This document shows positions 1 to 30,789 of a stretch of DNA of 30,789 bases, piece after piece; position 1 is the stretch's first letter, and the number at the start of each line of letters is the position of its first letter. A program made the position numbers and the translations under genes. The stretch comes from a virus: IMG/VR virus record IMGVR_UViG_3300045743_000462, positions 1 through 30,789 of that record. One strand, given 5' to 3'. The notes under the pieces are model-generated. The model worked only from the letters and a program-made list of their open reading frames with translations, was not told where the DNA came from and did no database searches.

Positions 1-1277
1 ATCAAGCCGCCATAGCCCTGGCCGCGCAGGTCGCGCCCGCGATCCTGCATGGCTTGTCCCTTGGCACCGATCTCCAGCGAGCGCTGGTGGTTAGCGAGAC
101 GGCGGTCGGCGTCCGCCGGGCCGTTCAGGTTCAGTTTAAGCTGCTGGGCGCGCTCGGCGGCGCGTTTTAATGCTTGCTCAGTGCGCTCCACCTCGCGCCG
201 CATTGTCTCGCCCTGGCGCGTTGCATCGACCAGCCTGTTTTTGAACTGATCTGCGACCCGTTCGGCGCGTTGCAGGCTCTCTTTGATGCGCGTCACTTCG
301 GCGGCGTTATTGGCCCCGCTGCGCTCGGCCAACTGCAAATTGACGCGCAGCCGATCCGCCACGGTGGTGGTGGCGGTGATGATGTTGCGGTAGCGTTCGG
401 CCTTTTGTTCCAGACCGGCGGTGACGGCGTCGGCGCGCACGATCAGTTCGCGCAGTTTGACCATTTCTGCCGTCGTTGCTGCGGTGGTGGTCTCGGTCAG
501 TAATAATTTCTCGCGCAATTGCGTCGCGCCTGCCGTGCTGGTCCCCAGTTCCAGCCGATACTTTTCCGCCGTTGACTGCAACCCTGCCGTTACGCGGTCG
601 GTGCGCTTGATCGCCGCCTCCAGCGCCTGGATTTCGCCCTTGGCCCCCCGGCCATGATTGGTGACGGCCTCAAGGCGCTGGTGCAAGGTCTCGGCCTGGC
701 TGGCGCTCGCTTGCAGCTTATGTTCGGTCTTGCTGATGTTTTGCGACAGATTGCTGCTGATCCGGTCGGCGCGGGCGATGCCTTCGCGCAGTTGCGCCAT
801 GTGTGCGGTGGCCTCGATGGTCGTGTCGTCCGCCGCTTTTAACCGGGTCCGCAGCTTTTGGGCCAAGACCGCACTGGCACCGATCTTTTGTTCGGTCAGC
901 GTCAGGTTCGACTTGAAACCCTCGGTGACCTTATTGGCGACATCGATATTGTCCTTGACCCGTTTGATCTGCACCGCAATGCCGCGCCCGGCATCCTCGG
1001 CCACCCGGATCTTTTGCGCGAACTGTGTCGCCAGACGTGTGCTGGTGTCAAAGTGCTGCTTGACGCGTGCCAGCCCGATATCAAACTGCGCCACCGTCGC
1101 TTGCGCCGTGGTCAGTTCGCCGCGCAGCCGGGTCATGGTTTCCAGCACACCGCGCTGCACCTTGATGTTGGCCATGGTGGTTTGCAACGCATTGGCGGCG
1201 GTGCGGGCGCCGGCCAGATAGTTGACGACGTTGCCCGCCGCGCTGATGACCAGACCGATGTTAAAAATGCGTGACAT
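1..1277 (-). CDS. Tail tape measure protein, N-terminal 425 residues (runs off the window)
   Basis: The reading frame is open from ATG at 1277 to the window edge. AAGGGAAG lies just upstream of the ATG as ribosome-binding site. The protein is almost wholly alpha-helical and coiled-coil, and residues 51-386 are six back-to-back repeats of exactly 56 residues (starts at 51, 107, 163, 219, 275 and 331). A typical repeat begins LRxxIxRADRVTxxL and has a second LRxxLxxAE stretch about 35 residues later. Position after the sheath, tube and gp41-like chaperone genes is where contractile-tail phages place the tape measure, which sets tail length and is threaded through the tube. The membrane-active and C-terminal parts are outside the window. 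The identification rests on order plus coiled-coil repeats, not on a recognised catalytic motif. Confidence 0.85.
   Translation of the reverse strand, partial: MSRIFNIGLVISAAGNVVNYLAGARTAANALQTTMANIKVQRGVLETMTRLRGELTTAQATVAQFDIGLARVKQHFDTSTRLATQFAQKIRVAEDAGRGIAVQIKRVKDNIDVANKVTEGFKSNLTLTEQKIGASAVLAQKLRTRLKAADDTTIEATAHMAQLREGIARADRISSNLSQNISKTEHKLQASASQAETLHQRLEAVTNHGRGAKGEIQALEAAIKRTDRVTAGLQSTAEKYRLELGTSTAGATQLREKLLLTETTTAATTAEMVKLRELIVRADAVTAGLEQKAERYRNIITATTTVADRLRVNLQLAERSGANNAAEVTRIKESLQRAERVADQFKNRLVDATRQGETMRREVERTEQALKRAAERAQQLKLNLNGPADADRRLANHQRSLEIGAKGQAMQDRGRDLRGQGYGGL
120..1127 (-). repeat. Six tandem 168-bp (56-codon) coding repeats in the tape measure gene
   Basis: Translation of the minus strand gives six consecutive 56-residue units without any gap. 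They are conserved at the protein level (LRxxIxRADRVTxGL near the start, KYR about residue 21, LRxxLxxAE about residue 36-43) but have diverged in DNA. Fifty-six is eight heptads, fitting a continuous coiled coil. Confidence 0.85.
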
Positions 1278-1291
1278 GTTCTTCCCTTCGC

Positions 1292-1330
1292 ATAAAAAAA
1301 AGCGGGCTGCAAACGCTGTTGCAACCCGCT
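1292..1330 (-). terminator. Rho-independent terminator between tail chaperone and tape measure genes
   Basis: Read on the minus strand, a 12-bp stem (arms 1319-1330 and 1301-1312, one G-U pair) with a 6-nt loop is followed immediately by eight T. It lies inside the late operon, 13 nt after the frameshift extension stops and 16 nt before the tape measure ATG. It would act as a partial terminator (attenuator) that reduces tape-measure mRNA. Confidence 0.75.
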
Positions 1331-1342
1331 TCGTATTTCTAT

Positions 1343-1501
1343 TTACTGCTGCCGATTGGCTTTTTCCCGCGCATCCAGTATCAGTTGCGCGTCATTGACC
1401 CAATCCCAATATTCAGACCAGCCCATTGCCTGCAAGTTGTCCATCGTCAAACCCCGGTGGATCTGCATCAATGACTGGTCCAGCCGCCGCAACTGCTGTT
1501 G
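1343..1501 (-). CDS. Frameshift extension of the tail assembly chaperone (-2 frame)
   Basis: In the frame offset by -2 (equal to +1) from the gp41-like gene, an open stretch overlaps its 3' end and continues past its stop to TAA at 1343-1345. The 52 residues beginning QQQLRRLDQSL and containing MGWSEYWDWVNDAQ form a helical, Trp-rich tail-chaperone-like segment. There is no good ribosome site for independent translation, although an in-frame ATG exists within it. Phage Mu is known to use an unusual -2 frameshift here. A plausible slip point is ACC-CCA at 1505-1500, where a proline tRNA could re-pair two bases back on CCC, giving a fusion of about 239 residues. The exact site is inferred. Confidence 0.6.
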   Translation of the reverse strand, partial: QQQLRRLDQSLMQIHRGLTMDNLQAMGWSEYWDWVNDAQLILDAREKANRQQ

Positions 1502-2060
1502 GGGTATCCACAACCCGACGAAAATAGCCGCGCAAAGCGAATGAATCGGCGATGGACAGGTCGTCGATATCTTCGATCATGACGCCCGCCATGGCGCCGA
1601 TCAAAAAGCCGTCGCGCGCGCTCGTCAGGTCGGAATAATGCACCGCCCGTTTTTGATCGGCGCGGGTCAGCTCGCGCAGCACCAGTGTATCCAGCGGACC
1701 GCTTGGCGTCGCCAATGGCGCGGACAATGGGTAGCAGGTGCCCGCAGGCACGATCTCAGGCAACGGCGATGCATTGACCGGGTTCATCATCGCAAAGAGT
1801 TCGTTCAGGAGTGCGTCGGAGTCGGCATAGCTGAGATCATCGAGCGCGTTCAGCGGCAGCCCGGTCATGGCATGCAGCATATGATCGTCTTGCAAGGTCG
1901 CATCGTCGGGTGCATGGCGCTCGGCGGCGACACGGTCACGGTGGGTCAGTTGTTTGATTGGCAGTGAGGTGACGGTTTGGGCGCCGTTGCCTGTGTTGGC
2001 AATGAACTTGCCCTTCAACAGGTAGGTTTTCAATAGGCTGTTTTTCAATACATTCGACAT
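1413..2060 (-). CDS. Tail assembly chaperone, Mu gp41-like (zero-frame product)
   Basis: A 215-residue protein starting MSNVLKNSLLK. ATG at 2060 is chosen because AAGGA lies 8 nt upstream; the frame is open further but the added residues look non-coding. The second half, with its ADxDALLNELFAMM and later IEDIDDLSIADSFALRGYF pattern, fits the Mu gp41 / tail-assembly-chaperone family, in which a short acidic helical protein is made together with a frameshifted longer form. Gene order agrees: it follows the tail tube and precedes the tape measure. The zero-frame stop TGA is at 1413-1415. Its role would be to bind the tape measure and recruit tube subunits during tail assembly; it is not kept in the virion in known relatives. 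Confidence 0.75.
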   Translation of the reverse strand: MSNVLKNSLLKTYLLKGKFIANTGNGAQTVTSLPIKQLTHRDRVAAERHAPDDATLQDDHMLHAMTGLPLNALDDLSYADSDALLNELFAMMNPVNASPLPEIVPAGTCYPLSAPLATPSGPLDTLVLRELTRADQKRAVHYSDLTSARDGFLIGAMAGVMIEDIDDLSIADSFALRGYFRRVVDTPTAVAAAGPVIDADPPGFDDGQLAGNGLV

Positions 2061-2122
2061 GCTTTTTTCCTTCAGTTTCGTGGGTTGGTTGGTGGTGTTG
2101 CCGCTACGGTCCTGCAAGCGGG

Positions 2123-2650
2123 CTATTGCCCGTGATTGGCGCGCCAATCGGCCAGAATGTCGTCGCCGTTTAGCTTGAAAATGTTGTTCATGAAATCGAT
2201 TTCGATGATGTCTTCGTCGTCAACAGTCTGTTTGAAATAGAGGACAGAACCCATTGCATTGATTTCCGCCCGCTCGTTGTTCTTGATCGAGCCGCCTGAC
2301 GGCAATTTGGTAAAGAGCACGGTCATGAGCGTGACCAGCTTCTTTTGCGACACCAGGCCGCCGTTGCCGTAGGTATCGATGCTGGAACGCACCTGTATCT
2401 GGACGCCCTTGTAAGGGTTACCGGCTTTGGCCATCACCTTGGGGTAGTAAGACTTGAGTTTCATGGTGAACTCGGCTGGCTGGAAGCCGCCGGTAGGCAG
2501 CTTGATCTGGCTCGCCATGCCCAGCCCTTTGTATTCCGAGGTGATCGCCATGATCTCGGGCACGCCAACTTCTTCGGCCATGCCAACGAGGGACGCGCCA
2601 GCGACATAGATCGAGGCGTTGGTGATTTGTGATACTTCGATGCCTGCCAT
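2123..2650 (-). CDS. Major tail tube protein, P2 FII family
   Basis: A 175-residue protein. The stretches EYKGLGMASQIKLPTGGFQ, GVQIQVRSSI and the C-terminal YFKQTVDDEDIIEIDFMNN followed by NGDD and LADWRANHGQ match the pattern of the P2 FII tail tube protein (about 170 residues), rather than the shorter Mu gpM. AAGGA lies 8 nt upstream of ATG 2650. It polymerises as hexameric rings around the tape measure to form the tube inside the contractile sheath. It starts 9 nt after the sheath gene stops. Confidence 0.88.
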   Translation of the reverse strand: MAGIEVSQITNASIYVAGASLVGMAEEVGVPEIMAITSEYKGLGMASQIKLPTGGFQPAEFTMKLKSYYPKVMAKAGNPYKGVQIQVRSSIDTYGNGGLVSQKKLVTLMTVLFTKLPSGGSIKNNERAEINAMGSVLYFKQTVDDEDIIEIDFMNNIFKLNGDDILADWRANHGQ

Positions 2651-2659
2651 GGGTTTTCC

Positions 2660-3871
2660 TTATTTGCTCTTCAGGAGCACTGCAAATTCGTCGGTCAAAA
2701 TCGAGTCAAACACACCATGCTCAAACGGCGGCGCGGGTGTCAGCGAGTAGGAGAAGCGCAGCCAGCCGTCGGCGATGGCGTCCGGCGGGTTTTTGTTCGG
2801 GTCGAGCCAGCATTTCGCACCCAGCAGTTCTTTGCTGTTGATTTTTTCGTTGATGAATGCGGCGATACTGCCCAAAATCGAATCGACCAGGGCGCCGCTG
2901 ATCGGCACGTCCATAAAAGGAAACGAAAAAAAGCGGATCGCTTCGTCGAATGAATCTTGGAAGCGCGTGCAATTGATGAATGTTTCCAACCCGGAATTAC
3001 CGCTGCCATAACTGGCGTTGCGGTTGCCCCACAATCGCGGCCCGGTGCCAAAACCGGCGAATACGGTCATGATGCCGACGCTGTTGAGTAAATTGACTTC
3101 GCTGTTGGCGTCATCGATCTGCGCGGTTAATGACCGCTCCTGACCTTGCACGCCCTGCAACTCGGTGTTTGATGCGCTGAAACCCACGCCCTTGCTGGCG
3201 TCCTTGGCCGCCATCGCACCGGCGGCAAATTGGGATAGTGGTTGCAACGTGACGCCATTGGCTGCCGGATCAAACGCTTTTTGATGCGGATAGCACAGAA
3301 TTGCGCGGCGCGAACTGGTGAAGAAGTTGATCGTGCCGTTCGGACCGCGTCCGGCCACTGCCTGCGCCGGTGACGTGCCGAAGGGTGCATCGACGATGGC
3401 GACGGCATTAATCCGGTTGGCACGGGCCAGCATCTCTTGCGTAACGCTGGCAACGGACGAAAAGCCAGGGGCGATGATGATTTTCGGGCTAAATCCGAAC
3501 AGGCTGAAACAATCGCCCGCCAACGCCAGCCCGCTGCGCAAGCCCGCGCCGCTTTGACCGCCGATCACTTTGGCGGTCGCGGTGGCATCGGTCCACGCAG
3601 GGTCGCGCACATTGACCACAATGACGATGCCAGCGCCCTGGGCACGGATGACCCGCAGTGCTTGCGGGATGGTGTAGCCGGTCGGTTCGGGCGCGTTGGC
3701 GGGCAGCCATTGTGCGTCGTCGCCCTCCCACAGACACAGGGTCGGCACATTGACGGGGCCATTTGGCGCGGTCCCAACCAACAAAATGACGCCGCTTTTG
3801 GCGGTGGTGATCTTGCGGTTGCCGGAAGTCGATTGCAGTGTTTCGACACCGTGCAAAAAGGTGGCGGTCAT
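2660..3871 (-). CDS. Tail sheath protein, P2 FI family
   Basis: A 403-residue contractile sheath subunit. It opens with HGVETLQSTSGNRKITTAKS, like P2 FI (HGV plus a threonine-rich strand), and has the conserved GPRLWGNRNAS motif near residue 275 and a C-terminal segment with LRFSYSLTPAPPFEHGVF near residue 370, corresponding to the PVPPLE region of P2 FI (396 residues). Its ATG overlaps the stop of the preceding gp38-like gene by 4 nt (ATGA), so the two are translationally coupled. Together with the tube gene it makes the P2-type tail module that is known for the BcepMu group of Mu-like phages. Confidence 0.92.
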   Translation of the reverse strand: MTATFLHGVETLQSTSGNRKITTAKSGVILLVGTAPNGPVNVPTLCLWEGDDAQWLPANAPEPTGYTIPQALRVIRAQGAGIVIVVNVRDPAWTDATATAKVIGGQSGAGLRSGLALAGDCFSLFGFSPKIIIAPGFSSVASVTQEMLARANRINAVAIVDAPFGTSPAQAVAGRGPNGTINFFTSSRRAILCYPHQKAFDPAANGVTLQPLSQFAAGAMAAKDASKGVGFSASNTELQGVQGQERSLTAQIDDANSEVNLLNSVGIMTVFAGFGTGPRLWGNRNASYGSGNSGLETFINCTRFQDSFDEAIRFFSFPFMDVPISGALVDSILGSIAAFINEKINSKELLGAKCWLDPNKNPPDAIADGWLRFSYSLTPAPPFEHGVFDSILTDEFAVLLKSK

Positions 3872-4101
3872 GCTGCATTCTCCTGCGATTTTGCGGCTTT
3901 GGGTGCGGTGGCCACGGGCGCCGCTGGTGCTGGCGCAATTTCGGTGAAGTGGCCTTGCTCAACCATGTTGACCACGTATTCGTGGTCTTCAGGGAGGCTA
4001 TATTGGCCGCCGTCCATCAGCAGGACATCGGTGTCTTTGCCATCCTGGCACAGTGTCACGCCCGTTTGCGGGCCGCGATACCGGTACTTTTTATCAGCCA
4101 T
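3868..4101 (-). CDS. DUF2635 family protein, Mu gp38-like
   Basis: A 77-residue basic-then-acidic protein with an Ala/Pro-rich C-terminus (APAPAAPVATAPKAAK). The VTLCQDGKDTDVLLMDGGQYSLP core and the position just before the sheath gene fit the DUF2635 / Mu gp38 family, a small protein of unknown role found at the head-tail region of Mu-like phages. It overlaps the sheath start by 4 nt. Confidence 0.7.
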   Translation of the reverse strand: MADKKYRYRGPQTGVTLCQDGKDTDVLLMDGGQYSLPEDHEYVVNMVEQGHFTEIAPAPAAPVATAPKAAKSQENAA

Positions 4102-4109
4102 GCTGACTC

Positions 4110-4529
4110 CTAGAGTGTGTTGTCCATGTGCTGACCGACGATCAGCCCTTGCATTGCTATTTCAAGTTGATAGTTCCAGATGCCGCTCGACTCGCTAATA
4201 AAACTGTCGCGCAGCAGGTAGATCGGGGTGTAACCGGGCAGTTGCTGGCCCGGCAGCGTCTCGATCAAAAAATCCAGCATGGTGACCGCGCCGCTGTCGC
4301 CATGCTGGGCCCTGCCCACGATCTGCAAACCGAGCTGCACATCGCGCTGCTGCACGATCACGCCCAGGCCGTCCGGCTTGCCGTAGCGGCTGGCCCCGTA
4401 CTGCACCAGGACAGCGCCTTTCGGGTGCAATAACTTCCACTCTTTTGGATTGTCGGGGAAGTTGGCGACCTGCCATTTGATCATCGTGCCCAGTTTGGCG
4501 ACCAGGGCCGCTTGCAGCGTTTCGCTCAT
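4110..4529 (-). CDS. Gp37-like head-tail connector / tail terminator candidate
   Basis: A 139-residue protein resembling the Mu gp37 (DUF1834) family in length, position and composition: LHPKGAVLVQYGASRYGKPD near residue 35, ending GLIVGQHMDNTL. Members are thought to act at the tail end that joins the head; this role is inferred from position. The ATG overlaps the stop of the gp36-like gene by 4 nt. Confidence 0.75.
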   Translation of the reverse strand: MSETLQAALVAKLGTMIKWQVANFPDNPKEWKLLHPKGAVLVQYGASRYGKPDGLGVIVQQRDVQLGLQIVGRAQHGDSGAVTMLDFLIETLPGQQLPGYTPIYLLRDSFISESSGIWNYQLEIAMQGLIVGQHMDNTL

Positions 4530-5020
4530 CGCCGGTGATCGTGATCGTTGCCGTACAGCGCCAGCAGGCCGCCTTTGCCGCCCATCTTTTTGCGTGGCCC
4601 GCGCATGGCGCTCTTGCTGCCGTCGGCATCTTGCTGTTGCCGCCCATTGGTGGCGGTGCTGCTATCGATGACGTCCAGCGACAAGCTGCAGTCGCGCACG
4701 TGTTCCAGGGCGCGCAGGGCTTCTTTGTACGTCCGCACGATGGTCGGCGGCAGATCGTCCTTGCCATCAGGCCGCCGTGCATACAACACGTGGCGGGCAA
4801 TCGCACCGGCCCATTGGTCCAGATCGCTGCAACTTTGGACCAGCGGCAAGACATAACGATTGCGCAGATAACTGTTCATCGTCGAGGTGGTATCGGCCAG
4901 CACTTTTGTCACCAGTGCTTCGTCGATCACCGCGCCGTTGTCGTCGTCGGTCAGCAGTGCCAGCTTGTCGTTTGGCACGTACTGCGTTAGCCCTTCGCGG
5001 GTCAGATAGGCGGCGATCAT
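4526..5020 (-). CDS. DUF1320 protein, Mu gp36-like head completion protein
   Basis: A 164-residue protein beginning MIAAYLTREGLTQYVPNDKL. ATG 5020 is preferred over an upstream in-frame codon because it overlaps the capsid gene stop by 4 nt (ATGA), as is usual in this operon. The N-terminal helical half with DTTSTMNSYLRNRYVLPL and WAGAIARHVLYARRP fits DUF1320, the gp36-like proteins located between capsid and tail genes. The C-terminal tail is Gln/Lys/Gly-rich and low complexity. Confidence 0.8.
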   Translation of the reverse strand: MIAAYLTREGLTQYVPNDKLALLTDDDNGAVIDEALVTKVLADTTSTMNSYLRNRYVLPLVQSCSDLDQWAGAIARHVLYARRPDGKDDLPPTIVRTYKEALRALEHVRDCSLSLDVIDSSTATNGRQQQDADGSKSAMRGPRKKMGGKGGLLALYGNDHDHRR

Positions 5021-6033
5021 TGTGGCTTGACGCGCAGTTCGGCCAGGGCTTCGGGATAGGTGCACACTGGCAGCGGATTGGTCTCTGCCACGATCTCGCT
5101 GCCTTTGCCGTGCTTCATTTTTTCGATCGAGGCGTAAAAATCCATGCCGGGCATATTGACGGCCCAGTCATAATTGCCGGGGGCCAGATGTTCGACCATG
5201 ACGCCCACGCCGCCGACCGGGTAGATGTGGCATGCATCGTCATCGACAAACTTGCGGCCCCGGATCGCCCCATTGACTTCGCGGAACGAGACGCCAGACA
5301 AGGAAAAATCCTGGCGCGCATCGGCGGCCAAGGCGCTTTGCACGCCCGCCCAGTTTTTATACAGTTCGGCGACCGAACGATGACGGCGCATGTTGTCAAA
5401 CCAGGTTTTGCCGCAAATTGCCGCAAAACCGGTAACCGACTGCCCGGATAAGGCGGCTTCGCCGTTACGCACGGCGTTGAGGATGACATCGGCCACTTCA
5501 AGTGTCTTGTCCGAAAAGTCGATCGTCTTGAGATATTTTTGCATTTTGAATTTATCGAAGAAATCCAGAATGACCTTGCCGTCCTTATTCAGCAACTGCC
5601 CTTTGAGTGCGGAGATGCGATGATATTCACGCATCGTCATCAAGATGTTTTTCAGTCTCTGAAACTCATTGTTGACCGCCGTTGTCATAGGATCGCCGGA
5701 GAGACCCAATGCGGTCATTACATTTGCAGCGATAAGAGTAAGGTTTTGAATGTCGCCGGGGCGGACATAGCCCTTAACGGGCAAATGCAGTGTTCTGAGT
5801 GTTTGACGGCTCTCGCCATCCTTTGGGATCAGATGGGCCTCATCATCACGCGAGGTATCGTCAATAAAAAAGACCTGGCTGTTGGCGACCTGAATCACGA
5901 CGTCCGTGGTGGTGGTGCGTATGACCTCAAAAATATTCAATCTTTCGGTCAGGTTGGTGGTTTGCGGCAGCTTGTTGATGGCAATCGTACATTCTGCGGA
6001 TGTGTAGCCATCGGGGCTGGTGATCATTGTCAT
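5017..6033 (-). CDS. Major capsid protein, lambda gpE family
   Basis: A 338-residue capsid subunit. ATG 6033, preceded by GAGAG at 7 nt, is chosen rather than a TTG codon 30 nt upstream. The sequence TVEVIRTTTTDVV-like start (FEVIRTTTTDVVIQ), a helical middle, ICGKTWFDNMRRH near residue 210, then ARQDFSLSGVSFREV and the G-rich IYPVGGVGVMVEHLAPGNY followed by ETNPLPVCTYPEAL near the end are typical of the phage major capsid protein E family. The lambda-D-like decoration gene immediately upstream supports it. It forms the icosahedral shell. Confidence 0.88.
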   Translation of the reverse strand: MTMITSPDGYTSAECTIAINKLPQTTNLTERLNIFEVIRTTTTDVVIQVANSQVFFIDDTSRDDEAHLIPKDGESRQTLRTLHLPVKGYVRPGDIQNLTLIAANVMTALGLSGDPMTTAVNNEFQRLKNILMTMREYHRISALKGQLLNKDGKVILDFFDKFKMQKYLKTIDFSDKTLEVADVILNAVRNGEAALSGQSVTGFAAICGKTWFDNMRRHRSVAELYKNWAGVQSALAADARQDFSLSGVSFREVNGAIRGRKFVDDDACHIYPVGGVGVMVEHLAPGNYDWAVNMPGMDFYASIEKMKHGKGSEIVAETNPLPVCTYPEALAELRVKPQ

Positions 6034-6094
6034 GTCAATCTCTCGGGTGTTTGTTTTTGTCAATTGGGCCGATGTACGGCAACGCGATGCAGGA

Positions 6095-6466
6095 TCAATT
6101 CAATGGGCTTTGCACCAGCACATAATTTAATTTCAGTGCGGCGATCGCTGTCGCCTTTTGCGCATCGGTAATCGCTGCGGGCCAGACCAGCCCCTCGGCC
6201 ACGAACAGGCCCAGACGCGGTACCACCAGCCCGGTCTGGTCGGCGGCGCTGGCGTCCACATTGGCAATGCAGACGGCGGCGGCTTTGGCGCTATCGTCGG
6301 CGGCAGCCGGGGCCAAGGGCACATATTTGGCCCCCAGCTTGGCGATCACTTGGCCGATGACAAAGACGCCGCCGCTTAGAGTGACGTTCTCTTTGCTCAT
6401 TGCGCCAAAGTCTTGTGCCAGGACATCGGATAGCCGAACCGGGCGTTGAAAAAAGGTGGTGGTCAT
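6095..6466 (-). CDS. Head decoration protein, lambda gpD family
   Basis: A 123-residue protein. RPVRLSDVLAQDFGAMSKENV followed by LSGGVFVIGQVIAKL is the characteristic N-terminal pattern of the lambda-D-like decoration proteins, which bind as trimers on the expanded capsid and stabilise it. Its place between the protease/scaffold and the capsid gene is the lambda and Mu-like order. The C-terminal part (AAIAALKLNYVLVQ) also fits the family. Confidence 0.88.
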   Translation of the reverse strand: MTTTFFQRPVRLSDVLAQDFGAMSKENVTLSGGVFVIGQVIAKLGAKYVPLAPAAADDSAKAAAVCIANVDASAADQTGLVVPRLGLFVAEGLVWPAAITDAQKATAIAALKLNYVLVQSPLN

Positions 6467-6499
6467 GCTGAATCCTTGGGTAATTAAAATGGATTGTGC

Positions 6500-7651
6500 T
6501 TAGGTTTTTTTGCAGCGTTGCTCGGCATCGGCCACCAGCGACGATTTGCCCGCGTTCTGCGTTTGGGCCACGCGGGTGGCGGTCGCTTGCTCGGCGAACA
6601 GATGGGTGCCGGTTTGCGGGGTGGCCGCCAGCTTTTCTTTGTAGACGATGTAGCGGCTTTTCTGCACGCCGCCTTCGGCGTATTGCAGCGCGGCCCCGGT
6701 TTGCCAGTCCTTGTCGGTTGCCGGGTCTTGCTGGGCCAGGTGGTCCAGTTGCGCCACCTGAAAATCCTTGTCGGCTGGCAGCAGCTTGCCTGCGGTGATC
6801 AGCCCTTCGCAATAGGCCAGATGGCTGGCATGGCTGGCATGGCTGGCATCCTTTTGCGCTTTCACGCTGGCGGCGGTCAGGGTTGCGTTGGCTGCTTCCA
6901 GTTGCGCATTTTTTGTCTGCATTGCTGCAATCTCTTCGGGGGTCATCGTTTGCTCGCTAAAAATTGGGTTAATAATCGGGTTGGTAATGGCGTCGTCTTC
7001 TGGCACTTGCCGCAGTTCTCTGGCCGATTCTTCAATCTGGTCAATCTTCCAGCTCGGTAATAGGTTGTCGGCTTCATCCAGTCCTTTTTCGGCAATCATG
7101 TTGTCGCGCAGGTTACGCATCCAGCCTGCAAGCATTTCAAATGGGCGGGCCACCATCCACCCGGCGATGTCGGCATATTCCAGGCTGGCGGCAGCGGTGT
7201 CGCCTTCGGCGAAGGTAAAGCCGTCCATGCCCTTGACGACGGGTGGCGTTGCGCCTTGCAGGCCAAGGTGGCGAAGGTGCAATTTGCCGGGCGTCGGGTT
7301 GTGCGGGTTGGCGCGGTCGTACAGGGCGACGGAGACGTCCAGCCAGGACAGGTTTTTGATTTCGTTGGCGACCGGCTCGCTCATCATCACGTCGCCATAC
7401 AGTTTGCGGCCATCGCGTATCACGGCGGTGACGCCGCCATAGGATGGCGCATCGTTGCTGGGGTGGCCTTTGACCAACGGGGCAAAATGTTTGGTGCGGT
7501 TATAGGTTTGTGCGATCTCGTCGAGGTCGGCTTCGTTGTAGGTGCGGCGCTGACCGGCTCCATCGACATGCGTGCCGGTGCAGAAAATCTGCTTGCGCAT
7601 TGTCACGTACTGTGGCGGAGCGGAGGTTGGTGATGTCGATGGAGTAGTCAT
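6500..7651 (-). CDS. Prohead protease and scaffold, Mu I/Z-like
   Basis: A protein of about 383 residues. The N-terminal half (RTYNEADLDEIAQTYN, HFAPLVKGHP, LSWLDVSVAL, LHLRHLGLQGATPPVVKG) is the Mu gene I-type phage protease; the C-terminal part after about residue 235 is coiled-coil, Ala/Gln/Lys-rich and scaffold-like, as for the nested Z product of Mu. An internal in-frame ATG at 6946 (MTPEEIAAMQ) could give the free scaffold, 6500-6946. The start is uncertain: the frame opens at ATG 7675, but the candidate late promoter predicts transcription from about 7651, so ATG 7651 or ATG 7600 (MRKQIF) are likelier. None has a clear Shine-Dalgarno sequence. Confidence 0.85.
   Translation of the reverse strand: MTTPSTSPTSAPPQYVTMRKQIFCTGTHVDGAGQRRTYNEADLDEIAQTYNRTKHFAPLVKGHPSNDAPSYGGVTAVIRDGRKLYGDVMMSEPVANEIKNLSWLDVSVALYDRANPHNPTPGKLHLRHLGLQGATPPVVKGMDGFTFAEGDTAAASLEYADIAGWMVARPFEMLAGWMRNLRDNMIAEKGLDEADNLLPSWKIDQIEESARELRQVPEDDAITNPIINPIFSEQTMTPEEIAAMQTKNAQLEAANATLTAASVKAQKDASHASHASHLAYCEGLITAGKLLPADKDFQVAQLDHLAQQDPATDKDWQTGAALQYAEGGVQKSRYIVYKEKLAATPQTGTHLFAEQATATRVAQTQNAGKSSLVADAEQRCKKT
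6820..6849. repeat. Three 9-bp direct repeats (ATGGCTGGC) inside the protease/scaffold gene
   Basis: ATGGCTGGC occurs three times in a row and encodes, on the minus strand, the string SHASHASH in the linker or scaffold portion. It is a simple in-frame tandem repeat that probably varies in copy number. Confidence 0.8.
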
Positions 7652-7657
7652 GCAGCC

Positions 7658-7701
7658 ATGATGACGGCGCGCCATCGATACGTCATTTGACGCGCGTCAA
7701 A
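7658..7701 (-). promoter_or_regulatory. Candidate late promoter before the protease gene (equivalent of Mu PI)
   Basis: A perfect 16-bp palindrome TTTGACGCGCGTCAAA lies at 7686-7701. Exactly 22 bp downstream on the minus strand is CATCAT (7663-7658), a -10-like hexamer. The same palindrome, spacing and hexamer occur before the spanin gene at 14332-14375. There is no -35 box, as expected for an activator-dependent promoter. Mu has late promoter PI at this same position upstream of gene I, activated by a Mor/C family dimer. Confidence 0.65.
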
Positions 7702-7904
7702 ATCTGCCTGCCGGGAACCGGTATGCTGGCAAAGCGGGCTCTACTTCGGCGCAGCGGCCAATGCGGCGCGCAAATCACTAGTGCGCGGTAGCGTCACCAC
7801 CAGCGGCGCGCAGCAAGGGGGCGCAAACCCTTTATAAAGGGGGTCTGGCGCGCTGTGGCACCGATTTCACACCATCGCTATTTTAAACGCCTTATAGCGC
7901 GTTT
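7702..7904. other. Non-coding stretch between the G-like and protease genes
   Basis: No convincing gene is seen. It holds a perfect 14-bp palindrome CCCTTTATAAAGGG at 7828-7841 and a hairpin with 6-bp arms AAACGC (7885-7890) and GCGTTT (7899-7904) directly after the G-like gene stop codon. The hairpin may be a weak terminator for the upstream block before transcription restarts at the late promoter. Confidence 0.5.
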
Positions 7905-8387
7905 TTAGCCGATGACGGCTTTTTGCAGGAACGCGTAGCACACGGTTAACACGCCGTGCTCGGCCTCGGGGCTGAGGTTGCCGTTGGCGTCCATCGGCAA
8001 GTAGGGTCTGGCCTGGATGGTGACGCTATGGTTTTTGCCTGCGGTGCCGCCGAGCTGCTGGATGGCGGCATACGGGTGGGCGTCGCCTGCCACGCCAATG
8101 GCCGCATAGGCCGGGCCGCTGTCGGCGATGACGCTGCGCGCCAGCGCGCCGCTCACTTGCAGGATCTTGCCGGGCCAGCTGCCTTTTTTGGTCCGTTCCG
8201 CGATTGTGCGCGCTGACAGTGACGCCCAGCGCGGTTGGCCCTGGGCGCGGAAATTGTCCTCGGTCTGGGCCAGTAGTTCCGCCGCGATGGCGGGCATGAG
8301 TTTGTCGATGCGTCCGGTGCGGGCGATGGCATCGAGGGCGGTGTGTAGCTCCTGGCTGTGCAGGGTAAATTCAATCGGTGCGGTCAT
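7905..8387 (-). CDS. Virion morphogenesis protein, Mu gpG / P2 gpS-like
   Basis: A 160-residue protein starting MTAPIEFTLHSQELHTALDA. ATG 8387 overlaps the stop of the F-like gene by 4 nt; a longer open frame upstream is only a shadow. The core RWASLSARTIAERTKKG followed by ILQVSGALARSV and HPYAAIQQLGGTAGKNHSV, then ARPYLPM, is the hallmark of the phage virion morphogenesis (tail completion) family: a Trp-x-x-Leu segment, an L-x-x-SG-x-L motif and a final RP(Y/F)L. It takes part in joining head and tail. Confidence 0.88.
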   Translation of the reverse strand: MTAPIEFTLHSQELHTALDAIARTGRIDKLMPAIAAELLAQTEDNFRAQGQPRWASLSARTIAERTKKGSWPGKILQVSGALARSVIADSGPAYAAIGVAGDAHPYAAIQQLGGTAGKNHSVTIQARPYLPMDANGNLSPEAEHGVLTVCYAFLQKAVIG

Positions 8388-9256
8388 TGTGCGTGTCCTG
8401 GCAAAATTGTCTGGCTCAATGCGCCGACGGCGCCGTGCCAGCGGTTGGCCTCCGGTTGCCAGACCGCTTGGCCGACGTTGTAGGCAAAACCGGGGTCGGT
8501 GCGGATGATGATTGGCCTGCCCGCGTGGATGCTCTTGAACGATGCCTGTTTGGCTTCGCGCACGTTGTCGCCGCCGCCCACCGTGACCGTGCGCAGGGTG
8601 ATTGGTTCGGCGTCGGATGAGCGCAGCGCGTCGGATTCCCGCGCCAGCGCCGCCGCCGATACGGGCACCGCGCGGCAACGGCAAAGGTAGCCGTTGGGCG
8701 GGTAATAGTACTGCCAGAACACGTCGTCGTAGCGGTACATGCGCCCGTCCAGCGCGGCGTGATCGGGCCGGGTGCGCCGGTCCAGTACGGCGACATAGCG
8801 CCACACCGGGTGGGTATCGACCGCCGCCAGCATGGTCTTGTAGCGGCCCGCCATGAAGGCGCTTTGCATGTTGGTCTGGTAAATGGTCCATAGCCGCCGG
8901 GCGCTGCCCAGCTGCGCCGGGGCGGTGGTGCCGCCGTGCGCCGGTGTGATCTCGCCGGTGTCGGGGTCCACGGCTTTGCCCCACCAGCCTTTGCTTTGCA
9001 GCACGGGCGTCAAGTCGGCGCTGAATTGCTTGAAGGTCTGGCCCTGCTTTGCTGCCTTGATCAGCGCGTCGCTGATCGATTGCAGCACATCCAATTTGGT
9101 CACTTTGGCGACCGTGAATTGCTGTGCGTGCTGTTCGTCGAGCAGTTCGTGCCAGTCCCAGGTGATGGCAAATTTTTTGGCTTGAAAGTAGGCGATCACG
9201 TCTGCCGGGGCCAGGCCGATGACGGCTTTGACGTCCGCTTGCATGAGCTTAGGCAT
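8384..9256 (-). CDS. Minor head protein, Mu gpF-like (head morphogenesis family)
   Basis: A 290-residue protein with GAGG 9 nt before the ATG and an 8-nt overlap with the portal gene. Residues 118-200 carry the Mu F-type signature: ARRLWTIYQTNMQSAFMAGR, then VLDRRTRPDHAALDGRMY and finally YPPNGYLCRCRAVPVS with two close cysteines. This domain is shared by Mu gpF and SPP1 gp7-like minor head proteins that associate with the portal and may go with the DNA. It follows the portal gene, as in Mu. Confidence 0.9.
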   Translation of the reverse strand: MPKLMQADVKAVIGLAPADVIAYFQAKKFAITWDWHELLDEQHAQQFTVAKVTKLDVLQSISDALIKAAKQGQTFKQFSADLTPVLQSKGWWGKAVDPDTGEITPAHGGTTAPAQLGSARRLWTIYQTNMQSAFMAGRYKTMLAAVDTHPVWRYVAVLDRRTRPDHAALDGRMYRYDDVFWQYYYPPNGYLCRCRAVPVSAAALARESDALRSSDAEPITLRTVTVGGGDNVREAKQASFKSIHAGRPIIIRTDPGFAYNVGQAVWQPEANRWHGAVGALSQTILPGHAQ

Positions 9257-10751
9257 CTTGCAGTTCCTCGGCGACCATCAGGCGCCCGATGGTGTCTACT
9301 GCAAAATTGATTTTGGTCAGGGTGGCGCGCAGCGCGCTGTCGTCCATCGTGGGGTAGATGTCGGCCAGCGCCGCCTCGGCGCTCTCGAAGTCGCTATGCA
9401 GGCGCAGGGCGTCGATCACCGGCTTGATGAGTGCGACGGTGACGCCAGGCAGGATCTTGGTGAGATAGGCGGCGACGGCGGCGTCGATATCGATCTCGTC
9501 GGGCTGCTGCTCGGCGAAGGTCGGATCGGGCAGGCGCTTTTGCAGCGGGCCGCGCATCGCGCCGTGGTCCAGATCGCCCTCTTGCAGATTGTAGGCGCGC
9601 TGAAAATAAGCTGGTGTGAAGACGACCCCGGCGCTCTTGAGCTTTTCGTCACGTTCGGCGAGCGCTTTATCGACTTTGTCTTTTTCAAAGAGGCGGTACT
9701 TTGGCGTCTCGTCTGGCAGCAAACCAAAATTAAACCAGCAGAAGCGGTCAATGATGCCCTGAAAACCGTCACAGACCATGTCCGCATCGTCGTCGCGGAT
9801 GTCGTCGGTGACGCCGGTGCCTGCGGTGGCGCTGGCATGGGTGCGGTTGCCTTCGGTGGTGGCGTTTTGGCCTAGCAAGGCAATGTTGATGTCGGCTTTG
9901 CATTCATCGACCAGCAGCTTGTACTGGTTGTCGCCCGCGCCGACTTTGCGCTCCAAGAGCGTCACGGAGGCATCGTCGGGGATAACGGCGACGGCGTCTT
10001 CGACCATGTTTTCGAGTTGATCGGCCAGGTCGTCATAGGCTTCGGTCTTGGCGCTGCGCGGCAGTTTGCCGATGGGGAACGGCATGCCGTATTTTTCGCA
10101 AAATTTAACCCACCATTTCATGCTGCCCTGCATGAAGGTGACGGCCCAAAACACGAGCGACAGATCAGCTTCGCCATAGGGGTTGTCGTAGCTTGGGTCT
10201 TGTCGCACCAGGACGAACTTGGCCGGGTCGCACAGTTCGCCTAGTGGGTTGCCTGCGGCGCGAAAGCGCAGCAGGTTGTCTTGGTCAAAAAAGAACCAGG
10301 CGGCGGGCTTGGCTTCGACCTTGACGGGCCAGTATTGTCCGGCGCGGATGGCCCAGGTGATCTCGACGGGCTGATAGCCATACAATCCCGCGTTGAGCAT
10401 TTGCCGGATCAATGGCCGCACTTTCAGCTGGCCGAGCATGGTATTGACGGCGTCCAGCACGTCACCGCGCCCGATGTAGGTGGCGGCATCGATGCCGCGC
10501 TGCAAACGGACGACGGCGGCTTTGCGCCGTCGCACCAGCCCGGCGACAATCGGCACTTTTAACAGGTCGCTGTAGACGGCAATCGAGCGACCGGCGGCGC
10601 GCAGGATCTTGTCGGGGTTCGGCAGCTGATACCCTGCGATGGTAAAGCCCATGGCGCGGCTGCGGGTGGCGACCGCATCGAGGCCCGGTTCGTTGTTGTT
10701 GGTCAGCGGCATGAAGCCGCCATCGGCCAGGGCCAAATTGTCTTGTGTCAT
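9249..10751 (-). CDS. Portal protein, DUF935 family, Mu gp29-like
   Basis: A 500-residue protein. The N-terminal half contains RSRAMGFTIAGYQLPNPDKILR and the middle has AGLYGYQPVEITWAIRAG, FVLVRQDPSYDNPYGEADL and FCEKYGMPFPIGKLP, typical of DUF935 portals of Mu-like phages; C-terminal NFAVDTIGRLMVAEELQDA closes the protein. The dodecameric portal is the DNA entry channel and terminase docking site. The ATG overlaps the large terminase stop by 4 nt (ATGA). Confidence 0.92.
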   Translation of the reverse strand: MTQDNLALADGGFMPLTNNNEPGLDAVATRSRAMGFTIAGYQLPNPDKILRAAGRSIAVYSDLLKVPIVAGLVRRRKAAVVRLQRGIDAATYIGRGDVLDAVNTMLGQLKVRPLIRQMLNAGLYGYQPVEITWAIRAGQYWPVKVEAKPAAWFFFDQDNLLRFRAAGNPLGELCDPAKFVLVRQDPSYDNPYGEADLSLVFWAVTFMQGSMKWWVKFCEKYGMPFPIGKLPRSAKTEAYDDLADQLENMVEDAVAVIPDDASVTLLERKVGAGDNQYKLLVDECKADINIALLGQNATTEGNRTHASATAGTGVTDDIRDDDADMVCDGFQGIIDRFCWFNFGLLPDETPKYRLFEKDKVDKALAERDEKLKSAGVVFTPAYFQRAYNLQEGDLDHGAMRGPLQKRLPDPTFAEQQPDEIDIDAAVAAYLTKILPGVTVALIKPVIDALRLHSDFESAEAALADIYPTMDDSALRATLTKINFAVDTIGRLMVAEELQDA

Positions 10752-12304
10752 CGCGTAAATCCTGATGTGATGTCGGCGCGGCGACGTGCGCGGCGGCGAC
10801 TGTGTTTTTTGCTGGCGCTGCCACGGCTGGCGACGCGCAGCGGGCCGGTATTGAGTTCAAAGCTGGCATACACGCCCAACGCCAGCGCGATGGCGGCGTC
10901 GCCGTGGCGCTTTTGGCCTTTGTCGTCTTCGCTCTTGGTGCGCTCGCGCACCTGGGCGATGCCTTTGATCATCTCCAGCGTGCGCAGATCGTCGCGCATG
11001 TCGGCGTGGCGCGGGATGTCCTGGAGCGTGCGGTCTTCAAAGCAGCTTTTGAGTTTGGGCATGTGCTGGCGATACCAGGACTGGCTGAACATGATCTGGG
11101 CGATCAGCGCCGGGCCGTATTTTTGCATGGTCTTTTCCGCCACTTGCGCGCCATTGCCGCCCGCATCGAGCGCCGCGCCCATCAGGTTGGGCAGACGGTC
11201 CAGGATGTACCAGAGGATTTGCTCTTGCTGGTCGAACGGCACGTTTGCCATTTCCAGCACGAACGGCACGCGCCGCACCAGGTCGTCAGCGACGATGAGC
11301 GGGATGGCGATGCTCAGATCGACCTTGCGCGCAAAGTCCTGGCCCAGATAGGCGCGGACATTGGCAGGGATGGCGGCCAGCAGCGGGGCCAGTTCGCGTT
11401 CGCACCAATCGGCGATCTCGCGCTTGCGGTCCGCTTCCGGCAGGAAGACGAAGTCGGCGTCGCACTTGATGCGCACAATCGGTGTCGCTTCGCTCATGCA
11501 CGATTCGATGAGGGCGATGGAGAGGTATTTGCCGCCGCCTTTGCTCGGGATGCAATCGAGTTCTTCGGCGGCGGCGTCGCCATAAAAATTGCGTATCTGG
11601 GCGATCTTGGCCGCTTCGACGGCGGGCGACCAGTCTTCGTTCAGGACCAAGCAGATGCGCTGGATCAGGCCATCTTTGACCGCATCGTCAAACGTGATGG
11701 TGTGGACCGAATAGGCCAGCTTGCCTTCGTGGCAGGCGGTGATGATCTCGTTAAAATGGTTGCCGGTGCCGTTGTGGGTCGAGATGATATGTACTTGACC
11801 GCCCCACATGGTGACGGCCATGGCCGCTTTGAGCAGTTCTTCCAAGTCGGGGTGGAACGCGGCCTCGTCCAGGATCAGGCGTCCGCGCTTGCCGCGCAGG
11901 TTGGCTGGCGCGGACGATAGCGCGGTGATCTTGTAGCCGCTGGCAAAGTTGACGGTCCAGGTCTTGACACTTTTTTTCTCGTCACCCTCGACCCAGACTT
12001 CTTCGCCTTCGGTGATCTCGCTGGCCGCCATTTGATAGAAGGCGGACCAGCCTGCGCAGTCGCGGATAAACTCTTTGGCCATGTCGTGGTTGTATCCCAC
12101 GTACCAGCTATCCATGCCATTTTCGCGGGAGGCCAGCAGGGTGCAATCGGCGGCTTCGCCAAACGACAGACCGCAGCGCCGGGTCTTTTCAACGATTTTG
12201 ACCTGGCTGGTGTCTGCGATCCAGCGCTTTTGATAGGGCAGCAGCACGCCCGACGCGGGCGTGATGCGGGTCGGTTTGAGCGATTGGTCGGCGATGGCGG
12301 CCAT
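10748..12304 (-). CDS. Terminase large subunit, Mu gp28-like
   Basis: A 518-residue packaging ATPase and nuclease. An N-terminal Q-like PYQKRWIAD segment (24-31) is followed by a P-loop-like VEKTRRCGLSFGEA (38-51) and Walker B LILDEAAF (143-150, with D146 and E147). The RNase H-like nuclease is seen as LGQDFARKVDLS (D323), ALDAGGNG (D380) and the late HGDAAIAL (D469). The very basic tail (KKHSRRRARRRADIT) may bind DNA. The start shares one base with the stop of the small subunit (TAATG), so expression is coupled. In Mu-like phages the enzyme packages headful DNA starting at the phage end with host DNA attached. Confidence 0.93.
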   Translation of the reverse strand: MAAIADQSLKPTRITPASGVLLPYQKRWIADTSQVKIVEKTRRCGLSFGEAADCTLLASRENGMDSWYVGYNHDMAKEFIRDCAGWSAFYQMAASEITEGEEVWVEGDEKKSVKTWTVNFASGYKITALSSAPANLRGKRGRLILDEAAFHPDLEELLKAAMAVTMWGGQVHIISTHNGTGNHFNEIITACHEGKLAYSVHTITFDDAVKDGLIQRICLVLNEDWSPAVEAAKIAQIRNFYGDAAAEELDCIPSKGGGKYLSIALIESCMSEATPIVRIKCDADFVFLPEADRKREIADWCERELAPLLAAIPANVRAYLGQDFARKVDLSIAIPLIVADDLVRRVPFVLEMANVPFDQQEQILWYILDRLPNLMGAALDAGGNGAQVAEKTMQKYGPALIAQIMFSQSWYRQHMPKLKSCFEDRTLQDIPRHADMRDDLRTLEMIKGIAQVRERTKSEDDKGQKRHGDAAIALALGVYASFELNTGPLRVASRGSASKKHSRRRARRRADITSGFTR

Positions 12305-12828
12305 TACCCGCCGATGCCCAGGATCTTGCGCTTGATTTCGTCGGCAGCTTCGTCGGACAGGCCGCCGCCTTTTTTGAGGGTCTTTTCGAGCGCTTGCGCT
12401 GCTTCCTTGATGCGGGCTTTGACGCTGGCCTTGTATTCTTTCAGGCCAATGCTCGATTTGGTGAGCGCGGCGACGGCTTTGACGAGGTCGGTGAAATCGA
12501 CTTTTTCAGGGTCGATTTTCATCTTCATCATGATTTCCATGGCGTTGGATAAGGCGAGCTGGCCGACCGCTTCCGCCAGGTCGGCCTGATCGTCGCCGAT
12601 CTGCGCGACGACGGCGCTGGCGACCTCCTGGCTGGCGCGCAGCCGGTTGATGTTTTCTTCATACTCCGAGCCATACCGGTGCAGCGCGCTCTTGCTGATG
12701 TCGATGCCACGCTCGGCCAGCTGGGCGGCCAGCGCTTCGTAACCGGAAAAGGAATTGGCAATCAACGCTTGATTGAGCCAATCCCGGTCTTCGGGTGGCA
12801 ATTTTTTAACGCCGGAGACGGGCGGCAT
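12304..12828 (-). CDS. Terminase small subunit, DUF3486 family, Mu gp27-like
   Basis: A 174-residue protein starting MPPVSGVKKLPPEDRDWLNQ. ATG 12828 overlaps the upstream stop by one base (TGATG); residues further upstream are a shadow. The N-terminal helix-turn-helix-like segment (ALAAQLAERGIDISKSALHRYGS) and long helical C-terminus are typical of DUF3486 proteins, the probable DNA-recognition subunit of Mu-like terminases. Gene order before the large terminase supports this. Confidence 0.88.
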   Translation of the reverse strand: MPPVSGVKKLPPEDRDWLNQALIANSFSGYEALAAQLAERGIDISKSALHRYGSEYEENINRLRASQEVASAVVAQIGDDQADLAEAVGQLALSNAMEIMMKMKIDPEKVDFTDLVKAVAALTKSSIGLKEYKASVKARIKEAAQALEKTLKKGGGLSDEAADEIKRKILGIGG

Positions 12829-13445
12829 CAGTGCCGCCCATTGCATTCTGGCCGGGGCATGATGCCGGGCAGCATGGAGGTGGTGCCCTGGGCGATATCG
12901 GTGCCTTCGCGGGTCAGCACCACTTGCCAATACGGGCCGTCGTCGCGTGTGATGGTGATCAGTTTGCGCTTTTCCAGATAGCCCAGCTCGCAGCGCAATT
13001 GGACGGCGCCGACCGGCATGGAGACGTCATGGATGCTCATTTGCATGATGGTCTCATCCATTGGGTATGGTGCGGCGACGGTGAGCGCGTGCAGGATGCG
13101 CCCGCGCAGCATGGTGCGTTGCAGCTGCTGCATGTCGGGTGTGGTCGGCCCGGCAGGTCGGGCGATACCGGCCTCGCACGTGACGGTATATTCGACCAGG
13201 TCAACGCCGTGCCAGGTCAAATCGGCCTGCCAGTGCGGTTGGTCGCGGGTCAGCTTGATCAGTTCGCGCTGGTCCAGATAGGCCAGCTCTTGCCGCATCT
13301 CTTCGCGGGTCGGGTGCGCCAGGGGCTGCATGGCCGCGTGCAGCAGTTCGTCTGACAATGGCTGGGTGCGGTCCTGATACAGGGCGATCATGATGTGCCA
13401 GCGCAGCAAGTAGCGCCGGTTATTTTGCAGGTGGTGTTGGCTCAT
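12828..13445 (-). CDS. Protein with two tandem winged-helix domains
   Basis: A 205-residue protein that is an internal duplication. Residues about 11-88 and 110-188 both carry the pattern RxELxYLxxRxLIxxTRD-WQxxLTxxGxD, which is a winged-helix DNA-binding fold ending in a beta-hairpin wing. Mu-like phages often have a single-domain protein of about 100 residues at this place, before the small terminase; here two copies are fused with a Pro-rich linker (ARPAGPTTPD). The function is unknown; a role in packaging-site recognition or late regulation is conceivable. Confidence 0.7.
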   Translation of the reverse strand: MSQHHLQNNRRYLLRWHIMIALYQDRTQPLSDELLHAAMQPLAHPTREEMRQELAYLDQRELIKLTRDQPHWQADLTWHGVDLVEYTVTCEAGIARPAGPTTPDMQQLQRTMLRGRILHALTVAAPYPMDETIMQMSIHDVSMPVGAVQLRCELGYLEKRKLITITRDDGPYWQVVLTREGTDIAQGTTSMLPGIMPRPECNGRH

Positions 13446-13463
13446 TGCTGGTCCTTAGAATAC

Positions 13464-13757
13464 TTACGATACACGGGGGCTGTTCATGAATTTGTCGAGT
13501 AATTTGCTTTGGCCCTGTTGCAGCAGATCGAGCTGGCGCTGCATGGTGACGGTTTCGCGCAGCCAGTCGTCGCGGCGCAGGGTTTCGGCGCTGATCTTGT
13601 CGACCCGCTGGCTTAATGCGGTTTGGGCGGCTTCGATGACTTTGTAGCGCTCGTCCTGGCGCTTTTCATAGAGGCTTAAAAATTGCCGCCAGACGCCATA
13701 AAATGCGCTGATCAAGCCCAATAGCAGGGTGATCGCCTGCCATACGCTGAGCACCAT
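13464..13757 (-). CDS. Membrane-anchored coiled-coil protein, DUF2730-like
   Basis: A 97-residue protein with one N-terminal transmembrane segment (VWQAITLLLGLISAFYGVW, about residues 4-22) followed by a charged coiled coil (KRQDERYKVIEAAQTALSQR and onwards). ATG 13757 is preferred because GGAG lies 6 nt upstream; a GTG 12 nt earlier is possible. Its position after the spanins and before terminase, and its architecture, fit DUF2730 proteins of Mu-like phages. A role in lysis is possible but unproven. Confidence 0.7.
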   Translation of the reverse strand: MVLSVWQAITLLLGLISAFYGVWRQFLSLYEKRQDERYKVIEAAQTALSQRVDKISAETLRRDDWLRETVTMQRQLDLLQQGQSKLLDKFMNSPRVS

Positions 13758-13769
13758 GCCTGACTCCAC

Positions 13770-14279
13770 TTAGGGGGTGGTGCGGCATGCCGCACGCAAG
13801 GTGGTCGCCAGTGACTGGCATGCACCCAGTTGCAGGCTTACTTGATCGGCTTCGCCGGTAAGATCAAGAAGAAATTGAGTAGCCGTTGCTGAAAGCTCGG
13901 CGGTGGCGGTCTCATGATCGCCGCTGGCAGGTCCGGCAGGACCGGCACCGGGGTTTCGATCACACGTACTGTCGGCGATGCGCAGCCGCACAGCGCCAGC
14001 ACGCACGCGGTCAGCAAGCTGTTTTTGATTGATTTGCGCATTGGACAGCTCCTGTTGAAATGAAAGGGTGAGCTTGCCAACGCCCGCTTGCGCCTCTGCC
14101 TCGATACCATGGACACGTTGATGGGCTGCGATCATGGCGGCGCTCGTGGCGCGCTCCGCAGCGATGGCGACGGCGGTCTGGTGGTGCGTCAATGACGGCA
14201 CGACGACAGCCAAGGCCACCGATGCGCCCAGGATGGCGGCAATCAGGTGTGTGGCAACAGGGAAAGGACAATCAAGCAT
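13770..14279 (-). CDS. Inner-membrane spanin, Rz-like
   Basis: A 169-residue protein with an N-terminal signal-anchor (HLIAAILGASVALAVVVPSL, residues 11-30), then a long periplasmic helical region and a C-terminal section with VRLRIADSTCDRN, TAELSATATQFL and QLGACQSL, the usual pattern of Rz/LysB-type i-spanins. The o-spanin is nested in another frame, which strongly supports the call. Spanins fuse inner and outer membranes in the last step of lysis. GAGG lies 7 nt before the ATG; it is the first gene after the candidate late promoter at 14332-14375. Confidence 0.85.
   Translation of the reverse strand: MLDCPFPVATHLIAAILGASVALAVVVPSLTHHQTAVAIAAERATSAAMIAAHQRVHGIEAEAQAGVGKLTLSFQQELSNAQINQKQLADRVRAGAVRLRIADSTCDRNPGAGPAGPASGDHETATAELSATATQFLLDLTGEADQVSLQLGACQSLATTLRAACRTTP
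13838..14041 (-). CDS. Outer-membrane spanin, Rz1-like lipoprotein, nested in the i-spanin gene
   Basis: A 67-residue lipoprotein wholly inside the Rz-like gene in another frame. ATG 14041 is chosen for AGGAG 8 nt upstream; the frame also opens earlier. MRKSIKNSLLTACVLALCGC is a basic N-terminus plus hydrophobic stretch and lipobox ending at Cys20, followed by a short Pro-rich periplasmic part (PVPVLPDLP, MRPPPPSF), as in Rz1 proteins. It would be anchored in the outer membrane and bind the i-spanin. Confidence 0.88.
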   Translation of the reverse strand: MRKSIKNSLLTACVLALCGCASPTVRVIETPVPVLPDLPAAIMRPPPPSFQQRLLNFFLILPAKPIK

Positions 14280-14331
14280 AAAACAACCTCGGCAAGCTCA
14301 TTGATAAAACACCTCGTTGGTGTGAGCTTTC

Positions 14332-14375
14332 ATGATGCCAAAGTTGCTTGCGGATGTAATTTGATGCGCGTCAAA
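14332..14375 (-). promoter_or_regulatory. Candidate late promoter before the spanin genes (equivalent of Mu Plys)
   Basis: TTTGATGCGCGTCAAA at 14360-14375 is a 16-bp palindrome with one mismatch. On the minus strand it is followed after exactly 22 bp by CATCATG (hexamer 14337-14332), the same arrangement as at 7658-7701. Transcription would start near 14325 and enter the spanin-terminase-head operon. The likely activator is the Mor family protein encoded at 24327-24686. Confidence 0.65.
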
Positions 14376-14463
14376 ATCAGACGGCGAATTGAGGCGGGAT
14401 ACAGTTTAACCCCGCGTTACTGGGTATGTGGGGGACTGCAAATACCCTTTATTTATCGAGTCG
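14376..14463. other. Non-coding gap after the lipoprotein gene, with two dyads
   Basis: No gene is seen. Arms GGGTAT (14422-14427) and ATACCC (14442-14447) form a hairpin, and on the plus strand this is followed by a T-rich run (TTTATTT). A second GCGGG/CCCGC dyad is close by, between about 14395 and 14415. These could end the moron transcript before the late promoter, but no classical T tract follows on the minus strand. Confidence 0.4.
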
Positions 14464-15222
14464 TTAATCGACCGGACCATTGTTATACGCCAGCTTGCGT
14501 AGCCCAGCAACCGTTTCAGCATGGCTGGCCGCGTAGTTGGTTCTTTCAAAAACATACAGGTCAAGCGTGTTGTCACAATGCCGTTTTTTGGTGCCGCCTT
14601 CAAAGATGATCGCCAACGCATCGAAAACCTGATACGGCGTCACGTCATTAACAATGGTTGTCACCTGTCCCGCTGATTTCACCAGGTCGTCTGGCGTGCC
14701 AACGCATACGGCGCTTGCCGCACGCAGCGCTGCATCATAGGGCGTCTCGTCAGCCGGGACAGATGTTTGCGACTGCGACGGAACGCCAGTCAGAAACAAG
14801 GTTAGATCACCGTTCGATTCGCGCTGTCTGTCGAGACATAAATTTTGGCAGCCTTCTTTTGCTATAACCAAGCGCCTGCCGTCCTTGCTGACATCAAAAA
14901 AACAGGTGTGACCCCTTGCCATGTACTCCCCAGGTATCCCCGTGTCGCTCTCAGGAATTTTTACCGTAATACCCGGCCTGTATCCTTCTTCCACCGATTG
15001 TTCGCGCAGTGATGCGGCATAGGTATCCAAACCGGAGCACGCTTGCCGAATTTTGGGCCATGCTGCGGTGAGCAATTTCTTTGTTTCTGGGCGGACCCCT
15101 TCCGGCATTTTTATTTCAAGCGGGGGCGCTTGTTTTGCTGGGGCGGGTTGAGTCGATGGGGCATCGTCGCCACAACCCGCCAACGTGAATATGAGTAATC
15201 CAAGGCAAAAATTAAATCTCAT
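14464..15222 (-). CDS. Putative lipoprotein of unknown function
   Basis: A 252-residue exported lipoprotein. The signal peptide MRFNFCLGLLIFTLAGC ends in a lipobox LAGC with Cys17, followed by Asp-Asp and a Pro/Ala-rich linker. The mature part has seven or more Cys (for example CSGL, GHTCFFD, EGCQNLCLD, AVCVGT, RHCDNT), suggesting a disulphide-rich periplasmic domain. I do not recognise the family. It overlaps the membrane protein gene upstream by 4 nt (ATGA), so they are co-translated. Asp at +2/+3 often signals inner-membrane retention in enteric bacteria, which would fit a cell-surface or superinfection-exclusion role; this is only inference. Confidence 0.75.
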   Translation of the reverse strand: MRFNFCLGLLIFTLAGCGDDAPSTQPAPAKQAPPLEIKMPEGVRPETKKLLTAAWPKIRQACSGLDTYAASLREQSVEEGYRPGITVKIPESDTGIPGEYMARGHTCFFDVSKDGRRLVIAKEGCQNLCLDRQRESNGDLTLFLTGVPSQSQTSVPADETPYDAALRAASAVCVGTPDDLVKSAGQVTTIVNDVTPYQVFDALAIIFEGGTKKRHCDNTLDLYVFERTNYAASHAETVAGLRKLAYNNGPVD

Positions 15223-16148
15223 ATTTCAGCCACCTTTTCATAGCCGTAAGGCATATTCGCGGCTTTATTATTGACGACGCTACCACCATTCCATACCATG
15301 CGCAGGCCCAATTTATCAGTATCATCTGATCGGGTGTGTACCTGTGCGATTCTAGCAATTGCCTTACGCGTTACATCATCTAAATTTGGATAATGCATAA
15401 TCAATTCGCGCGCGTCCGATGACATGCCTTTCAGCAATTCAGCGTCACCTTGCAGTTGCTCGTTCGCCTCAACTAACTTCCTCTTTGCTTCAGCATCCTC
15501 GGAACGCTCCCGTGATCTCTGCTTTACCCATACTATGCTGTAGTAGACACTGAGAATAAATGGCACAACCATTAGACGTTCCGTCGCATCTGCAATAATC
15601 TGGTACTTGTAAGCAAAACCGACTGGTATTGTCAGGAGTAAAAACAGATAGCAAATAGCATTTTGACGCCGACCGCCAACAACTTGCCTAGTAATTCCGT
15701 TCTTCTTACTTGCCAAATATCCTATCACGCCGAACACCGGCCAGCCAACGAAATGAACACCATCAGAACTTTTAGCGAACCACAAAAGACGCAAAAGCTT
15801 CGCAAGCCAGACAGCGCAGTTAAGCATCAAATACAGTTCTGGTTTGTACCAATAAAATTGCATCCATAAACCAAATATTTGCACCAAAATATCGTAAAAA
15901 GCCAGCTCACGCATATCTTGTATGATATCACTGCGACCGCACAGACTAATCAGAAAAAATAGTCCACAGGAAAAAGCAATTAAAACAATGTAATACATAT
16001 GGTTTGCTGGCACATGTTGGCGTAAAAAATTATCAGCTAATTTTTCTGAACCTGACACGAAAATTGTCCATATCAACAATCTTAAACACATCTCATCGGC
16101 AATGCTATTGCTATTGGTTTCAGCTTGCGAAGGCTTTTGATTTTTCAT
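15219..16148 (-). CDS. Polytopic membrane protein with C-terminal coiled coil, unknown function
   Basis: A 309-residue protein. Hydrophobic segments are seen near residues 22-32, 52-70 (YYIVLIAFSCGLFFLISLC), 84-100, 105-125, 134-146, 166-180 and 193-207, so there are perhaps six or seven membrane spans. From about 210 on it is cytoplasmic and charged (KQRSRERSEDAEAKRKLVEA) with a probable coiled coil. Codon use is distinctly AT-rich compared with the phage genes on both sides, a sign of separate acquisition. No clear Shine-Dalgarno sequence. Paired with the lipoprotein gene, it is a candidate lysogenic-conversion or exclusion factor. No named family is recognised. Confidence 0.72.
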   Translation of the reverse strand: MKNQKPSQAETNSNSIADEMCLRLLIWTIFVSGSEKLADNFLRQHVPANHMYYIVLIAFSCGLFFLISLCGRSDIIQDMRELAFYDILVQIFGLWMQFYWYKPELYLMLNCAVWLAKLLRLLWFAKSSDGVHFVGWPVFGVIGYLASKKNGITRQVVGGRRQNAICYLFLLLTIPVGFAYKYQIIADATERLMVVPFILSVYYSIVWVKQRSRERSEDAEAKRKLVEANEQLQGDAELLKGMSSDARELIMHYPNLDDVTRKAIARIAQVHTRSDDTDKLGLRMVWNGGSVVNNKAANMPYGYEKVAEI

Positions 16149-16171
16149 TTTAATTTTTTTGAAAAACGTCT

Positions 16172-16300
16172 CTATGCTGTATTCGACGACGATGTTGGCA
16201 GTTGTAGTTCTGGTGGTGGTGGTGGCACGCTGACCACAATATCAACAGCAGATTCAATAGGCAACACGCCGGACGCTGGTAATTCTAAGGGTGCAAACAT
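16172..16300 (-). CDS. Small proline-rich peptide, 42 residues
   Basis: A short open frame: ATG 16300 with GGAG 7 nt upstream, stop TAG at 16172-16174. The peptide MFAPLELPASGVLPIESAVD continues with a five-proline run (VSVPPPPPELQLP) and a Ser-rich end. It has no signal peptide or membrane span. It sits 30 nt after a TATAAT box and 23 nt before the membrane protein gene, so it would be the first gene of the cassette. The good ribosome site is the main support; it could also be a leader peptide. Confidence 0.5.
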   Translation of the reverse strand: MFAPLELPASGVLPIESAVDIVVSVPPPPPELQLPTSSSNTA

Positions 16301-16329
16301 GATCTCTCCAACTGATTAAAAGAGTTCAC

Positions 16330-16335
16330 ATTATA
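16330..16335 (-). promoter_or_regulatory. Perfect -10 box (TATAAT) for the membrane protein/lipoprotein cassette
   Basis: On the minus strand GGGTATAATG lies between the repressor stop codon and the 42-residue ORF. The -35 region is weak (GAGTTG at 17-bp spacing). It is a plausible independent promoter for expression in the lysogen. Confidence 0.45.
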
Positions 16336-16347
16336 CCCTCTCAAATT

Positions 16348-17055
16348 TTAGGCAACTCCCTTCGTCCTCCCACGGTTCTGGTCACGATTCCAATCTGCCG
16401 CAGCCCGAATCGATTTTCGCAAAGATGTAGATGCTGATCGGTAACACTGGATCAATTGCTCTACACCTGCGTGCTCATCAGGACAATCCGCTGCAGCGAG
16501 GATAACCCTACGGATTTGTGACGGTGCGGAGCGGAACGCCTTGGCTAACAATTGTTCATCATCATCAAAATCTGCCCCGCCCCCCATGACATCGCAATCA
16601 GTGACCAGTACCACAGGTATTTTCTGAGCGATGGACTTGCACACAGTATGCGCAAGTTCACAGACTGTGTGCTCATCGGCCATCGGCAGCATTCGACAAA
16701 TTCCTAGCATCGCTTGCTGTGCATTTTTCTGTGCCAAGCGATATGCCTTAATCAGAACTTGCTCATCGTCGTTGGTTTCCAATAGGCTATGTCCGCCAAA
16801 GTCAACGGTGGTGTGACCAACCTCAATTCGTTTTTTTCGCACACCTGTCAACAAGTAATCTAAATCTGCGCCAGCGGAGACGAACTTATCGAGTGAGCGC
16901 TTCCCCATCTCGTTCGCCCCACGCTCATACTTCCCCCACATTTCACGGGTGACGCCACAGTTCATCCCTGCTTCTTCTTGGGTCTGCCACCCCAGCCTGT
17001 CTCTTTCGTCTGCGATTCTTAGTCCGATCGCGACAAGATCTTTTACTTTTTTCAT
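16348..17055 (-). CDS. Phage repressor, helix-turn-helix (C-repressor-like)
   Basis: A 235-residue protein. ATG 17055 (AAGGGAAA upstream) is preferred over a GTG at 17130, because it places the XRE-type helix-turn-helix at residues 11-72: RIADERDRLGWQTQEEAG, then CGVTREMWGKYERGANEM and LDKFVSAGADLDYLLTG. The C-terminal part has three copies of a helical motif at about 95-122, 164-191 and 197-222 (DDEQxLxKAxRxA, then ILxAAAD). It is divergent from the Ner-like gene across an AT-rich operator region, the standard place for the lysogeny repressor. It would hold the early promoter off. Confidence 0.82.
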   Translation of the reverse strand: MKKVKDLVAIGLRIADERDRLGWQTQEEAGMNCGVTREMWGKYERGANEMGKRSLDKFVSAGADLDYLLTGVRKKRIEVGHTTVDFGGHSLLETNDDEQVLIKAYRLAQKNAQQAMLGICRMLPMADEHTVCELAHTVCKSIAQKIPVVLVTDCDVMGGGADFDDDEQLLAKAFRSAPSQIRRVILAAADCPDEHAGVEQLIQCYRSASTSLRKSIRAAADWNRDQNRGRTKGVA

Positions 17056-17130
17056 GCGTAATTTCCCTTTTTGATGCGGTTTATTACCTTCCCCCGACAC
17101 ATTGTTTCCAAAAACAAACATCTTCAACAC

Positions 17131-17341
17131 ATCCTTCCGTGCCGAAGTTCAAAACAATAACAAATATTTCCAACTTTGTCCAAGCAAATGCACAAAATTC
17201 CCATAAATTCGCATTTTATGCAAATACTTCACATTTTATGAGAACTATATTTTATAATTTCTCTTGACATTACACATAATTCCCACAATACTTACAATTA
17301 ATCCATTACAGTCCACATATTTCCAGAAGGTTGATTAAATT
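17131..17341. promoter_or_regulatory. Divergent operator/promoter region between repressor and early operon
   Basis: An AT-rich 211-bp region without genes. It contains direct repeats suited to repressor or Ner binding: CATTTTATG at 17212-17220 and 17232-17240 (20 bp apart, two helical turns) and AATTCCCAYA at 17196-17205 and 17278-17287, the second copy overlapping the spacer and -10 box of the early promoter. A minus-strand promoter for the repressor may use TTGGAC (17183-17178) and TATTGT (17159-17154), 18 bp apart. Confidence 0.6.
17264..17292 (+). promoter_or_regulatory. Early promoter
   Basis: A perfect -35 box TTGACA (17264-17269), a 17-bp spacer and a -10 box AATACT (17287-17292). 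Transcription would start near 17299, about 43 nt before the Ner-like gene, and run through the replication genes. Confidence 0.7.
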
Positions 17342-17578
17342 ATGGCAATTAAAACCCACAAGGAGGTGAAGGAAGAGTTCGACCGAACAGGCACCTCTGT
17401 TGCGGAATGGGCTCGAAAGCATAGATTTACATATAGCAGCGTCTGCGATGTATTGCACAATCGCAACAAGGGTAAACGTGGCGAAGGACACTGCATTGCG
17501 GTGGCATTAGGGCTCAAAGAGGGTTCCGTTACCGCAGAAAAGAAGAGCCATAGACCCAGCACAGAAAAAAGCAAGTAA
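17342..17578 (+). CDS. Ner-like DNA-binding early regulator
   Basis: A 78-residue basic protein. The segment VAEWARKHRFTYSSVCDVLH (about 20-39) is a helix-turn-helix, followed by NRNKGKRGEGHCIAVALGLKEG, a pattern seen in small regulators at the first early position of Mu-like phages of the BcepMu kind. By analogy with Mu Ner it would turn down early and repressor transcription during lytic growth. First gene after the early promoter. The call is based on motif and position. Confidence 0.75.
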   Translation: MAIKTHKEVKEEFDRTGTSVAEWARKHRFTYSSVCDVLHNRNKGKRGEGHCIAVALGLKEGSVTAEKKSHRPSTEKSK

Positions 17579-17623
17579 ATCCATTTTTATCAACGATGCA
17601 CGACCACCCAAAGGAGCAACACC

Positions 17624-17839
17624 GTGAGCACAATGACCCAAGCAGAATTCGAGCAAAACAAAGCAATCGTCCTCGCCTTTGCCGCCAAGCTGGAAAAAGC
17701 AAATTCCCCTGCCGATCTGGTTGGCCCGATGGCCGCCGTGATCCCCCAAGGCACCCCGCCAAGCTACATCTTCAGCGTCATCGGCGAAGCCGCCATGGAT
17801 ATCTGCAACGAAGTGATGGAACTGTACTTCGGCGCGTAA
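17624..17839 (+). CDS. Small hypothetical protein, paralogue of the next gene
   Basis: A 71-residue protein from GTG 17624 (GGAG 7 nt upstream; an in-frame ATG is 9 nt later). It aligns with the following protein: (E/K)EF-x5-IVLAFAAKLEKA-x5-DL, then PLFSVI or YIFSVIGEAAMDICNEVM. It is predicted all-helical and cytoplasmic. Function unknown. Confidence 0.65.
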   Translation: MSTMTQAEFEQNKAIVLAFAAKLEKANSPADLVGPMAAVIPQGTPPSYIFSVIGEAAMDICNEVMELYFGA

Positions 17840-17876
17840 TCGTTCAACTTCTGCACTATTGCTTGAGGAAGCCATC

Positions 17877-18095
17877 ATGACGGACAAAGAATTTCGAACC
17901 CACCAAATCATCATCAAGGCCTTCGCGACGAAGGTAGCGCAGGCAAAAAGCTGCACCGACCTGCTGGAACTGCTTGCGCCAAATTGGTCGCCAGACAATG
18001 AAGACCCGCTGTTTAGCGTGATCAATCACATCGACAACACGGTGATCAACCTGAATGCAGCAGTCCTGAAAGTGGCGGCGGGCAAACATGTCTAG
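17877..18095 (+). CDS. Small hypothetical protein, paralogue of the previous gene
   Basis: A 72-residue helical protein. ATG 17877 is chosen for GAGGAA 6 nt upstream rather than a TTG 18 nt before. It shares length and spacing of motifs with the preceding protein (KEF, IIIKAFATKVAQAK, DLLELL, PLFSVINHIDNTVINL), suggesting an old tandem duplication. It overlaps the winged-helix gene by 8 nt. Function unknown. Confidence 0.65.
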   Translation: MTDKEFRTHQIIIKAFATKVAQAKSCTDLLELLAPNWSPDNEDPLFSVINHIDNTVINLNAAVLKVAAGKHV

Positions 18096-18381
18096 CCTGA
18101 ATTCATCCCAGCAACGGCTGATGCAGGTCATCAACCTGCTCGGCAACGATGTCGTGAACGGCTACGCACCGTCCCAGTTGGCCGCCGCGCTCGGCGTGGC
18201 GCAGTCCTACATCAGCCGCGATCTCGATAACCTGCTGGCCGAACAGTGGGTCATCAAGAACGAGCAAACGGGCCATTGGATCATCGGCCCCAAGATCATC
18301 GCCATCGCCGTCAAAGGCATCAAGGCCGTGGACGACGCCCAGCGTCGCCTCGATAGCATTCGTAACCGTTTTACCACTTAA
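18088..18381 (+). CDS. Winged-helix (IclR/MarR-like) DNA-binding protein
   Basis: A 97-residue protein. Residues about 5-65 form a winged helix: QQRLMQVINLLGNDVVNGYA, then PSQLAAALGVAQSYISRDL as the recognition helix, and NEQTGHWIIGPKI as the wing. No effector domain is present, so it resembles the DNA-binding half of IclR regulators. It is probably an early phage regulator; target unknown. Confidence 0.72.
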   Translation: MSSLNSSQQRLMQVINLLGNDVVNGYAPSQLAAALGVAQSYISRDLDNLLAEQWVIKNEQTGHWIIGPKIIAIAVKGIKAVDDAQRRLDSIRNRFTT

Positions 18382-18401
18382 CACCACACCAGGACACCAT
18401 C

Positions 18402-19313
18402 ATGAGCCGCAAAGAAAAACCAGCAATCGAAGAGCAAAATATCAAAACCGGCGCACTGGCGCAGGCATCGACTGATGTCATCACGGTTGCCAGCAACGCC
18501 ACGGAGGTCGCCGACCTGCTGCAATATGACATGCCGTATAACCTTGAACGGGTGGTGCAGGAGACCACGTTCTATTTACGGACGGCATCGGTGTCAATGA
18601 TGGAAGCCGGAAAGCGGCTGCTGCTGATCAAAGAGTTGGAACCGCACGGCAAGCTGCTGGAAGTCTTTGCGTCGGTCGGACTGAAACCACGCATGGCGCA
18701 AATGATGATGCAAGCGGCGGAAAAATTCTTGACGAATCCGGCGCTGGCACAGAATGCGCAGGCGTTTGCGCATTTGGACAAAACCAAGATTTTTGCATTA
18801 CTGGAGGTCGATGACGACAGCCTCAATACGCTGGCAGAAGGCGGCAGCGTGCTGGACAAGAATTTACAGGACATCGACCGAATGACGACCCGCGAACTAA
18901 AAAATACGGTGCTTGCCTTGCGTGCAGACACCTCAGACAAAGATGGCGTGATCGCTGCCAAAGATGAGCGGATCGGCAAGCTGGGCAAGCAGATCGACGA
19001 AGCCAGTGCCAAGGCGAAAAAGATCAAACCGGAGCAGCCGGATGAGGCGTCAAAGACGCTCATTTTGGAAACAGAGGCCATTGTGTATGACGCCGGTATT
19101 CATATCAGTCACAACGTGGGTGCCGCTTTCGAGGCGCTGAATATCTTCAGCAATGAGCGCGATGAATCCTATCTGGCGGCACATCGTCAGGTGATGCTCA
19201 AAGCGCTTGAGACGCTGAAACTCGCCATCGCTGATCTGGAAAATGAATATGAATTGACCGGTGATCCAGACGACATTCCTTGGATCAAGACAGAAGCAGC
19301 GGCGGCGCATTAA
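18402..19313 (+). CDS. DUF3102-family early protein
   Basis: A 303-residue protein. The middle segment MEAGKRLLLIKELEPHGKLL followed by VGLKPRMAQMMMQAAEKFL (about residues 66-105) is the DUF3102 signature seen in early genes of transposable phages. A coiled-coil stretch follows (DERIGKLGKQIDEASAKAKK). The C-terminus ends in acidic residues and an Ala-His tail. Its role is unknown; family members are thought to bind DNA. Confidence 0.72.
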   Translation: MSRKEKPAIEEQNIKTGALAQASTDVITVASNATEVADLLQYDMPYNLERVVQETTFYLRTASVSMMEAGKRLLLIKELEPHGKLLEVFASVGLKPRMAQMMMQAAEKFLTNPALAQNAQAFAHLDKTKIFALLEVDDDSLNTLAEGGSVLDKNLQDIDRMTTRELKNTVLALRADTSDKDGVIAAKDERIGKLGKQIDEASAKAKKIKPEQPDEASKTLILETEAIVYDAGIHISHNVGAAFEALNIFSNERDESYLAAHRQVMLKALETLKLAIADLENEYELTGDPDDIPWIKTEAAAAH

Positions 19314-19367
19314 TCAGCCACGCATTTCCTCGTTCAACCCTCATCAATCCTACACGCCGAGCAAACT

Positions 19368-19571
19368 ATGCGCGCCACACCGTTGACCGTCACACACACT
19401 TTTACGATTGCTGAATCCGTCCAGATACAGGCGGCGCTCAATAGACATGTCGCGTGCTTGAGGGATGACGTCAACGCATCGGACGGCTATTTGAAAACGC
19501 AAAATATACGCGTGCTGGCGACGACCATGGACGCCCTGCGCAAGATTGACAACACCGTGCTAGCGGCGTAA
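19368..19571 (+). CDS. Small hypothetical protein before the transposase
   Basis: A 67-residue protein, MRATPLTVTHTFTIAESVQI, with a helical remainder. It has only a weak GAG ribosome site but is tightly packed, ending 2 nt before the transposase gene. No family recognised. Confidence 0.55.
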   Translation: MRATPLTVTHTFTIAESVQIQAALNRHVACLRDDVNASDGYLKTQNIRVLATTMDALRKIDNTVLAA

Positions 19572-19573
19572 AC

Positions 19574-21337
19574 ATGGCCCTCACGCCTTCCATGATCATC
19601 GCCCTGACAGCGGTCGCCGCCGAGGCTGAAGCCGCAGGCCACGGCAACAAGAGCGCAATTTACGCCCGCGCTTGCACCGACCTGGTGTTGAGCAATGCGA
19701 CGCTGATGCGCCATTTGAAACAAGTCACGGTGCGCAAGCCGCGCAGGCAGCGGTCCGACGCTAACCATGTCACGTTGACGCGTGATGAGGCATTGCATAT
19801 CTCTGCGATGCTGACAGAAGCGGCACGCAAAAACAATAAACGGATCATGTGCGTGGCGGATGCGGCTGACATTCTGCGCGCCAACAATGCGATCAGCGCG
19901 CAACGCATTGATCCAAACACGGGCGAAATAAAACCGCTCAGTCCCAACGCGATTGCCCGCGCATTGCGGGTGCATAAGCTGCACCCTGACCAATTGATGC
20001 AACCAGCGCCGGTCACGGCACTCGCCAGCCTGCACCCCAATCATATGTGGTGTGTCGATGCATCGCTGTGCATTTTGTATTACTTGCCGAAGGTCGATGG
20101 CCTGCAAGTGATGGATGCCAAGGAGTTTTACAAGAACAAACCGGCCAACGCGAAACGTGTTGAAAACGATATGGTCTGGCGTTATGTGGTCACGGATCAC
20201 ACTAGCGGCTGGGTGTATGTTGAATACGTGCTGGGTGGCGAAACAGGGCGTAATTTGTGTACCATTTTCATCAACGCAATGCAAAAGCGCGGGGTGGATG
20301 ATCCGGTGCATGGCGTGCCGTTGATGGCGATGTTGGACCCCGGCAGCGCCAACACCGGCGCGCTGTTCAAAAACCTGTGTCTGGCCCTGCAAATCAATCT
20401 GCAGATCAATGAGGTCGGCAACCCGCGTGCAAAGGGTCAGGTTGAAAAAGGCCAAGATATCGTCGAGTGCAGTTTCGAGAGCAAGTTGCGATTCGTCAAG
20501 GAACCGGTCACGACGCTGGACCATATCAACCAGCTCTCTCAGCGCTGGATGGTCTGGTTCAACGCCAACAAGATCCATACCCGCACCGGCAAAACCCGCT
20601 ATGACGCCTGGCTGACGATCACCCCGGCGCAATTGCGCATTGCGCCAAGCGTGACGATCTGCCGCGAACTGACCGTCAGCGCGCCGGAATCCCGGCTTGT
20701 GACACCGGGATTGACCGTCAATTTCGGCGGTGCCGAATATGATGTGTCCGCCGTCCCGTCTGTGATGGTCGGCGAAAAGTTGATGGTCTGCCGCAATGCG
20801 TATCGCACCGATGCGGTCAATATCGCACTCAAATCTGCCTATGGCGACGATATTTTTTGCGTGGCCCCGGTCAAGGTGCGCAATGAATTCGGCTTCTTTA
20901 TTGACGCGCCGGTGGTCGGAGAACAATACAAACAACATGCCGATACACCCGCCCAAACCGCCGCCAAAGAGATTGGCATGCTGGTGACAGGCGAGACAAC
21001 GCTAGAGGGCGTCAAGGCCAAGCGCAAGGCCAAAGCAGTCCCGTTTGCCGGGCAAATCGACCCATTCAAGGCGATGGAGCAGGACGCAAAACGGCACTAT
21101 CTGCCGCGTGCAGGCACCGTCAGCACTGTCGCCGCACCGCTTCTGGTTATCAAACCCTGGAGCCATACCAAGGCGGCGCTGGCGATGTCCAAGCGCGGCA
21201 TCAAGATCACTGATGCAGTGCGCGTACAGATCGCGGCCCTGTATCCCGATGGCGTGCCGGAAAGCGACCTGGATACGCTGGCCGCTTGCCTGCAAGCCCC
21301 GGAAACCAACGATTTCAAATTAAGGAAGGTCAGTTAA
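19574..21337 (+). CDS. DDE transposase, MuA-type (BcepMu lineage)
   Basis: A 587-residue transposase. Unlike Mu A (663 residues) it lacks a recognisable large N-terminal enhancer-binding domain, but has an HTH-rich basic N-terminus (RKPRRQRSD). The RNase H-like core is clear: D162 in MWCVDASLC, D255 in MAMLDPGSANTG, and E291 in NPRAKGQVEKG (E298 is the alternative). A beta-barrel-like part with PGLTVNFGGAEYDVSAVPS follows at about 380-400, and the C-terminal domain (AMSKRGIKITDAVRVQIAAL) may contact the ATPase. It cuts at both prophage ends and joins them to target DNA, for integration and for replicative transposition. Confidence 0.93.
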   Translation: MALTPSMIIALTAVAAEAEAAGHGNKSAIYARACTDLVLSNATLMRHLKQVTVRKPRRQRSDANHVTLTRDEALHISAMLTEAARKNNKRIMCVADAADILRANNAISAQRIDPNTGEIKPLSPNAIARALRVHKLHPDQLMQPAPVTALASLHPNHMWCVDASLCILYYLPKVDGLQVMDAKEFYKNKPANAKRVENDMVWRYVVTDHTSGWVYVEYVLGGETGRNLCTIFINAMQKRGVDDPVHGVPLMAMLDPGSANTGALFKNLCLALQINLQINEVGNPRAKGQVEKGQDIVECSFESKLRFVKEPVTTLDHINQLSQRWMVWFNANKIHTRTGKTRYDAWLTITPAQLRIAPSVTICRELTVSAPESRLVTPGLTVNFGGAEYDVSAVPSVMVGEKLMVCRNAYRTDAVNIALKSAYGDDIFCVAPVKVRNEFGFFIDAPVVGEQYKQHADTPAQTAAKEIGMLVTGETTLEGVKAKRKAKAVPFAGQIDPFKAMEQDAKRHYLPRAGTVSTVAAPLLVIKPWSHTKAALAMSKRGIKITDAVRVQIAALYPDGVPESDLDTLAACLQAPETNDFKLRKVS

Positions 21338-21339
21338 TC

Positions 21340-22590
21340 ATGCCACGCGCAAACTTTTTGCCCGCTACTGCAACCGTGTTGCGCCTTGTGCTGCAACAGC
21401 ATTCGATATCACAGGTTGCGATCAAAAAAGCCTGCAATGTCAGTGAGGCGACGATATCGCTGATCGTCAACCGGCATCAATATCCTGCGACCAATCCAGC
21501 GGCATTGAAGGAAAAGATAGCCGCGTTTTTGGCCGAAAAAGGCGTTGCACCCGACACCATTGCCAACGCCATGGACAACAATCTGGCGGCCTGTCCACAA
21601 GCCGCCGAATTGTTCGCCACCGCGCCGCCCCGTATCGCCGATCCGTTCGGCACCGTCGCATCGACCATCCCCACCCATCACTCACTGGAGCAAGTCATGA
21701 TCCCTAAAACCCGCCTCACTCAGGAGGCCAAGAAGCACTTTGCACTTTTCGTCAATCCGTTCGATGGCGCCATCAATAGCGTGGCGGAATACTACCGCTC
21801 GCCCGACATTATGTATGTGCGCGAGGCCGTTTGGGACGCTGCGCAAAACAGCCGCTTTGTGGTGGTGGTGGGCGAATCCGGCAGCGGAAAGAGTACGTTG
21901 CGGCAGGATCTTCACGAGCGCATCAAGGCGGAGAACAAGCGCATTATCATCGCCGAGCCGTATGTTTTGGCGATGGAGGGACATGATTTCAAAGGCAAAC
22001 AAACGCTGTCCTCAACGCAGATCGCGCACAGTTTGATTGCGGCAATCAATCCCGGCGTCAAGGTCAAGATCAATCCCCAAGCGATGTTCAAGCAGCTGCA
22101 TAACCTGCTGATCGAACAGCATGAGCAGGGCACGAAAGTGGCGCTGGTGATCGAAGAGGCGCATGGCTTGCCCCAGTCAACGCTGAAGCATTTAAAACGC
22201 TTCCTGGAGCTGCAAACGGGCTTCACTACGTTGTTGGGCGTGATCCTGATCGGCCAGCCCGAGATGCGCCAGACCCTGAGTTCGCACAACGCGGCGGTGC
22301 GCGAGGTGTTCGGGCGGGCAGAGATCGTTGACATGCCGCCGCTGGACAATTATTTGCAGGAATATTTGGCGTTCAAATTAAACACGATCAAGCGCAAGGT
22401 GGCAGATTTCTTTGAGCCAGATGCGGTCGGGGCGATCCTTTCGCGGTTATCGGTGCCGGTGCGCAGCGGCGGCGCACGCAGTTTGTGCTATCCGCTGATG
22501 GTCAACAATCTGATGACGCATCTGCTCAATGCGGGCGCGGTGCTGCATCAAAAAATCGATGCGGATTTGATCGATGCGACTCAGGTTTAA
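21340..22590 (+). CDS. Transposition ATPase, MuB-type
   Basis: A 416-residue AAA+ ATPase. ATG 21340 (AAGGAAGG upstream) is chosen; the open frame starts 54 nt earlier inside the transposase gene. The N-terminus is a helix-turn-helix (SQVAIKKACNVSEATISLIV), as in Mu B. Walker A is GESGSGKST (178-186), Walker B VALVIEEAH (about 267-275), then the sensor strand GVILIGQPEMR. The C-terminal domain is helical. It coats target DNA with ATP bound, delivers the target to the transposase and provides target immunity near the phage ends. It starts 2 nt after the transposase stop. Confidence 0.93.
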   Translation: MPRANFLPATATVLRLVLQQHSISQVAIKKACNVSEATISLIVNRHQYPATNPAALKEKIAAFLAEKGVAPDTIANAMDNNLAACPQAAELFATAPPRIADPFGTVASTIPTHHSLEQVMIPKTRLTQEAKKHFALFVNPFDGAINSVAEYYRSPDIMYVREAVWDAAQNSRFVVVVGESGSGKSTLRQDLHERIKAENKRIIIAEPYVLAMEGHDFKGKQTLSSTQIAHSLIAAINPGVKVKINPQAMFKQLHNLLIEQHEQGTKVALVIEEAHGLPQSTLKHLKRFLELQTGFTTLLGVILIGQPEMRQTLSSHNAAVREVFGRAEIVDMPPLDNYLQEYLAFKLNTIKRKVADFFEPDAVGAILSRLSVPVRSGGARSLCYPLMVNNLMTHLLNAGAVLHQKIDADLIDATQV

Positions 22591-22600
22591 GGCGCGCACC

Positions 22601-22846
22601 ATGCCACCGACACCAACCCAACCCGCCGCCCTGGGCAATGGCTGGCTGCTGCTCATCATGCTGACCGGTGCCTTTGTTACGGGCCTGCACCTGAGCAGCA
22701 GCAATACCGACCAGCCGCCAGCGGCCATTGCACCACAGCCGATGGAGTCCGGCTACGCGCTGCGCGCTTGCAGCGCTGCCGATATCGATCACCAAAGCAA
22801 TCAAAACAACCATCAGGAGATTGAACATGTCTTTCACAAAAATTAG
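22601..22846 (+). CDS. Small single-pass membrane protein
   Basis: An 81-residue protein with one membrane span, GWLLLIMLTGAFVTGLHL (about 14-31), and a polar Gln/Asn/His-rich end. ATG 22601 has AAGG 8 nt upstream; an in-frame ATG at 22574 would overlap the ATPase gene. Its end overlaps the following gene by 20 nt. Function unknown. Confidence 0.55.
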   Translation: MPPTPTQPAALGNGWLLLIMLTGAFVTGLHLSSSNTDQPPAAIAPQPMESGYALRACSAADIDHQSNQNNHQEIEHVFHKN

Positions 22847-23171
22847 CGAGTGTTTGCATCAATTGGAAAGTGCGCTGGCCAATGGTCAAACCGCTGATAT
22901 TCGCCCGCTGCAAGCGGCAATGCAAGAACATCAGGAAGCGTTCACAAACCGCATGCTGGACTTTGAACAAATGGTGTCGTTGTCACAGGAAGCGATCACG
23001 CAGCGCGATATCGCACGCGAAACGGTCACCAGCATCGCCAGCGAACTCAATACGGTTGTCACAGCGTACCTTTCACGGAAACCGGAATTGCTGGAGGCGG
23101 TGCTGGATTCGCTGGTCAGTCGAAAAGTGCGCATCGTCCATACGCAACACGATCATGTAACCGTTCATTAA
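22827..23171 (+). CDS. Small helical hypothetical protein
   Basis: A 114-residue protein starting MSFTKISECLHQLESALANG. ATG 22827 is supported by AGGAG 6 nt upstream. It is predicted to be mostly helical, with coiled-coil tendency in QEAFTNRMLDFEQMVSLSQE, and has no membrane span or signal. It lies just before Gam, so a role in DNA metabolism is possible. No family recognised. Confidence 0.62.
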   Translation: MSFTKISECLHQLESALANGQTADIRPLQAAMQEHQEAFTNRMLDFEQMVSLSQEAITQRDIARETVTSIASELNTVVTAYLSRKPELLEAVLDSLVSRKVRIVHTQHDHVTVH

Positions 23172-23189
23172 CCCAAAGAGGACAAAGAA

Positions 23190-23711
23190 ATGGCAACGAA
23201 AAACCTTGGCCGTGTCAAAGCCAAAGCGCAAAAATTGGTAGCTCAAAGCATTGATGAGGTGACTGAAATGGTGCGCGATCTTGGGAAAGCAAACCGCGAA
23301 AGCACGCGATTGAATCTGGCGATGCAGGAAGAGATAGCGGAGATCACGCAGAAATATCAGGGACCGATCAGCGCGGAAAAAGCCAAAATTGGACCGATTC
23401 AGGTAGCGGTGCAAGCGTATTGCGAAGCAAACCGCAGTGACCTGACACAGGCCAACAAGACCAAAACCATTGAACTCATTAGCGGCAAAGTTTTTTGGCG
23501 CATGCCGCCGCCATCGGTGGCGCTGAAAGGGGTCGATTCTATCGTGGCGTTTTTGAGCAAGGGAAAATTGCGCCGCTTCCTGCGTACTAAGGTTGAAATC
23601 GACAAGGACGCGCTGTTGAAAGAACCCAAGATTGCCGCCGCCATTACTGGTGTGACGATCAAGGAAGGCGAGGAAGATTTCGTCATTGAACCGCTTGAAA
23701 CGACCGTGTGA
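23190..23711 (+). CDS. gam: Host-nuclease inhibitor Gam
   Basis: A 173-residue protein of the Mu Gam family (about 174 residues in Mu). The N-terminal helix with SIDEVTEMVRDLGKANRES, the middle IGPIQVAVQAYCEANRSDL and the C-terminal block TIELISGKVFWRMPPPSV followed by FLRTKVEIDKDALLKEP and GVTIKEGEEDFVIEPLE are diagnostic. Gam is a Ku-like dimer that binds DNA ends and blocks exonucleases such as RecBCD during lytic growth. AGAGG lies upstream of the ATG. Confidence 0.95.
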   Translation: MATKNLGRVKAKAQKLVAQSIDEVTEMVRDLGKANRESTRLNLAMQEEIAEITQKYQGPISAEKAKIGPIQVAVQAYCEANRSDLTQANKTKTIELISGKVFWRMPPPSVALKGVDSIVAFLSKGKLRRFLRTKVEIDKDALLKEPKIAAAITGVTIKEGEEDFVIEPLETTV

Positions 23712-23718
23712 GGATGTC

Positions 23719-24330
23719 ATGACCGAGCCTGGAAAGAAGTGGCCCAAACGCTGGGTGAGAAACGACGCTGAAAAAAAGGCGCAGCAAATCAAGTTGATCC
23801 ATGTCGGCCAGACTTTTCTGAAAATGGACGATAGCACTTACCGTTGCATGCTCGCTGAGATCGGCGGCGTAACATCGTCCAAGGATCTGACGCTGGATGG
23901 CTGCGCCAAAGTGCTGGCGCATATGCGCACCAAGGGTTTTATTCCCGCGCCCAAGCAGGCCAGCGCGAAAGCAGCGCCCAGCAGAAAAATGGATGACTCG
24001 GCGCAATCTAAAATGATCCGGGGCTTGTGGCTGGAGCTGCATGACTTCGGCTTCGTGCGCAACCCAGCCGAAGCCGCCTTGGCCGCTTACGTCAAACGGC
24101 AGACCGGCACGGAGGCGTTGCAATGGCTGACATCAAAGCAAGCATCGGATGTCATCGAAAGCCTCAAGGAATGGCGTATGCGGGCGCAGGACGAGCTTAA
24201 AAAGCAATTCGGCATGACGGTTCAAGATCTGGAATCCGCAGCGCTGGCGCTCTATGGCAATACTGCACTGACTGCGGAGACCTGCACCAAACTTCAGGCG
24301 CATTTCAGGGCGCAAGCGAGCCAAAAATGA
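23719..24330 (+). CDS. gemA: Regulatory protein GemA
   Basis: A 203-residue protein. ATG 23719 (GAGG 5 nt upstream) is chosen over a frame that extends into gam. KAQQIKLIHVGQTFLKMDDS and RCMLAEIGGVTSSKDLTLDG are the GemA (DUF1018) signature, followed by KMIRGLWLELHDFGFVRNP and a TGTEALQWLTSKQASDVIES segment. In Mu, GemA modulates expression of host genes including those for DNA topology. It overlaps mor by 4 nt. Confidence 0.92.
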   Translation: MTEPGKKWPKRWVRNDAEKKAQQIKLIHVGQTFLKMDDSTYRCMLAEIGGVTSSKDLTLDGCAKVLAHMRTKGFIPAPKQASAKAAPSRKMDDSAQSKMIRGLWLELHDFGFVRNPAEAALAAYVKRQTGTEALQWLTSKQASDVIESLKEWRMRAQDELKKQFGMTVQDLESAALALYGNTALTAETCTKLQAHFRAQASQK

Positions 24331-24686
24331 CGACCCAAGCCGAGTTGATGCGCAATGATTTTTTTCAGACGATCATGGCCACGGCTATCGCCGGTGGGAC
24401 CGACTTTGGCATGGATTCTTCAATAGCCGAGCAGTTCGCCTGCAATTTGGTAAACGCCATTGCAAAAGATTTTGGTGGGCAAAATCTGACGGTGCCGAAG
24501 GATTTCTATTTCGCATTGTCCAAGCGAGATCTGGAAATTTACAAAAAATTCAGCGGGTCAAATTATCACGTCCTAGCCCGTGAATACAACCTCAGTACGC
24601 GGCGCATCAGGACGATTTGCGAGACCATGGGCCAGCGCGATCTGGCGAAACGCCAACCACGACTGTTTGAGGATAAAAATGAATAG
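24327..24686 (+). CDS. mor: Mor-family transcription activator
   Basis: A 119-residue protein of the Mu Mor/C family. The signature is the C-terminal helix-turn-helix after a dimerisation domain: LSKRDLEIYKKFSGSNYHVL, then AREYNLSTRRIRTICETMG. Only one Mor/C gene is present in this window, whereas Mu has two. The most economical reading is that it activates the late promoters marked by the palindromes at 7686-7701 and 14360-14375. ATGA overlap with gemA. Confidence 0.93.
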   Translation: MTTQAELMRNDFFQTIMATAIAGGTDFGMDSSIAEQFACNLVNAIAKDFGGQNLTVPKDFYFALSKRDLEIYKKFSGSNYHVLAREYNLSTRRIRTICETMGQRDLAKRQPRLFEDKNE

Positions 24687-24939
24687 CCCGTTTAAACCCA
24701 TGCCGATCTTCGGCACCACCCCGATCAAGTGCGGAAAACGTGCCTGTCAATGGCGTGGTTTTGAGACTGCGCTGGCAAAAAAGCCAGATGCCGAAAGCCC
24801 GAACCTGACCCATAACGTTTGCCCGGTGTGCGGGCATGACAGTTATGAATTTCTCGGGCCGTTAGCTGCTAAAAAATTCTTGGAACAACGCGAAACTAAA
24901 GTGAGGACGTCAATAAATGAAAAAAATATCGATTTATAG
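24679..24939 (+). CDS. Small zinc-ribbon protein
   Basis: An 86-residue protein from ATG 24679 (GAGG upstream), overlapping the end of mor by 8 nt. Cysteines in IKCGKRACQW and NVCPVCGHDSYEF form a CX4C-CX2C zinc-ribbon candidate. Its position before other accessory genes and a DNA modification gene recalls Mu com, a zinc-finger translational activator of mom, but sequence similarity to Com is not visible beyond the metal-site pattern. Confidence 0.68.
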   Translation: MNSPFKPMPIFGTTPIKCGKRACQWRGFETALAKKPDAESPNLTHNVCPVCGHDSYEFLGPLAAKKFLEQRETKVRTSINEKNIDL

Positions 24940-25084
24940 AAAGCGGCGCGCCAGCCGTGGCCGATCCACCTTGGACATGCTGGCGTATTTTTTGGTGACG
25001 TTTTTGGCCTTGGTATTACTGGCCGTGATCGTGGGTTGGACTTGGTTTAGTGTATTTTTGTTCGGTGGACATAGCTGTCTTTAA
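24917..25084 (+). CDS. Tiny membrane protein, 55 residues
   Basis: An ORF below the usual size cut-off: ATG 24917, stop TAA 25082-25084, GAGG about 9 nt upstream. The N-terminus is strongly basic (KKISIYRKRRASRGR), followed by one long hydrophobic span (LAYFLVTFLALVLLAVIVGW, about 22-41) and ending FLFGGHSCL. It overlaps the zinc-ribbon gene by 23 nt. Basic N-terminus plus one span suits a small inner-membrane protein, possibly holin-like, but there is no direct evidence. Confidence 0.55.
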   Translation: MKKISIYRKRRASRGRSTLDMLAYFLVTFLALVLLAVIVGWTWFSVFLFGGHSCL

Positions 25085-25094
25085 GGAGATGAAG

Positions 25095-25352
25095 ATGACA
25101 GAATGGATCAGCGTTAAAGATAGCCTTCCTCCCGAGGGAGTAGAGGTGCTGGTGTATCTTCTCAGCGGAAAAATAAAACAGGTGGTTCGCGACAAAAGAT
25201 ATGGCGGATGGAAGGAGCCGAGTTGCGCAGGATGGGAGAACGCGCCGAATCAGTTTATTACCCATTGGGCCAACCCACTCAAGCGACCGGCAGACGGAGC
25301 TTGGAACTGTGGTCCCGATGATGCGCCCTGGAACAAGGAAAGTAAGAAATGA
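25095..25352 (+). CDS. DUF551 domain protein
   Basis: An 85-residue protein from ATG 25095 (GGAG 6 nt upstream). MTEWISVKDSLPPEGVEVLV followed by HWANPLKRP is the DUF551 pattern, a small domain common in phage accessory regions. Function unknown. It overlaps the methyltransferase by 4 nt. Confidence 0.82.
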   Translation: MTEWISVKDSLPPEGVEVLVYLLSGKIKQVVRDKRYGGWKEPSCAGWENAPNQFITHWANPLKRPADGAWNCGPDDAPWNKESKK

Positions 25353-26773
25353 AAAGCCCAAGTTTTTTTTTGCATCAAGGCGATTGCATTGATGTAATGG
25401 TTGCGATGCCCGACGCAAGCGTCGATGCGATCGTTACGGATCCCCCCTATGAGCTTGGTTTTATGGGCAAGCAATGGGACAGCACAGGCATTGCCAACAG
25501 TGTTGACATGTGGGCTGAATGCCTGCGCATTCTCAGACCAGGCGGCCATTTATTGGCCTTTGGCGGCACCCGCACATCACATCGCATGGTCTCGGCAATT
25601 GAGGATGCAGGCTTTGAGATACGCGATCAGATTATGTGGGTGTATGGGTCGGGGTTTCCGAAATCGTTAAACGTTGGCAAGGCGATTGATAAGTCGGCAG
25701 GGGCTGGGCGCGAGACGATTGGCCGCGACGCAAAAAGAGCCGCAAAACAGACGAGCAAGCGCGGAACCGAAGCGTATGGTGATTTTGCCGGCAGCAGTGG
25801 TGACATCACCGCGCCTGCCACTGACGCCGCAAAGCAATGGGACGGATGGGGCACCGCTCTAAAACCTGCCCACGAACCGATCTGCGTGGCGCGCAAGCCG
25901 CTAGGTAGCTGGGTCTGGATCGGAGGCGACACTGACCCAACACATGTTCACGCCGTCATACCAGGGCCGGTCACCTCGAAACACCGTCTTTGTGCCTGTT
26001 TGGCGAAACAAGTTTGGCAATCAAATACGGTCGCCGAAAATGTTCTGGCGCATGGAACTGGGGCGATTAATATTGATGGTTGCCGCGTGAACCCCGGTGC
26101 ACATGTGCCCGGCGGTGGTGGCCTGAAAGGTGGCGCGTCATCGCGGCACGAAGGATGGCAGCGGCCAGCACATCCAACCAACGAAGCCACGCAACCGCAT
26201 ACGTCAGGCCGCTGGCCCGCAAACATTATCCACGACGGCAGCGACGATGTGCTGGACTGCTTCCCACAGACCAGCGTCGGCACATTCGCTGGCAAACGGA
26301 ATTATCCAAAGACGAAAAATTCTTTTGGGGAATTTGAAATAAGAGACGAAGAAGGCTATCCAGGAAGTTATGGCAGCGCCGCCAGATATTTTTATTGCGC
26401 GAAGGCGAGCCGGAAGGATCGGAACGAGGGACTGGATGAGATGGAGAAGGTCACTCGGAACCGAGATGACTATCGACGGGAGATCAACACCAGTTCCGGC
26501 AAGCTGCGAGGTGACGTGCCGCGCGCCAATGCTCACCCCACAGTCAAGCCAACAGAGCTAATGACCTACCTCTGCCGCCTAGTCACCCCACCGGGCGGTA
26601 CGGTGCTCGATCCTTTCGCCGGATCGGGCAGCACTGGCAAAGCAGCGATCCGTGAAGGTTTCGATTTTATTGGAATCGAACAAAGTACTGAATATTTCGA
26701 AATTGCCCAAAGAAGAATCGAGCATGAGCAAAATGTAGCCGCTGACCTGCTTAACGCCTCACCACAAGCTTAG
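25349..26773 (+). CDS. DNA adenine/cytosine-N methyltransferase (N6_N4 Mtase family)
   Basis: A 474-residue SAM-dependent amino-methyltransferase. The catalytic motif IV TDPPYELG is near the N-terminus (D31-Y34) and SAM-binding motif I DPFAGSGSTG at 421-430, so the order is that of the beta class. Other family stretches are WVYGSGFPKSLNVGKAIDK, HEPICVARKPL, ENVLAHGTGAINIDGCRV, GRWPANIIHDGS and HPTVKPTELM. A 41-residue insertion (codons 25904-26026) separates ARKPL from TVAENVL, two stretches usually almost adjacent. It has no restriction partner here, so it probably protects phage DNA from host restriction. Last gene of the early operon, followed by a terminator. Confidence 0.92.
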   Translation: MKSPSFFLHQGDCIDVMVAMPDASVDAIVTDPPYELGFMGKQWDSTGIANSVDMWAECLRILRPGGHLLAFGGTRTSHRMVSAIEDAGFEIRDQIMWVYGSGFPKSLNVGKAIDKSAGAGRETIGRDAKRAAKQTSKRGTEAYGDFAGSSGDITAPATDAAKQWDGWGTALKPAHEPICVARKPLGSWVWIGGDTDPTHVHAVIPGPVTSKHRLCACLAKQVWQSNTVAENVLAHGTGAINIDGCRVNPGAHVPGGGGLKGGASSRHEGWQRPAHPTNEATQPHTSGRWPANIIHDGSDDVLDCFPQTSVGTFAGKRNYPKTKNSFGEFEIRDEEGYPGSYGSAARYFYCAKASRKDRNEGLDEMEKVTRNRDDYRREINTSSGKLRGDVPRANAHPTVKPTELMTYLCRLVTPPGGTVLDPFAGSGSTGKAAIREGFDFIGIEQSTEYFEIAQRRIEHEQNVAADLLNASPQA

Positions 26774-26777
26774 TTTT

Positions 26778-26805
26778 GGCGGTTATTTCTTGCCGCCGTT
26801 TTTGT
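26778..26805 (+). terminator. Rho-independent terminator of the early operon
   Basis: GGCGG (26778-26782) pairs with CCGCC (26793-26797), with a 10-nt loop and a following GTTTTTGT. It begins 5 nt after the methyltransferase stop codon. Confidence 0.75.
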
Positions 26806-26945
26806 AAATCAATTACAATCCATCCCACATCATCCCGGTTAGTCCAGCCTCTTCCCGGCAATTATCCCATTCCACCATAGCTATTTATCTCATTCATCAT
26901 CATCTTACATAAAAAATTAGCACGTCCCTCCCATTCCCCCTACAT
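26806..26945. other. Probable prophage terminus (transposase-binding end)
   Basis: An AT-rich 140-bp gene-free stretch beyond the early operon, where BcepMu-type phages have their end. It has repeated short motifs: TCCCATTCC at 26865-26873 and 26929-26937, and (C/T)TCCCGG-type blocks at about 26832-26838 and 26851-26858. The last repeat is followed by CCCTACA ending at 26944. Read from outside, this gives a 5'-TGTAGGG end, and Mu-type ends start 5'-TG. CTTACA ending near 26909 is a second candidate. The exact base cannot be fixed without the other end and the target duplication. Confidence 0.4.
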
Positions 26946-27205
26946 GTCACCTGACTCAGACAGGCATGGCCCGTTGGCGAACAAATCACCTTGAGACATA
27001 TGGCAGGATCGGCGCGAAACAGCCGGTCCTCGGGGGCCTTCCCCGATAGGCGCACGACATCCGCCCCGGTGTAAGCCGTGGGGAATAATGCCGTCACACA
27101 GCCACAGTCCAAACGCCGCAATGACGCTACAAATGCGCCCAAGTCGGCAATCTCCCATTACAATATAGACACGACTCCCTCCCCCCAACAACCTGCGAGA
27201 AAACC
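26946..27205. other. Leader region of the host TerY locus, no gene assigned
   Basis: A GC-rich 260-bp stretch, unlike the AT-rich DNA just before it. It contains a strong hairpin with arms TCGGGG and CCCCGA at about 27030-27048. TACAAT at 27159-27164 could be a -10 box about 42 nt before the first vWA gene, but there is no good -35. I see no known riboswitch or small RNA. Confidence 0.4.
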
Positions 27206-27856
27206 ATGAGCATACGCCGTCTGCCTGTCTATTTATTACTGGATACTTCCGGCTCAATGCGCGGTGAGCCGATTGAGTCGGTCAATGTCGGCCTGCGCGC
27301 CATGCTGGCGTCGCTACGCCAGAATCCCTATGCACTGGAAAGCGTGCATCTGTCGATCGTCACCTTCGACTCCACCGTCAATGAAGTCTTGCCGCTGACA
27401 GCGCTGGAAAACGTCGTCATGCCGGACATCCGCTGCCCCGAATCGGGGGCCACCTTGCTGGGCGAGGCGCTGGAAGTGTTATGCGCCAAGGTCGAGCGCG
27501 AAGTGCAAAAATCGAGTGAGACGCAAAAAGGCGATTGGCGGCCGTTGCTGTTTATCATGACCGATGGCAAACCAACCGATACGCTGGCCTATGAAGAAGC
27601 CATTGCACGTGTGAAACGCGCCAACTTCGCGGCGGTGATCGCCTGCGCCGCCGGACCGAAGGCAGTGCCCGACCAATTGAAGCAACTGACGGCGCAAGTG
27701 GTCAGCCTCGACACCATGGACAGCAACGCATTTTCCAGCTTCTTCCAATGGGTCAGCGCGACCGTGACCTCGGGCAGCAGCAATCAAGGGCAAGGCGGCA
27801 GCAGCACCACCATGGCATTACCACCACCGCCGCCCGAGGTGCAGGTTGTTATTTAA
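27206..27856 (+). CDS. terY: TerY-like von Willebrand factor A protein
   Basis: A 216-residue vWA protein close to TerY in size. The MIDAS metal site is complete: DTSGSM (D13, S15, S17), T83 in SGATLLGEAL, and D120 in MTDGKPTD. The C-terminus has a Gly/Ser-rich linker and a five-proline run (ALPPPPPEVQVVI). There is no signal peptide, so it acts in the cytoplasm. vWA proteins of this type occur with a PP2C phosphatase and a kinase in the TerY-P triad described by comparative genomics as a stress-signalling module linked to the Ter system; the present neighbours fit this exactly. Direct biochemical function is not established. Confidence 0.9.
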   Translation: MSIRRLPVYLLLDTSGSMRGEPIESVNVGLRAMLASLRQNPYALESVHLSIVTFDSTVNEVLPLTALENVVMPDIRCPESGATLLGEALEVLCAKVEREVQKSSETQKGDWRPLLFIMTDGKPTDTLAYEEAIARVKRANFAAVIACAAGPKAVPDQLKQLTAQVVSLDTMDSNAFSSFFQWVSATVTSGSSNQGQGGSSTTMALPPPPPEVQVVI

Positions 27857-27932
27857 ACGGATTGTGATTTAAGCTGCTTATTATTTACACAAATTTCGGC
27901 GAACCGCCCCGCTAATTTGCTCAGGAACTTTC

Positions 27933-28985
27933 ATGCGCCGCTTGCCTATTTTCTTGCTGCTCGATGTCTCGGAATCGATGATCGGCGACAACCTGCGTCA
28001 ATTGCAGCAAGGGATTGCCTCCCTTGTGGGCAAATTGCGCACCGACCCGCATGCGCTGGAAACGGTGTATTTATCGGTGATCGCCTTTGCCGGCAAGGTA
28101 CGCACACTTGCGCCCCTGACCGAATTGGCAATGTTCTATCCGCCACACCTGCCGGTCGGGGCCGGTACTTCACTGGGCGCGGCGCTCGATCATCTGATGA
28201 CCGACATTGAGCGCACCGTGGTCAAAAACACCGCCGAACGCAAGGGTGACTGGCGGCCGATTGTGTATTTGATGACCGATGGCAAGCCGACCGATGACAC
28301 TGAGGCCGCCTTTGCACGCTGGCAACGCGATTTCGCCAGCCGCGTGACGCTGGTGGCGATTGGCGTCGGCCAGCATGCCGCGCTCGACACCTTGCGCCAG
28401 CTCAGTGCGCACGTACTGCATCTGCAAGCCGACAACGAACAGGATTTCCGCCGTTTCGTCGATTGGGTCAGCATGTCGATTTCGGCCCAAAGCCGCAGCG
28501 TCGCCAGCACCACCAGCGGCATGGTCAATCTGGCGAAACTCGACAACGGCATCATGCAGCAAGTGAGCGCCATTGGACGGGCGGCCCATGTTGATGCCGA
28601 TTTTGTCATCATCAGCGCGCGCTGCCAGAGCAACCGTCTGCCGTACCTGATCAAGTACGAACGGGTGGCCGAGACGCTGGAGCGCAGCGGCTTTCGCCTG
28701 CAACTGGAACGCTATCATTTGACCGGCGTGTTCGCGCTGGAACAGGATTATTATGGCATGTCGGACGAACGCGGCTTGGCTGCGAGCGTCAATTCCGACA
28801 CCCTGATCGGCTCTCCCGGCTGCCCGCATTGCGGCAACCCGATTGGGTTTGCCATTTGCCGTTGCGGTCAGGTGATGTGCCTGCGCGGGCCGGGACATGC
28901 GACTTGTCCGGCCTGTCTGAAAGAAGGCGAATTCGGCATCTCGGAGGCCAGCGATGGCTTCGAGGTCAACCGCTCGCGCGGCTAA
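27933..28985 (+). CDS. TerY-like vWA protein with C-terminal zinc ribbon (TerY-C domain)
   Basis: A 350-residue protein with AGGA 6 nt before the ATG. The vWA domain (1-200) has DVSESM (D11, S13, S15), T79 in GAGTSLGAAL and D116 in MTDGKPTDD. Residues about 210-285 form a second, unknown region, and about 297-331 is a cysteine-rich metal site: CPHCGNPIGFAICRCGQ, then CLRGPGHATCPAC, the TerY-C type. The first 120 residues are clearly paralogous to the preceding protein, so the pair arose by duplication with gain of the zinc domain. It is likely to take part in the same kinase/phosphatase module. Confidence 0.9.
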   Translation: MRRLPIFLLLDVSESMIGDNLRQLQQGIASLVGKLRTDPHALETVYLSVIAFAGKVRTLAPLTELAMFYPPHLPVGAGTSLGAALDHLMTDIERTVVKNTAERKGDWRPIVYLMTDGKPTDDTEAAFARWQRDFASRVTLVAIGVGQHAALDTLRQLSAHVLHLQADNEQDFRRFVDWVSMSISAQSRSVASTTSGMVNLAKLDNGIMQQVSAIGRAAHVDADFVIISARCQSNRLPYLIKYERVAETLERSGFRLQLERYHLTGVFALEQDYYGMSDERGLAASVNSDTLIGSPGCPHCGNPIGFAICRCGQVMCLRGPGHATCPACLKEGEFGISEASDGFEVNRSRG

Positions 28986-29036
28986 AAAGACCGGGCATGG
29001 CGATGCACACATTCACGCATTGATTGGAACAATCGT

Positions 29037-30608
29037 ATGAACCAGGATTTCTCAAATCAGGTGCAGGCCATGCTGCTGCTGCGGCAACCGGCGCAGGACC
29101 CGGCCCTGATCGAGGCGTTTCTCGCCAGCGCGCGCGGCGCAAGCTGCATGACCGCGTTTGAAACACTGCTCACCCATGAACTGAACGAATTTCAGCATTT
29201 CCAAATAGCGCAAGCGGCCAAAGCGGCCAAAGCCGCGAACGTCAGCCCACCCGCCGCGCCCATGCCCGCGTCCGAAACCATGCCACCGAGCGAACCTGCC
29301 ATGCCTACACCAGAACGCCCCGCCCTCTTGTTCCGCCTGCAAAACGGCCGTGTCGGCGAGCCGTATGCGCAGCCCTTGATCCCGATCCCGAGCGATGCGC
29401 CGCCGGTAGTGTTGCTCGATTTGACTCTACCACCCGAATTGGGCCTCCTGGCCAATCTGGCCAACGCGCATGTGGCAGGTTGCCCGGCGCTGGCGGGCGA
29501 ATTCGATTTGGCGCTGCGTTACCATTTTGCCGCCGATGCACCGGACCAAGAACGGCAAGCCAGCGTCAAGTTATTGATCAATCCCGATCCAAAATCGCTC
29601 TGGAAAGACTTGCCCTCGGATCGCAACGCCCCGTTCTGGCGCGCAGACGCCGCCGCGCAATTGGTGCAAGGGTCCGAACTGTCGATCATCGCCGCCAGCA
29701 AACGCGGGCGCTCGCATGCGCACGTGGGCAGCTTTCGCGATGACGATTTCGCGCTGCTGCATCTGCCTGACAGCGGCTGGTATTGCGCGGTGGTGGCCGA
29801 TGGCGCGGGCAGCGCCAAATACGCACGGCGCGGCGCCAGCATCGTCTGCCAGCAAGCCATGCACTACCTGGAACAAAGTCTGAACGGCCCGCAAGGCGAG
29901 GCAGTGGCGCAGGCGGCGGCCAACTTCCACGCCGCGCGCGCCTTGCACTTGCAGGAGTCTGCGCCAGAGAAACCAGCACAAGCGCAATCGCCAGCGCCGG
30001 AGCCCGCGCCCTTGCAGCAAGCGCGCCAGCATTTGCATCACCAGCTGTATCAAACCGTGGGCTACGCCGCCTACCATGCAGTAAAAGCGATTGTTGGCGA
30101 AAGCGCAGCGCAACCGGACTTGCAGGCCAGTTATCAGGATTTTTCCACCACGGCCCTGATTACGGCTTGCCGCCGCTTCCCGTTTGGCGTTTTGTGCGCC
30201 GCTTATTGGGTTGGCGACGGTGCGCTGGGCATCTATAGCAAATCTGGCGGTATCCAATTGTTGGGCGAAGCCGATGGCGGAGAATATTCCGGGCAGACGC
30301 GCTTTCTCAATCAAGCCGAAGTCACTCAGGACGCCTTGCTGCGGCGCACCCGCTTCGCGCTGGTGGACGATTTCACGGCATTGATGCTGATGACCGATGG
30401 CGTCTCCGACCCTAAATTCGAGACCGAGGCCAAGCTGGCGCAAGCGGCTGGCTGGGACAGCCTGTGGCAGGAACTGGAACAGGCCACCGGTTTGCCGCTG
30501 GTGCAACCAGGCGTCGAACAACGCCTGTTGACGTGGCTTGATTTCTGGTCCACCGGCAATCACGATGACCGCACACTGGCGATTATTTTACCGGGGGCCG
30601 CCGCATGA
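29037..30608 (+). CDS. PP2C-family Ser/Thr phosphatase of the TerY locus
   Basis: A 523-residue protein. The phosphatase domain begins at about residue 215: HAHVGSFRDDDFALLHLPDS, then VVADGAGSAKYARRGAS (metal-binding D about 254), AAYWVGDGALGIYS, LMLMTDGVSDPKFE (D about 450) and GNHDDRTLAIILP near the end (D about 510); all the PP2C metal aspartates are visible. The N-terminal 200 residues hold an Ala/Lys repeat, a Pro-rich linker and an unrecognised domain. An Ala/Gln/Pro-rich insertion lies near 300-330. It would remove phosphate from targets of the adjacent kinase. Its stop overlaps the kinase start by 4 nt. Confidence 0.9.
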   Translation: MNQDFSNQVQAMLLLRQPAQDPALIEAFLASARGASCMTAFETLLTHELNEFQHFQIAQAAKAAKAANVSPPAAPMPASETMPPSEPAMPTPERPALLFRLQNGRVGEPYAQPLIPIPSDAPPVVLLDLTLPPELGLLANLANAHVAGCPALAGEFDLALRYHFAADAPDQERQASVKLLINPDPKSLWKDLPSDRNAPFWRADAAAQLVQGSELSIIAASKRGRSHAHVGSFRDDDFALLHLPDSGWYCAVVADGAGSAKYARRGASIVCQQAMHYLEQSLNGPQGEAVAQAAANFHAARALHLQESAPEKPAQAQSPAPEPAPLQQARQHLHHQLYQTVGYAAYHAVKAIVGESAAQPDLQASYQDFSTTALITACRRFPFGVLCAAYWVGDGALGIYSKSGGIQLLGEADGGEYSGQTRFLNQAEVTQDALLRRTRFALVDDFTALMLMTDGVSDPKFETEAKLAQAAGWDSLWQELEQATGLPLVQPGVEQRLLTWLDFWSTGNHDDRTLAIILPGAAA

Positions 30609-30789
30609 ATACCAATCACAGCACAAGCCACAACACAACAGCTGCCCCGGATGCCGACATCATCCGCCTGACCGCCGCCGATGGTTCGGTGGTGGAATAC
30701 GTCAACCAGATCAAGGCCCAGGGCGGCATGAAGGATGTCTATTTCTCGCCGGGCAAGGATTATGTGGTGGCTTTTTACCGTGGCCCGGC
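30605..30789 (+). CDS. Protein kinase of the TerY-P triad, N-terminal 61 residues (runs off the window)
   Basis: ATG 30605 overlaps the phosphatase stop (ATGA), so translation is coupled. After a polar, Thr/Asn-rich start, IKAQGGMKDVYFSPGKDYVV followed by AFYRGP looks like a kinase glycine-rich loop and the next strands. The position directly after vWA and PP2C genes is that of the kinase in TerY-P triads. Only the N-terminal lobe edge is in view, so catalytic residues cannot be checked. Confidence 0.7.
   Translation, partial: MNTNHSTSHNTTAAPDADIIRLTAADGSVVEYVNQIKAQGGMKDVYFSPGKDYVVAFYRGP

Follow-up and report, generated by a model that had tools for sequence, protein, structure and literature searches.

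Tail module and tape measure gene

The window, i.e., the whole IMG/VR record of 30789 bases that was analysed, carries at one end a group of tail genes, all located on the minus strand:

1..1277, minus strand: tape measure protein (TMP) gene, 5' part, 425 codons with the ATG at 1277, running off the window
1413..2147, minus strand: tail assembly chaperone E-like gene (Phage_TAC_7)
2123..2650, minus strand: tail tube protein gene, FII-like (Phage_tube)
2660..3871, minus strand: tail sheath protein gene (Phage_sheath_1)

The contig ends within the TMP ORF at 1277..3 (minus strand). Another contig, L002, shares window bases 1-127 exactly (127 nt) and extends the TMP frame by 791 codons from residue 385, resulting in a full TMP of 1175 aa. 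The join is based on this 127-nt overlap and on the intact relative L172 (IMGVR_UViG_3300045974_000989), and we consider it sound because the TMP of L172 is encoded by a single uninterrupted ORF of equal size, which aligns across the join. In the L002 continuation, the PF10145 (PhageMin_Tail) core was detected with 56 bits (E = 6e-15), exceeding the gathering cut-off of 33.2, and many PHROG tape-measure families match there as well. Considering window and L002 together, the genes are arranged in the order sheath, tube, chaperone E, TMP, U, D, V, W, J, which is that of the P2 type. The presence of the Phage_sheath_1 sheath gene shows that the tail is contractile, and the head genes of the window phage are Mu-like. 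The assignment as a TMP in an earlier note on this DNA is borne out by the conserved core and the gene order, both shared with TMPs of the Mu gp42 and P2 T type (PF10145); as judged from sequence, the gene is the TMP of a Mu-headed phage with a P2-like contractile tail.

Three further observations concern the surroundings of the TMP gene. At 1345-1445 (minus strand), an overlapping frame past the E-like chaperone gene reads MDNLQAMGWSEYWDWVNDAQLILDAREK... and resembles GpE, as in the P2 E+E' frameshift product. The sheath protein (2660-3871, minus strand) comprises 403 aa and is thereby ~70 residues shorter than most of its relatives (about 475 aa); its alignment to the proteins of L003, L004, and L006 requires a gap so large that an inserted domain seems to be absent, and the short form also occurs in L010-L012. 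The region 27933-30787 (plus strand) encodes a TerY_C/VWA protein, a PP2C phosphatase, and another ORF running off the end. It resembles a TerY-type phosphorylation cassette and is perhaps cargo or host flank beside the phage genes.

Five 56-residue units and a terminal coil

The earlier note had placed six exact 56-residue repeats at residues 51-386 of the minus-strand ORF, which do correspond to window positions 1127..120. The 5' part of the TMP gene is divided as follows:

1128..1277, minus strand: N-terminal segment, residues 1-50, ahead of the repeats, 48% identity with L172
960..1127, minus strand: repeat unit 1, residues 51-106, unit 1 of L172 being located at the same place and its nearest match (48%)
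792..959, minus strand: repeat unit 2, residues 107-162
624..791, minus strand: repeat unit 3, residues 163-218
456..623, minus strand: repeat unit 4, residues 219-274, L172 counterpart shorter by 12 residues
288..455, minus strand: repeat unit 5, residues 275-330, nearest unit is unit 4 (41% identity)
120..287, minus strand: terminal coil, residues 331-386 (the former "unit 6"), 80% identical in L172, partly unit-like
3..119, minus strand: linker, residues 387-425, ahead of the conserved PhageMin_Tail core in L002

The TMP matches itself best at a shift of 56 residues (z = 11.4, composition shuffles). Since self-matches at shifts of seven and its multiples arise in any coiled coil, heptad-preserving shuffles were used in addition, in which residues are permuted only within heptad positions. 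Here, shift 56 retains z = 7.5 and shifts 112, 168, and 224 are high as well, while shifts 7, 14, 28, 42, 49, and 63 score below zero. The in-register score of the five units amounts to z = 13 in the window TMP and z = 9.9 in L172. These values refute the reading that there is no true repeat and that a long, compositionally biased coiled coil merely appears periodic, a reading with virtually no chance of being correct even though units 1-5 share low pairwise identity (16-41% at the protein and 36-51% at the DNA level) and a coiled coil should give some score at every shift that is a multiple of 7.

By a leave-one-out profile, units 2-5 were each located at their predicted start. Unit 1 is weaker yet supported, its pairs with units 2-5 having z = 2.2-3.2 and its second half z = 4.7. 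An HMM built from units 1-5 returned five units at 51-330 and none in register at 331. Residues 331-386 have a leave-one-out score of -39, their second half scores at chance (z = 0.24), and no match of this segment to unit 4 or 5 was observed; only its first ~20-28 residues fit the unit. Allowing an insertion of 14 residues behind column 19 tentatively improves the fit (41.8 vs 16.6 ungapped, p about 0.03). The 56-residue repeat is real, and of the six exact units the five in register at residues 51-330 (280 residues) stand; they are followed by an irregular, strongly conserved terminal coil. The possibility of another, seventh unit ahead of residue 51 was rejected, as residues 1-50 match the N-terminus of L172.

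Fifty-six residues are eight heptads, as the earlier note had it, and the hydrophobicity period of the array is exactly 3.5 residues (power 30.5 vs 0.1 at 3.667). Inside the unit an older half repeat of 35 and 21 residues was observed, with columns 1-20 resembling columns 36-55 (z = 5.2; z = 3.4 in L172), and a Gly/Thr/Asn-rich stretch recurs at columns 45-50. Residues 51-386 are free of Trp, Phe is not conserved, and the unit has no conserved aromatic residue. Pfam and PHROG matches to the coil itself are of the generic coiled-coil kind and below cut-off, and were not used. At the DNA level, Tandem Repeats Finder detected no repeat in the TMP repeat region, which fits an old divergence of the units. 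Exact DNA identity between any two units extends over no more than 10 bp in the window and 15 bp in L172, which makes easy unequal crossing-over unlikely at present.

Occurrence of the array and comparison with L172

Relatives were sampled by scans with TMP and sheath alignments, which yielded 202 TMPs with a start, 135 of them distinct. With P0001 as lone query no relative was found in phages or genome contigs, and with the sheath as lone query none in viral contigs; L172 was reached only with the alignments. Further scans with the repeat region and with the core revealed no third TMP bearing the repeat. Among the about 135 distinct relatives, the array is restricted to the window TMP and L172. 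The count of units in relatives, suggested in the earlier note, thus gives five in the window and five in L172, including one of 44 residues, and all other relatives read are devoid of the array.

The part of the TMP ahead of the core comprises 444 residues in the window and, counted from the ATG, about 433 in L172, and in other relatives mostly about 60-160 residues, in some 210-228, and in one case 262. TMPs of the P2-tailed relatives share with the window TMP an N-terminal short coil, and the short coil of repeat-free relatives aligns to window residues from about 356 onward. Due to this alignment, the five units resemble an insert flanked by conserved ends. Compared with the TMP of Mu (690 aa) and a median of 823 aa in the relatives, the window TMP has 1175 aa, with five extra 56-residue units relative to Mu. 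As a separate observation, the N-terminal 262 residues of the TMPs of L130, L132, and L133 display a weak 36-residue periodicity (z about 5; 2 x 18), which represents another type of coil than the 56-residue array.

L172, the closest relative, shares the five-unit array followed by the terminal coil, and its TMP has nearly the same length (about 1171 aa compared to 1175 aa) despite an overall identity of about 48%. The conservation is uneven: the terminal coil is 80% identical, unit 1 48%, and the middle units 18-36%. All units of the window have 56 residues, whereas those of L172 have 56, 56, 56, 44, and 56. The constant unit length postulated in the earlier note is not supported in homologues, a homologue with a non-integral repeat length having been named there beforehand as contrary evidence. 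A one-to-one pairing of the five units of both phages was rejected (AU p = 0.015, from 56 columns with low branch support), which suggests turnover among the middle units. One may speculate, although we regard it as unlikely, that 56-residue modules are duplicated, lost, and homogenised as a whole at a fixed TMP length, as seen with 1171-1175 aa in the two phages. If true, such swapping of modules would imply that tail length is under selection, to which the phages respond by exchanging units.

Proposed role and stepwise change of tape measure length

As a whole, the observations are best explained by a TMP with five tandem eight-heptad units that form a head-proximal rod and lengthen the ruler, to which we assign a probability of about 0.78. 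A coil segment that already contained the 35/21-residue half repeat would have been tandemly duplicated into the array, which sits between a conserved N-terminal stretch and the conserved terminal coil. The repeat segment is predicted to be a nearly continuous helix: AF2 with two sequences gave helices at 4-207 and 213-383 (pLDDT 85). The solved full-length TMP of diffocin is a coiled-coil trimer whose N-terminus is located at the collar (PMC11329794). By analogy, the array most likely forms an extended, probably trimeric, helical rod in the lumen of the head-proximal tail tube.

The length of the TMP sets tail length in general, as concluded from deletions in TP901-1, where the removal of 347 aa shortened the tail from 118 to 65 nm (PMC5099701); this computes to about 1.5 Å per TMP residue. 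At this rise, the five units would lengthen the ruler by about 42 nm and the whole 1175-aa TMP would correspond to about 180 nm, but 1.5 Å per residue may fail over the whole chain because TMPs can fold or be processed.

TMPs are known from the literature to act later in DNA entry, and the array might instead be a folded domain, built of helical hairpins or a membrane-active bundle, that is released into the host at infection and has no ruler function. In the single-sequence model, helix breaks fall at unit columns 45-50 and thus coincide with the Gly/Thr/Asn-rich stretch. In the two-sequence model, however, a single short break (208-212) lies inside the array and the helix is otherwise continuous, and an array that is polar with a clean period of 3.5 is not membrane-spanning. 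Such a released domain is therefore considered improbable compared to the rod-like ruler.

Even less probable is the reading, based on the earlier note, that each unit is matched to two tube rings and tail length is set in two-ring steps. All five units of the window TMP have exactly 56 residues, and 56 x 1.5 Å gives 84 Å, close to two rings of 39-40 Å; at the 39 Å pitch taken from phiCD508, the unit equals about 2.15 rings. In case of Mu, the closest measured phage for calibrating the rings, the tail consists of 30 rings, each rising by about 35 Å (PMC11915804), and its TMP of 690 aa thus provides 23 residues per ring, or 1.52 Å per residue. Applying the 35 Å pitch taken from Mu, the unit equals 2.4 rings. 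Furthermore, L172 contains a 44-residue unit and yet a full TMP, and TMPs of other relatives repeat units of 43, 44, 52, 67, or 87 residues. Duplication in heptad register accounts for the fixed value of 56 better than a match to rings does, and these comparisons suggest that the length of a unit is independent of the tube ring.

Growth of TMPs by tandem units is supported, and a tandem array of 56-residue units is a real but mostly expected way to lengthen a ruler protein. For siphophage TMPs, tandem units of 11 or 11-11-18 residues were described and gain or loss of units was proposed (Belcaid 2011, PMC3271669), i.e., this idea was already published in 2011; TMP repeat deletions were tested in TP901-1 (PMC5099701), and a 40-residue repeat of lactococcal phage p2 is cited there as well. 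Common to these TMPs and that of the window are tandem units, a proposed gain and loss, and a residue number tied to tail length. In contrast to the hendecad-like siphophage units with conserved Trp/Phe markers, the window unit is 56 residues long, strictly heptad-based (3.5), and free of Trp; a period of 11 or 18 with such markers was not observed in the array, which, unlike the TMPs of Belcaid 2011, belongs to a contractile-tail phage. The diffocin TMP is likewise a long coiled coil of a contractile system, but it was solved as a tube-spanning trimer and the portion of PMC11329794 at hand reports no 56-residue array. A heptad-based TMP array of 56-residue units was not found in the open-licence literature. 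With the array, the set of tape measures known to bear repeats is extended by that of a contractile-tail phage whose unit is long and heptad-based.

The gain or loss of whole units envisaged in the earlier note is observed in relatives, whose TMPs vary in length by units of 87 residues; an easy change of the 56-residue array is at odds with the low DNA identity of its units (at most 51%). The TMPs of the close relatives L029, L036, and L037 comprise 896, 983, and 1070 aa; the steps between them correspond exactly to one or two copies of a C-terminal 87-residue unit, which is located directly before the conserved LGIHSPSR motif. In case of L037 (TMP at L037:10824-14036), the region of 87-residue units covers 605-865 aa. 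As far as the sequences indicate, whole-unit stepwise change hence occurs in relatives, but with an 87-residue unit situated elsewhere in the TMP. In complete E. coli genomes, the TMP gene occurs with spans of 3213, 2952, and 2691 bases, the sizes predicted for three, two, and one copies, respectively; in 582 of 5426 genomes, 80% or more of the query is covered at one place. Judged by gene span, E. coli prophage TMPs therefore appear to hold one, two, or three 87-residue copies. These prophages represent a natural series, in which a fixed tail length per added unit is directly testable. Also close to the C-terminus, the TMP of L191 (ORF 4695-8321, 1208 aa) contains about five near-identical, Pro/Ala-rich units of 52 residues at residues 874-1126.

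Follow-up and report, generated by a model that had tools for sequence, protein, structure and literature searches.

Paired dyad and -10 modules as probable Plys and PI late promoters of a Mu-like phage with a Mor/C-family activator

The window, by which we mean the whole stretch of DNA analysed here, is a 30.8 kb virus record whose late genes, pointing leftward, begin at about 14.3 kb and follow the order Rz, small and large terminase, portal, F, G, protease, capsid, sheath, tube, chaperone and tape measure. The early genes (Ner-like, transposase A and B, GemA, Mor and methyltransferase) run rightward, and a repressor-like HTH gene is found at 16348-17130. The window terminase shares up to about 55% identity with terminases of Mu-like phages. 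An earlier note on this DNA had pointed to a Mor-family gene at 24327-24686, an assignment borne out by its Pfam match and by its nearest solved structures, Mu C and Mor. The features on which the argument is built are the following.

6500..7651, minus strand: head-maturation protease gene (PHROG 976, E=3e-68), with a start position common to relatives
7658..7663, minus strand: predicted PI -10 element CATCAT, 21 bp past the PI dyad
7685..7702, minus strand: candidate PI operator, a TTTTGA-CGCGCG-TCAAAT dyad with its centre at -42.5; place and spacing are the same in relatives
13770..14279, minus strand: Rz i-spanin gene, the first after Plys (PF03245, E=7e-15; PHROG 2466)
14332..14337, minus strand: predicted Plys -10 element CATCAT, 21 bp past the dyad, with a predicted +1 at 14325 and a 46-nt leader
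14359..14376, minus strand: candidate Plys operator, a TTTTGA-CGCGCA-TCAAAT dyad
24327..24686, plus strand: Mor/C-family activator gene (PF08765, E=1e-23), with Mu C (9L0X) and Mu Mor (1RR7) as the nearest solved sequences

Two other regions of the window deserve mention in their own right. Between the repressor region and Plys, at 14464-16148, lie a lipoprotein-like and a membrane-like gene, neither with a Pfam match, which may be lysogenic-conversion genes; the lipoprotein-like one, the first of the two, has a distant homologue at the same place in one relative (L037). Past the early region, at 27206-30608, VWA, VWA+TerY_C and PP2C genes stand in a row and make up a phosphorylation cassette of the TerY-like kind. 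It is either cargo or host DNA at the flank, and PADLOC returned no match for it.

The palindromes TTTGACGCGCGTCAAA at 7686-7701 and TTTGATGCGCGTCAAA at 14360-14375, which the earlier note had singled out, are both present. On the minus strand each runs into CATCATG after 22 bp, and no consensus -35 box is seen at either. In the register common to relatives, the module is better described as an 18-mer, TTTTGA-CGCGC(G/A)-TCAAAT, followed by exactly 21 bp and CATCAT. The two copies precede the head-maturation protease gene and the Rz spanin gene (PHROG 976 and PF03245 matches), and thus occupy the Mu PI and Plys positions, as had been claimed. A promoter on the plus strand, with TATGCT or TACAGT, was also considered and rejected, since its two spacings differ by 4 bp and the late genes all run the opposite way.

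Within the window, a palindrome search with up to 3 mismatches gave six strand-wise matches against 1.4 expected from shuffles, and besides the two modules these comprised one weak match only, at 282-297 inside the tape-measure region, read on both strands. A de novo scan for gapped 6-N6-6 dyads followed by 21 bp and a -10, grouped by half-site, yielded exactly the two modules, and the same scan on the reversed window yielded none. No copy of the module precedes the tail chaperone within the window. The window ends in the tape measure, ahead of the site at which the earlier note had predicted a third copy (the baseplate, or Mu PP, position), so that two of four expected sites are visible.

To place these modules in context we turned to relatives. 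Searches of viral contigs with the protease, Mor and capsid proteins retrieved no close relatives, nor did the exact module occur in viral contigs; distant relatives were therefore read gene by gene. This gene-anchored reading replaced an all-against-all palindrome-pair scan of the relatives, which was swamped by chance pairs from GC-rich coding DNA. The prophages compared belong to genomes of the same family and order as a Rhodoferax genome (Burkholderiales, taken broadly as in GTDB), and some of them carry Neisseria-like uptake sequences.

The same design, a 6-N6-6 dyad, 21 bp and a -10, stands at the same places in Mu-like prophages of Burkholderiales and Neisseriales, in E. coli PhiKM, in the KP12 prophage and in Pseudomonas phage B3. 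Ahead of the protease gene, one relative (L077) reads TTTTAA-atccga-TTAAAA, 21 bp, CATCAT, GGCTCC and ATG, and another (L083) reads TTTTAA-cccgat-TTAAAA, 21 bp, GATCAT, GGCGGC and ATG. A second copy precedes the lysis genes in six of the relatives (L077, L078, L080, L083, L086 and L087), and in L094-L100 more copies are found ahead of the tail chaperone and of the small baseplate gene preceding J. PhiKM and the KP12 prophage carry all four copies each, while B3 has three, with TTTTCG-N6-CGAAAA dyads ahead of the holin, protease and tape measure genes. Related prophages thus hold the proposed class of late promoters at both Plys and PI, with the same geometry and other half-sites; they also hold the third copy predicted for the Mu PP position, as well as a fourth, ahead of the tail chaperone.

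The rule nevertheless has limits. The module in this exact form was not found in Mu or KS10, and a wider set of 12 Mor-bearing elements yielded no convincing groups of sites in a de novo scan, so that the module rule would seem to cover a large part, not all, of the Mor-bearing elements. Among the phages compared, that of the window alone showed an intact TTTTGA-N6-TCAAA(A/T) dyad. Three relatives (L075, L076 and L081) were set aside: CGGAACCCGTTCCG, or CGGAACCCCTTCCG in L081, precedes their protease promoter and is possibly another operator class.

Several other observations concern the relatives themselves. In four prophages with Neisseria-like uptake sequences (L078, L087, L095 and L100), a stem-loop with a T-run directly follows each late promoter, for example CGCTGTATCTcccgcAGATACAGCGATTTT past the -10, and promoter and terminator-like element overlap. 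GC-rich relatives have an inverted repeat without a T-run around the -10 (GCCGCC-GATCAT-GGCGGC). L077, L078, L082 and L087 carry their terminase/portal genes in one arm and their protease/capsid genes in another, the two being divergent or separated, an arrangement that the KS10 paper called unique to KS10 (PMC2628397). The KP12 prophage (L141, OM835952) is a complete-looking Mu-like prophage that was deposited within Klebsiella phage KP12, a phage assigned to Vequintavirinae; it is probably host prophage DNA in the KP12 preparation.

The spacing was counted over every TTAA-N6-TTAA in 14 relative loci, whatever follows it, a total of 60 strand-wise dyads, with a -10-like hexamer defined by A at position 2, A or C at 5 and T at 6. 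Such a hexamer lies at distance 21 after 26 of the 60 dyads, compared with 0-5 cases at any other distance from 8 to 39. The half-site, on the other hand, varies: it is TTTTAA in PhiKM and KP12, TTTTAG in L082, TTTTCG in B3, L038 and L040, and TTTTGA in the window. Being uniform within one phage and changing symmetrically between phages, with place and spacing kept among relatives, it speaks for a phage-encoded dimer. The earlier suggestion of an undescribed operator must accordingly be narrowed. The site is not wholly separate, since relatives share its geometry, but TTTTGA does stand as one specificity variant within a wider operator family. In our literature search no paper describing the module for BcepMu-like phages came up, which is weak evidence given the limited coverage of subscription papers.

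Taken globally, the two modules very probably serve a Mu-like transposable phage as its late promoters Plys and PI, activated by its Mor/C-family dimer. A host regulator of the FNR/Anr/DNR type, which would tie the late genes to oxygen or NO status, is one alternative. TTGAC-GCGC-GTCAA and TTGAT-GCGC-GTCAA resemble the FNR box, TTGAT-N4-ATCAA, with T to C changes; they are the only two TTGAYN4RTCAA sites in the window, and their centre at -42.5 is close to the -41.5 of class II promoters, which likewise combine a TTGAY-N4-RTCAA dyad with the absence of a -35. The homologous promoters of relatives, however, have TTAA, CTAA or CGAA half-sites at the same place and are not FNR boxes. The exact 16-mer, moreover, does not look like a common host box: a single copy turned up in 101 genomes sampled from the family, and that copy falls in coding sequence. 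Overall, we regard control by a host box as very unlikely.

Palindromes near a promoter could also serve a repressor, and the HTH gene at 16348-17130 would supply one, in which case the modules would be phage operators that silence the late genes in the lysogen. Yet the site takes the place of the -35, upstream of the -10 at a fixed and strictly kept distance, as in activator-dependent promoters, and a promoter that lacks a -35 needs an activator anyway, which makes a repressor operator highly improbable. Lastly, short palindromes are common and the window has only two copies, but chance likeness is a negligible prospect, as none of 60 first-order resamples produced a comparable pair, two matching near-palindromes with the same hexamer at the same distance, and the module recurs at the same genes in relatives.

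Returning to activation by a Mor/C-family dimer, the window's Mor-family protein is the only candidate of a known type for the operator dimer, and is presumed to bind both operators. By alignment its recognition helix reads S90-T91-R92-R93-I94-R95, while most TTTTAA phages have S-L-Q-W-I/V-Y or T-V-Q-Q-I/V-Y. In G331 and phiSHP3 the helices read G-E-R-G-M-R or T-E-R-G-I-R, and their dyads are imperfect with G at half-site position 5 (TTCTGC-N6-TCAAAA, TTTTGC-N6-TCAATA and CTGTGA-N6-GCAAAT). It is plausible, on the strength of just three proteins, that the Gln-to-Arg change in the helix (R92) pairs with the A-to-G change in the half-site. R95 alone does not set the half-site, as G237 has an M-Q-I-R helix together with a TTAA dyad. 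The TTTTCG phages L038 and L040 retain Q-Q in the helix.

Mechanistically, a dimer of the single Mor/C-family protein would bind TTTTGA-N6-TCAAAT, centred at -42.5, and bring host sigma-70 RNA polymerase to a promoter without a -35, with the CATCAT -10 exactly 21 bp downstream. Activation of Plys and PI would in turn switch on two sets of genes, those for lysis/packaging and those for protease/capsid, and the protease mRNA would be leaderless, with its 5' end at the AUG. We infer Mor binding, late timing, start sites and the leaderless protease mRNA from the DNA and its relatives.

This scheme has counterparts in known systems. Like those of the window phage, the Mu late promoters serve lysis, protease and baseplate genes and depend on an activator of the same family. 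Their dyad overlaps the -35 or lies upstream of it, the -35 is poor and the -10 departs from consensus, features that are alike here (PMC4461284). Mu itself, on the other hand, lacks the 6-N6-6 dyad and 21 bp form in our scan, its gene I has a leader whereas the window PI is apparently leaderless, the window half-site is TTTTGA, and the window's relatives have an extra copy ahead of the tail chaperone. At Mu Pm, a Mor dimer occupies a 16-bp dyad at -51 to -36, centred at -43.5, with no functional -35 (PMC4287176). The window dyad, centred at -42.5 if +1 lies 7 nt past the -10, is 1 bp closer. Mu Pm drives the middle operon, whereas the window promoters would drive late structural and lysis genes, and one Mor-family protein apparently does the work of both Mor and C. 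The modules of PhiKM, the KP12 prophage and B3, which stand at Plys, PI and tail or baseplate genes, share with the window the 6-N6-6 dyad, the exact 21 bp and the -10, and differ in their half-sites.

The start codons are the last element of the module. In 21 of the 45 promoters compiled by hand, an ATG lies 6 or 7 nt past the -10, at or beside +1, a fraction somewhat inflated because a few sites (e.g. phiSHP3 PI) were located partly by the position of the ATG. This set includes the annotated baseplate gene starts of PhiKM, at 17272, and of KP12, as well as the window protease, whose start is best read as ATG 7651-7649, 6 nt past the -10, rather than the in-frame upstream ATG at 7675. No obvious Shine-Dalgarno sequence precedes the ATGs so placed, and their position implies leaderless late mRNAs, which thus appear to be produced at about half of the module sites. 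For L080 and L083, the ATG of the lysis copy belongs to the inverted repeat that flanks the -10, and it is perhaps not a start codon. In phage B3 (L138, 19835-19890) the protease is annotated as starting at 19857, at a codon other than ATG that falls within the promoter; going by the module, it may instead have a leaderless start, at ATG 19887. What is new here is the TTTTGA specificity, the strict spacing and this frequent placement of the ATG.

As a tentative proposal, about which we are slightly more doubtful than confident, Mu-like phages would share one rigid design (6-N6-6, exactly 21 bp and a -10) in which the half-site is retuned together with the Mor recognition helix and the mRNA often starts at the AUG, giving leaderless capsid protease and baseplate messages. 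With the module, late promoters can be sought by a simple sequence rule in transposable phages distant from Mu, culturable ones of E. coli and Pseudomonas among them, and a Mor/C recognition code becomes testable. The predicted leaderless late mRNAs, in turn, would explain some protease starts that look mis-annotated.
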